This document shows, piece after piece, positions 1-64,000 of a stretch of 64,000 bases of DNA. How positions within the stretch are numbered: position 1 is the stretch's first letter; the number at the start of each line of letters is the position of its first letter. This DNA is from Lepidurus packardi (Eukaryota > Arthropoda > Branchiopoda > Notostraca > Triopsidae): positions 12,276,001-12,340,000 of the forward strand of contig JAKZAN010000005.1 of NCBI GenBank assembly GCA_023053545.1. The letters run 5' to 3'. The notes beneath the pieces were generated by a model, which did not search any database, had not been told where the DNA came from, and worked only from the letters and a program-made list of their open reading frames with translations. Made by a program: the position numbers and the translations under genes.

Positions 1-390
1 TGATGGCGATCCGGTAGATACCGGAACACTCAAAGTAAGGGAAGTCGGAACTGAAACAAGTAAGGAATCGGTGGTTGTAACGATGGATGACAATGGCGAT
101 CCGATAGTTACCGGCACAGTTGAATCTGAGAACCCTGGTGGAAAGGAAACCTAAGCCAAGGACGTGACAATAACAAATATGCGAAAGTTATCACATCGAT
201 TAGAATGCTAGTTTGCTGGATGTGGAGAGAGGTTAACTCGATTGCTAAATTCTATTAGCCACGTGAATCAGAAGCATGGAATGAACTGCGTAATCGAAGA
301 GCGTAGTTTTCCAGACGAGGAGAGGTTTTTAGCCTGGAAGATTAGCATTGAAAAGAGGCAAAGTGTTTCCTTGGTTAACTATGGAGGTTA
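1..390 (+). mobile_element. Broken partial copy of the OTU-MULE gene (middle segment)
   Basis: This stretch matches the middle of the intact gene at 19139-22558 (its short TMDDNGDP-type repeats and the third C2H2 finger) and the second partial copy at 11068-11600. It carries in-frame stops that the other copies lack: a TAA around 152 where the other copies have a Pro codon, and a TAG around 210 in the Cys-Tyr-Phe part of the finger. Similarity to the intact gene stops near 385, at the same point where the 11.1 kb copy stops, and the two partial copies share the sequence beyond it. It is cut by the window edge. No transposase part is present, so it is a non-autonomous relic. Confidence 0.8.
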
Positions 391-1393
391 ACCAAGGAAT
401 TGTCAAAACTGAATTGATTGAATTGATTGAACTGAATTGAATTGATTGTCCAAACTGAAAAGGAAATTTTTTTAAAATAAGTAGTCAGGGGCAGTTGACT
501 ATCGAATAACGATGTAGCAGACGACCCGCTGCTCAGTAGTTCCCTTACGTTCTCTCGTTTTCGATAGACAATAGCGTCCTAAAACTGTTTTATTCTTTAA
601 TAGCTTGACGAAGTTTCAAGGAAGACTACGTAACTTCGCTACTGAGCCATCCCAAAAAAAGCTTGTTGGGTTGTATGCCTTGTTGGGTTGTATGCCATTA
701 ATTTCCGGTTGATATGGGCTTTGGATTATTTCTTGAGACCAAATATCATAGAACATAATTTATCCGAGTGATTTCCCGAACTTCGGATGTGAAAACTCGT
801 ACGGTAATTTTTCTCGTGCTTATATCCAATTCCGAATTTATACATAATTGTACAATCACACATTGTACAAATTTTTAACTATACATTACAGTAATGTACT
901 AAAACTATTTTAAGGAAACATTGTGTGATTGTTTTGTTCTTTGCATTTTGCTTTTTAAATTCTTATTCTCTTGACTCATGAGAATTTTTCCTAGGTAATT
1001 ACAGAATTCTAAAAGTAACAAAAATTAACGGCAAATGCAATACTAATTATGTATTCTATTAAACTCTTTACTGAAGCAAAACGAAACAATATGACTGGGT
1101 CTATAATTTTGAAAAACCCGGTTCAGCTGTGATCAAGGACGTTAGAGATTGAGTTCATTTTCGTTTGTATAATTCCCAATTGTATTATCCCATTCTTTAA
1201 CCCAATCCTTTAATGCAATTATTTTAGTAGTGAATGACTCAGTTCAATTGATTCACAATGTCTGCTGTGGTCTTCCAAATTCTGGCTAAATTTGTCGCCT
1301 CAATTAGCTTGCACTTATATATTGCAAAATGTCTGGCCTGTAAAAGTAGGGAAAAGATTTCCTTGAAATTTAATAAACCACAACTAGGTTTCC
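391..1393. other. Gene-free spacer; right part is a duplicated 3' flank
   Basis: No coding sequence seen. The part from about 1095 to 1393 is the 3' flank of the protease-homologue unit and recurs at about 6900-7187 and 16030-16322, each time just below the stop codon of a unit. The rest is AT-rich and unassigned. Confidence 0.6.
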
Positions 1394-2981
1394 TTAAACT
1401 TTACCAGTTTTTTGATTAATCCAGCTCAGGTAATTCGTCAGTTTGGTGTACACTCCAGGATATATTTCGATTCCGCAGCCCAGTCCCCAGCTATGTAGCC
1501 CAATCAAGTACGTGTTCGTTCCATTTTGCCAATTGACAGGGCCACCATTATCAAACTACGGAGAAGATGAACAAGTTATGAAATGCCGTAAAAAGAAAAT
1601 TCTCAAATTCCAAAATTACGTAGCAGGAACCGACGTAGCCACCTTGACGGTACATGCAAAACATGTTATCCGTGATTTGAAGATTAGAATACTTGATAGG
1701 GAGCGTTGAACACTGAGTTCTGTTCAAAATAGAGAGAGTCGTTTCCAAGAGTTTACTTGATTTATCGCCCTCTGCGAAGGTGGTACCCCAACCTAGCAAA
1801 ACAGACCGTTACTGTATCATTTTGTGCTTAACGAGCGCCGGTTAAAGGTTGTGGCTACTAGAGGCAGTTGCTCAGCGCGCCAAACTGACAGGGACGCTAA
1901 CTGTACTCGGATTTGTTTATTTTCGGCAAAAAGGCGCCATGCTTAGAGCAACCACCCAGGGCACCAGTAACGCTCTGTCCGTACTGGCTATAATATATCT
2001 TAGATTCGCTTACCGGTCACTGTAGCATTCTGTCCGGCAAAATCCGTTGTATTAAACTTGTAAGGCAAGCAAATGGGCTGGATGGCAGCACTCAAAGGAG
2101 CCGGCTTAATCAGTCTTAATAGTGCAATGTCGTTATCTTTGTTAGAAACGTCGAAGTTCGGATGGATCATGATGGTGGCATTTGTTACCTGTTATGCATT
2201 TCTTAAAACAACTATTTACATATATTTTTAAGAGAGGACGAGTTATACGTACGTGGAGGGCAGTAACTGTGATGTCATTAATACCCAGGTAGACATCGAC
2301 TCTATTTGCTTGATAGACGCAGCGAGCAGATGTAACGACCCAGTTTTCGCTGATCAGACTGCCTCCATAACTCGTAGCATTGTCAATTAACAAATAGGCC
2401 ATCCATGGCCATTTTTTCGGGGTAGATTCTTGGCCACCTGCGATACGATTCTGTCAAGATAGTCAAGTTAATTGTGAGTTGAAAGTGAAGTATTAAAAAA
2501 TACAGTATTTACTGAATTTCCTTTGATGCCGCAGCTACAGCCGGTCGGGGCAACGGCACTACCACACCCAAATTGTCGCAAGTAAGAGACCATGCGACTG
2601 AACGCTAAAAATACAAATAAACAGTGTAATGGTTGTTCTTGTAAGTATGAAACTTGAAAATGTAATTATAAGTCAGTCAAGTAAGGACTTACGAGAGAGT
2701 ACTGCGCGCTCCCAGAGGCTCACGTCCGTTTTCGTTGGCTTTACGGGGTTTGGTTCGGAACTCTAGGGTTTGAATTTATTTAAGACATTTTAAACTAATT
2801 ACACTTTAAGGACCTGTGGTTGACTTACGTGTTGCTGTTGGCTCAGTAGGAATGCAAGCAAACCGGGTTCTACTGTGACCGGCCCAACACCGTCAGCATC
2901 GTCACCGTTTGGGTTGACCGCGGAAGCTAATGCAAAAATCCCAAACAGGGCTACCAACACCACGGAAAACTTGGAAATCAT
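1394..2981 (-). CDS. Secreted serine protease homologue 1, catalytically dead (His to Arg, Ser to Asn)
   Basis: Seven exons in transcript order: 2829-2981, 2693-2762, 2513-2604, 2253-2450, 2014-2188, 1620-1792, 1394-1555; 341 codons, 340 aa, frame intact. A hydrophobic signal peptide (residues 1-21, starting MISKFSV) is followed by a roughly 85-residue pro-region with a CSCG motif, then the S1 domain beginning NR-IAGG, so the usual activation site is kept. The Asp of the triad is present (NDIALL, D191). The His position (TAAHC in active enzymes) reads TSARC (R148), and the Ser position (GDSGGP) reads FDNGGP (N290), which also loses the oxyanion-hole Gly. The first Cys of the His-loop disulphide is Tyr133 while its partner Cys149 stays, leaving it unpaired. 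Known S1 chemistry says this cannot cleave; non-catalytic homologues act in arthropod immunity, clotting or digestion, but which role applies here is not visible. Confidence 0.85.
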
Positions 2982-3039
2982 TGCGTACAGGTTGCAGTTG
3001 AGTCCGAAGGAATGAATTTTCTTCTCTCCCGGCGGTCGC

Positions 3040-3046
3040 ATTTATA
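3040..3046 (-). promoter_or_regulatory. TATA box of serine protease homologue 1
   Basis: TATAAAT on the minus strand, about 60 bp upstream of the start codon at 2981, with a TCATT initiator-like site near 3010. The same arrangement is found in front of the other two units (8895-8901 and 17964-17970), which supports a functional core promoter. Confidence 0.6.
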
Positions 3047-3061
3047 TTTTTCTTGACTAGA

Positions 3062-3840
3062 GTGAAGAGCCGCCTCTGATTTCAGTTCAGGAAGACTTTC
3101 GGCAACTGGAAAGGCTTCTCACTAGAAAATAAAACTTTATAAAATACGACAGGTGGTGATAACACGTGATGAGAGAGATTGGCTTATTTGTGGTTGTAAA
3201 CTTAATGATTCTTCCATACAAATTATATGTTCAAGTCTTTAGCTAGTCGTTTGTAGAAGGAAGTCTGCAATTTGGAAGTAATGAGATGCGTCGTAGGACC
3301 TTCGTTCAAGGACCTAGCAAGCTACAGTTAATTGTATAACTTTATTGACGTGCCCTAGTTTGAAAGAAGATGTAACTTCATGCTGTGAAATAAGATAGAC
3401 ACACACGGTACACATGTTGCTTCATTTAACAAAACAGTTGTTGCTTTTAACATAATTGGATTCCTTGATTATCATAGAAAGCAATAGCACGCATGCTAAA
3501 CTCGAAATGAAAAAAGCATTGATCCCGGAACTAGAAATTTGTCAATGAAATGTACCTTCTAATTTCGTTTCTAAGTTAAAGCTACTCGTGCTCGTAGCAG
3601 GACCGGACAGGGAGGCGTAAATTTGCTAATTATAGCGCCGTTCACATCTAGTTTATTAATAATCATACAAATTTAAATAATTCAATTTTCTTCAAATAAA
3701 GTTTTTGTATTGTCAATCTCAAATTTCATTATTGGTCAGCAAGGCGGATATGGTTTTGTTACAAGTTGTCGACAAAATTATTAACCCAACCAACCAAATG
3801 AATATATTGAAGGTTTAAAGCTTTGGAATCCGCCCGCAAT
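3062..3840. repeat. Duplicated 5' flank of the protease-homologue unit (copy 1)
   Basis: About 780 bp upstream of unit 1, repeated with few differences at about 8935-9415 (unit 2, cut short by a retrotransposon relic) and 17990-18765 (unit 3). It contains no coding sequence. The shared flanks show that the units arose by segmental duplication, not by retroposition. Confidence 0.8.
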
Positions 3841-3903
3841 GCTTTCTTCTTCTTGTTGTTGTTGTTCTGTTTTTAGTCAAAACTGTGCTATCTAATAAGC
3901 ACA

Positions 3904-4560
3904 TTATCTACTATTTCTGACCATTTGATATTTCTGATTTTTTTTTTGGATAAAGGTTATTATCATTCTGAAACACGTTTCTATTGATCTTATTATTGGT
4001 AGAGAAAAGGAAAAAAAATATTCTTTAGTAATTTCCCGTTTAAATGAGTGGTACAAGCATTCCATAATCTTGTGTTCCACCGTATCTTCCCTCTCACCAC
4101 AGGTATCACACGTGCCATTTCTTTTTTGATTAAATCTATACATCCTGTTTTTCCATGTCCACATCTCAATTGCAAAAGAGCAACTGATACTTTCCTGTTT
4201 ATGTGTTGGTAATTCGATTCTCAAGAAAAAACCTTCTTTTGGTTTCGCAATTTCAAAAGACCCGTACATCTGTTTAAACGACGTCCATAGGGAAGAATTA
4301 CGGTTGTTGACAACCCTTTTGACTACTAGGTCGTATTTGTGACACTCGACCATTCTATTCATATAATTAGTAGCTCCCTTCAGTCCCTCAGCAGTATGCT
4401 GCCTGTTGCGCACACTAAAACTGCTATCGGTGTAGTTTTGGTAGCTCCTAGACGAATCCTTAGGGCTCTGTTTTGAATTACCTCAAGGCATTGCCATTTT
4501 TTTAAATTGATATCTTTGAATACTATTAGTCCTTGATAGAGGGTTTTCATAACGTGTTTG
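3904..4560 (-). mobile_element. Non-LTR retrotransposon 3' fragment (post-RT region with CCHC knuckle)
   Basis: The minus strand encodes the region after the reverse transcriptase of Jockey/CR1-like non-LTR elements. First comes an IQNRALRI...GATKTTP segment (about 4430-4490), then, after a frameshift and a stop near 4405, a 169-codon frame with a C-x2-C...DTVEH...C zinc knuckle (CDTC around 4095-4110, EH-x4-C following). The reverse transcriptase and endonuclease are missing, so it is a dead 3' fragment, as commonly left by 5'-truncated or decayed insertions. It starts directly after the duplicated 5' flank of unit 1 ends. Subfamily is not determined. Confidence 0.7.
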
Positions 4561-4847
4561 TTTGTTTCTTTAATTGTGATTGACTATTCCTTTTTCTGGA
4601 CAATGTGTTCTCTCTATAACTACAGTATTGCTTCACATATTCTGATCAAGAACTATTTACTTAATTAAATTCAAGCTATTGGTAATTTAGAGTTGAGTGA
4701 CATCCGGACTTATTTTCAAACTTGAAGCCAAAGAATAGATTGGCATCTGTTCTCTTCATGCGTTGCTGAATGATTAGGATAATGAGTTAAATTGAGGGCA
4801 TTAATGTTTTAGTCAAAGAAAAGAGTTTGGTTAAACCACAGTTGTAC

Positions 4848-5400
4848 GGCTTTTCACTGGAAAATATCCTTTATCAAATCGACAGGTGGTCCTTGCACTG
4901 GATTAGAGTGAAGTTCGTGTTAGTTGTGGATAGTTTAACTGCTCGTAATTACAGATAATAAAGGCCTCTTCCTAGTACTTTTCAAGTAATGTCTCCAATT
5001 GTAAAGCTATTGAAAGCGTCTTACAAGCCTTTTAATCATATCCTTATTGGATTCTTTCAAGGATCTAGTTCACATAGGCACTTGTAGAACTTTTAATTGG
5101 TGTGACCGAATTTGAAGCCACTTCTGTACCATTCAATACATTAGCACGTTGCGTAAGTTGGGTTTTGTGGAATGAAATGACGCAAGCCAATATAAACCCC
5201 AAGTTAATCGCAGCAAGAATGTCTTTGACCCTTGCAATGAAAGAAATACATAGGATTTTGATAGGGATGTATCTGAACCAAACAAACTCAAACAATAACT
5301 TATGCAGTGATTATAAGCGTTATGTTATGTAAAAGGTTAATTCCCAATCGTAAGCTTATAATCTAACTTTATAGCAATTTATAGCAATTTCCTGCCAGTA
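4848..5400. repeat. Dispersed duplicated segment with a small membrane-like frame (copy 1)
   Basis: Nearly the same sequence as 15025-15555. In both copies the minus strand is open for about 76 codons (5065-5295 here) and encodes one hydrophobic stretch around AAINLGFILACVISF, then a polar tail ending in a stop. The layout resembles the last membrane helix and tail of a four-helix membrane protein, but upstream exons are not recognised and several residues differ between the copies, so coding status is doubtful. Confidence 0.35.
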
Positions 5401-6106
5401 GGGACAATTGATAATTTTCCTTAACTAATTACAGAGTTTTAAAAGTTAAAAAAATGAACAGCAAACGCAATAATATATATTGTATTATGTCTTGTTGGTC
5501 TTCCGTTTTGTCATGATTAATCCAGTTCAGGTGATTCGCTAATATTAATCTATAGTAAATAAGTTTGGATAAGTGTCAGTTATGGTTAATGCTTGTACCC
5601 CATTGAAAATTACCCAAAACACGCAAAAGATGGCGCTCTCAACCGCAAAAGTGACTCCTCCCCTGGAGCCGCAATATTTTGAGTTTTCCGAACCAGAATC
5701 ATCGCTGTTGCTACCCGAGCGCCTTCCAGATGGTCGGGATAATTGGCGTAGATTATTAACGAAGCTTAAGTGACGTGGATTTGACCCTTGCCGTTGTTAT
5801 TCGGAGTGATCTGTTCATTTGTGATATTGGTTTAAAGCTATGCTGATGATTCAGGTGATTTCTGAAACTTTCTGATGATCAAACTTGACATTTTCATTAG
5901 CTGACATCCAGTTCCGTCAATTTATATATAGTTTCACGAACTGAGATATTTTCTTATTAATTACAGAATTTCGAAAGTATCAAAGATTGACTATGTATAA
6001 GTAACTAACAAAACTCGAAAGCAATTTGTCTTCTCAATGGCACAGTACTTATAAATTGCAGAGTGACTCGAAAATATTTAAGTAAGATGCTTATAATTGT
6101 GTTTCC
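5401..6106. other. Gene-free spacer
   Basis: AT-rich sequence between the duplicated segment and the broken protease-homologue copy. A 66-codon open frame at 5573-5773 (+) has no recognisable motif or splice context and is not called as a gene. Confidence 0.4.
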
Positions 6107-6815
6107 TTAAACCTTACCAGTTACTTCAATAATGCAGCTCAGATAATTCGACATTTGGGCATAAATTCCAGGAACTGTGTCCACTCCGCAAAGTCCAAAG
6201 AAAGATACCCCAACCAAGTACGTGTTTGTTCCATTTTGCCAATTGACTGGACCACCACAATCATTGTAAGAAGAGAAGAAAAAAGCCAGTTATGAAATGC
6301 CTTAAACAATAGCCTAATCCTCAAATTCCCACATTGCTTCGCAGGGACCGTCACCATCTTGGCGGTACATGCAAAACGTGTTTTCCGTGATTAAATCACC
6401 GGTTAACGGAAAAGGGTCCGCAAAACACTGGACTCGATTCAGAATAGTCATTGTCACTTCCGTGATTTTATTTGTCTGTGAACCGGATGAGCCGATACTC
6501 GCTCAACCTAGTAAAACATGTAATTGTACCCCTGTGTATTGTAACCAGCGCCGGTTAAAGGTATCGGGTAATAGAGGCGTCCGCTATGTGCGCGAAAGTG
6601 ACAGAGACGATGTAGCCGACTCGAATATTTTGCATTTGCCATTCTTAGAGCGCCCTCCCAGGGCACCACTACTTCTTATTCGGCACTGACTGTAAGTATA
6701 TCTTGAACTTGTTTACCTGGTCACTGTAACATTCTGTCCCGAAAAACAGATGTGGAAAATTTGCAAGGCAGACAAATAGGCTGGATGCCAGCACTGAAAG
6801 GCGCAGGCTTTTCTA
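6107..6815 (-). pseudogene. Broken serine protease homologue (last three exons only)
   Basis: Remnants of exons 5-7 of a protease-homologue unit. The last exon is recognisable down to the shared GKV-stop ending at 6107. Lesions seen: the exon 7 acceptor AG is lost (ACA); exon 6 opens with TGA at 6503-6505 where intact copies have the Trp of GWG; exon 5 (about 6705-6815) is frameshifted. Exons 1-4 are absent. The Ser-motif region reads NDCGGP, so this copy had also lost the catalytic Ser, with Cys in its place. Similarity to the intact units is clearly lower than among them, so it is an older relative. Confidence 0.8.
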
Positions 6816-7187
6816 GTCACTGGCGCTTCGGGTAATGGTTCTGACCTCAAATGTTTAAAATTGATGGAAGATATTTTCCAGTTAGTAAATGAGAAGGAAC
6901 TACGTTGACTTAGTTCAGTTGTGACAAGGACATTAGAGATTGATTTTCTTTTTGGTTTGCATAATTCCCAATTGTATTATCCCAGTGTATTAACCCAATC
7001 CTTTAATGCAATTATTTTAGTAGTGAATAACTCAGGTCAATTGATGCACAATTTCTGCTGTGGTCTTCCAAATTCTGGATAAATTTGTCGCCTCAATTAG
7101 TTTGCATTTATATATTGCAAAATGTCTGGCCTGTAAAAGGTTGGGAAAATATTTTCTTGAAATTTAATAAGCCACAACTAGGTTTCC
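6816..7187. repeat. Duplicated 3' flank of the protease-homologue unit (copy 2)
   Basis: From about 6900 this matches 1095-1393 and 16030-16322. No coding sequence. Confidence 0.7.
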
Positions 7188-8836
7188 TTAAACTTTACCA
7201 GTTGTTTGATCAATCCAGCTCAGGTAATTCGTCACTTTGGTGTAAACTCCAGGATAGAATTCTCTTCCGCAGCCCTGTCCCCAGCTAAATAGCCCAATCA
7301 AGTACGTGTTCGTTCCACTTTGCCAATTGACAGGGCCACCTCCATCACCCTACGGAGAAGAAGAACAAGTTATGAAATGCCGTAACAAATAAGAAAATTC
7401 TCAAATTCCCAAATTACTTGGCAGGAACCGACGTAAGATTGACCGAACATGCAAAACGTGTTATCCGCGATTTCAGAACTAGTATACATGTAAGGGAGCG
7501 TTGAACACTGATTTTTATTCAAAATAGAGAGAGTCGTTTCCAAGAGTTTACTTGAAATAGAGCCGGTTGAGTCGATATAACCCCAACCTATCAAAACAGA
7601 CAGTTATTGCGAGTTATTGTATCATTTTGTGCTTAACGAGCGCGGATTAAAGGTTGCGGGTACTCGATGCAGTTGCTCAGCGCGCCCAACTGACAGGGAC
7701 GATAACTGTACCAGGATTTGTTTCTTTTCGGCAAAAGATTTGTTTCTTTTCTGTTTTTTTTTTTTGTTTTCTAGGATTTGTTTCTTTTCGGCCATGCTTA
7801 GAGCAACAACCCAGGCACGAGTAACGCTCTGCCCGTACTGACTATAATATATCTTAGATTTGCTTACCGGTCACTGTAGCATTCTGTCCACCAAAATCCG
7901 TTGTTTTAAACTTGTAAGGCAGGCAAATGGGCTGGATGGCAGAACTCAAAGGCGCCGGCTTAATCAGTCTTAACAGTGCAATGTCGTAATTAGTGGCAGA
8001 TGGGATGAACTGCGGGTGGATCATGATGGTGGCATTTGTTACCTGTTATGCATTTCGTAAAAACAACTATATATCTTTTCAAGAGAGGACGAGTTATACG
8101 TACGTGAAGAGCAGTTACTGTGATGTCATTAATTCCCAGGTAGACATCGACTCTCTTTACAGAAACGAAGCAGGTAGCAGATGAAACGACCCAGTTTTCG
8201 CTGATCAGACTGCCTCCACAACGTGTAGTATTGTCCAACAACAAATAGGCCATCCAAGGCCATTTTTTCAGGGTAGATTCTTGGCCACCTGCGATACGAT
8301 TCTGTCAATATAGTCAAGTTAATTGTGAGTTGAGAGCGAAGTATTAAAAACTACTGTACTGTATTTGTTGAATTTCCTTTGATGCCGCAGGTGCAGGCAA
8401 CGGCACTACCACACCCAAATTGTCGCAAGTAAGAGGCCATGCGACTTAAAGCTAAAAAACAAACAAACAGTGTAATGGTTGTTCTTGGAAGTATGAAACT
8501 TGAAAATGTAAATGAAAGTTAGTCAAATAAGGACTTACGAGAGAGTACAGCGCGCTCCCAGAGGCTCACGTCCGTTTTCGTTGGCTCTACGGGGTTTGGT
8601 TCGGAACTCTAGCGTTCGAATTTATTTTTAGTAATTTTTACATTTTCCAGTAAGTACAGTATAAGGAAATGTGTTTGACTCACGTGTTGCTGTTGGCTCA
8701 GTAGGAATGCGAGCAAACCGGGTTCTACTTTGGTGGGCCCAACACCGTCAGCATCGTCACCGTTTGGGTTGACCGCGGATGCTAAGGCAAAAATCCCAAA
8801 CAGGGCTACCAACACCACGGAAAACTTGGAACTCAT
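7188..8836 (-). CDS. Secreted serine protease homologue 2, catalytically dead (His to Thr, Ser to Gly)
   Basis: Seven exons: 8684-8836, 8539-8608, 8360-8451, 8104-8301, 7868-8042, 7418-7587, 7188-7349; 340 codons, 339 aa, intact. Signal peptide MSSKFSV..., pro-region with a CTCG motif, S1 domain starting NR-IAGG. Asp191 of the triad is kept (YDIALL); the His position is SSATC (T148) and the Ser position GDGGGP (G289). Both Cys of the His loop are present, unlike copy 1. Relative to copy 1, exon 3 lost nine bases (the Pro-Thr-Gly before CSCG) and its donor lies nine bases further downstream, so exon length and phase are unchanged. Same TATA promoter and flanks as the other units. Non-enzymatic role inferred; function unknown. 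Confidence 0.85.
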
Positions 8837-8894
8837 TTCGTTTACGTTTCAGTTGAGTCCGAAGGAATGAATTTTCTTCGCTCCCGGCCTTCGC

Positions 8895-8901
8895 ATTTAT
8901 A
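8895..8901 (-). promoter_or_regulatory. TATA box of serine protease homologue 2
   Basis: TATAAAT about 60 bp upstream of the start codon at 8836, in the same position as in the other two units. Confidence 0.6.
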
Positions 8902-8934
8902 TGTTTCTTGACTAGAGTGAAGAGCTGCGTCTGA

Positions 8935-9415
8935 TTTCAGTTCAGGAAGACTATCGGCAACTTGAAAGGCTTCTCACTAGAAAATAAAACTTTATAAAAT
9001 ACGACAGGTGGTGATAACACGTGATGAGAGAGGTCGGCTTATATGTGGTTGTAAACTTAATGATTCTTCCATACAAATTATATGTTCAAGTCTTTAGCTA
9101 GTCGTTTGTAGAAGGAAGTCTGCAATTTGGAAGTAATGAGATGCGTCCTTGGACCTTCGTTCAAGGACCTAGCATGCTACAGTTAATTGTATAACTTTAT
9201 TGACGTACCCTAGTTTGAAAGAAGATATGTAACTTCATGCTGTGAAACAAGATAGACACACACGGTACACATGTTGCGTCATTTAACAAAACAGTTGTTG
9301 CTTTCAACATAATTAGATTCCTTGGTTAGCATAGCATAGCACAGCATAGCACGCATGCTAAACTCTAAATGGAAAAAGCATTGATACCGGAACTAGAAAT
9401 TTGTCAATGAAATGG
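8935..9415. repeat. Duplicated 5' flank of the protease-homologue unit (copy 2, truncated)
   Basis: Matches 3062-3540 and 17990-18475. Similarity stops abruptly near 9415 where the retrotransposon relic begins, which suggests that the insertion or a deletion followed the duplication. Confidence 0.75.
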
Positions 9416-9955
9416 AGAAAGGAAGTCCATACGATCATCCAATCATTGGTGCAGCTTGCGAAAATTAGGTCCATGTCAACCATTCCGCATTCGCCGATAC
9501 TTAGCGCCACACGAGCCACGCCTTCTGTCTCTAGCTCCACATCCCGATTGGCAGTCATGACCCGGAGCTTCGTGTCCCGCACCTTGGGTCCAGATAATTC
9601 GTCGGCCAAAGGGAAGCTCATGATTGACCGCTCGCTACCGCTATCAATAACCGCGTTGCAACGTACTCCTTCCACGCGGGCTCGCACCACAAAACAGGAA
9701 TCGGTGTGCCATCGCCGGCTAGTTACTGCATCGTCAGTCGCGCTAGGAGACTCCTGTGGTTTGAATATGACCCAACTTGTTAGAACTCCTGCATATAGTA
9801 CGGCAAGCGGCAGTGGCCTGCCCCTTCTTTCCACACGACCCGCATCGGACGCTGCAATCGCGTCGTACGTGTCCCGGCTGTCCGCTCGCGTAACTAGAGT
9901 ACTGGCTTTTCACCATCTGTCTTCTAGTTGCCGTTGCGACGATTCTGTGGAGAAT
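9358..9955 (-). mobile_element. Retrotransposon relic: gag zinc knuckles and retropepsin-like protease
   Basis: The minus strand holds, from about 9920 downward, a decayed zinc knuckle (GQPGHVRRDC, first Cys pair lost) and a second CGSC-x4-Q-x4-C knuckle in which the His is Gln. After a frameshift a 158-codon frame (9358-9834) contains an aspartic protease core with the VIDSGSERS active-site motif. This order (gag knuckle, protease) is that of LTR retrotransposons; reverse transcriptase and integrase are absent and no LTR is seen. It is a dead fragment. Its last codons at 9358-9415 run into the host duplicated flank and are not part of the element. Confidence 0.65.
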
Positions 9956-10163
9956 TTGTTTTATGAGTAAACTTAAGATGGTTCCTGCGTTTAGGTGCTA
10001 CTTTTTAAGAATAGGATGGATAAGAGCACTGAAAGTTGTAGACTCGTTGAACGCTATCAAAATACTGTTTTTGAAGACTCATTTTTACAAGGGAAACGAC
10101 GAGTTATATCCCCAAGTGAAAGGATGCCGGATTGAAAAGTTAATGAACGTTCAAGGATTACAA

Positions 10164-10660
10164 CTAATTCAATAAGGAGATTAAGTACACAAAACAAAGG
10201 TTTTGTGTACCCCCGTACACAAAACATAGGTAGTTATAGATTTTAAGAAGTTTGAATGGTACTTGCTTGTTACTCTTACTGTGGATCAGTTTTCCTTGAA
10301 AACTTTCCAATTCCTCGTCTTTGGCTTTCAAGTAAGCAGACCAGTTCATTTGTTCGCCTTCCAATCCTGTGCGGAATTCCGTAAGTTGAGCTTTGCATTC
10401 CAAGAAATTGACTTCCTTGGTTTCGATCTCGCCTGAAATCTCCAGAATATTTTTCTTCTTGCTAAATATTAGTTTCTTCCAATTTCGATAATTTGGTTTG
10501 GTCAGCCTCGATCTCTTCGTCGTGAGAGTTCCTAAGCGTCGATGTCTCTTGTGCGAAAACTTCCTTTAAGTGTCCTTTTCATTCAGTAATAGCTTCCAAA
10601 TCGTTTTCATGCTTCAACTCGACTACCCAGATTGGTTTTCATTACTTTTTAAACATGCTC
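10164..10660 (-). pseudogene. Relic of a coiled-coil protein gene
   Basis: Read on the minus strand, 10660 to 10260 gives Glu/Lys/Leu-rich heptad-like segments (for example VVELKHENDLEA and TKLSKLEETN) broken by stops and at least one frameshift; a last frame starts MECKAQLTEF at 10403. No family can be named. No promoter or complete exon set is visible, so it is called a relic. Confidence 0.4.
10185..10225. repeat. Short inverted and direct repeat (hairpin)
   Basis: GTACACAAAAC at 10185-10195, its reverse complement at 10200-10210 and the first unit again at 10215-10225. Could form a perfect 11-bp stem; possibly the edge of a small mobile element. Confidence 0.6.
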
Positions 10661-11067
10661 TTTGTAGTTATGGTGGAAAATTCGGAAGGTAAGGCTGTTA
10701 TTATGCGGAATTTTGGAAGTTCTTACAAAAATCAGTGTATTTCCTACAAAAATGCACTAATAGTAAAGCTAAGCGTATGAATCGCTAGTGCATAACCCAT
10801 ACAGAATTTTTTCCATGCATAATACATTAGAAGTACGCAAATTTAAGGTTTCAGCTACCTGAAATACGTGAAACTAAAAATAAGCCATTGGCTGTGCACT
10901 TCCACTTTCCACTAGAATAGGAAAATGTATGGAGTACATTCTTTTCAACAGCACGGCGACGAATTTAGTTGTAAAAGTCCAGTCCAGTTTCGCCAGTTAA
11001 TTGCAGTTCTACAGCCTTTCCTACAGTTGCAGTATTTTACATTCTATTGTAAACAAAGAAAAGATAA
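10661..11067. other. Gene-free spacer
   Basis: No feature seen; AT-rich, with short overlapping chance frames only. Confidence 0.4.
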
Positions 11068-11606
11068 GAAAAACCGGATCCGAAAGAGGTTTCGAAGGTT
11101 TCACAATGGTGGTTGTAACAATAGATGAAAATGGCGTTCCGATAATTATCGATACACCCAAAGTAAGGCAAATTAGAGCCGAAGCAAGTAGTGAATCGAT
11201 GATTGTAACGATGGATGATAGCGATCCGGTAGTTAGCGGAACACCCAAACTAAGGGAAGTCGAAGCCGAAACAAGTAAGGAATCGGTGGTTGGAACGATG
11301 GATGACAATGGCGATCCGATAGTTACCGGCAAAGTTGAATCTGAGAACCCTGGTGGAAAGGAAACCCCAGCCAAGGACGTGACAATACCAAAGATGCGAA
11401 AGTTATCACATCGATTAGAATGCTATTTTGCTGGCTGTGGAGAGAGGTTAACTCGATTGTTAAATTCTATTAGCCACGTGAATCGAAAGCATGGAATGAA
11501 CTGCGTAATTGAAAAGCGTAGTTTTCCAGACGAGGAGAGGTTTTTAGCCTCGAAGATTAGCATTGAAAAGAGGCAAAGTGTTTCCTTGGTTAACTGTAGA
11601 TGTTAA
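11068..11606 (+). mobile_element. Second partial copy of the OTU-MULE gene (repeats and third finger)
   Basis: Open through the region matching residues about 362-540 of the intact protein at 19139-22558: the RKTGSER segment, three short TMDD-type repeats and the C2H2 finger beginning CYFAGCGE. It ends in a TGT-TAA stop at 11606 exactly where similarity to the intact gene ends; beyond that the sequence agrees with the copy at 1-390. The frame has no inner stop, but no promoter, OTU domain or transposase is attached. It may be a relic, or a small truncated protein if a start is supplied upstream (a Met occurs at 11001 in unrelated sequence). Confidence 0.7.
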
Positions 11607-12059
11607 CCAAGGAATTGTCCAAACGGAATTGATTGTACAAAGTTTTCTTCCAATATAGTTTACATGTAGAGTAATCAAAGAAATCCTAAGATCATTATCG
11701 ACGGTAGTCGGTTTGCACTGCGGGTGCACCGTCATGGTTCCTTCTGACATCTATGTAAGGTATTATCAAGGGGTTCGAAACTGTTTCCAGGTGTAGGAAT
11801 GCTAAAAAAATTGTGTAACCCTGACAAATTGCAGAGTTACAACTGCTACAAATAGACTACAATGTTACAAACCACGGTCACAAAATTTAAAGTTTCAAAG
11901 CTACACGTATTATAAACAGCTATATTATAAAATTCGAATCTCGCTTACATAACAACAATATATGTTGTAGATTTCGATACCTGTTAAAAATAAAATCTGT
12001 GAAGCATAGTTGCAAGTACACACTGGAAAAATGGGTCGCTAAAGTAGGTTAATTTTTTC
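11607..12059. other. Spacer with irregular GTTACAA/GCTACAA words
   Basis: No coding sequence. From about 11815 to 11925 the words TTACAA and CTACAA recur irregularly, as they do more densely at 14050-14275. Confidence 0.4.
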
Positions 12060-13768
12060 GATCTAAAATCGGTAGTTGCCACTAAAAAAAGCTGTACCTG
12101 TATCAAAAGATGTTTGGTTCCTTCTAAATGATGGGCATTCTTCACTTAAAACCGGTGGGTGTTTCTCGTAGTCGGAAAGCATCCCCCAGTTATTGGCAAG
12201 GCATTCTAAATTTTGGCAACCTTTCACAAAACACAGTAACCAATTCCTTAAACCAGTAGCAAATTCCGCATAATTTGACACTCGTATTTTACAAATTTCA
12301 GTATGCCCGAGGTTTGCCTTTTGCCTTACTTGACTTTGTACGACTTCAGTACGTTTCCCGCTTCCTACTCTAATGTTTCTGGCTTCGAACGTTTAGTGTC
12401 CTTACGTAGGAAGCTAACCGGTTCAGACTTTCGTCATTATCGAAAGCCACGACGATCTTTTCCAGAATTGTTTACGGCTGCATGCAAGAGTCGAACAAGC
12501 CAGCTCTCATGACCACTTTCCTTACACAGGAAAGACAGTTTTTCTATAGAAATGAAGCATTTGGCAATGGCGGCCGTACGATCATGCTGATCCTTACAAA
12601 TACGTTGCAAAGCTAAATTTTCTCTTTCCAGTTTCTTAAGTGAATTAAACACTTCAAGGCAGTCGTCCATCTGAGTCTGACAGAGATCGCTACTTGTCAC
12701 ATTTTCTCGTTTGATTCGACGCCTGTAATGCCGACTGTTCCATTTTGCGGGAGTACTTAGCGTCTGAGTAACTCCCGCGGTTAAAAACCCTGCCCCATTT
12801 TAGTACTTCTTTCTTGTGTTGCAATATCCAAATCAATGGTGAAAGCAGGGGCATCCCTATTATTTGCTGCTGACCCAGGTGACGCTTGAATTTCGTTGAC
12901 TTCTTCGGATTGGGCAGGTGCACTAAAGGTCATGCCGGGTTTCTTGACTAAGTAATTTCTAACGGTATTGGATTTGGTAGGGTTGCCTTTAACTTCGCCG
13001 AGTTGCTTATGGTGCTTTTGCGATAGATGTCTCGAAACCGATCCGATGTTCCAGTATCGGCCGTTGCCTACACGCGGGCAACTCAAGTTGGCCTTGCAAC
13101 GCAGGCACTTGATGGCAGCTATTGTCTTGCCTAGTAATTGCTCTTCGCTTGGAAACTCAAAGTCTTCCAAGTCGAAATGAACTTTGTCTTGGTTTGCCTC
13201 AACCCATGCGTTGACCTTTTTCACAAGTGTGTAAATTCGGACAGGCTTCGCAGCCGCAGCAGAAGCTGCTGAAGAAATTGTTTTAGACGCATCTGCTGTT
13301 TGCGTAGGTTTCTGTTTGCGTAAGTTTCTGGACTATGCAGATTCTCGTGTACAGCTGATTTTTTTACCGAATCTTTGTAGCGGGGCTTCTTTGATAATGG
13401 TTCAAAACCAGCAACCCTCTTCTTAGCGTATTCTACAGTATGCTCCATTTGTTTCAGGTCACCGGCATGAACTCGAATTCCTCCGGCGTGGTACAAAAGA
13501 AATCTCCAACAATTAACTTTCGCTCGGAAGTCGTCGCGTTTATAAAGCGCTTTGCTACTTTCGTTCCTACCAGCGTCTCTATTTGCTTAAGTGCATCATT
13601 GTCAAGTTCCGATAAACTAAGCCAACTATTATACCTCGAAGTCTTAAGCAGTTGAGCAATATACGCTCGTAATACATAGGATTTTGCTAAATCTTCGAAT
13701 AAAGCTTTCTCGGCAGTTGAAACATATTCTCGGCAGTATTCTGTCTGCGTTTCTACTTCTTTAGACAT
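12060..13768 (-). pseudogene. Frameshifted zinc-finger gene (BED-like finger), unknown family
   Basis: Starts at 13768 with an open 104-codon frame (MSKEVETQTEYC...), shifts frame near 13455-13496, continues as a basic stretch, and shifts again at a perfect-phase-breaking 16-bp tandem duplication (13296-13311 and 13312-13327). The next frame holds a C-x2-C...H-x4-H finger (CLRCKANLSC...HLSQKHH, about 12995-13115) like BED or single C2H2 fingers of transposon-related proteins. Further frames 12437-12730, about 12330-12470 and 12063-12260 continue protein-like sequence, with shifts and stops between. No splice sites explain the shifts, so it reads as a recently broken gene. Family not recognised; it may be a domesticated or mobile-element protein. 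Confidence 0.55.
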
Positions 13769-13814
13769 TGTAACAAAATAAAAATGTAGTTTGTGTCTAC
13801 GGTATGGGCTTCGG

Positions 13815-13868
13815 CTTTGAACTAATGCACTTTGAACTAATCACTTTGAACTACTGACTTTGAACTAC
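13815..13868. repeat. Four direct repeats of CTTTGAACTA
   Basis: The 10-mer CTTTGAACTA recurs four times at 13-16 bp spacing just upstream of the start of the broken zinc-finger gene. Confidence 0.7.
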
Positions 13869-14049
13869 CGCACTGCAAGTTTAACTTGCAATTTGTGGCG
13901 TATTATCATTGAAACAGGCATGGTTTGGATGATGAAACGCGATTCAGTCCATTCGCGATTGACCCAGGGAAATACACGTACTCTACAATTTGCAGATTCC
14001 TGGGTTACTGTTTAGCATATGGGGCGTAAAGTGAACAAGGGCCCAAGGG

Positions 14050-14275
14050 AAGGCTACTGGGTTACAAAACTACAAAATATGGTTACAAAATTAGAAAGTA
14101 CGGTAATAAAGCTACAAACAACGGTTACAACGGTTACAACGCTACAAAGTACGGTTACAAAGCTAAAACTAAAGCTACAACGGTTATTGTAGTGGTACAA
14201 AGCTACAATCTATGTAATTGTTAAGTTATTCCGTCACAAGTGAAGTTACACGTGCTTCAAAGAGATACAATTGTA
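14050..14275. repeat. Irregular repeat rich in GGTTACAA and GCTACAA
   Basis: Repeated 8-9-mers (GGTTACAA, AGCTACAA, ACGGTTACAA) at irregular spacing over about 220 bp; no coding potential. Confidence 0.6.
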
Positions 14276-14915
14276 ACCGACTTTGCAGGGTGTACGAGGC
14301 TACAGTCAAGTTTCGAACCACTTGTCCGTATTGAAAGCTATCTATCAGCAAATAGGCTCGCCATGGCCATTCTTTGGCAGTAGCTGGTTGGCCTCCCAAT
14401 ATTCGACTCTGTCAATAGAGGAATAAATCAGCAACCACCTATACCGAGCTTGAAAGTAATTAGACTTTACAGGTCCTTTAACTCCGCAGCTACAAGCTTG
14501 GTTGGTAGTACTGCTACACAAGAATTGTCTCATGTACGAGCTCATCCGGCTGAAAGCTAAAAGCACGAAAAAGAATTTGTTTTGAATTTATCGTCAATAG
14601 ACATGGTTCTTTAAAATCTAAACTAATGACAGGCTCACGCGAGAGTACTCGATCCCACACACCAGCTACCTTGCGGGGACGCTGATGCTACGCGTGCTTC
14701 CCATTTCTAAAGTAAGTTCAAAGCAAGGAAAATGGGTAGTGACTAAGTTGTAAATGGCAGTTGATTATCGAGTTACGCTCTGGTGAGAGAGGAGGTTCTG
14801 CAGTAACGCGGGCGGTACCGCCAGGGGTCCGATTTCAGCAGTTGTTGCTTCCCGCCGAGGCAAGAACTACCAACACTGCAAGGGCTACCAAGTCCCACAA
14901 GAACTTCAAATGCAT
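14268..14915 (-). pseudogene. Broken serine protease homologue (exons 1-4 remnants)
   Basis: Exon 1 remnant starts at 14915 (MHLKFLWDLVAL, a signal peptide ending LASAG) but meets a stop a few codons later. An exon 2 remnant lies at about 14640-14720, a readable exon 3 (FSRMSSYMRQF, ACSCG) at 14480-14555 and the start of exon 4 (SRILGGQ) at about 14330-14412, after which the sequence loses similarity before the His position. The divergence from units 1-3 is larger than among them, so this belongs to an older subfamily. Confidence 0.7.
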
Positions 14916-15024
14916 CGCGTTGACGTTCAAGACGGATGACTGAAGAGCCTTTACTTTCAAGATGGGCATCTATACGAAGAAGCCAGATCAGTTTAAGCCA
15001 GGTAACTGTCGGTTACTTTAAAGG

Positions 15025-15555
15025 CTTTTCACTGGAAAAGACCCTTTATCAAATCGACAGGTGGTCCTTGCACTGGATTAGAGTGAAGTTCGTGTTAGTT
15101 GTTGATACTTTAATTGCTCGTAATTACAGATAATAAATGCCTCTTCCTAGTACTTTTTAAGTAATGGCTCCAATTATAAAGCTATGGAAAGCGTCTTACA
15201 AGCCTTTTAATCATTTCCTTATTGGATTCTTCCAAGGATCTAGTCCACATAGGCACTTGTACAACTTTTAATTGGTGTGACCGAATTTGAAGCCACTTCT
15301 GTACCACTCAATTCATTAACACGTTTCGTAAGTTGGGTTTTGTGGAATGAAATGACGCAAGCCACTATAAACCCCAAGTTAATCGCAGCAATAATGTCTT
15401 TGATCACGCAATGCAAGAAATACATGTGCGTAGGATTTTGATAGGGAGTATCTGAACCAAACAAACTCAAAAAATAACTTATGCAGTTACCTTAGCGTTA
15501 TGTTATGTAAAGGGTTAATTCCTAATCGTAAGCTTATAACCTAACTTTTTATCTT
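15025..15555. repeat. Dispersed duplicated segment with a small membrane-like frame (copy 2)
   Basis: Second copy of 4848-5400. The minus-strand frame here is 15240-15470 (76 codons, ending TSAYVD) and differs from copy 1 at about ten positions. A four-base-scale difference upstream of the hydrophobic stretch removes the splice-acceptor-like AG present in copy 1. Confidence 0.35.
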
Positions 15556-15744
15556 TGCAAGTGATATCTCATAATTTCTAGTGTGAATATTTTCAATTTT
15601 CATCCAGTTCTATAAATTTTATACATTATTGTACGAATTAGATGTAGTTGTACAGTATTCCGATTATATATTACAATAATATATTACAATCAATACTACT
15701 ATACTATACTATATAACAATATTTACAATATTACAATTATATAT

Positions 15745-15850
15745 TACAATGTCAACTGCAGCGGTCGTGGCCGCGCGAACCGTGGTGGGTGGGGCAACGG
15801 AACTACCACAAGTGAATGTTCGCAAGAACTATGCGATTGAAAGCTAAAAG
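15745..15850 (-). pseudogene. Fragment of a protease-homologue exon 3
   Basis: The minus strand has an acceptor-like TTTTAG, then a decayed form of the FSRM...QFGCGSAVA segment seen in exon 3 of the intact units, without a usable frame. It is flanked by poly-TATTACAA sequence at 15655-15745. Confidence 0.55.
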
Positions 15851-16322
15851 GACAATAACGCACACGGGTTTCTTTAATTGCGTAATAAAATAAATCCTTT
15901 TTGGGTTGTTGCCAATAATTTCCGGTTCAAAAAGTAACAAAATTAACGAAAAAGGCAATACTATCTATGTATTCTATTAAACTCTTTACCAAGTATTGAA
16001 GAAAACGAACCAAAATGACTGGGTCGATCATTTTGAAAAACCCGGTTCAGCTGAATTAAGGACATTAGAGACTGATTTCATTTTTGGTTTATATAATTCC
16101 CAATTGTATTATCCCATTGTTTAACCCAATCCTTTAATGCAATTATATTTTTTGTAGTTGAATCACACAGGTCGATTGATTCACAATGTCTGCTGTGGTC
16201 TTCCAAATTCTGGATACATTTGTCGCCTCAATTAGATTGCACTTATATATTGCAAAATGTCTGGCCTGTAAAAGGTAGGGAAAAGATTTCCTTGAAATTT
16301 AAAAAACCACTACTATTTTTCC
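15851..16322. repeat. Duplicated 3' flank of the protease-homologue unit (copy 3)
   Basis: From about 16030 it matches 1095-1393 and 6900-7187. No coding sequence. Confidence 0.7.
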
Positions 16323-17905
16323 TTAAACTTTACCAGTTTTTTGGTCAATCCAGCTCAGGTAATTCGTCAGTTTGGTGTACACTCCAGGATAGAATTCGCT
16401 TCCGCATTCATATCCCCCGCTATTTAGCCCAATCATGTAAGTGTTTGTTCCACTTTGCCAATTGACAGGGCCACCTTCATCACCCTACGGAGAAGAACAA
16501 GTTATGAAATGCCGTAAAAATAAAAAATTTCTCAAATTCCCAAATTACGTAGCAGGATCCGACGCCGACTTGACGGAACATGCAAAACATGTTATCCGTG
16601 ATTTCAATACTAGGATGCTGGAAAGGGGTCGATGTACACTGAGTTCGGTTAAAAATTGATAGAGTCGTTTCCAAGAGTTTATTTGAATTAGGGACCTCAT
16701 CCATGGGGCTACCCCAACCTAGCAAAACCGACAGTTATTGTATCGTTTCGTGCTTAACGAGCGCCGGTTAAAGGTTGCGGGTACTAGAGGCAGTTGCTCT
16801 GCGCGCCCAACTGACAGGGGCGCTAACTGTACTCGGATTTGTTTCTTTTCGTCAAAAAGGGGCCATGCTTAGAGCAACAACCCAGGGCACGAGTAACGCT
16901 CTGCCCGTACTGACTATAATATATCTTAGATTTGCTTACCGGTCACTGTAGCATTCTGTCCGGTAAAATTCGTTGTAATAAACTTGTAAGGTAGGCAAAT
17001 GGGCTGGATGGCAGCACTCAAAGGCGCCGGCTTAATCAGTCTTAACAGTGCAATGTCGTTATCTCTTTTAGAAAAGTCGAAGTTCGGATGGATCATGATG
17101 GTGGCATTTGTTACCTGTTATGCATTTCGCAAAAACAACTGTTTACATATCTTTTCAAAAGATGACAAGTTATACTTACGTGAAGGGCAGTTACTGTGAT
17201 GTCATTAATTCCAAGGTAGACATTGACACTCTTTACAGAATTGAAGCACCAAGCAGTTGAAACGACCCAGCTTTCGCTGATCAGAGTGCCTCCACAACTC
17301 CTTTTATTGTCCATTAACAAATAGGCCATCCAGGGCCATTTTTTCAGGGTAGATTCTTGGCCACCAAAGATACGATTCTGTGAATATAGTCAAGTTAATT
17401 GTGAGTTGAAAGCGAAGTGTTGAGAAGTACTGTATTTACTGAGTTTCCTTTGATGCCGCAGCTACAGGCTGGGGCAACGGCACTACCACACCCAAATTGT
17501 CGCAAGTAAGAGACCATGCGACTGAAAGCTAAAATTACAAATAAACAGTGTAATGATTGTTCTTGGAAGTATGAAACTTGAAAATGTAATTATAAGTCAG
17601 TCAAGTAAGGACTTACGAGAGAGTACGGCGCGCTCCCAGAGGCTCACGTCCGTTTTCGTTGGCTCTACGGGGTTTGGTTCGGAACTCTAGCGTTTGAATT
17701 TATTTAAGACATTTTAAAGTAAGTACACTATAAGGAACTGTGGTTGACTTACTTGTTGCTGTTGGCTCAGTAGGAATGCGAGCAAACCGGGTTCTACTTT
17801 GGTGGGCCCAACACCGTCAGCATCGTCGCCGTTTGGGTTACCCGCGGAAGCTAAGGCAAAAATCCCAAACAGGGCTACCAACATCACGGAAAACTTGGAA
17901 CTCAT
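16323..17905 (-). CDS. Secreted serine protease homologue 3, catalytically dead (His to Trp, Ser to Glu)
   Basis: Seven exons: 17753-17905, 17617-17686, 17440-17528, 17180-17377, 16940-17114, 16549-16718, 16323-16484; 339 codons, 338 aa, intact. Signal peptide MSSKFSV..., pro-region with CSCG, S1 domain beginning NR-IFGG. Asp190 kept (NDIALL); His position STAWC (W147); Ser position GDEGGP (E288). The substrate-pocket SWG of the other copies is SGG here, so even the binding cleft is altered. The His-loop Cys pair is present. The combination of an intact frame with complete loss of the active site argues for a retained non-enzymatic protein, not a decaying one. Confidence 0.85.
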
Positions 17906-17963
17906 TGCGTATAGGTTGCAGTTGAGTCCGAAGGAATGAATTTTCTTCGCTCCCGGCGGTCGC

Positions 17964-17970
17964 GTTTATA
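17964..17970 (-). promoter_or_regulatory. TATA box of serine protease homologue 3
   Basis: TATAAAC about 60 bp upstream of the start codon at 17905, same place as in units 1 and 2. Confidence 0.55.
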
Positions 17971-17989
17971 GTTTTCTTGACTAGAGTGA

Positions 17990-18765
17990 AGAGCCGCCTC
18001 TGATTTCAGTTCAGGAAGACTATCGGCAACTGGAAAGGCTTCTCACTAGAAAAAAAACTTTATAAAATACGACAGGTGGTGATAACACGTGATGAGAGAG
18101 ATTGGCTTATGTGTGGTTGTAAACTTAATGATTCTTCCATACAAATTATACGTTCAAGTCTTCAGCTTGTATTTTGTAGAAGGAAGTCTGCAATTTGGAA
18201 GTAATGAGATGCGTCGTAGGACCTTCGTTCAAGGACCTAGCAAGCTACAGTTAATTGTATAACTTTATTGACGTACCCTAGTTTGAAAGAAGATATGTAA
18301 CTTCATGCTGTGAAACAAGATAGACACACACGGTACACATGTTGCTTCATTTAAAAAAACAGTTGTTGCTTTTAACATAATTGTATTATTTGGTTAGCAT
18401 AGCAAGCAATAGCACGCATGCTAAACTCGAAATGAAAAAGGCATTAATCCTGGAACTAGAAATTTGTCCATGAAATGTATGGCCTTATTTCGTTCCGAAG
18501 TTAAAGCTACTCGTGCTCGTAGCAAGATCGGACAGGGAGCCGTGAATTTGCTAATTATAACGCCGTTCACATCTAGTTTATTAATAATTATACAAATATA
18601 AATAATTCAATTTAAAAAAAAAAGGTTTTTGTATTGTCAATCTCAAATTTCATTGGTCTGCAAGGCGGATATGGTTGTGTTACAAGTCTTCTGCAAAATT
18701 GTTAACCCAACCCCCTAAATAAATATATTGAAGGTTTAAACCCTTGGAATCCGCCCGCAAAGCCA
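17990..18765. repeat. Duplicated 5' flank of the protease-homologue unit (copy 3)
   Basis: Matches 3062-3840; the similarity ends at a shared CCGCCCGCAA word near 18765, about 370 bp before the start of the OTU-MULE gene. Confidence 0.75.
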
Positions 18766-19138
18766 TTCGTCCTGTCGGTAAGGCCTAACAGTGACTCTTC
18801 TGTATTGTCCAAGCCGCGCCCCGGCACGCCTCGCCCAGTCCCCAGTCTTCTACTTGTATGGCGTTCATCTGTCAACGTGGCTTTGAAAAGCCTTCCAAAA
18901 CCTATTAAATTTTCAAACTTTCCGTCTTATTTGTGAGAAATTCGAGTGTCAAAGTTTCTTCTCATCACCTCCCTCGACCCTGGTAAATGTATATCATATC
19001 GTATTTGCGTCCTTTTATCGCATTTATCTCATTTACTAATTTGTATCCGTTTGTTTACTTTCTGTAGATTCAAGTTAATTTCATTGTTGGCGGCACAATT
19101 TGCCAAGTTACTCAAATCCCGGTGCCGTCAAATGAGAC

Positions 19139-22100
19139 ATGGCGTTAGAAAGAGCGAAACAGTTCGCAATATGGCGTGCCAATTTGCAGAAAGTAACCGG
19201 TTTACCGTCAACCACCCAAAATGACATTTCTAACGATCCCATCATCGTTTCCTCGTCGGGATTCGAGAGATTCCGCCAAATCTGCCTGGTTTACAAGAAG
19301 CAGTTCGCTCGCTTCCCTATACCTACCCAACTGATCCCCCCCGACACGATTGTGCTGAACCAAATCGAAGCTTTCGCCACCCAAGTTTTCCCTGAGAAAT
19401 TCACCAGCGATTTCGTGGCGCTCAAGAGCACCAGCAATGGCAACTGCTTCTACAACTCGGCCTCTCTCTCTCTCTTCAACTGCGAGGACTACGCTGAAGA
19501 AATCCGCTGTCGAGTCGTCGTGGAACTCGCCACCAACTACGAGCTTTACTCTCGCGAATCCGAGTTTCTTTCCAAAGATCAAATCAGTCAAATGGTCAAT
19601 TCCTCAGGCGTCGACATCGACCGCGTTTCCTTTCCCGGCCCCAGCAACGATACCGGCGTGAAAAACTCCGAACAAACCATCAAATACTACTGCCTGGAGC
19701 AAACGAAGGAATTTGAACACGCCTCCATCATCTCCTTCCCAGCTTTAGCGAACGCGCTTAGCGTAGCCGTGGAATCGATTTACCCTTATCCTGATATCGA
19801 TCCCAATGCATCCGATCATCCAGCCTTCCACTTCAATGTCGTTTTCCAGCCCCAAAATGAGCTCATTTCGGGAACTATTAGGATGTTGTGGACGGGAAAC
19901 TTCCACCTAACCTGCGAATTTAAAAGTGGCCGTCTCGTGATAGGTAAGGACTGGTCGCCAAACCACTTTGTTCCAGTTTTGGAACGCGCGCAAACATTGG
20001 ATCTGTCGACTATAACAGAGTCAGACGCAGCGCTTTTCATTTGCAAATGGTGCAACACGACTTTCACCCGCAAATCCAACTTGAAAATCCACTTGGGGAA
20101 GTCCCGTTGCCATTCGCGCGAACCCTTGTTTAAATGCACCCAGTGCAGTTCGGGGTTCAGCAGGAAGTTCACCTTAAACCGCCACGTGGCGACCATACAC
20201 GCCCCTGAGAGCGAAAGACCTCCCAAAGTAAGAAAAACCGGATCCGAAAGAGATTTCGAAGGGTTCACTACAGTGGTTATAACGTTGGATGATAATGGCG
20301 GTCCTATAATTATCGGTACACCTCAAAAAACGCAAATTAAAGCCGATGAAATTAGTGAATCGGTAATTGTAACGATGGATGATGGCTATCCGGTAGTTAC
20401 CGGAACTCCCAAAGTCAGGGAAGTCGGAACAGAAACAAGTAAGGAATCGGTGGTTGTAACAACGGATGACAATGGCGATCCCATAATTACCGGTACATTT
20501 GAATCTGAGAATCCTGGTGGGGAGGAAACGCCAGCTAAGAACGCAGTCAATACCAGTATGCGAAAGTTGTCACATCGGTTAGTTTGCTATTTTGATGGAT
20601 GTGGGGAGAGGTTGACCCGATTGTTAAATTATATTGGCCACGTGAATCAAAAGCATGGCATGAACTGCGTAATCGAAGAGGGTAGTTTTCCAGACGAGGA
20701 GAGTTTTTTGGCCTGGAAGATTAGCATTGAAAGGAGCCAAAATGTTTCCTTGGTTAACTGTCGAGGTTCCTCGAGGCACAGATACAGCACCACCACAACA
20801 TTCTTGTGCAACAGATCCTTCTCGTATAAATCACGAGCAGAAGGCAAACGTGCGGCTAAGCGCGTGGGTTCTTGTCGTACCGGCGGCCATTGCACGAGTT
20901 TCATCATTGCAGTAGTGCCCCACGAGACCAAGACCGTGAAGGTACGCTACTGCCTCACCCACGTGCCGCATGATCTTTTGGCGCGAAGGAACCGGCTGCA
21001 CAAAGACGTGCAGGAGGAAGTGATCCAGAAGTTGCAAGCGGGGCTGAGCAAACGGGAAATTGTTGAGAGCATGAACCGATCGACAGAAACTGCAGACGCG
21101 GCATGTAGGGATCACAGTATTACTATCAAGGACGTCCAAAACATTAAGCAGAAGCTGCCCTTGACTCTGGGCATGGCGCGCAGGAGCAATAACAGGGACT
21201 TTACAGGCATTGATGAATTGGTTCGCAAGATGGCGTTGCAGGCGTATAACCCGGTTTTCCTCTTTGAGAAACAAGGGATCTTGGATGATGAAACTGGAGA
21301 AGAAGTCCCCAGCTTTGCGATGGGCATTATCTTCCAGTCGCAGATTAACGTGTTTCAGATGTATGGCAGGAATTGCGTTTGTGTAGACAGTTCCCATAAG
21401 GTCAGTGATCTTCTGCTGACGACGGTGGTGGTTCTGGATGAAGGTGGGCGCGGTCATCCGGTAGCGTTTCTGCTGACTGACTGCGAACATGAAATGTTGT
21501 ATCGGCTGTTTTTCGAGAGGTTATTTAAGAAGGTGGGAGAGATCCGGGCGGAGGAGTTTGTGAGTGAATTGGATGATTCAGCATGGAATGCGTGGGAGAA
21601 GGTGTTTGACGCACGGACCACAGAGAGGAGAGTTTCCAGTTGGCACGTAGAGAAGGCGTGGCACCGGAAACTGAAGGACAACGGACGAGTATCGTCTGGA
21701 GTGGTTTGCACCTTGTTTTGTTTGCTGAGGAGTTTGCTGCGGCTGAAGGATAAGGGAGACTTCCAACGGTGCTTCAAGACCTTCTCGAACTTTGTGGAGA
21801 AACGCAACAAGCTCTTCTCGACGTACTTCTCTGAGCACTTTGCTCCGCGGGCAGACGAGTGGGCAGGGTTTAGCACGACCCACCTCCAAGGTAGGATCAA
21901 CATCTTCCTGGAGTCGTATCACCGAGTCTTACGATACGTCTTCGAGGAAGGTGAGCAGAAGGTCGAAGCCGTGTTAAGGGTACTGGAAAACTACGCCAGT
22001 GATAGTGACTTCAGGGAGTACCTCGTGTACAGGAGCATCCAGAGTGAGAGCGTCGTAGCGGAGACCAATAAAAGACACCGGAATTCGGAGCAGATTCCTG

Positions 22101-22558
22101 ATGACGAGGTGGAGATTGTCTCGGAGAATGAGTGGAGGATCAAGGATTTGGAGACGGGGGCCTATGCCAGAGTTATTAGCCACTCGGATGAGCTATGTGA
22201 TTGCGTTGAGAAATGCGAAGCGTGTGGAGCCTGTAAGGATAATTTCACGTGCGATTGCGAGGATTTTTATACGCAGCGGCTGGCCTGCAAGCATATCCAC
22301 AAGGTTTGCCCGGAGTTACCCTACGATGTACGGAACGTGCACGTCGAAGAGGTACGTGAGTTGGAGAGTCAGAGTGAGAAAGTGGAGAACCGAGACAAGT
22401 TGGCGGACAAGTTAGAATCGTCCAAGTTTTACGTGGACAGCATCAAAGACATCATGACTCCGCTTGTGGAATCGCTTGATCAACGGGCGTACGAACCGGC
22501 GGTACTTCGCGAGATGTACGACCTCCTCCTGGCGGTGAAAAGGGTGACTGAGAAGTAA
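19139..22558 (+). CDS. OTU protease - C2H2 - MULE transposase - SWIM fusion protein
   Basis: One uninterrupted 1139-codon frame. Domains: OTU-type cysteine protease about 90-285 (NGNCFYNS with Cys103; WSPNHFVPV with His276; the usual Asp three before Cys is Asn100); two C2H2 fingers about 298-357; three short repeats of a VTMDDNGDPIITG kind about 377-455; a third finger about 480-505; MULE-type DDE transposase about 640-950 with candidate acidic residues Asp750 (VDSSHK), Asp812/813 (ELDDSAWNAW) and Glu925 (FLESYH); SWIM finger C1038, C1040, C1050, H1052. MULE proteins cut and rejoin transposon ends in the nucleus; OTU enzymes remove ubiquitin. A 5' UTR intron (about 18982-19068, GTAAAT to CTGTAG) is plausible. 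AATAAA lies at 22945-22950. No terminal inverted repeats or target duplications were found, so it could be an active element with ends I missed, an immobile copy, or a domesticated gene. Confidence 0.85.
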   Translation: MALERAKQFAIWRANLQKVTGLPSTTQNDISNDPIIVSSSGFERFRQICLVYKKQFARFPIPTQLIPPDTIVLNQIEAFATQVFPEKFTSDFVALKSTSNGNCFYNSASLSLFNCEDYAEEIRCRVVVELATNYELYSRESEFLSKDQISQMVNSSGVDIDRVSFPGPSNDTGVKNSEQTIKYYCLEQTKEFEHASIISFPALANALSVAVESIYPYPDIDPNASDHPAFHFNVVFQPQNELISGTIRMLWTGNFHLTCEFKSGRLVIGKDWSPNHFVPVLERAQTLDLSTITESDAALFICKWCNTTFTRKSNLKIHLGKSRCHSREPLFKCTQCSSGFSRKFTLNRHVATIHAPESERPPKVRKTGSERDFEGFTTVVITLDDNGGPIIIGTPQKTQIKADEISESVIVTMDDGYPVVTGTPKVREVGTETSKESVVVTTDDNGDPIITGTFESENPGGEETPAKNAVNTSMRKLSHRLVCYFDGCGERLTRLLNYIGHVNQKHGMNCVIEEGSFPDEESFLAWKISIERSQNVSLVNCRGSSRHRYSTTTTFLCNRSFSYKSRAEGKRAAKRVGSCRTGGHCTSFIIAVVPHETKTVKVRYCLTHVPHDLLARRNRLHKDVQEEVIQKLQAGLSKREIVESMNRSTETADAACRDHSITIKDVQNIKQKLPLTLGMARRSNNRDFTGIDELVRKMALQAYNPVFLFEKQGILDDETGEEVPSFAMGIIFQSQINVFQMYGRNCVCVDSSHKVSDLLLTTVVVLDEGGRGHPVAFLLTDCEHEMLYRLFFERLFKKVGEIRAEEFVSELDDSAWNAWEKVFDARTTERRVSSWHVEKAWHRKLKDNGRVSSGVVCTLFCLLRSLLRLKDKGDFQRCFKTFSNFVEKRNKLFSTYFSEHFAPRADEWAGFSTTHLQGRINIFLESYHRVLRYVFEEGEQKVEAVLRVLENYASDSDFREYLVYRSIQSESVVAETNKRHRNSEQIPDDEVEIVSENEWRIKDLETGAYARVISHSDELCDCVEKCEACGACKDNFTCDCEDFYTQRLACKHIHKVCPELPYDVRNVHVEEVRELESQSEKVENRDKLADKLESSKFYVDSIKDIMTPLVESLDQRAYEPAVLREMYDLLLAVKRVTEK

Positions 22559-23522
22559 ATCAAAGGAACCATGGAAAGCTTCTGGATGAGCGTGGAAAGG
22601 AGAGAGTTTTGTAACCAAGGAAAAATTTTGTCGAATGTACAGTACGTGAAGTGTTTACTCTAGTACGGTATTGCTGACTGCTTGAGCTATGTACCTCTTA
22701 CTTAAAATAATTCTTGATTTTCTGACCTATTGACAATATAAGCAGTTCATGTTTACTTAGAACAACACCGTTTCAGATTTCTACTCGGTACGTGAAGTAC
22801 GTATTTTGGATTGGGTGAGTAGATTTAAATGTCCCTATCTTACGAACGTGTTTTAAAAATGACGCAGTATTTTCCTTAGTACGCTCAGGGAAATTGTGGG
22901 GTAAACCAAGGTTAATGTCGTGCGTGTCGTATATTGTACGAAAGAATAAATGTTAGTACTTTGTGTTGAAGGATATCTGGAGCAAGTGAAGCGACTTAAT
23001 TGCGGCAGCTGCGGTACAGTTTGTAGCTCTTGAAAGGAATTCTCGGTGATTAAATAATGAACCGCGCTGGGTAGAAAAAATTCTTGTTATAATCGCTAAA
23101 GAAATGTCCAGCTGTGTCACGATGACAAATTGGAATTGTTTAGTTAACAATGAACAATCTAAATTGAACGTACTAAATCCCTCCGTAGAATTGAAAGGGC
23201 ATATCAAATAGTTAAAAGGAAAACTATTATTTACTATTAACAATGACTTGTTTTTACCAAACGATTATTCCTACGTTATCCTGTAAGTAATTTCGCTTTA
23301 TATAATTTTCTAGAAAATTGTCTGATCATCGCTTCGATCAGATTGTAATTACTCCTCTTTGTATTTGCCATCAATTCTAACCAAAGAGAAAATTCAATAT
23401 TATATTTCTGTATTATTTTCCAGAGCTACAAATTTGGAAAGTATTCATTATACACGGTTTTCATCACTTCAGCATAGTTCCTGGAAGGATAGTATGGTTC
23501 TGGAAATGGCGACGCTTCCCCG
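22559..23522. other. 3' flank of the OTU-MULE gene, otherwise empty
   Basis: Contains a poly(A) signal AATAAA at 22945-22950. Repeats of GTACGTGAAGT occur near 22640 and 22790. A 96-codon minus frame at 22953-23243 has no recognisable feature. Confidence 0.4.
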
Positions 23523-24737
23523 CTAGTGTTTACGTTTGTGGCCGGTAGCACATGCGTCACCACAGCCCTAAGGATGCCCGGGCATGTTAAATAAAAAGCG
23601 AATTGAAAAGGATTGAATAGTTACGTTAGTAGATAAAGCTTTTGCTAAGCATGCCAATCCTTTGGCTTGAGCTAAGCATTCAGGAGTAGCGTTCTGGACC
23701 GGACCAGAAGACTCTGGGCGGCCGCCATTTTGAGGGCGTTGGCCGTTGTTGTTGCCTGGTCCGCCATGGCCGTTAGGAGGTCCTTGCTGATGGTTGCTCC
23801 CTTGAGGGGGGCCATTTTGAGGTTGGTTTTGACCAAAACATTCACTCACTAACAAACGAAAGGTATTGCTTTCAAACATAGATTTCAGATCCGTGTTATC
23901 AATGGAGTTTCTTACTGATGGTTGTAACGGTCGCGGTAGTATTAGCCAGGCAAGTTTTGAGGATATTGGTAGCGTTAGTTTTCTGCACACTCGTCAAGTT
24001 GCTGGTAGTGATAACGGCAGTCAAGCCAGTCAGGCTAACTTTGTTGGTCGAATCAAGCTACATGAAATCCATTACAGATTTACTTTGAAAATGGTCAAAA
24101 ATTGTTAATAAATACCGCTTTCATGTTCTGCAATACACATTTTGGCATACACTGTAAACGGGATGAAAAAGGGACTCATTAGCCATCTGGTTCAATGAGC
24201 AACTTGGTAAAAAAAACTTACGAAAACAGCTGCAGGAGAAGGTGTAGTCTGTGAAATTCAATTAAATTTAGCTATAGATATAAATTTCATGGTTTTATTT
24301 TAAGATTTTTACCCCGGATTGCGCATTCGTTTGATTCCTCGCTAGACATACAATAAAATGACAATTAAGTTTGAAAGTTGATGGCTTTCCCATTATTTGG
24401 CTGACCTGTATCTAAGCAAGTTTTCTCAGCTGCTTTGTTGGCAGCAGACAAGCAAGGAAACTAAAATGGAATAGTTGAAACACTAAAGAACTGTTAAAAA
24501 AGTTACAATTTATTGGCAACTTACGGCATCTCCTCCTGAAAGAAATTCAGAAAGAAATTCGTTAGTTCCTTAAGCCATTTATAGAAACGAAATTGAAAAT
24601 TATACCCTTGGGTCCTTGTTGCTCTGAAGGCTTGACCTATTCAGAAATTGAACGGAATTATAATCTTTCCAAACTCTACTTGCAGTTATATTTACCAATG
24701 CCGCAGCAATAAACGCAACAATAACAAAATACTTCAT
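23523..24737 (-). CDS. Secreted Cys-rich protein with odorant-binding-protein-like spacing (paralogue 1)
   Basis: Ten exons: 24696-24737, 24606-24636, 24525-24535 (11 nt), 24406-24460, 24313-24341, 24222-24248, 24116-24151, 23916-24057, 23625-23848, 23523-23567; 214 codons, 213 aa. Signal peptide MKYFVIVAFIAAAL, then Cys at 31, 43, 66, 70, 113, 128, 182, 191, 201 and 205. C66-x3-C70, 42 residues to C113, and C182-x8-C191 fit the C2-C3-C4 and C5-C6 spacing known for insect odorant-binding proteins; an Asn/Gln/Gly/Pro-rich insert (about 129-178) separates C4 from C5. Several NxT/NxS sites suggest glycosylation. Junctions were set by matching paralogue 2 exon by exon; exon 24313-24341 has no counterpart and was chosen for phase. 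Secreted hemolymph carrier proteins with similar Cys patterns are an alternative. Confidence 0.7.
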
Positions 24738-25444
24738 TTTCCTTAGAGTTTCGTTGACTGTTTGGATTCCACAAGGCGCCGAACTGACAAGTCCTATCAC
24801 TGAATTCGTTCTAACTTGGAATGCTTGTAGACAGGCTTTTTAATAAGAGACTAAGAAGGGGAAGTACTGCAGTATACACCAATTAGACTTAGTCACCTAG
24901 GCAATTACGGGAGGCGAACCGACAGTCTTTTGTCTGATGACAAGGACACTTGCATGTGTTTTAAGGAAGCTTCGGAACTGAAGGGCAAAGAGATTGTGAT
25001 GCATACACTTTTTGTTTTGTTCTTAAAAGTGCCTTTAAAGTTGTCCTATATTGACGATGTAGTTGCAAGGGGACTTGGTTTGTAACGTTGTGTAATTTTT
25101 AAGTACAGTACGTCACCCGATTAGAGTTGTTTATATCCTTTGTAAATGGTTCAAAAACATATGTCGGAAAGCTCCGGGGTACGTTTTAAATATGCCTACT
25201 TATTATACGTTTGAACACCGCGTAAAACTAATAATTCGGTATTCAGCCATTCAAAGTCCCAATTAAGTTGAAACTTATATTTCAGTATTCAGCAATTCTA
25301 CCAACTTAGCAAATACATTCAGTGTACATGCCTGGCAAGCAATAAGTTGTGTACATTGTTAATTCTAATACTTGGACGATAAACTTTTCAGCATAGAAAT
25401 AAAATCACTAAGGGAAATGAAAATCCTGTGAATTTCGCCACTTA

Positions 25445-26984
25445 TCACTGTTTTCCTTTTGGGCCATGACCATTGGATCCTCGTGGAGGACCACAATCCT
25501 ACAATCAAATAAAATTGTAAATAATTTAAAGTGATGGTAATAGTCAAAGTTGTTATTGCGTACGTTGGCAGCTAGTGCTTTTCCTAAACAATCCACGCCC
25601 CTGGCGCTCGCTTGACATTCAGGAGTCATATTTGGAGGTGGACGGCGTCCTCCTGATGGTCCTTTGCCGTTTTGGTTTTCCTCCTTTAGTACTCTGCCAT
25701 TTTGGTTTTTACCACCTGGTCCTTTAGCTCCATTACTTTGATTAGGTGCAGTTGTGCTCGATTCGTTTGACTCTGCTGACTCTGATTCCATTTCTGTACT
25801 TTCATCTTCTTCGGACTGCCCGCTTTCATCTCGATTACGGCCAGCCTGAGATCCTTTGCCATTGGTGTTTTTCCCTTTTGATCCTTTGCCATTTTGGTTT
25901 TTACCGTTGTGGTTTTTACCACTTTGTCCTGTAGTTCCTTTATTTTGATTAGGCGCGTTCGTGGTCGATTCATTGGACTCTCCTGACTCTGATTCCACTC
26001 TTCTGTTTTCATCGTCTTGAGACTGCCCGTTTTGATCTTGATGGTGGCCAGTTTTAGTTCCTTTGCCGTTTGTGTTTTTCTCCGTTGGTCTTTTGCCATT
26101 TTGGTTTTTACCACCTGCTGGTCGGGTAGTTCCTTTATTTTGATTAGGTGAGTGTGTGCGCGATCCATTGGGGTCAGTACTGCCATCTGTGGCGGAATCA
26201 GCCAAGCAAGTCTTTAGGATATTGGTAGCGCTAATTTTCTGCGAATCTGTCAAATTAGCTCTGTTAATAACAGCAACCAAAGCTTCAGTGTCGACTTGGT
26301 TGGAAGAATCAATCTAAATAATATGTAAAGAAGAACATGGTATCCTTGTTAGTAAATATAATTGTAGCATCATTAGTACCGCTTTGAGTTGTTGCAGAAG
26401 ACATTTAGGAGGACACTAGCGAAAACTTAATTAATTCGAAAACTTCGATTAAAATATAACAAATCAATCTTACGAAGTTGGTATCGTTAGACTTTACGTT
26501 CGTCGCAAACAACTGTACTTCGTCCGACGTTTCAAAACGCCACCAATAATCACTTCGCCATAGTGGCCTTTTCTCTGTAAAATAATAACAAGTAATTTTT
26601 AGAGCTAATTTTGTAGAAATCCTTGGTAGAAATTTACCCATGCAGGTTTTACCAGCTTCTTTGTCAGCGGAAGATAGACAAGGAAACTAAAAAGAGGATT
26701 GACACTACATCTGTCTTAATTCAAGTCTTGCAAACTTACGGGTTCTCCTGTAAGAATTATGCAAAATTAAGCTCAGTTGCGAAGTATTGATTCAAGTAAC
26801 TGAACTTACCTTTGGGTCCTCCATCATTGGGTCGTTCGGTATTACCACCAGGTTTCTGGGCCTAAAAGTACACCGATAGAGGGATACTTTGTAAGAAAAC
26901 TTCTCGAAGATTAACCTTCTGGACTAGGTATAAAATACTTACCATTGCCAGAGCAACAAGAAGAGCGAAAATATAAAACCTCAT
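25445..26984 (-). CDS. Secreted Cys-rich protein with odorant-binding-protein-like spacing and a large repeat insert (paralogue 2)
   Basis: Eight exons: 26943-26984, 26810-26861, 26740-26747 (8 nt), 26638-26686, 26474-26574, 26380-26415, 25564-26313, 25445-25498; 364 codons, 363 aa. Signal peptide MRFYIFALLVALAMA. Cys at 37, 49, 85, 89, 132, 329, 338 and 348. C85-x3-C89, then 42 residues to C132 (the same count as paralogue 1), and C329-x8-C338. Between C132 and C329 lie about 196 residues of Asn/Gly/Lys/Ser/Glu-rich sequence built from two full and one partial repeat of about 65 residues, each beginning near PNQNKGT and ending near ESNEST, with alternating basic and acidic blocks. The folded core seems split by a disordered insert. 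Ligand and tissue cannot be read from the sequence. Confidence 0.75.
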
Positions 26985-27050
26985 GTTTTACTTTGGTGTA
27001 CGTTTTGCACAGCGATGAACTACTATTACTTTTTAGAAATTCGCCTGGGT

Positions 27051-27057
27051 TTTTATA
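27051..27057 (-). promoter_or_regulatory. TATA box of secreted Cys-rich paralogue 2
   Basis: TATAAAA on the minus strand about 70 bp upstream of the start codon at 26984, with a TTCATC initiator-like site near 27015. Confidence 0.6.
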
Positions 27058-27764
27058 CTGGGTTTGAATGCGCCACATGGGCAGTAGATGATTGAACACC
27101 TGAATAGCCAAGTCACATATTATATAAATTGAATGCTTGTAGGGCCAATAGGAGAGAATGAAATAAAACACATGTCATGGCATTAATTACTAGGGTGATT
27201 TGAACTGTGTTTTGTGTGTGACTAAGGTAAACATGAAAGTGAAGGACAAAATAGTTAAGTCCTAATCAGCCGGCGCACATGTTTGAGGGCTAAGCAGTAT
27301 TTGTTGCTGGTTTCATTAAAGTGCGTCAGATCAAATAAGTACTGCCGCTTTTTGTAAATTATACCAGGAGGGTTACAAGACAACTTTATTCCAAATAACG
27401 ATCGTTGAGAAATACAGTATACAATTAATGTCATCAAGTGCCTGACTCTGCTCAGGGTCGACTCATTTAAATGTTGCCCAATATGTGGAAACGTTTCAAT
27501 TTATTTCATATTATCTGTTGTTACGGATAGAAGCTGAGTCATTCCAATTAAAATGAAAGAAAAAAACTTCTGAAAAACTCAATCACAAAGTGATGTTAGT
27601 TTTCTTGATTGCTGCAAAGATATATACAATTTTTAAATAGCTGGGCCTTTTCCCAGAGTATGGTAATTAACATTATTATAGTTTTCAGAAGCCGAGTTTC
27701 GTATATACCGCCATTTTCTTCGAAGGCGTGGCTTGTTTGTCTAACGGCGGCGCTTCTCACAGCA
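27058..27764. other. Intergenic spacer before IFT139
   Basis: AT-rich spacer between divergently transcribed genes; no coding sequence recognised. GC content rises from about 27720 toward the IFT139 start. Confidence 0.4.
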
Positions 27765-27778
27765 GGAAACTTGGCAAC
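27765..27778 (+). promoter_or_regulatory. Degenerate X-box (RFX site) upstream of IFT139
   Basis: GGAAACTTGGCAAC matches 11 of 14 positions of the ciliary X-box consensus GTHNYYATRRNAAC, with a perfect GGCAAC right half, 75 bp upstream of the IFT139 start codon. Location and gene identity fit RFX control of ciliary genes; the weak left half lowers confidence. Confidence 0.45.
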
Positions 27779-27852
27779 GCGGCTTTTATCGAAAGATTTC
27801 ACGCAGTTTTTTGTTAGTTGATGGTGCAAAAAAGCACGAATTTATACCAAAA

Positions 27853-30800
27853 ATGGCGAGCAGTGATAAAGCTCTTAAGGTAATACAATGAATGGCTTTT
27901 ATTTTCTCTTAACATCGAGTTATATTAGGATGAAATCCATTACTTCAGTCGCGAACAAATGTACTTTGCCATGCAAGATTTGGCTACCCAAGGTCTTCGT
28001 CGTTATCCTGGCCAGGAAATCTTCAAACTCTACCATTCCTTAGCTTTATTACTGCAAAATAAGCTTTCCGAAGCGACTTCGGAACTCGAATCCCTTCAAG
28101 TAATCATTTGAACCTCCAAAAATCCTTTACAAACCTCTAGACCACTCACTTTTTTCTTCTAGCAAGCACCTGGAGTGAAACTGGCCGCTTATTTAGCCCT
28201 TATTTATGCCCTTCGGTGCTCCAGCAGTACCAATAAGGACCAAATGGCTGACCTCGACGCCAAAGTCAAAGAAGAGCGCAAGAAAGCCTCAGAAGAAACG
28301 CTTTACCACGCCGCTCTCTTTCTAAACATCGTCCATCGCTATGACAAAGCTCGAGAATACTCCGACCGCATGCTAAAACTCAACCCGACATTCCAAGAAG
28401 GCCTTATCCTCAAAGGCTGGATTGATTTACGTTCCCAAGATGCGACCAGGAAGAAAGATTCACTACAATACTTTACCAACGCGTTAGTCCATGAACCGCG
28501 TCGAATGGACGCTCTTATGGGCAAATTCACCTACCATTTAACCCAGGGAGAGCCTGAGTTAGCCACTGAAGTGGTTAATCAACTGATTGTCACCTTTTCC
28601 AACCATTGGACTCCTTTAGCAGAGAAATTGCGCTTGCAACTCTCCTTAAAAGAGTGGGACCCGGCCAAAGACGCCTTAAAGCGGTACATTTGGTTACATC
28701 TTCTCTTTTTAAAGCATCTTTGATAACTTTTCTTTTCATTTAGAGTCTTGAACATAAACCCGGACTGTTTAATGGCTGTTAAGTTCCAAATTTTGCAAAC
28801 TTTGTGCCGCGATGGTAGCACTGAAGATGCTGGAAGTCTCATTCGCCAATATTACAGCATTTTGGAGAAGAATGAGCCTCGGAGTGCTAATTTATTTTAC
28901 GAGGCTGCGCAACTTTACTCCCGTGTGGTAATCCAAACTTAAAAAAACGCAAATCTTGTCTTTTTACAAAAGAAAAGAAATTTTTTTCATTGGGAGACTT
29001 ATTCTAATATTGCTTTTTTAATTTCATGAAATATTTCTTCTTCTATACACAAGGTAGTATTAAAAATCGTAATTTAATGATTTTTTACATTTTGTTTTCA
29101 TAGTGTGGGAACCATATGGGAGTTTTGGCGGAATGCCAACGCTTGGCAGAACGAGCTGTGCAACTGGATTCCAAAGAAGCCGAGTTTGTGACGGAATTGG
29201 CGAGACAACACGCCTTACAAGGCAAAGTTAAAGAAGCTTTAAGACTTTACAAAACCGCCACCAAGTTGGATGAAGCCTCCATTCCAGCCGTGTGCGGAGT
29301 CACGTGGTGTTTACTCGAAGACGGGCAGTTAGATACCGCTCAACAGCAATTGGATTTCCTGCAGGAAATTTTGGGCGCCGAAGACGTCACCAGCGAGTTT
29401 TTGTACCTGAAAGCGGTCTATATTCGCAAACGCAACACTGCCCAAGGCGATGTTCTAGGTATAACTTCCAAAAACGGCGCAACATTGTTGTCTTTTTGTA
29501 CTTTTCTTACATTTCTGGCGTTTTTCTTGCAAGTTGTAGGGTTCGAGAGTGAATGGAAGATGGAGTTAAGGTTTGGGAGACAGAATTAATGCACTCATTC
29601 GTGTTTTTCTTGTTAGGACTCTTGGATCAAGCTGCAGAAGTACGGTTGACACAAATTCAGGGGTTTTATTACGGTGCGGAATTCCTGATACGATTAAATC
29701 CGGCTTTGGTGACCCAAATTACGAATGAGTACCTCTATTGGGCTCCTACAGAGGTAGTTTGCGCTTTTCATCAAGTTTGGGAAGCTAAAGTCAGTCTTGG
29801 ATAGCCCTTGGGAGAGGGACAGAGCCATGCGGCCTTAGCTGGAGCCATAAAAGTCATTGAATTTGCGATTTTAGCGTGTCCTGGTCTGTTGCCCGCGTTG
29901 TACGCCTTGGCGAAAGCCTGTTATTTGAATGGAGACTTCAAAGCTGCACACAGCACTGTTCAACGCCTACTCCAAGACGTTGGTAAGATCAAAACTGAAC
30001 GAAATTGGAGAGTAAAACTCAAAAAAAAAGTTTTTGTATAGTTAATTCATTTGATTTACTTTATTTTTCTAGATCCGACATTCGCTGAAGGGCATTTATT
30101 AATGGCGCAAATCCAATTACACCAAGGCAATTATACGCTCGCTGGGGCTAGCTTAGAGAAGGGATTAAGCTACAATTTTCACGTAAAAAAGCGACACGAA
30201 AGTAAAAATGCCTGGGAATTCATTTTTTTGCTTTTTTTTGCATAAAGGTGCGAGAATATCCATTATATCACTTGATTTCGGCCAAAGTGCTCCGACACAG
30301 AGGTGAAGTACCCCAAGCCGTAACTAGTTTACACACAGCCATGGTTCTCGCCGGCTTGAAGCCTTCAAGTGAGTTTCTTTTCTCCGGAAATGTCACATTG
30401 TGACACTTGGATCGCTCATTTGGGTGCGTTTTTAGGCGCTGGAATGAAGAAAGCTAAGGTGGAGTTGTCTACCAGGGACCAAGCTGTCTTGTACATGGAA
30501 TTAATCACAGCATTACAGCAAACTAACCAGAAAGAAGAGGCGGGACGACTCATGCAAGAGGCGTTGACCAAATTTCGGGTATTTTTAAAATTTTAAAATT
30601 TTAAAATTTTTTATTATTTTTTTTTTTTTTTATAAAGACATCTTGTAAGTTTAAGCGTATGACTTCATAAGAAGAGTTAGGGTGGGGAATTTCCTTTTTT
30701 TAAACTACGTAGGCTTTCGCGTGTGGTCGTGTTTGAAATTCTTCGCTTCTCTATTCTTACATTCCATTCGGTTTAGCGTGCTAGAACAGAACAGGGAATG

Positions 30801-33800
30801 GAGGGGATTACAACGGAAGGGGGGATGAGGGTTAGGATATACAATTCTTCTTATTATTTTATCACTTCTACGATTTGATCATGTTAAGGATTTTTGTATT
30901 TTTTTTTTTATTTTTTTTTGGCAGGAAACTGGGGAAGAAGGACTGGTTTGGATAGCTCACGCGGACTATTTGATCGCCAACGGCGATATCCAAGCGGCTT
31001 TGCAAGAATTAAAGGCTTTACCGCCCCAACATCCTCAATTTATTTCTGGGAGGGAGAAAATGGCAGCCGTTTACCTTCATAAGCTGCAGGATAAACGCTC
31101 TTATGCCAATTGCTATAAGTAAAAAATTAAGTTATATTATTTTCAGTCCTAATTAATAGAAAAACATTGCGTTCTTAGAGAAATTGTCGAGAAGAAACCG
31201 TCCTTGGAGAATTTTGTGCGGTTGGGAGACGCCTTTTTGGCAATTCATCAACCTGATAAAGCAGTCGAGGTACTGTACACATTCAACCTTTAAAATTTTT
31301 AATTTTTTAAATCTTTAAAATTCAACCCAAATTTTCTTATTTCTGTATTGTTTTTCAAATCCGTTCTAGTGTTGCATTAAGTTATAAGGCATTAAGTTCT
31401 AAGTTTTCTCGTGTTACAGGCGTATGAAGCTGCAGCTAAAAACGGACCACGTGATTCTAAATTGGCTGCCAAGATTGGCCAAGCGTTGGTCAAAACGCAT
31501 CAGTTTATTAAAGCCATTAATTACTATAAAGACGCCCTAAGAGATACTGCCAACAAATCATTGAGGTTATTAGAATTCCTTCCTTATTGAGTGATTTTAT
31601 TTGTATTTTCTTCTTTAGATGCGATTTGGCGGAATTGCAGCTAAAACTCGGACAAGTGGACAAAGCTGAGCGAACTGTACGCGAAGTATTGCTTCCTACT
31701 AGTACCTTACCCTCTGATTTGAGTCGTTTGCTCCTCGAATCCCAGTTATTATCCATTTTAGCTCAAGTAAGCCAAAAAAAGCCTCGACAAACTGAACCTG
31801 GCATTTATTAAATAGTGTAAACCTTGAAACGGAATGATTGTTACCTTTTTACCTTTTTATATCACAGATCCAAGATAGAAATCAAGCAGATTCCGTGTCG
31901 ATCATGTCGACTCTGAAAAGAGCGCACGAAATCCAGACGAGGGTTGTGAAACGCGTTATTAGCGAGCAGCCGGAGCTTATTTTGGATCAAAAACACATCG
32001 CAGCAAAGTAATATCACCCGAAACTTCCTACAGTAGATGCGAAATACCAAGAAATATTGTGAAAAACAACGCATTTTTGAGACTCATGACAGTTTTATGG
32101 TAGGATTACCATGCAGATGGGCGCATGCTCAGCCGCGACACGTGATTTCGACGCAGCGATTCGTTTCTATAAAGAAGCTTTAACTCACGCCCCCGATGAC
32201 ACAATCTGCTTGACTGCGTTAGCCAAATTGTACCTTCACGTAAGTTTCTAATTCAAAAATTCTTCCATACTATTTTTTTTTTATTTATTTATTTTTTATT
32301 CTTTTTTAGGCGAATGATTTGGAACACTGCCAGTACATGTGCAAAACGTTATTGAGGGTGGATAAGGAAAACGACGCCGCCACTTTGATGCTAGCACAGA
32401 TGGCGTTACGGAAAAGTGACCATGAAAACGCGTTGCTGAATTATAGACAAGTTTTGGGTATATTTCGCAAAGATATGGATGGAATTGGGGGATTTGACAC
32501 GTTTTCACGCTTTTAGATCGTTTACCAACACATTATGATGCCTTGGCGCAGTATATTGAAGCTTGTCGACGCCACGGATCGATAGAATTGGTGGGACCTT
32601 ACCTAGAAGCTGCGGCCCAAAAGGCCGCTAATGAAAACGTACCTGGTCTAGCATTTTGCCAAGGATTACACCAAAGGTGCGTCAGAAAAACGTTTATTTC
32701 ATATTTTTGTTCAATTTATTTGGTAAAACAATAAGGAGTTTTGGGCAGAAAACGTAGAAGAAAGAGACTTGGCAGATGAAGGAAGGACAGAGAGATTCAT
32801 TTGAATTATTCTAGGTATTGTAGTCAACCGAATCCTGCCCTTTTGTCCCTCAACCGAGCTCGGCATGACGAAGAATGGGGACAACGAGCCATTCGCTTCA
32901 TGATTGATATTTGTCTGAATCCGGATCAAGCCACCTTGGGTGGGGAAGTACTGGAAGATATGGAACCGGATAGCAGTCTTGGAGAAGTGAAAGATTCCCA
33001 AGATATGGCGCTTAAAACTGCGTCGCGGTTGCTTCAAGTAAAAATCTGAAATGTTCAGAAATCTTCATCGAATTTTGATTATATTTTTTCGATTTTCGTC
33101 TGTCTTTCTATTATTATGATTGTTTTTGTAGGAATTAAAGCCACGTTCGGATGATGTTCTACATACGCCGTTTCTGTTAGCCAATTTCTTTCTCTTGGCT
33201 ACGAAAATCAAAGCAAATCTTGAAAAAGCTTTGCAGGAATTTTCGAGTTTGGCCGCGCAGGATTCACCGAATCAAAAAGAGCACGTAGGAGCCATTTGTG
33301 GAATGGCTACTGCCTATATGCTACTTAAACAGGTAATATATCAAACTTAAAGAAATAAAGTGTAATATTTTATAGAAAAAAAGATTCATTATGAAATTTT
33401 CTAATTTTTCCGAATAATTGGTTGATTTTCTTAATAATTCCTCTACTTTTATGTGTGTTTAAGACGCCTCGTGCTAGGAATCAATTGAAACGAGTGGCCA
33501 AAGCTCCTTGGACGCTAGAAGAAGCCGAGTACTTGGAACAGTGCTGGTTGTTATTGGCCGATATTTACATCCAATCCTCGAAATTCGATATGTCAACAGA
33601 ATTACTGAGAGTAAGTTTCTTAATCGCATGATTTGCATGTAAATTATTCTCTCGTGTCGTGTTATGTCATTGTATTCGTATTCATATTTCGTTATATTCG
33701 TTATTTCAGTACATTCGTATTGATTTTTGCTTTGTTTAGGTTCTTTGTTTACCTTTTTGGTTTACGTTTTTACTCTATTTACGTTTCTTTCGTATTGATA

Positions 33801-34486
33801 TGTCGTTATGTTCGTTAATTCAGTACATTCGTATTGATTTTTGCTTTGTTTACGTTCTTTGTTTACCTTTTTGGTTTACGTTTTTACTCTATTTACGTTT
33901 CTTTCGAATTGGTATTTCGTTATATTCGTTATTCGTATTGATTTTTGCTTTGTTTAGGTTCTTTGTTTACCTTTTTGGTTTACATTTCTACTTTGCTTAC
34001 GTTTCTTTTGTATAGCGCGTTATTCGTATTTCGTATTGATTTTTGCTTTGTTTATGTTCTTTGTTTACCTTTTTGGTTTACGTTTTTACTCTGTTTACGT
34101 TTCTTTCGTATAGCGCGTATTGCTTTATAACCGTTCGTGCAGCAAAGCGTATGAATATCTGGGCCACATAATGGAGAAGGAGCAAGCTTATAAAGACGCT
34201 GCTGCCAACTACGAAAACGCCTGGAAATTGAGCAACAAAAACAACGCAGCTATTGGTAAAAACCCCGAGAAAGACAATTGATGGTCCAGTTTCGACCTTT
34301 CGAAACTTGTTTACGTGTCTATTGCTTCTTTTATGTCTAGGATACAAATTAGCGTTCAATTACCTGAAAGCCAAACGCTACACCGATGCCATTGATGTGA
34401 GCCAGCACGTTTTGCAACAGTACCCCCAATACCCGCGCATGCGCAAAGACATTTTCGATAAAGCTTGTAGCTATTTACGCTCCTAA
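27853..34486 (+). CDS. TTC21B: Intraflagellar transport protein IFT139 (tetratricopeptide repeat protein 21B)
   Basis: Twenty-three exons: 27853-27879, 27929-28099, 28163-28683, 28744-28927, 29104-29458, 29617-29753, 29805-29982, 30073-30182, 30248-30368, 30436-30578, 30925-31118, 31179-31269, 31420-31565, 31619-31766, 31868-32007, 32104-32239, 32310-32457, 32517-32676, 32815-33037, 33132-33332, 33464-33610, 34114-34255, 34341-34486. 1323 codons, 1322 aa, close to the usual 1316. The whole protein is TPR helical repeats; the most telling blocks are [19 protein letters not shown] (N-terminal third), [29 protein letters not shown], and the C-terminal [14 protein letters not shown] and [16 protein letters not shown]. 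Known role: peripheral subunit of IFT-A, needed for retrograde transport and receptor entry in cilia; in arthropods cilia occur in sensory neurons and sperm. AATAAA at 34781-34786. Confidence 0.95.
33650..34113 (+). repeat. Four imperfect tandem repeats in IFT139 intron 21
   Basis: Units of about 99-114 bp starting near 33722, 33836, 33940 and 34039, each with a GATTTTTGCTTTGTTTA core and a TTTCTTTCGTAT tail. The last unit supplies the acceptor of the next exon (CGTATAG before 34114); the third unit also contains a TATAGCGCGT copy, a possible decoy acceptor near 34013. Confidence 0.85.
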
Positions 34487-35202
34487 TCGATCGAATTTGC
34501 CTTTTTTAACTGGTAAAAAGGCGATTAAGAACTACATTCCGTCCAATTATCCTCTTTATCTCGTCACCTGATCTCACCCAATCAACTTGAAGTTATTACT
34601 TTGAATTCTTTATTTAAAGCATTTTTATTTTCTATATTACTACTTTAAAACCACTTACAAGTGTCATTGAATTGTTGGCAGAACATGGAAAAGATTCCAA
34701 TTTTAATTTACATTTTGACTTCATTTTTTCGTCTATTAAGTTTTGAATTTGATCAAGATAATAAGCTTTAGATTTTAGATAATAAACTTTAGATAAATTC
34801 CGTAAGCTGAAATGTATTTCGTCTCTATGCAAAAATTTCTCATGCACTGCTTAAACTAGTATTTTTACGTCGTGACACTAACGCTAAGTGCACTTCTTTC
34901 TGTAACGGCACTCATCTATAGATGGACCACTTTGTGTCCCCAAAATTCTGTTTTGAGATGTATCAGGAATGCAGAAATAATCAACTGGACGGCTAAATCC
35001 CATCACCTAAAACCACTGGCGATATTCTCTCAAAAATATAAGCTATCACTTTTTTTTTCTCAGGCTTTATAAAACCCAGATTTCCTTTTTCTTTCCTTTC
35101 TTAGGCTTCTTTTCATTAAACTTTCCTAACCGATATAATAGAATTCTCTCTAAAAAAAAAAAACAAAAAAAAAAAAACAATTTAAAATAATTCAAATAAA
35201 AG
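34487..35202. other. Convergent 3' region between IFT139 and the zinc transporter
   Basis: 3' UTRs of the two converging genes, with AATAAA (plus strand) at 34781-34786 and A-rich tracts at 35152-35180. No other feature. Confidence 0.6.
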
Positions 35203-37617
35203 CTAATCATTCAAGGCCTGGCATTGTGGACAAGCTTCCATGTTATTGGAATCGTAGCGTTCCACCTGAATGGTACAGTGGTGAATTCCATACTTGGATT
35301 GAACCAATCGTAATGCCTTTTTGAGTACTTTTTCCCAGTCAGCTCGAGAATCTTAAAAATAAATTTAAAAAAATTAGGAATTTGAATGCAACATTTTGGG
35401 ATTTCCAAGATTACCAATAGCTAAATGCACCGCTAATGCAGTTCTGTTTAAAGAAAGCGCCCAAATATGCAGACTGTGCACATCGACGACGCTATTATCT
35501 TGGTTAATTCGTTTCAGATCTTCTTTAAGATCATGGTAATTGATAGAAGGCGGGACTCCTTCCATGAGAATGTGCGTTGCGTCACGGATGATGCCTGCGG
35601 TGGTGGCCAGCACCAGTCCGGAGAAAACGAACGTGCAAATCGGATCAGCTAACCGTAAATCCGGCTTTAAAAAAAAAAATTAATTACAATTAAAAAAAAA
35701 AATATGTCAAAATTTGCTTTGAACAGAAAGAATTACCCGGTATTTGATGACGTAGGCAGCTATCAAAACCCCAATACTTTGCAAGAGATCGCCCAACACA
35801 TGGATTAAAGCCGCTCGAATATTCAGGTTCTTCTCATCATGGGCGTGGCCATGACTATGGCTGTGGCTATGACTGTGCGAATGACCCGATAGCGAGTGCG
35901 TATGCCCATGTGCTAATTGAGGGCAGCATCCGCCATGTAGAACCAATCCCATACTACAATAAGAATAAGAACCAAATAAATTACTCCAATAAATCCTCCA
36001 AATAAACTAATAAAAACCAAGCCTTTCTAAACATACTATTAAAACATGTATTATGTATTCCATTCCTAAACATTTATTACTACTAAAATAATCATACTAA
36101 AATAAAATTATTAAAATAAACTACTACAAATAAATCCTAAAAATAAACTAATAAAAACCAAGCCTTTCTAAACATACTATTAAAACATGTATTATGTATT
36201 CCATTCCTAACCATTTTATTATTCCTAAAATAATCATACTAAAATAAAATTATTAAAATAAATTACTAAAAATAAATCACAGAAATAAATTAATAAAATA
36301 AAGAATAAAAACATTACTAAAAAAGCATTTCTAAGCTTAAAAGTCTTGGAAAGGCTTCCAAGTCTCGGAAAATTGACTGCTATTTCAATCACATTTGGAA
36401 GAAGTTCAAAGATCTCCAAATGCAAAAATTCTTTTATTCTTTATTTTAATCAATTTATTTCTAGGATTTATTTTTAGTAAACGTGAAGAGTTTGTGCTCA
36501 GTTAAATTGTAAACGTGAACATTCACTGTGATGTTAAAATAAAGAACCATCAACAGGCGGTAGCCTATGATGGATTTTTCGATAAAAAAAAAAATTTTTA
36601 AAAATGCAAAAATGTGAATTTTCACAGAAAAATAAGCCAAAAATAAAGTGTAATTTTACCCAATATTCATGAACACGCCCAAGCCGGAGACGATAATCAT
36701 GGTATCGGCATCGATGTCGTAGTTGGGGTGAATAACCCGGTCTATGGCTAAGTAGACTAGCACGCCTGTGATTATCCAAATAATTACAACGCTAACTAGG
36801 GCTCCAAGTATCTCTGAGAAGGAAAAGGAAAAATCCTTGTAAAAAAAATTTGCAATTTTCCTCATTTCGAAGGGAATGATCTCGTATTTTTCTGATTTTA
36901 CCCGCACGATAGTATCCGAAGGACATTTTTTTGGAAGGCGGTCGCTGGGCTACCCATAACGAGAATAAACTGACCAAAAAACTGGTGAAATCCGACAACA
37001 TGTGTGCTGCGTCTGTCATTACAGCTACGCTGTTGGATATATAACCGCCTATAGCTTCTGCTATCTATGAAATTCGACACCGAAAGAAACCCAAATATGA
37101 AACATAGGAAACATGAGAAACTTGAAAGATTTGGGAACGTTCAGAAGGTCTGGAAATACCATGAATATAAGGCATAATACGGACGCTATGATTAACTGGT
37201 TTCTGGCTTTGGTTCCTGGGGTTGGGCTCGCAGATCGTTGATGGCAATGATCCCACGATTCGAGTTCGCGGGAAATATGTGATCCACCCTAAGGGAAAAG
37301 AAAGAAAATTGAGTGGGGTTTTTCAAGGGAAATTTTGGTTTTACTGCAGCTGCTGGGTCAATTAACGGCTCGTCTAAGCTGTCTGAATTGAGCCACATGG
37401 TGTGACTGTTTTCCTCTATGAACTGGGGGACAATGCCGGGATTGAAGCCAGGCCGCACAACGGCAATCCCAGGCGAATTACTATCTGATACTAGCGCAAG
37501 TCGAGCATTGTGAAACAGGTTGGGTGAGAAGAAGGACGGCTCATCTTCAGGTACGGTATCGTCGAAGAAGGGAGGCACCCCATTCACGACGTCGGGAACA
37601 CCTGACAGGTTACGCAT
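35203..37617 (-). CDS. Zinc transporter of the ZnT2/3/8 type (SLC30 cation diffusion facilitator)
   Basis: Seven exons: 37345-37617, 37160-37288, 36902-37064, 36660-36813, 35737-35953, 35415-35664, 35203-35351; 445 codons, 444 aa. A long N-terminal tail is followed by a HCHQR motif and six membrane helices. The two Zn-binding HxxxD motifs are intact: HMLSD (H155, D159) in helix 2 and HVLGD (H291, D295) in helix 5. The cytosolic loop between helices 4 and 5 is a His-rich (SH)n/(GH)n stretch at about 255-278, typical of ZnT2, 3, 4 and 8. The C-terminal domain ends with HHCTIQVE and a CPQC motif, as in this subgroup. Exports Zn2+ from the cytosol into vesicles by proton exchange. A 5' UTR intron about 37645-37730 is likely. 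Exact vertebrate orthologue not assigned. Confidence 0.93.
35988..36265. repeat. 141-bp tandem duplication in zinc transporter intron 4
   Basis: Sequence starting AATAAATCCT at 35988 is repeated from 36129 with few changes, a period of 141 bp; AT-rich and non-coding. Confidence 0.85.
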
Positions 37618-38236
37618 GGCTGGAAAGATATCACTGACTACTGTGCTGATTAGAAAGGCGTATCAAGTGTTTTTTATGTATGTATGTCCATACATACATA
37701 AAATATATGGCCTTATAAGGATAATTTACCGTTTGACGACGCTGGAAAGACTGGTTTAGATAGAGTTCACGCAACGGAGGTTTATGGAGATTTTCGGTAA
37801 GTTCTTGAGCCCAGTGCAGCCACAGAACGGTAATAATTCCCTTTTTGGCGTCGTTAAAATCGAGATTTTTTGCCAGGAGATTTCACTTATTTATTGACAG
37901 TTTTAGTTCCGAATGCGTGGCTAGATGGGGGCACTTGCTAATGCCACGGTTTTTAATTCACTGTTTAATGCAAAAGTAGTGCCAATAGCGTCTTGCAGAT
38001 CGCGCTCGTGGCTAATCAAAGCGGCACCAGCCAGCCGTTCGTTATTTCAGAAACGGCGAATAGAACCCTGGCGTTCGTGCACAGAATCGACCATTCGCCA
38101 TCCCTAGTCAGTTCCGGGTTGAAGCGTCCAAAATGGCGTTGGTTGGTCAATGATCAAGACGCTGACGCTACTGTTGGGCAGAAACTTGTAAAATCGAGTA
38201 AATAAGTCGTGTGAACTAAACTTGAACGTGAAGATA
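37618..38236. promoter_or_regulatory. Shared intergenic promoter between zinc transporter and SAFB-like gene
   Basis: The two genes start 619 bp apart on opposite strands. The interval contains the likely 5' UTR intron of the transporter and no other gene; no TATA box is seen on either side. Confidence 0.5.
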
Positions 38237-41200
38237 ATGAAATCCGATACAGATTTAGTGCGTCGCAAAGTGAAAGACTTGCGTGTGGTGGACTTAAAGT
38301 CTGAATTGGAAAAACGTGGTCTGGACAAGTCCGGCGTCAAAGCAGTCCTCGTTGAGCGTCTTTCCAAAGTACTTTTTTTAAATAATGTATTAGAATAAAT
38401 CGTTACATTGTACTTAACGCTGCCATTATTAGGCGCTTGGTGAAGAAGGTCTTAACCCCGAAGAACACATGCTTGACGTGTATGAGAAAAAAGGCATGAA
38501 GCGCTGCAGCTCGGCCCGTAATTTTTCATTTATGTTCACTTATTTCTTACTAAACTCATTTTCTGTCTTTATATAAATCTAGGAGACCATGACACGCAGA
38601 GTAATCCAGACAGCGAAGCTATTGATACAAGTTTCACCGGCGACATGGAAGAAGAGGATAAATCTCTCGTCAAAAAAGCTCTGGAAGAGAGCTTACCCGA
38701 GTTAAAACCGGAAGTCCTAGATCTCAAATCCGACGAGGACCGCGCCTCTGCCTCCCAAGACACAAGTTCTAACGCAGACCTGGTCGACGACTCGGAAACA
38801 CTCACTTTGGACCTCGAAGAAGACGGTTTAATGGGCGAAGAGGTACTTAAATTCCGGTTTTTGTCCCCAAATTTCACCCATTTCTCTTTCCTAGGAGGAA
38901 ACCACCACCCCTGCAGCTGTTAAGGACAAAGGTGAGTGCCTGTAATCTATTCTGGTCCCCATGTTTAGCTTCCTAGCTTTGTTTATTACTCTAAATCGTC
39001 CAACTTTTGGGGCAAACCATCCAAAAATGAGAAAATACCTCCATCCAAAGCTTTCAGCAACAAAATACCCCTGGTTTATGGTCGAAACCTTCCAAAACCA
39101 TGCACAAAGAGAGTCGACTGGAATGGAAATAGCTTAAAAGTAAGTTTGAGCGACAAGCCAGCCTCGTAGTTCCATCTTCCACCCCAGATTGTCTGAAAAA
39201 ACCGTGAAGAGGCTTGGAAACATCACTTTTTAGGCGAAGAAATGATCCCCTGGAGCTTTTGAAGCCGAAAACGATGCGAGTTAGCATACTGAGGCGGAAG
39301 AAACGCGATCTGCATGTTTTAAAAGGGGGGAAATGAGAAAAACTGAGCATTTAATTGGCTCGAGAGCTGCTGAGTTTGAGACAGCCCAATTCTAAGCCCC
39401 AGTACCTTCCCTACCAACTCACAACCGCTTGGCATAACTAGATGAAGGATCCAGATCGGGAACTACCGGCTCCCGCGCTCCTGGCCGCCGCTCCAGTACC
39501 GCCAAACGGGATTCTTCAGCTTCTCTTCTAGCCTCCAGCACTGGCAAGGATACACACACCAAAAACGAGGAGGGTAAACGTCGAGGGCAAGATCAGGACG
39601 CTGAAAACTACCCAGACAAAATCGCTGAGGGCGAAGAAGACGATTCTTCCATCTCCAGCGCCAAAAAGGGCAAGAAAAAGCCGAAAATTGGTGGCCAAAC
39701 CGAAGATTCGGATGCTACGGTCACTAATCCCGCCAATTTACTGGACAGCAAAGCTCAGCAAGATGAGGAATCCGGCAACGGCAAGAGGTTGGTGTCTTTA
39801 AACAAAACAAATCGAGACAAGGGGAAAAAAATCCCCAAATTTTCCTGAAAAAAAAAATCAAAAAAATATGGGGGCGTTTGGTTGTCAGTTTTTTGTATTG
39901 TCACCTTGTCCAGTACCTCCTCGAGGAGCTAAGACTTTAAGAATTTTTTCTTAAAAAAAAGCGGGCATGGGGATGAAGAAGATGCGTGAGATCGTGAGAA
40001 GATGAACAGGAATGCTGGGAAGATCTTTCAAAAGCGTCAGGACACGCTTGGGGGTCACGAAGAAGAGCTGTGATGGTACAATGGACCACTGGAGTCGTTT
40101 TTTTAGCGTTTTTCGAGCTCCATCCATCCAGCAAACCAGAGAAAGATGGGAGTGAGGGGGCAGCTTGGCTGGAAACTACTGTTATGGGACTACCAAGCAA
40201 GAGCGTGCTCATTAGAGGATCAGAAGAGCGCGAAGATGGTGGTTTGTGGCTCGCTGACGAGAAAATGGCCCGTTCCGGCCCGAATGGGGAGTTTGTGGAC
40301 CAGTTTCCCGGTTTTGAGCATTCAAGTGCTGGCTGCGTGCTACCGCCGAGCGTTGGAGCGCCAGAAAACGTTGGAGTACCAACCAAATCGACCACCGGAC
40401 AATGATATTGAAGCGAAGTGGCTCCCCGTGCCCGCTCCTCGTCTTGTAATCAGGTTCAGAATGGGAGGAAAGGACGTTTTAAGATATTTTGTGGGGGGTT
40501 TTTAAGGAAGAAAGGGGTGGGTAGGCTTCTGTGGGATCGTAGTGACGGTGGAGTGGATACTTGGCGAGAGAATGACTTGAACGAGCTGGTTTGTAATGAC
40601 TTTCGGTTTGTTTGTTTTTTGTAGTAGCGGGACACCTGCCAAGGAAAGCAAAGCTGCGAAAGAGGACAAAGGTGAGTTGAGTTTTTTGAGTTAACAAAAG
40701 AGTTTTTTTGGCAGGTTTTTTGGGTAAAGGGAAATGTCCCTAACGGGACAAGAAGAGTGACTTATGGCCGCATGACAGGGCCTTTTTTGTGGGTCAGGAA
40801 GATTTGATGCGAATGAGAGAATTTCGGTTCTGTTTTTAAGGTTTTGGTTGAGATTTTAATCCAGGTTTTGGCTTCTTTTTGACAGATAAGAAGAAGAGTA
40901 ACGGAGGGAATGCGGGAAATGGAGGCAGTCAGAGGAACTTGTGGGTCAGTGGTTTACATCATAGCACTAAAGCGAATGATCTGAAGACTACGTTCTCCAA
41001 ATATGGCAAGGTAAACTAGCTTTTATTTTGTTTATGTATTTATTTATTTATTGCAACTTTGTAAGAAGTTATTGTAATAAGTGGATCAATTAGTGCTAAT
41101 CGATTTCGGTTTAGTTTAATTAGGTAATGTAATAAATATGGGTTCGATATGTTTAAGTATGGGTTCATTGTAAATTCATGTAATTCTGTTTTTTATTTAT

Positions 41201-43689
41201 TTTGTTAACGTATTTATTAAGGAATCATTTTAATCAAATCATATTAAGGAGTTATTTCAAATCATATTAAGGAGTTGTTTTCTTGCCTGTAATTTGGGGG
41301 GGTTTTATGAGGGGTTTAGTAAGGTTTATTTGAATGTGTAAAGAGATTTGAAATGGCGTCAGTTGCTTAATGAAATTTGGAATGGATTAGGTGGTGGGAG
41401 CGAAAATTGTGACCAATGCCAAAACACCCGGAACGAGATGTTTCGGGTACGTGACCATGTCCACCAGCGAAGAAGCGTCCAAATGTATCCAACATCTGCA
41501 TAGAACTGAACTTCATGGCCGCATGATATCCGTTGAGAGGGTAAAAAAAGAATTTATTTGGGATATTTTACGAATTTTATTTCTGTTATTTGTTTAAGAG
41601 TCGTTGGTAAACGTTCTACAAGAAAAATGTACGCTTACTTATGTTTTTTCAGTTTTTGGTTCCGTTATTTCAACTCATTTGGCACAATTTTCGATAAACA
41701 TCGCGAGAATTAACGTGTCCATTAGAGAGATTTAAAAAACATTGTATCGATATATTCGTTTGAATAGGTATCGATATGTGTTTGAAAGCGATTTTCCCTT
41801 GTTTGAATCGATTTGAAGGTATCGATATCTAGCGATTGTGGACGCCATCGTCTATTTTTAAAAGTTTCGGCAGTAGTTTTAAGAAGATTGTGCGTTCTGG
41901 GAACTAGAAAGTATTACTATCAGGACCCAAATGCGCATTTCAACGGAATGGACGGGAATTATAGTTAATAACGAAAAGGAGAATGCCTGGAGGCTTATGC
42001 AGCATTGTTTCTTTCTAATTTGATGGGGAGAAACGTGTTCCGTTTGCGGAATTGAGCCAAAAGAAAAACAAAGTCTCTTTATAGCCAATGATACGTGCTG
42101 CGAACTCTTAAGCTTGGTATCTTAGGATCAAAGAGTCACATTCTCGTTTATTTTGCTTTAGACTGTGTTGCTGGCAAATTGTGATGGCCGAAATGTTTTA
42201 CAACTTGGGTTTATCTTAATTTTTTATTTTTTTCGGGTTGACCTTTTTAGTCGAAGAGCGATAGCGGTCCTCCCAAGCGTGAAGCCAAGACCGAAGTCAA
42301 CAAAGTACCTTCTAAACCCCTGAAACAGGAAACAGAACCAACTGGACAAACCAAAGGTATTTTACTTTTATTTTCTCCACTCGAGTTTTTTTTAAGCTTT
42401 TTGTTTATTTTATTATTATTTTGTACTTTTGGGGAAACAGAATTGAAGAAAGACGGGGAAGAAGTCGTTGAGAGCATTGCTGAGAAGAAAGAAAGCGAAC
42501 GAGAGAAAGACCAAGATGAGGGAAAAGTTGGCGAGAAACCAGAGGAAAGCTCAGACTTAATATCGCTTGAGAATAAGAAACCTGAAAGCGGCGATGAAAG
42601 CAGAGAACGTGCGTTAGAACGTGAGAAGAGCAGGGAGATCAAAGAATCTCGCGAAAGACGCAACAGTGGACGCATCTCGGTCCATCAGCGAGTGGGACGT
42701 CATCCAATGCGAGGTGGGCGGGGCGATCGTGGGGGTGGACGCCGAGCTCCTGTCTTATCCTTCAATCACATCAGAGTAAGTCAACTTCTCGAGATTTTTC
42801 GATACTATTGTGTAGTATTTTCGATACTTGCAATTCCACTTTTTGAGAAGAAATTTTTTTTTTTTTTTTTTTATTTACAATAAAAATGGATTTTTTTATT
42901 AGGACGAACGCGAAAGACAACGGCAACGCGACCGGGAGCGTTTAGCTCGCGAAGAAGAACGTCAGCGCCGCGAGGAATTGAATCGCCAACGTGTGATTGA
43001 AAGACGCCAGAAAGAAGAAGCTGTTCGCTTAGAAAGGTTCGTTTGATTCTAATTTATGATTAATTCCCTGATGAATTGCATTTCAATTCCGAAAAATACT
43101 AAACATAAGTGTAAAAATATTGTAGATATTTTTTTTTTTATTATAAATTAACTGATTTTTCACTTAATTTTCACTAAATTAACTGATTTTTCACTTAATT
43201 TTCACTAAATTAACTGATTTCACTTAATTTTCACTAAATTAACTGATTTTTCACTTAATTTTCACTAAATTAACTGATTTTCACTTAATTTTCACTAAAT
43301 TAACTGATTTTTCACTTAATTTTCACTAAATTAACTGATTTTTCACTTAATTTTCACTAAATTAACTGATTTTTCACTTAATTTTCACTAAATTAACTGA
43401 TTTTCACTTAATTTTCACTAATTTTCACTAATTAACTGATTTTTCACTTTTCAATTAACTGATCTTCTCAATAGGGAGCGAGAAAAATTGCGCATGGAGC
43501 GCGAGAAATTGGAACTCGAAAAGGCGGAGATTCTCCGTTTGGAACGCGAACGACAACGTTTAGAGCGAGAGCGTCTGGAACGCGAGCGAGAAGAACTCCG
43601 TCGCCAACAAATGAAGTGAGAAACGACATTTACCGAAAAATGAAGAGAGAAAAATCCATGAAAATTGAATTATTCATGACATTTTTTCT

Positions 43690-43754
<65 letters not shown>

Positions 43755-46439
43755 GTTGTGGCTGAAGTAGGTCTTTAGCCCGTTTGGAAGAAGAACGTAG
43801 GGCATCGAAACGCCCCGCTGTGGACGATCGGGAGCGAGAAACGTATGAACGCGAGCGGAAACGCGCCTTAACCGAGTCTTCTTCAGCTTCTGTTGTGCGA
43901 AGATATGAAGCTTCTGGACCCCGAGGGGAAGAGCCACGCTCCAGCAGCCACTATGCGTCCAGTACGGCGGAATATGACCGGCGTAAAGAACGCGGAGACT
44001 ATGGATCGCGCACCGTGAGTGCTAGTGTTACTTCGGCGATGCCAGAACGCGGGAGCAAGGGCGATCGATACGAAAGAGAACGGACGGGAAGTGGATTGCC
44101 TCCCATGGTTGCCAATACAGGAGGCGGGGGGAGTAGCAGAAGGGTTTTGGATCCTCTTCCGCCGCCATCGTCCACCGTTGTGAGCTCGAGTCGACGCGGA
44201 GAAACCAGGACGCCCTTGTCTTCCGATAGGGATCGCGATGAAAGACGAGTTGTAGACCGCGATCGCCTACCTCGAGATGATAGGTAAGATTGTGTGCCCT
44301 TTTTCAAGCGAAATCGAGGTTTTAGTTTGAAATTTTAGATTTTTTTGACGTTTTTATTTAGTTTTCATTAGCTAAACTACGAGTTTTAAAAGCGTGTGGT
44401 TGTTACCAGAAAGGAATCTAAAGATAATCGATTAAGTAATTATTTAGCTACTATTCTATATTATTATTTAATATTTACTTTATTATTATTTATATTTTAT
44501 TTTGTTATGCAGCCGCACTCCGATCCCTGGTTTGTATTGTCGCCTTGGATCTATTTAAGGCTTGCTAGATAAATATGGCCAGTTGTATTCCTATTTAGCT
44601 TCTGTTTTTTGAGCTGAATATTCATTCCAGTTGGCACAATTAAAAAAAGAGAGAAGACTTTCACGATTTGTTTTTTCAATGAAAATTTGTGAATAGTTTG
44701 TCATTTGGGTTGTTTTGTTACTATTTTATGGGAATTAAATTGAATTTATTGTAGATATGAGCGACCAGTGAGAACATCTGGTGGGCGTGAAGCGTACGAA
44801 CGAGGTGGCGGAGGCGGTGGTGGTGGTGGTAGTCGCGAATCTCGTCGAGATGATCGGGATCGGGATTTGAGGGATCGTATGGGTCATCGCGAGCGTTACG
44901 TCGATTCCCATAGCAAAAGTAAGTTAATATCAAGTATTAGTTAAGTATGGAGCCCAATTTCTGTGACGTTTCTGAAAGTTCAAATGCGTTTTAAGTTGTA
45001 AAAATTTCGAGCCATTTATAGATCGGACTTTCGCAACGGACTTTAATTGGCCACTTGCATTTTTAAGTGGAATCAGGAAGTCTTAATGTTTGCGAAATTA
45101 ACATCTGTTCGAAGCCAAAGGTTCTAATTGCCGGTACTTGGCAAACCTGAACCTTAGGATCGAAGAGAAACATTTATTTGATAAAATTAGTAAATAGTAA
45201 CAATCATTTTAGGATTATTTAACATTTTATTGAGTTAAAAAGCAATGAGTTGCTGTTATTTTAGATCGGAAACCTAGGAACTAACGTTATTTTAACCTAA
45301 AGAGCCAATGAATGTCATCTGTTTGTTCTTTTGTGGACTGGAGTTAAATTAGAGAAGAAAAGAGAAACAAACTTTGGAATTTCCTAATAATTACTTTGGT
45401 ATGAATGAATTTTTACGATTTTTTTTATCGCAGGCAGTGAAGTGCGTTATGCCGATCGTTCAGGAGACACCTGGCGGGCAGGTACGGGCAGTAGCAGCAG
45501 TTTAGCCCCGCCCAGCAAACCAGGCTATGGAATAGCGTCGGGATCAGGCTCCGCCTCCAATTGGCCCAATTCGTCGGGTGGTTCTTCTTCAGCCGACAGG
45601 TACAGAAAACCGAAAGAAAGGGTTTAAGTTTTTGAACTTTTGCTGCACATGATGAAAATTGAATTGGACGTTCATTTCGTTACTGAGTGATCCAAACCAT
45701 CGCGAATGCTAAATTAAAATAATCTATTTGAAGCCAAAGGTACTCGCTGCCTCTAATTTGCAGACTTGCACCTTAGGATCAAAGAGATACAATTTTTTAT
45801 TTAAATTCTAATTCGTTTTAGTTCTAATTCGTTTCAATTCATTTTTAATATAAAGAAACTATTTACTGATAATTATTCCATGGTAATTATTCAATTTAAT
45901 TCCTTGCTAATTTAACGAAACCTGATTCAATTATAATATTCTGTGATAATATTATATTTTAATTCTAATTCCTTTTAGTTCTAATTCATTTTTAATATAA
46001 AGAAACTATTTACTGATAATTATTCCATGGTAATTATTCAATGTAATTCGTTGCTAATTTAACGAAAACTGATTCAATTATATATTCTGTGATAATATTA
46101 TTCACTCTAAATTGAGTCATTAACAAATTATGAGATTTTAATTATTTGAGATTGAGATTTTTAATTTAAATTAAAATTTGACTATAATTTTATACGCATT
46201 TACGGTACGTAATTATGATCTTAATTGGTTTGGTTTAATCTCTTTGCTTTAATTGATCCAGATGGAACAGTAGCGGAACGACGACTGGTGGGCGTAGTAG
46301 TTTGGGAGGGGCGGGGCCTGCTGGAGTAGGCGGTTCTGGCAGTTGGGGTTCGATGGGGGGCTCTTATGGACCTCCTGCCTTGGGTGGAGGTAGTGTATCG
46401 CATTCATCGTCATATGGAGGCACGCGATATGGATACTAA
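38237..46439 (+). CDS. SAFB: Scaffold attachment factor B-like protein (SAP and RRM domains)
   Basis: Sixteen exons: 38237-38368, 38433-38517, 38583-38842, 38895-38931, 39442-39787, 40625-40671, 40886-41010, 41391-41540, 42251-42356, 42441-42775, 42903-43036, 43475-43615, 43771-44283, 44755-44918, 45434-45599, 46262-46439; 973 codons, 972 aa. SAP DNA-binding domain at about 8-44 ([20 protein letters not shown]), acidic region, Lys/Ser-rich region, one RRM at about 315-394 with RNP2 NLWVSGL and RNP1 RCFGYVTM, then a Glu/Lys region, a long Arg/Glu-rich helical stretch and a Gly/Ser/Tyr-rich tail ending RYGY. This order is that of the SAFB/SLTM family: nuclear proteins that bind matrix-attachment DNA and RNA and affect transcription and splicing. 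The symbol denotes family, not a choice between vertebrate SAFB1, SAFB2 and SLTM. Confidence 0.92.
43146..43460 (+). repeat. 31-bp minisatellite in SAFB intron 11
   Basis: About eleven copies of a 29-32 bp unit, core AACTGATTTTTCACTTAA followed by TTTTCACTAAATT. The array lies immediately before the acceptor of exon 12 (43475) and every unit carries a TTAAC word like an intron branch site. Confidence 0.9.
43681..43753. repeat. Long poly-T tract in SAFB intron 12
   Basis: About 70 nearly pure T residues just upstream of the exon 13 acceptor at 43770; acts as or extends the polypyrimidine tract. Length is likely unreliable in any assembly. Confidence 0.85.
45800..46115. repeat. About 150-bp tandem duplication in SAFB intron 15
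   Basis: A block containing AATATAAAGAAACTATTTAC and CCATGGTAATTATTCAAT occurs at about 45848-45960 and again at about 45998-46110. Confidence 0.8.
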
Positions 46440-47026
46440 AAACTTTTGTGTTCAAAAGAGAAGGCAAACGGGGAAGAGAAAACTTGTTATTTTGTCGGTG
46501 GGATTTTTGTAATTTTTTTTCAAATTATTTTCGACGTCCCAAGTGTTACTAAAAAGTAGTTTAATGATGATTAGCGTCGTGGCATCTGTAAATGACAATG
46601 GTATTGACGATGGATTACACGTCGCTAGACGGTTGAATTTGACAAGAACATGATATATTATAAGCAATTATATTCCATATTATAACCAAGATTCTAACTT
46701 GCTTCAGACGACCTAGGGACTTGAAGTTGGTCAAGAATCAATATTTAAACGAGCAGAAGGAGTTAAACGGAAGTCTTGCAGAGTGTTTAAGCAGAAGATG
46801 AATAGGTATGGACTTTGGTCACGTGATGGACTGCCTTGACGTCACACATGTGAACTTTATAAACATTCTACATATTTTATTTATTTTTACCCACTTTCCC
46901 TGGGTTTGTCACTACGACCAGTAAAGCCAGCGTGAGAAGACTCACGTAAGGTCAAAGAAAAGAATGTAAAAGTACCCAAAATTGCTTCCCAAATCATCAG
47001 TTTACCTCTGCTTGAGCCGAGAAGTG
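46440..47026. other. 3' region of SAFB-like gene
   Basis: AT-rich 3' UTR and spacer; no coding sequence or clear AATAAA signal seen on the plus strand. Confidence 0.4.
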
Positions 47027-47255
47027 TTGATACCAATACAGTTAAAAAGTGTTGATACCAATACCGTTGAGAAGTGTTGATACCAATACCGTTGAGAAGT
47101 GTTGATACCAATACCGTTGAGAAGTGTTGATACCAATAGCAGTAGTGTTGATACCAATACCGTTGAGAAGTGTTGATACCAATAGCAGTAGTGTTGATAC
47201 CAATACCGTTGAGAAGTGTTGATACCAATAGCAGTAGTGTTGATACCAATACTGT
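47027..47255. repeat. Minisatellite with two alternating unit types
   Basis: About ten units begin GTTGATACCAATA; one form continues CCGTTGAGAAGT (25 bp), the other GCAGTAGT (21 bp). Several long overlapping frames across it are a by-product of the repeat and are not genes. Confidence 0.9.
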
Positions 47256-47488
47256 GTCCAGCTACGGTCAAAGCCCTCACGCATATGACTCGTCCGACAG
47301 GTATTAACCATTTAAATAAGCTTCCAGAATTGAACATCCCTGGTTTTAGTTCAAAATGAATTGAATGTACTGCGTGTTATAAGTTGTATTGAAATGTATG
47401 GAAACGTATTGAATGAAAACTTGAACCAACAGGATAAGATGGTGGTACCGATAGTTGATGTTGTGGACGATAACTTGCAAGAAACGAC

Positions 47489-48127
47489 TTAGGCAAAGCC
47501 CATGAGTTTGTTTAAATGTTCTGGGAACAGATGAGGTTCTGCAGGTGGAAATGCGATTAGAGTGGCGGAAGATAAGGTTGCCAGGACGTGCGACAAAGAG
47601 GTCGGGACGCACATGGAGGCGTGGCCTAAGTGATGAAGTTTTTCGGCGAGTTCCAGCTGGTGATTTCCCATTAGTGATTCATTGATGACTACGAGCAATT
47701 GTTTGCCAGCTTGCAGGGCTTCCAAGCAACTCCCAGCTCCCGCGTGACTAATGACCAAGTCAGCAGCGTGGAAATCAAGGAGAATACTAGGTTTCAGGCG
47801 ATACCAGGTGATATTCAAGCCAGGAATGTCAGGGACGATGATTTCTTGACCTTTTCCGATCTGGAGGGTGAGCTTCGTGTACCCGAGCTTTTGTATAACC
47901 TATTGCGTACAAAATTTCAGTTAGCATACTACATTTTAAAAAATTTATAAATGTATTTCATGATAAAAAATCTCAAACCTGGTTTTTCGGAATTGTTTAA
48001 TTAATTTCAATAATGTTCTGTGTTGATTTTAAAAACTTATTACTTGCAAAGTTTCTTCTTGGAGGACTGTTCTAATTAAATCGTCGAAAGAAGTCGTCCC
48101 CACGGTCACAAACACACTTTTTCCCAT
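47489..48127 (-). CDS. ALG13: UDP-GlcNAc transferase subunit ALG13
   Basis: Two exons: 48044-48127 and 47489-47899; 165 codons, 164 aa, matching the compact family length. The N terminus (MGKSVFVTVGTTSFDDLI) is the Gly-rich start of the glycosyltransferase 28 C-terminal fold; the second exon has the HAADLVISHAGAGSCLEAL signature and the GKQLLVV...NHQLELA segment that bind UDP-GlcNAc. Known role: catalytic, soluble half of the ALG13/ALG14 enzyme that adds the second GlcNAc to dolichol-linked oligosaccharide on the cytosolic face of the ER, recruited by the membrane protein ALG14. Lacks the OTU and Tudor extension of the long vertebrate form. Divergent from the myosin V gene with 598 bp between start codons. 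Confidence 0.94.
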
Positions 48128-48725
48128 CTTTAGAATTGTTTGTTTTGAACACGTGACCCTGAATGACGTCATCCATGGTATCCACGTTCAAGTTGAACTG
48201 CGAGCTTCTCTGAATTAATTTCATTAAATATAAATGCGTTAGTGAATACAGGCTTTAAGTCTGTTAAGCTAGAACTGAGGCTCTATGAACATGTTCTTAC
48301 GAACATGTAAGTCCTAACTATTATTTTTTGGAGTACGAATGAAGAAAAATCGGAAAAATACAGAGTCGCGATCAATGCAAGAGCAGCGAACTGCAGCTTT
48401 ATCGAACGTTTTTGGTTGGCTCAAGGAAGCAGCTAAATGTAAAGTTGTGCTCTTTTGCGTTCGTGAAGCTTTAGTACAAAATGTCTCGATAAATCCAGTA
48501 TTGTGTATGCTAACAGTGTATAGATTAATTCTGTAAGATATTAGTTTAGTTTGGATGTTATTTGTAGCATTCGTGGATAACTATTCTGCTACCAAAGGGG
48601 TGACAAATAACTGGGCTGGTGCCTATCGTAATCTCGGAAACAAGTCATATACAAATTTAACCAAGCTGTACAGGAAACTGCATTCCTTTTAGTCCCTAGT
48701 GCTACTTTCCTTGTTCCTAATCATC
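48128..48725. promoter_or_regulatory. Shared intergenic promoter of ALG13 and myosin V, with a p53-like element
   Basis: Contains an inverted repeat at 48287-48306: GAACATGTTC, four bases, GAACATGTAA. The first half fits the p53-family half-site RRRCWWGYYY exactly, the second at eight of ten positions. No TATA box is evident. A 65-codon frame at 48339-48536 has no recognisable content. Confidence 0.4.
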
Positions 48726-51231
48726 ATGGCGGCTGTGGAACTCTACTGCAAAGTAAGTTACTCCACTCGTAACTATTACTACTTTATACTTACACGACTT
48801 AAATTCTTTTTAGTAACGTAGTAAGGGATTAAGTGCAAAGCATGTAAGGTTTCTCTTGTTAAAAGGAACCCTTTCTTGTCAAACAACCCATTTACATCCC
48901 ATTTTCTCATTCTTAGGGGGCCAAAGTATGGTTACCCGACTTGACCCATGTTTGGCGAGTCGCGGAGATTGTAGAAGATTACAAAGACGGTATTTTGAAG
49001 TTTGAGTACCAGAATGGCGAGGTAAGTTAACTTCGATCCTGTTCTTCCACTCTTTTTGTACACAAATTACCTTAATTCAAATTACCTTGATATCTATTCA
49101 CTCGCTTCTTAAAGGAAGGAATCGAGGTAAAAAAAAAGGAGAAAAGAAGTACTTTACAGTATCTTTAAAAGGATCGTTAAAAGCGGTGGTACTAATAAAA
49201 ATTGTGTTTTATAGAAAAAAGAAATCCAAATTCACACGCCGCAAGACTTGCCCCACTTAAAAAACCCCGAGTTCCTGATCGGCGAAAACGATTTAACTTC
49301 ATTATCGTACCTGCATGAACCTGCTGTCCTTCACAGTCTTCAAATTCGCTTTGAGCGTTACCAAGCTATATATACTTACTGTGGTGAGCCCAAATGCCAC
49401 CCATTTTGAAGTTATCTTGAAGCAATTCCAGATTCTAACGTTTTTTTGTTCTAGGAATCGTTTTGGTTGCTGTTAATCCCTATGAAGAGTTACCAATTTA
49501 TGGCAATGATATTGTCTTGGCTTATCGAAACAAGAGTCAATATGGGAATTTAGACCCTCATATTTTCGCAGTCGCCGAAGAAGCTTATACTAAACTTGAA
49601 AGGTTCGGATTTTCTCTCTTTTTGAAACCCTTTTTATAACAAATGCCTCATTTTGGACGATTTTTGGTTGCAGAGAAAACCGAAACCAGTCTATTATTGT
49701 CTCAGGGGAATCTGGAGCAGGTAAGACTGTTTCGGCCAAATATGCAATGCGTTATTTTGCCACTGCCGGGGGTTCTGCCACTGAAACCCAAGTGGAGAAG
49801 AAAGTTTTGGCTTCGAATCCCATCATGGAGGTGAATATACTTCATTTGTCTTCCTTTTCCTGGAAAATTTAGAAGAAAACGGAGGATAAAGTGAATTGGG
49901 GGCACAGTAATCTTGTAAATTGGGTTGTATTTGGCAGGCGATTGGGAATGCGAAGACAACAAGGAATGATAACAGTTCCCGATTTGGGAAATATATAGAA
50001 ATTGACTTCAATAGTCAATACCATATTATGGGAGCGAATATGCGGACTTATTTACTAGAAAAGTCACGGGTGGTCTTCCAATCCAACCACGAACGGAATT
50101 ACCACATATTTTACCAATTATGTGCTGCAGCTAGTCTTCCTGAATACCAGGATTTACGCTTAGGTGAGTCGATATGCTCTTTTTTTGCTTTCATGTCGCG
50201 TTAAATGCAATTTTATTGCGTTTTTAATTGTTTTTAAGCGTTTTTTCTTTTTCTTTTTAGACCATCAAGACAGCTTTCACTACACGAACCAAGGCGGTAG
50301 TCCGTATGTGGATGGAGTAAACGATTTGGAGTATTTCGTCGAAACGAAACGTGCATTGAGCATGTTGGGCTTTCCTGATGAGTTCCAGGCGAATATTTTC
50401 CGGATTTTGGGAGCGATTTTGCATTTAGGCAACGTGCAGATTCAAGAAGCTGATCAAGAGAGCTGCACCATCCTGGTAAATTCATAAATATTGATGTTTT
50501 AAGCACTTTTAAAGGGAAATGTTGGATTGTGGAGTTGAACTAATTCAGAATTGGATTTTATTTTAGCGTACCGATACTCACCTGGAGGATTTTTGCCACT
50601 TGATGGGGTTGGCTAATGAAGATAAGGATGAATTGCGTAAATGGCTGTGTTTTCGCCAGATTGTTAGTATGCGAGAAGTGTTCACGAAGCCAGTGAACCT
50701 AAAAGAAGTAAAAAGCCTTCCAGTTTTGTCTTTTATTACGATTAACAAGATTTTTTCGTCTCTTTTAGGCAATATTTGCCCGTGATGCCCTAGCTAAGCA
50801 TATTTATTCCCATTTATTTAACAAAATTGTGTCCCTGATCAACAAGTCTTTGGCCAGTAATGCCAAATCATTCCGGTTTATCGGCGTCTTGGATATTTAC
50901 GGGTTTGAGACGTTCCAAATTAACAGTTTCGAGCAATTTTGTATCAACTATGCCAACGAAAAGCTCCAACAGCAATTCAATCAAGTAAAAATTCAGTTTA
51001 CTATCAATTCACTGTTAAATTCAGATGTGTTAACATCATTTTTCGTTTATTAGCACGTGTTCAAGCTGGAACAGGAAGAATACGTCAGGGAAAACATCGA
51101 ATGGACTTTTATCGAGTTCTACGACAACCAACCCTGTATCGATCTTATCGAAAACAAATTGGGAATATTGGATTTGCTGGATGAAGAATGCAAAGTAACA
51201 AACATATTGATTATATTTTCTCAGTTATTAC

Positions 51232-51265
<34 letters not shown>

Positions 51266-54200
51266 GGGGGATTAATAGTTTCCTAAAGGATCGGATCAAT
51301 CGTGGGTTTCCAAACTCTACGACAAGTGCAAACCTTTTTCCCACTTTAGCAAGCCACGCCTCTCGAATACGGCGTTTATTATCACACATTTTGCGGATAA
51401 AGTTGAATATCAGTGCGAAGGATTTGTGGAAAAGAACCGCGACACTGTCATGGAAGAGCAAGTCAACATTCTTCGCCATAGCAAAGTATGAAGAATTTTT
51501 AAAAAAACGAAACGAAAAAAAATCCGGATTTTTTTTTTTTGTTTCAGAATCCTTTAGTGCTCCAATTGTTGTCTGATGACGACAGCAAAGTGCAACCTTC
51601 CGCGCGTATGGTGACAGGAACCGCCCCACGGGGTGGCGCTAATTTGACTGTGATTTCAGCCAGTGCCAAACCGGCTTCTTCGACCACGAAACACAACAAG
51701 AAAACGGTGGGCTCCCAATTCCGTGATTCATTGACACTGCTAATGAACACACTCAACGCTACCACGCCGCATTACATCCGCTGCATTAAACCGAATGACC
51801 TCAAAGAAGCTTTCGTCTTTGACCCGCACCGTGCTGTGCAACAGTTGCGAGCGTGCGGAGTCCTCGAGACGGTCCGGATTAGCGCAGCAGGCTTCCCTTC
51901 CAGGTCACACACACACACACAAATTGACAAGTTTATTAGAGTTAATCAATTTTTTTAAATCGTTTTAGGTATCCGTACGAGGATTTTTTCGCCCGGTACC
52001 GAGTGCTTTTTAAATCCCAACATATCCTACGCCAGGACGTTAAAGCGTCGTGCCAAAACATCATCGCGTTACACATCAAAGTGAGCTAATTGATCTTAAA
52101 AAAGGTTTCACAAATTATTTGATCAAAAAGATTTTTCCAAAAAATATTTTGTCAAGAAAATTGATCAAAAAGGATTTTAAATAAATCAAAAAGATCTAAA
52201 AATCAAAAATATCAAAAGAATCAAAAAAGATCAAAAAGATCAAAAGATTTTAAATTGATCAAAAAGGATTTTAATATTTTGAATAGAATGCTGTATTGGA
52301 CAAGTTGAATAGGATTTAGAATATTAAATTACAATTTAATTTCCATTTTTATAATAGATATTAATGAGTTGGTATTTGCAATTTGAATTGGAATAGGCTA
52401 TTCGAATTTAGAATAGTAACTAGCGTTTAGAATATAGAAGTAAATATATAAAAAAAAAATATAAAAAAATTAAACTTATTTCTTATGATGACAATGAATA
52501 CTCTGAAAATGTCTTGATTGACATTGTTTCCATCCTTAGACTGACAAAAGTGCAATAATGAGCTAATTTATTCTTAATTTAATTAATGTTTCATTATTAT
52601 TTTTTATTATTTTTTTTTTTATTATTTTTTTTTTTTAAGCAGGAAGACAAGTTCAAATTTGGTAAAACGAAGATCTTTTTCCGTGCGGGAGAAGTTGCCT
52701 ATCTGGAAAAATTGCGTTTGGATCGCCTGAGGGCGTGTGGTGTTATGATCCAGAAGTGTATACGCGGTTGGCATTATCGCCAAAGATTCCTTGTATTGCG
52801 TAAAGCTGCAATTTGTGGGCAACGTCTTGGTAGAGGTTTCTTGGCACGAAAGTAATTATGATTTTCGTTAAAAAGAAGGAATTTTCTTTTTTTTTTTTAT
52901 ATTTTGTTCATGAATAAAGGAATTAATTTTTTATTTTTCTTTAGACGTGCGAGGGCGATGCGAGAAAACCGGGCTGCCATTACCATCCAACGAAACGTAC
53001 GCATGTTTGTCAAACGGCAGCAATACCAACGTCTATGTTGCTTAACCATCGCTTTGCAAGCGCACGTGCGGGGTGCATTGGCGCGTCAACGTTATTTGGC
53101 CATGGTTCGTCACACCAAAGTAATTTTGATACGCTGAGATAGTTATATTTGGTGAATTTAAAAAATACTTTAAATTATTATATGAAATAGGCAATCATTA
53201 TTCAAAGATATGTGCGCGGTTGGTTGGCACGACGCCGTTTTGTACGGACAATGCGCGGTATTTTACTCCTGCAATGTTGCTGGCGCCGGTATTTGGCGAA
53301 AAAACTTTATAAATCCTTGCGCGTGGAAGCGCGTTCTATTGAGCACGTCAAGAAGCTCAATAAAGGCCTGGAAAATAAGATTATTTCGTTGCAGCAAAGG
53401 ATTGACGAGATGGTAAAAATAAACGATTATTACTTTTATATTATACAAATTAGTAGAATTATTGGAGAGATATTCCAGGAAATAGAATCATTCTAATATG
53501 ATTATTGGAAGATTTTTTTATAACTTTGGAATAATTTTATGACAATTTTCAATTTGATTTATTGGATTATTTTTGTATAGAATCTTTTGTTGGGTTTCAG
53601 GCAAAGGATACGATCGCTCTGAGGACGTTGCAGAGTAATCACAGTGATTTGAAAGTGCAATACGATGCTGCCAAAGGCTGGGAAAGCGAATGTAAACACT
53701 TGCAAGTGCAAATGGCAAATTTGGTTAAAGAACTTGCTGAATTGCGAGACGAAATGAGCCATGAGCAAGATGAAAAAATTGACTTGGTCTGTGAAAAAGA
53801 CCGGTTAGAGAAACAGTTAGCGGAACAAGAAACTGCCTGGCATTCGGAATTAACCAATTTACGAAATGAGCTGGAGAATTTGCAATCTATGTTAGCTTCG
53901 AAAGAAATGGAAGCTGAAGGTAAAATGCTTCAAATGAAAACCAATTTCATTAAGAATTTTTAGTATTATAATTTTTTTTTTTTTTTTTTGTATCTAGAAA
54001 CCTTGAAAAAACGCTTGGAAGAGGAAAGAGCCATGCTGGACCAGGAATACGACCAAGAACGCGGTGCATATCAAAATTTACTCAAAGAACATCGCGAATT
54101 AGAACAACGATGCGATGATTTGGAAATGGAACTGGAAATGGCAAAAGGAAGCGATAAAAGGGGACACGTCGGGGTCAAAGGTCACGTCCGCAGCTTATCG

Positions 54201-55502
54201 GACGTGAGCACCATCAGTGGGATCTCCGATGCCCCGCCCACTCTTACTGACGAAGTAAAGAAGTTTTTTTAGAATTAACCTTCAGTTTAAACCATAATCA
54301 AAATGATTTTTCACTCCAATTTCTACAACTATTGTACTTATTTTTTTATTTTTCAAGGATATGGGCTATGCGTCTGTCAAGTCTTCGCTGGGACGTCCAG
54401 ATAGTAGGAAAACCGAGGGAATTTTATCCGAAAGGTTTATAAAGAGTCCCGAACCTAGTCTGAAAGTATGTAAATTATACATTACTTTTAAAAAAAATGC
54501 AAAATAGTGATGTAATTTTTTTAAATGAATCATTTTCGTTTCATAGCAAATAGTTTAGTTCGAGATTATTTAGTGCAGAAACTATGGTTTCTAGTTTCAT
54601 TTCTAATCTAATTAGAGATTGTTTGGTTCAGAAACTATTGTTTCTGATTTAATTTCTAATCTAATTTCTAATTTAATTTCTAATCTAATTTCTAATTTCA
54701 TTTCTAATCTAATTAGAGATTATTTAGTTCAGAAACTATTGTTTCTGATTTAATTTCTAATCTAATTCTAATTTAGTTTAGAATTTAGAATTTTGTTTTT
54801 CATTAAGTTTCGTTTGTTGTGATCCGTAAATGTCAAAAACTTCATTAATGCCGGACTTTATCCTGTTTGGCAATCAGTTTTTTATCTTATCAACTATTTT
54901 TTCGTGATATCTTCACTATCTTTTTACTTTTTTCTTTTTTTCTTTTTGCGTAATTGTTATGTTTCAAAGAGTGGGATTTACTTCCCTTTTGAAAGTTAAG
55001 AACCTTTCCAGGTGGTTCGTTTTCTTGTAATTGCACACTTTTGGTTTGTAAGACACGTTACATACGTTTTACTTCCCCCGTTTTCATGATAGTTTCTTAT
55101 TTTCTTTGTTCTTTTATCTTTAAGGGAGATGAACTGAGCTTGGTGCTGAAATTTGAGCAACGCGTCAAGACACTCGAGAAGGATAAACTACGCTTAATTG
55201 TCCAATTGGAAGACCTTGAGAAGGAAAGGGACAGTCCCGGTGGGGAGGCTCGCCGTGCACAAGATTTGATCAGAGTACGTAACCTCGCACTAACCTTACA
55301 CGTTTCCTTCTATTTAAACAAAAAATTAACATTTTTCTTTGACTTTACAATAGTTGCAAGAAGTTGAGATGGAAAACGCCAAGTTGAAAGACGACCTCAA
55401 ATCCCTACGCAGTAGCATTGCAACTGATAATAAGGGTAACCTACCCATGCCTGCAGATCAATTATTGGGTAAGAAAAAAAAAGGGAAAATGCGTCAAATT
55501 TT

Positions 55503-55538
<36 letters not shown>

Positions 55539-58320
55539 AAGTCTGTCTTTGGGGATACTTTAGATCAATTTGAGGCTTTGAGCGATGAATTGGACCGTCG
55601 TCGTGAAGAATGCATTCAATTACGTACGGTACTTTCCAACCATCACGTGACGCCAGGTCCGGAGCAGTCGGGAGCATCCCAACAGAATAGTTTTCTTCCC
55701 CCAGCTCGTTTTAACGGTGATGGCATTAACGAGGATGGGGAACTGAACATGGTAGTTTCAACCCAAAAGATGATTATTAGGTACAGTTTTTGAGTTTGAT
55801 TACTTGGCCAGGAAGCAAGTTGGAGTTAAAAATTGGAACAATTTGTGTATTAATTTTTTGGTCCATTTTTCTAGGCAATTGGAAGACGAATTGCAGGTCG
55901 AAAAGGTTAAACACGAACGTTACGTGACGGAATTAAAGGAAGAACTCGAGAAATTAACGTTGGATAACGATCGTCAACAACGACTTTTGGCCCAGAACTT
56001 GCACAAGGGACCACAAAACCAAAATGAAGCAGTTTTGCAGCATGAAGTTGCACGATTGATGCGAGAAAATTTGGTAAGAGCGCAAAAGAGGGTGAAAAGA
56101 ACGGGGGTTAATTAGGGAAGTTTGAAAGGGGGCCACGTGGGCGTGGCTTAGCTTTCACGTTGGGATTGTTGGGGAGTTGATGCTTTTATGACCCAGTTGG
56201 GGTTGTGTAATCGAAATGGAGTCATCTAGGGTTATTTGGGGAATTTTTACCTAACTAATTACTTCATTAAGTAATTTGTTTAATTTATTTAATTTATTTA
56301 CGTTCATTGTGAGCTAAATAACGAACCTATAGTAATTAGTGCATTAGGTAATTCTAAATTCTAAAGCCCAGGAATTAATGTGAATACTTTTTGGATTTAA
56401 GTTATAATGAATTTGATGAAATAATTTCATCAAATTTGAAATTTCATTTCAAATTCAAATTTAATTTCATTTGAAATTTTTTTTAATAAGAGTTTATTTG
56501 GAGTAATTTGAGTAATTAGTGCCATTTGGAGTAATTAGTACACGTATATTGGTTAATTAAGTAATTATTGATAATTAATGCATTCAATTAAGATTAACTT
56601 TCACTGGTCTCAGCTTTTAATACTCTTTTAATCTTTTTTAATTAAAAAAAATTAACTAAACTAGTTTTTACTTAAAGAATTTGTTTAGAATTCATGAATT
56701 TATTTTGAATTGACTGGAATTTTTAGGAAATGCGAGAAGTATCGGATATTTCGGCAGAGCAGTCGTTTAGATACAAACGACAATTGAAACAGTACTCTCG
56801 TAAACTAAAAGGTGCTGGAGGTAAATGAAAAAGAACTTTATTTATTGAATTTCGTTACATTTAAAAACTGGATTTGGTATAGTATCATTGGAAACTTTGT
56901 CGGACGTGACTGTAGAGCCAAAAGCGAGACGCTCAGAAGTACCGGCCGTGGCGGTAATGCGTAAGAAGGATGTTGAGTACATGGGAATGTTCGACTATCG
57001 TCGTGAAGACGAAGCAACGTTTGTTCGCACCATCGTCTATGGTAAAAAAAAAAAAAAAAAAAATTTTATTTTTTGAAAATTTTTTTTTTAACGAGGCGTA
57101 GTTGTCGTCGTCTTGTTTATTTATTAATTATGTACATGCGTTTCAATTTTTCACAATTTTTTTCCAAGTTTCAAATTTTAAAACTGGATAAAAAGTTGCT
57201 AAATTTAGGCTTTTTTTTATTTTTTAAATTTTTTAAGCGAGGCGTAGTTGTCATCTAGATTATTTATTAAGTATTTACATGCGTTTCAATTTTTCACAAT
57301 TTTTTCCAAGTTTCAAATGGATAAAAACTGGATAAAAAAGGGAAGCTAAATTTAGACTTCCACATCGTCGTGCATGGGAACAAAACGATAAAAAATGGAA
57401 AGGCCAATTTGCTTCCCTTCTGCTATTCTTATCCGAGCCTTTAATACTCTTGTTCCGAATTCCAAGTATCATGCAAGAATAGTATATGGCTTCTTGGGAA
57501 CGCCCCATTAGGAGTGTTCTGTGTTTGAGGGACAGAAATGGGGCATTTTCAACATAGTATTACCAAAGGGGGAGCCTTATGTACTCTTTTTTTAATTTAT
57601 GGAGTTATTTATTTATTGTCGCTCTTTTTATTGATTCTAGATTTGAAGCCTCGTGTAGCTGCTTCTCTCTTGCCTGGATTACCCGCCTACATCCTCTTCA
57701 TGTGTATTCGGCATACGGATTACGTGAATGATGATGAGAAAGTGCGGTCTTTGCTCACGTCCATAATTGGAGCGGTGAAACGTGTCATACGCAAACGTCA
57801 TTCAGATATAGACACAACCATCTTATGGCTGGCTAACACGTCACGTCTCCTGCATAGCCTCAAGCAATATAGTGGCGATAAGGTCCGATTTTCTCTTAGT
57901 TCTATCGCGAAATTACTTATTTTTGAACTTCTTTCAAGTCACATTTCCGCTTCATTTCACACAATTTCGAGGAATTTCTCTTCGTTTCGGGGAATTCTTC
58001 TTTAATTTCTAATTTTTTTTTTTATTATTTTTTTTTATTTTTTTTAATATTAATCGGCGTAATAGTAATCAGCCTATTGCCAATCTATATATTAGTCGCT
58101 TGGTGTACAAAACTTAACAACACTGAGCTAAATTACAGGGGGGGGAGGGAAGAAGGTAGGGAGGGGAGGGAAGAAGGAAATTTACTTCTATTTATTTATT
58201 CTAGAAATTTAATTTCTATTGATTTATCGAGAGTGATGGGATTTTCGTCGATTTCAGTCATTTTCAGTGGATTTTCTGAAGATTCCTCCATTTCCTAGAT
58301 TGAGGAAGATTCCTCACTTT

Positions 58321-58365
<45 letters not shown>

Positions 58366-61023
58366 TTTTAAATAAAACCGGCGTAGGCTCGCGGCTATTG
58401 CCTCGGGCTGTATTATGCGTACGGTTGTACATTGTCAATGTTTAAAATTATAGAAGTACAAGGGTAGAGTGGGGTGGTATCATGGTACCACCCCATGTGG
58501 GGAAGGAGGGGGGGGGGGGGGTTGTAGTTGAAGGCAAGGGAAAGGAGCACTTTCCATTTTAAATTATTCTAAATTCATTCAATTTATCAAAATTCTTCAT
58601 GGTAAAGCTAAATGTAGACTCAGCATCATCTGAGTTGTGTGCAATTTAATTTCCTCAGTATTCATTAGTGTTTCCAAACCTATTTGGATTAATTTTAACT
58701 TTTTTTTCCCCAAAATCTGGTTTGGGTTTCGTGTCTAAAGTTTGCCTTTGATTCTGATTGCCTTTTCCTTATTTTTTACCCTTTAAAAAGAACGAATTTT
58801 GGTAATTAATTCTGCTTCAATTAGTATTAATTAATTTTTCCAAACCTATTTTTTTTAATAATTTCCCCCACATTTTTTCCGTTTTTTGTTTTTTTTTTTC
58901 AAATCTGGTTAATTTTCGAGATTTTCTGGTTAATTTTTCGAGATTAATTTTCGAGTCTTAATTTTGATTAATTTTCCTTAATTTTCTAAATGTATTACGT
59001 TTATTTTTTTTATTTTTTTTTTAAATTGATTAAATTTCAGGTTTAGAATGTACCATTCTTTTCTAATTTGCTCATTTTGGTCTATAGGCATTCCAGAAAG
59101 ACAATAGCCCGAAGCAAAACGAGCAATGTCTACGCAATTTTGATTTATCCGAATACCGTCAAGTATTAAGCGATATCGCGGTCTGGATTTACCAGGTAAA
59201 GAAATAGAAATAAATAATAAATCTGCCAAAGTTTTTTTTTTTCTTTTTTTTTTTTTTTTGTGGGGGAGGAGAAAGAATTGAGTTCCTAACTTTTTCTTTT
59301 TATAGGGCGTAATTAAAATCATGGAGGAACGCGTGCAAAGTTTGGTGGTGTCAGCCGTCCTGGAACACGAAGCTATTTCGGGTTTATCTGGACATCGACC
59401 CGTAGGCCAAGGCATGCGAGCGCGTTCAAATTCAACCGCTATTAGCCATTCGGCGTCTGTGGACTCCGCCTCCAGCCCAGTGGACCCTATGCACGCAATG
59501 GAAGCTTTGTTGCACGAGCTCAACAGCTTCCTTAAAGCTCTGAATGTCTTTGGAGTTGACCCACCCGTAGTCACGCAAGTCTTTAGACAAGTAAAAAAGA
59601 TAGAAACCCCTTCTACAGTCTTCCGAAACTGAAAACCTTACTAATTGTCTCGAATTCATTGTCTTCTGGTATTGTGCAGCTCTTTTACTTCGTGTGCGCG
59701 TCGTCACTTAACAACTTGCTGCTCCGGAAAGACCTTTGTCACTGGTCCAAAGGCATGCAGATCCGGTTTAACTTGTCGCACTTGGAGCAATGGTGCCGGG
59801 ACAGCCATGTCCAGGAACCAGAGCCGGCGGTGGGTGTGGTGGAGACCCTTTTACCCATCATCCAAGCCGCTCAGTTGCTCCAAGCACGGAAATCGGAGGA
59901 AGATGTCCGAGCCGTATGCGACATGTGCACCAAGTTGTCTGCGGCTCAAATTATTAAGATCCTCAACCTGTATACACCAGCAGACGAGTCGGAAGAACGA
60001 GTCACGATCGCGTTCATCAAACAAGTACAGACAGTACTAGCTGAGCGAAGCACGCCCGATCAGGTACCAAATTTGACCAAATTTCACCAAATTTCACACT
60101 TGAAGATTTGACCCAATTTCAAACGTGAAAATTTGACAAAATTTCGAACTTCGAATTCGATGTACGTCTTCATCTTCACTCAATTATTTCCTTTTTTCTC
60201 ATATTTTGGGGTATTAATCTGAGGAAATTTCAAAATTCAAATTTCAAATTTCCAAATTTCAAACCATGAATCGATGTATGTCTTGATCTTCGCTCAATTA
60301 TTTCATTTTTCTCATGTTTTGGGGTATTAATCTGAGGAAATTTCAAAATTTCAAATTTCAAAATTTCAAATTTCAAACTATTAATCGATGTATGTCTCAA
60401 TCTTCACTCAATTATTTCCTTTTTCTCGTGTTTTGGGGTATTAACCTGAGGAAATTTCAAAATTCAAATTTCAAAATTTCAAATTTCAAACTATTAATCG
60501 ATGTATCACTCATCAATCGATCAATCAATCGATGTAATCAATCGATGTAATCTTCACTCAATTATTTCCTTTTTCTCATGTTTTGGGGGATTAATCTGAG
60601 GAAATTTCAAAATTTCAAATTTCAAACTATTAATCGATGTGTGTCTCAATCTTCACTCAATTATTTCCTTTTTCTCATGTTTTTGGGGGATTAATCTGAG
60701 GAAATTTCAAAATTCAAATTTCAAATTTCAAAATTTCAAATTTCAAACTGTTAATCGATGTATGTCTTCATCTTCACTCAATTATTTCCTTTTTCTCATG
60801 TTTTGGGGTATTAATCTGAGGAAATTTCAAAATTCAAATTTCAAAATTTCAAATTTCAAATTATTAATCTGAGGAAATTTCATTTTTTTTTCTGCAGGGG
60901 GCGTTGCTTATGGACACGAAGTATTCATTCCCGGTGCGGTTTCCCTATAGTCCATCGAGTATTAAACTGGAGGATGTGGATGTCCCAGACATTCTGAACT
61001 TAACCATGTTGCGCAAACTTTAA
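48726..61023 (+). CDS. MYO5A: Unconventional myosin class V heavy chain
   Basis: Thirty exons: 48726-48752, 48917-49021, 49215-49383, 49455-49602, 49674-49830, 49938-50163, 50261-50475, 50567-50707, 50769-50984, 51054-51194, 51279-51485, 51548-51903, 51969-52080, 52643-52851, 52945-53119, 53191-53412, 53601-53919, 53998-54254, 54358-54465, 55125-55274, 55354-55468, 55564-55780, 55875-56073, 56727-56820, 56883-57041, 57641-57882, 59088-59195, 59306-59590, 59680-60063, 60898-61023; 1863 codons, 1862 aa. Motor about 1-765: P-loop GESGAGKT (161-168), switch [13 protein letters not shown] (206-217), switch II DIYGFE (438-443). Six IQ motifs (about 770-905) bind calmodulin-type light chains; coiled coils to about 1400; DIL cargo-binding domain about 1480-1855, ending LRKL. 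Known role: processive actin motor for vesicles and organelles. Arthropods usually have one class V gene, so the symbol marks the family. Confidence 0.95.
57086..57345. repeat. About 150-bp tandem duplication in myosin V intron 25
   Basis: A block with CGAGGCGTAGTTGTC and ACATGCGTTTCAATTTTTCA occurs at about 57090-57195 and again at about 57238-57340. Confidence 0.8.
58141..58545. repeat. Low-complexity G-rich and poly-T tracts in myosin V intron 26
   Basis: G/A-rich GGGAGGGAAGAAGG repeats (58139-58180), a poly-T run (58325-58365) and a G run (about 58507-58521). The G-rich parts could form G-quadruplex structures. No coding sequence. Confidence 0.7.
60150..60885. repeat. About 115-bp tandem repeats filling the last myosin V intron
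   Basis: About six units, each with CTCAATTATTTCCTTTTTCT, a TTTTGGGGTATTAATCTGAG segment, then AAATTTCAAA runs. The repeated open frames on the plus strand across it are artefacts of the repeat. Confidence 0.9.
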
Positions 61024-61598
61024 TTTTGAAAACATTCCAGAAAGAAAGGAAAACAACCAAAAGGGACGTGGCTATAGCATTACAAAAGACAAAAGAATAT
61101 AACATAAAATATTCAAAAACAAGCAAAAAAGAAGGTCCCAGCAAAACATTGATCTCAGTTTTTGTTGTGCAAAATGGCAGAAATAGGTTTCGTAGCAAAA
61201 GGCTTTAATATAGAATTCCCCCAACTTAATTTATAAACATTCCAAAAGAGTCAAGGCTTATGAAATGATCTCGCCTTCTTTACTGAAAGATCAGTAAAGA
61301 AAGCGAGAGGATGACAATAGTGTTAAGATTTAAAAGCGTGAATTATAAGTTCAAAGATGGAAACAAGAAAAGAACATCTTTCACTTTATTTCTTTGAAAC
61401 TTTGGGTTGCGGGTACGGGCGATCTTAAAGGGCAACTCGTTATTTGTGTAGTAATATTCAAAATACATGTGGCTAGAAGGCAATATCTTCCTCTTTCTTC
61501 CACTTTCTGTCTTGTTTGACAGTTTATCTAGTTATTGAGTTAGTCCCGCCAATCAAGACTGGGAACAAAGCAAAAGAGGGAAAATGGCGCTGTAGAGT
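61024..61598. other. Myosin V 3' UTR and spacer
   Basis: A-rich 3' UTR; no canonical AATAAA was found directly downstream of the stop. A TATCGATA word at 61599-61606 follows an ATG in good context, but that frame stops after three codons. Confidence 0.4.
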
Positions 61599-61619
61599 TA
61601 TCGATAAATTATACCCTTC

Positions 61620-62260
61620 CGATGAATCAAGTAAATTGTAGGTTGTAGCGTTCCCACAGGAGAGATAAATAGAAAAAGTCTTTAAGAAAGAGTAAAAGTT
61701 CGTTTTCTATGTTTATTTTCTTGATGCTTGTACATGGATGTTGCATCGGAAGTCGATGCTAATATCCCCCAAAGGGATTTTTTCCCTCTTAAACCAGGGA
61801 TGTTTCGATTTTCGAACAATTTTCGTTTTTCATAGCAAATCAGTTTCACCAGTCTTTTAATATGGTTTTGTTTCAGTTTTGTATGCTCTTACACCTTCTT
61901 TTTCTCAGTAACACACACACACACTTGTTTCGTTGGTTCAAGGTATAAGAGTAATTAAGTTGTTTCGCTTCCGACGAACCAAGTAAATTGTAGTCTCCGC
62001 AAAGGAGAGATGAATGAGAGTCTTTAAGAGATAGTAAAAGTATTTTTTTAAAGTTTATTCTCTGGTCCCATGAGTTAAAAGGTCGTGGTTGTACGCTTGT
62101 AAGTACATGTACGTTGTATCGGAAGCCGATGCTAACATCCCCCAAAGGGATTTTTTTCCTTCTTAAAGAAGGGATGTTTCGATTTTCGAACGTTTTTCAT
62201 AGTGATTCAGTTTCCTCAGTCTTTTATTATGGTTTTGTGTCAGTTTTGTATTTTGTTAGT
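61620..62260. repeat. Diverged tandem duplication, period about 355 bp
   Basis: The blocks GATGCTAA(T/C)ATCCCCCAAA and GGGATGTTTCGATTTTCGAA occur at about 61756 and 61800, and again at about 62128 and 62172; preceding ACCAAGTAAATTGTAG words also match. No coding frame is shared, so it looks like a non-coding repeat. Confidence 0.75.
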
Positions 62261-62340
62261 TTCTCTCTCTTACGTTTCTCGTACGTATACGTTTCGTGGG
62301 TTGAAGGTATGAGGTTATAAGTAATTAGGTTTTCTTTCAG

Positions 62341-62870
62341 CTTGGCTTAACAGCCCGGTGTATTAATGAGATGTCGTTGCTAATATTCCTATCATATCAT
62401 CACCAACGAACTTATCATGCCACAGTTGACGTGGTGGGCACTGATGACGGTCTGGTATGTTTTATTATTATAGCTTTGGATTCAATTTTGTGTTCGATAT
62501 TTTTTCTTTTATTTATTCCGTCCCCGTGAGGGATGATTTCAGATCGATTTTACGCAAAGGGGATTTGTTTCTAGCGGCTTTCCCAGTCGATTGCCCCTTC
62601 TCAGAAAGCTTCTGTTGCTTATCAAACTGCGAGAAGAAATCAAGAACATTTAGATACTTCCGATTTTCCTGGAATTATGTAGCATTGGCGTGAAAGTTCA
62701 TAATGAAGAAAATGTTACCCTAGAGCTACTTAAGCTGGTTGACTTGTTGGGATCCGATTAGAAACGTATTGCTCTGTCTTCCTACGTCTTCGGGTTACTA
62801 TCTCCCGAAAGAAATGCGTGGGAATTCAAGAATTTCTTCGGCGACAGGAATATGTTATAGTTTGGGAACT
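62341..62870 (+). pseudogene. Possible coding relic of unknown family
   Basis: A TTTCTTTCAG acceptor at 62340 opens a 38-codon frame (LGLTARCINEMSLLIF...) closed by a GTATGT donor at 62455. Further on, 62560-62860 reads as protein-like Leu-rich sequence (EENVTLELLKLVDLLGSD) in one frame but with at least three in-frame stops. It may be a decayed gene; family not recognised, low confidence. Confidence 0.25.
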
Positions 62871-63364
62871 AAGGAGATTATTTAGGGAGTATTTAGTTTG
62901 TATTGGACTAGACCTTCTGGCATTACGGGAAAGTCTAGGGCAATACAAAGGCCAATCCCTTTACCGAAAGAAATAGAATCAAAGATTCCCTAAAATCGAA
63001 AAGTCCTCTCAAAGAGTTTTTTTTCCAAGATTTTTAAGTATTGCTTTGAAAAGTAATGCGCTTTAAGTTCACCCTGCATTGATTCTCTATAACTAATTTC
63101 GAAAGGGATGGATTTACACAGAGATTTAGAATCTTCGGCGCAAGAAGTCGTTATTTCTTACGTCAAAAGTGTGTTGGTTAGTTACTCTTGTTTTTACTCT
63201 TGTTAGTTACTCTTTCAACTGCATTTCATTGCTGATTTCTGGGAGAAGAAATGTACCAGCTCTTGAAGAAAGTCGGGAAAATTTGATACAGTTAGTAAGT
63301 TAGTACGTTATGTTGTAGGGATTTATTAACATTTGACTTTTGCATTTCATTAGGGATTTGTGGG

Positions 63365-63480
63365 AGAAGAAATGTACCAACTCTTGAAGAAATGTACCAA
63401 CTCTTGAAGAAATGTACCAACTCTTGAAGAAATGTACCCACTCTTGAAGAAATGTACCAACTTTTGAAGAAATTTACGAA
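63365..63480. repeat. 20-bp minisatellite
   Basis: Five full copies and one partial of GAAGAAATGTACCAACTCTT, with a related single copy at about 63246-63268. Confidence 0.9.
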
Positions 63481-64000
63481 AATTCGGTACAGACAAAGTT
63501 GCAATACCGCAGTAAGTTGTACTATGGGAATCGATTTATCCCAACATAGTAAGGTACGTACTTACAAAGCCATGTAAAGGATCGCATGCGGTATAATGGG
63601 GAAGTTGAAATTATTCTTATGGAAAATGCAGCTGGCGATAACATGAGAACTATCCGTGTGTGGGTCGTGGGAGGTTTGACGAAATGTAATTTCCTGCCAA
63701 GGTTTTAAAGCTTTCCCTGGGATTAGCCGAATTTGGACTGACATTCTATTTTTTTTTATTTATTTTTTTTTTATCCCTGGCTACTTCGCCTGTCATTAAT
63801 TTCTATTGCTAGCCATCTCATTTGTTAGTCTTTTGCGCTGTTTTTTCTTCCCGTTTTGTCAAGCTTTAGAGAAAAATCTGTCTCGATTTGCATCAAAGCT
63901 ACTTTCAGCTTGAATTTCTATTTTTTTCCTACGATTTCAGAGTTTTTTTTTAGCTTTCATGCATTTAATGACATGCTGAGCTTAAGAAGTCTAGTTGGTT
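63481..64000. other. Unassigned right edge
   Basis: AT-rich sequence without a supported feature. Confidence 0.4.

Follow-up and report, generated by a model that had tools for sequence, protein, structure and literature searches.

An intact OTU-MULE fusion gene in a trypsin cluster of Lepidurus packardi, probably a domesticated derivative of a transposon

A fusion gene within a trypsin cluster

In the stretch of Lepidurus packardi DNA analysed here (64,000 nucleotides, hereafter the window), a single uninterrupted frame of 1139 codons plus stop was found by open reading frame analysis at 19139..22558 (+), inside a tandem cluster of trypsin genes. It encodes an OTU deubiquitinase-like domain, C2H2 fingers, a MULE transposase core and a SWIM-type motif, and is the sole intact copy of its kind found. 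The frame and the fusion are as an earlier note on this DNA had described them, and relatives elsewhere in the genome have the same order of parts. The objection raised in that note, an assembly join of two genes, is excluded because of these same-order relatives; indeed, at 10 other loci the OTU motif and the D2 region of the MULE core share one frame. A chance frame was rejected on length and homology. In the protein collection, no homologue at E<=0.001 was retrieved for the full protein (7992 candidates) or for the transposase region of a relative (5223 candidates), and NCBIfam gave no family match. The GC3 of the gene is 0.603 vs. 0.363-0.430 in four relatives; that of a neighbouring host gene (225 codons) is 0.489, and the codon signal is therefore just suggestive.

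A divergent trypsin-like gene (PF00089; four exon pieces read) occupies 16332..17905 (-), and the segment between it and the OTU-MULE gene (18000..18763) recurs together with the trypsin cluster on contigs C4 and C3. The genome has seven further pieces of the OTU-MULE gene, all truncated at the DNA level, while the window gene is open. Close matches to its DNA are confined to C3 and C4, where they are truncated pieces; no other intact close copy appeared in the searches made, and the multiple dispersed copies by which Mutator-like elements are recognised were not found for it. The piece at 11060..11604 (+) corresponds to gene nucleotides 1087-1630 (85.7% identical, three one-base indels) and falls in a frame of 201 codons that has stayed open. 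Another, at 1..389 (+), is cut by the window start, beginning outside at C4:12275845, and covers gene nucleotides 1242-1630 (87.7% identical, 2 stops and 2 indels). Five of the seven are broken, by indels, stops or an insertion of 45 bases, over alignments of 242-546 bases, against 3417 open coding bases in the window gene. Three have identical borders (gene nucleotides 1087-1630); the pieces share ancestry, and decay events are thus fewer than copies. Since the pieces accompany the repeated trypsin segment, they are products of segmental duplication rather than of transposition.

Against the main pieces of six of the seven copies, nonsynonymous change is rarer than synonymous change, with ratios of 0.24-0.58 (Fisher p 5.3e-5 to 0.039, the pieces not being independent), although such pairwise ratios do not identify the constrained lineage and could be blurred by gene conversion in the array. 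The seventh copy (65 bases, one change) is uninformative. The analysis used alignments of at least 84% identity and E of at most 1e-10; the alignments left out pair internal repeats out of register, and some of them have ratios near 1.

Retained and altered residues of the encoded protein

The OTU-like domain covers residues 80-285 (19376..19993, +; profile search and alignment). As had been claimed, Cys103 (codon 19445-19447, +; in STSNGNCFYN) and His276 (codon 19964-19966, +; in SPNHFVPV) are both kept and, together with the GNC motif, are invariant across nine aligned OTU sequences. Judged by its sequence, the domain is a divergent OTU. This identity comes from a profile built on five sequences and not from a direct Pfam match: the profile retrieved four proteins at E<=0.1 (E 1.7e-17 to 1.7e-21), and all four score over Pfam's OTU cut-off (PF02338). 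With Pfam itself, OTU was not found in the window protein at E<=1, the genome scan listed four places that do not include the window, and among three relatives tested only P0005 matched, weakly (E 0.042). A search of solved structures gave six weak matches (E 0.22-0.71), five A20 chains and one viral polymerase chain, all of which we take to be OTU domains. AlphaFold2 models from a single sequence or from five sequences had mean pLDDT of 31.7 and 34.0, too low for use, and no OTU relative was confirmed among 166 pattern matches in viral contigs. The retained residues suggest that OTU activity may have been preserved.

Three finger-like motifs follow, as the earlier note had proposed, Pfam C2H2 supporting the first two only, below cut-off. 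They are a C2H2-like finger at residues 302-325 (C302, C305, H318, C324/H325; 20042..20113, +), a C2H2 finger at 333-354 (C333, C336, H349, H354; 20135..20200, +), and a C2H2-like finger at 483-506 (C483, C488, H501, H506; 20585..20656, +), the last aligning with relatives. The predicted SWIM-type CxCx9CxH motif is present as CDC-x9-CKH at residues 1038-1052 (22250..22294, +) and also aligns with relatives; Pfam gave no SWIM match at E<=1. Six relatives (L016, L017, L020, L021, L024, and L029) have a PHD-like Cys/His pattern at the C-terminus, for which Pfam PHD was not listed at E<=0.1 in P0004 or P0005. The window protein has no such PHD-like finger, and a translated search of 22001-26000 with the C-terminal parts of two relatives did not recover one.

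The MULE catalytic core (residues 736-935; 21344..21943, +) was delimited by Pfam and by alignment with relatives, which extends along the whole core. The match of the window protein to PF10551 is marginal (22.8 bits, E 1.3e-4, under the cut-off of 27.6); the genome scan gave 27.4 bits, or 27.6 counting neighbouring matches in frame, and three relatives match clearly (38.5-49.5 bits). Among the DDE residues put forward earlier (750, 812/813, and 925), D750 (codon 21386-21388, +) and E925 (codon 21911-21913, +) do align with the D1 and E of the relatives, but the true second position is Glu810 (codon 21566-21568, +). In an ungapped alignment all 26 relative rows, from 21 distinct loci, have Asp at this position (context FMSDM vs. 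FVSEL in the window), and the CxWH motif is CIWH in 27 of 27 rows (22 loci) vs. SSWH in the window, where Ser833 (codon 21635-21637, +) replaces the Cys and the His is kept; these tallies concern pattern-matching frames of 250 codons or more (L025, for example, falls outside) from relatives selected by the length of their frames and by a high score (of 62 other MULE matches, 20 regions and a further 8 short loci), a choice that favours intact catalytic residues. Asp813, three places past the second position, is matched by Asp in 25 of 26 relative rows. The window protein has neither the second Asp of the DDE triad nor an intact CxxH motif. In addition, the strand after D1 is shorter by two residues, with TNM changed to INI. 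Ala replacements in a MULE have been reported (Muta1, PMC5225508); the portions of the MULE literature at hand contain no instance of Asp to Glu.

Tajima relative-rate tests found the window lineage faster in four of four comparisons for the MULE core (p 7.4e-6 to 0.011) and in none of four for the finger region. For the OTU domain it was faster in one of four (vs. L016 with outgroup L029, p 0.0067), a single test that counts against the explanation favoured below.

Mobile relatives and the nature of the window gene

Besides the window, the genome holds at least 93 OTU rows and at least 75 transposase rows, several rows corresponding to one copy and five of the OTU rows being the window gene's own broken pieces. 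Many pairs of relatives are near-identical (95-99% over kilobases). Of two copies examined, L019 has a plausible 8-bp target duplication and L016 does not. Because of these near-identical copies and of the duplication at L019, recent activity of the multi-copy OTU-MULE family is suggested. Tandem repeats lie near the ends of L016.

At the window gene, neither terminal repeats nor target duplications of 8-10 bp, both named as a check in the earlier note, were recognised. Inverted repeats within 15000-27000 number 28 pairs, and none of the 25 longest could be placed as element ends; the flanks (17901-19138 and 22559-25500) match none of 20 relative regions. A search for the relatives' end motif gave no pair that encloses the gene as ends would. 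When up to 3 mismatches are allowed, the motif occurs at 15 places in the window vs. 3.0 expected, eight of them in a tandem array (47052-47232), and the matches nearest the gene, at 11112 (-) and 26218 (+), have the wrong orientation for ends.

We consider that the window gene is probably an immobilised and domesticated derivative of an OTU-carrying MULE. In the ancestral family the transposase would have begun with an OTU deubiquitinase-like domain and ended in a PHD-like finger, with C2H2 fingers, a DDE core and a SWIM motif in between. One element may have settled beside a trypsin gene and been copied along with it by tandem duplication, the window copy alone keeping its intact state. Its cutting site was altered, D1 and E being kept while the second Asp became Glu and the CxxH Cys became Ser, presumably with loss of transposition, and the Cys and His of the OTU domain were retained along with the DNA-binding motifs. 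The gene looks like a tamed transposon because the residues for ubiquitin removal and the DNA-binding motifs are kept and the cutting site is changed. Its product would most likely act as a host protein whose fingers bind DNA or transposon ends, could remove ubiquitin from chromatin-bound proteins there, and might restrain its active relatives.

A copy that no longer moves could also be an old transposon that drifts, open by chance and without host function. The replaced second Asp and CxxH Cys, the missing PHD-like finger, the unrecognised ends and the decay of the sister pieces would all agree with such a relic, but its whole frame has stayed open while most sister pieces are broken within a few hundred aligned bases, and the low ratios were obtained against pieces from segmental duplication with the trypsin segment; we regard a relic as possible, if doubtful. 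The earlier note raised the idea of an active MULE whose OTU domain protects against ubiquitin-dependent breakdown of the transposase or edits target chromatin. The near-identical relatives and the plausible duplication at L019 speak for activity in the family, and protease protection fits these multi-copy relatives better than the window copy, where Glu810, Ser833, the unrecognised ends and duplications, and close copies that are all truncated leave an active, self-protecting transposase unsupported and very improbable. Alternatively, only the DNA-binding parts might matter in a host regulator whose OTU domain is inactive or a binding module. Such inactive OTU-like homologues exist (vertnin, PMC10318531), but the conservation of Cys103, His276 and GNC makes this improbable as well.

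If the gene is under selection, deubiquitinase and DNA-binding parts have been naturally separated from the cutting function of a transposase, with near-identical mobile relatives still present in the genome, and the role of the ubiquitin proteases of transposons (Ginger1, Helitrons, MULEs) becomes testable.

Comparison with known systems

The earlier note had presented the fusion as an animal parallel to plant MULEs. It is not a first animal case, as transposases with an OTU domain have already been published from animals: Ginger1 and Helitrons (PMC2836005), and MuDR-6_HM of Hydra, a MULE whose entry names an ovarian tumour (OTU) gene (PMC6446971, Table 1). A literature search on the OTU domain with MULE returned, by title, no paper on transposons. 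MuDR-6_HM is like the window gene in being an animal MULE with OTU; its table entry, which allows comparison by description and not by sequence, gives no zinc finger, and the window copy differs by its altered DDE core and unrecognised ends (PMC6446971). Ginger1 likewise joins a DNA transposase to OTU or Ulp1, in one case with a PHD finger, and its authors suggested that these domains act in transposition or repair; however, its core is Gypsy-integrase-like and its protease C-terminal (PMC2836005). Rehavkus recalls the multi-copy relatives with their PHD-like finger and the tandem repeats near the ends of L016, whereas the window copy is without that finger and the portions of the source at hand do not mention OTU for Rehavkus (PMC6446971). 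Kaonashi is also a MULE with a ubiquitin-like-protein protease, but it is from plants and the protease is C48/Ulp1 (PMC6117577).

For domestication, VTD deubiquitinases of transposons, which became host genes, some expressed in the male germline, are a precedent; they belong to another protease family, and the window gene is still joined to its transposase body (PMC9741609). Vertnin (VRTN) has an OTU-like domain, is nuclear in cultured cells and is expected to bind DNA, but has lost the catalytic residues (PMC10318531, PMC3024977). The window gene could show how such OTU-like, DNA-bound host factors originate. Tentatively, and we think this rather unlikely, MULE-type OTU domains may have been recruited repeatedly as host proteins that sit on chromatin or DNA; the window gene would then be a DNA-targeted deubiquitinase, perhaps directed against its own mobile relatives, and represent the case with OTU intact and core relaxed, with vertnin as maybe an older case in which the protease was lost.

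Domain content of the window gene

The OTU-C2H2-MULE-SWIM gene lies at window positions 19139-22558 (+), where a single open frame of 1139 codons is seen directly, as had been claimed. The genome searched comprised 108.6 Mb in 344 contigs, the window being C4:12276001-12340000. An animal source is suggested by the feature itself and by the presence of genes of the trypsin and TTC21 types. Because an OTU motif and the region of the second catalytic position of the DDE core (D2) are fused in one frame at ten loci, an assembly join of two genes is ruled out. In the window protein, Pfam detects MULE at 22.8 bits (E 1.3e-4, cut-off 27.6) and C2H2 at 22.8 bits (cut-off 25.2); OTU and SWIM gave no Pfam match at E<=1, and no NCBIfam family was found. 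The window gene has a third-position GC of 0.603, against 0.363-0.430 in four relatives (other OTU-MULE transposon copies of the genome) and 0.489 in the neighbouring trypsin gene (225 codons).

Judged by profile comparison, the OTU-like domain proposed in the earlier note is real. A profile built from the window domain and four relatives (A1) retrieves four proteins with E from 1.7e-17 to 1.7e-21, each of which individually exceeds the Pfam OTU cut-off, and the claimed Cys103 and His276 are conserved in all nine aligned sequences. The four proteins (P0007-P0010), which include one of fungal origin (Rhizophagus irregularis), all carry the motif NGNCFFNSAS. Direct Pfam OTU detection in the relatives is weak (E 0.042, in one of three), and the Pfam OTU model matches four places in the genome, the window not among them. 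Against solved structures, the OTU profile gave six chains up to E 10, all non-significant (E 0.22-0.71): five A20 chains and one named RNA-dependent RNA polymerase, all of which we take to be OTU domains. Structure models of the domain were of too poor quality for use.

Kinship of this OTU set with vertnin is a lead. Unverified human vertnin letters score 53.2 bits with A1 and 61.4 bits with A3, another profile from OTU alignments; the maxima among 2000 shuffles of these letters are 4.2 and 2.4 bits, respectively. With an unverified sequence, the score serves as a lead and not as a test. In the available parts of the sources, vertnin is termed an inactive OTU-like homologue (PMC10318531) and is located in nuclei of cultured cells (PMC3024977).

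Relatives in the genome and the transposase core

Beyond the window, the genome gives at least 93 match rows for the OTU part and at least 75 for the transposase part, some copies giving several rows and five OTU rows being broken pieces of the window gene itself. From 62 other MULE matches, 20 regions of ~9.9 kb and 8 short loci, picked for long frame and high score, were inspected. Many pairs are 95-99% identical across kilobases, and the longest frames reach 1480 codons. Both ends were inspected in two relatives: in L019, GCACTGTA flanks both ends of the similarity, accompanied by an imperfect inverted GCTATTGGTACCAC; in L016, the inverted motif is present and a duplication as in L019 was not seen. 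A tandem array of GCTATTGGTATCAA-like units, similar to this end motif, occurs at window 47052-47232 (-).

The domain order in the relatives is OTU, C2H2 fingers, a finger with a Cys/His-rich region, MULE core and SWIM motif, with a C-terminal Cys/His pattern in L016, L017, L020, L021, L024 and L029 that we label PHD-like by sequence; Pfam gave no PHD match at E<=0.1 in the relatives' proteins P0004 or P0005. The window copy keeps this order, minus the PHD-like part. L029 (3147-6475), split by a frame break, belongs to a more distant family with an OTU remnant, fingers, MULE, SWIM and the PHD-like finger. In L032 (3562-6051, -), the transposase frame continues into letters that by eye resemble reverse transcriptase, a pattern like that of an in-frame retroelement insertion. 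Contig C20 holds twelve OTU matches of one type within ~214 kb (21994-236427), with no MULE match among the matches listed. On contig C6, an equally scoring copy (L040) whose frame has 400 codons matches an element's left part at 99.4% over 1450 bases. Such copies are perhaps non-autonomous, keeping the OTU frame.

The second catalytic residue of the window transposase had been misread. Window FVSELDDSAWNAW faces the relatives' FMSDMADQFWLAW without gaps, and thus Glu810 occupies the D2 position, which is Asp in all 26 relative rows where it is readable (21 distinct loci, five loci each supplying two of the 27 rows). All 27 rows have CIWH where the window has SSWH; the relatives' TNM is replaced by INI, and the window core has two residues fewer after the first catalytic position (D750). 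In Muta1, according to the available text of PMC5225508, transposition is abolished by Ala at any DDE residue and falls by 99.5% with Ala at the CxxH His. As this evidence concerns Ala and does not cover Asp to Glu, we infer by analogy that the window core would have lost activity.

OTU identity is 40-51% between the window and three relatives and 38-47% among these; for the MULE core, the values are 36-44% and 53-63%. Tajima tests asked whether the window lineage had changed faster; with uncorrected p, assumed outgroup placement and one outgroup frame joined with X, they gave p = 7.4e-6, 3.7e-5, 0.011 and 0.0039 for the MULE core, 0.74, 0.25, 0.0067 and 0.51 for OTU, 0.86, 0.85, 0.85 and 0.65 for the finger region, 0.35, 0.22, 0.23 and 0.20 for region 641-735, and 0.0027, 0.0047, 0.82 and 0.22 for the SWIM region. 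Together, the tests and identities favour relaxed catalysis with the OTU and DNA-binding parts kept, one OTU test (p 0.0067) being contrary.

The trypsin array and the broken gene pieces

A divergent trypsin-like gene (PF00089) lies upstream of the OTU-MULE gene and, with segment 18000-18763, is repeated in tandem on C4 and on contig C3, where the upstream segment of the units is also found. Three units of the array, 90-92% identical, lie at window 1875-3842, 7680-9414 and 16801-18763. Seven other pieces of the OTU-MULE gene, all truncated by DNA matching, accompany the trypsin repeats: loci L041 to L045, one copy that appears both in L046 and at window 1-389, and the piece at window 11060-11604. 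Since the pieces travel with the trypsin segment, their origin is by segmental duplication and not transposition; three have identical borders and may derive from one event. Indels, stops or a 45-base insertion interrupt the aligned stretch in five of the seven. L041 and L044 have no such breaks in the DNA alignment, although their protein matches show one TAA codon (L041) and two (L044), and the piece at 11060-11604 still lies within an open 201-codon frame.

Nonsynonymous/synonymous ratios, taken for each piece against the window gene and omitting alignments below 84% identity, are 0.24 (L041), 0.33 (L042), 0.24 (L043), 0.58 (L045), 0.42 and 0.29 (L046 and window 1-389, one copy) and 0.48 (window 11060-11604), with Fisher p from 5.3e-5 to 0.039 in tests that are non-independent because the pieces are mutually related. 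L044, a short piece with one change, is uninformative. The secondary alignments that were retained have ratios of 0.50 and 1.27, both non-significant; a 48-base piece of L042 has synonymous changes only (p 0.005). Selection seems to have kept the window frame open during at least part of the time since the duplications.

Elsewhere in the window, exons of a TTC21-type (TPR/ARM) gene are matched by Pfam at 28175-29586 (+), and a 207-base tandem repeat in two copies (25703-26112) lies inside a 290-codon frame on the reverse strand, for which Pfam gives nothing at E<=0.01.

Overall reading and comparison with known systems

The window feature is real and is probably best explained as an immobilised, probably domesticated OTU-MULE derivative. 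The OTU-MULE gene would have been copied alongside the trypsin segment by segmental duplication, the full frame being kept at the window copy; in this lineage the catalytic core would have relaxed and the OTU and DNA-binding parts would have been retained.

Published protease-bearing transposases make the kind already known. In the available parts of the sources, Ginger1 transposases carry OTU, Ulp1 or PHD, Helitrons occur with OTU, and Ulp1 is found in Mutators of animals and plants (PMC2836005); PMC6446971 records an OTU gene for MuDR-6_HM and a PHD finger for Rehavkus; and Ulp-like proteases are present in the Kaonashi MULEs of plants (PMC6117577). Transposon-borne deubiquitinases have also turned into host genes, and the activity of transposon OTU domains was previously untested, according to the available text of PMC9741609. 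In the open-licence literature searched, no paper was found on an OTU-C2H2-MULE-SWIM gene with an altered DDE core. Relative to these systems, the new part is an immobile gene that combines OTU, C2H2, MULE and SWIM and whose DDE core is altered.
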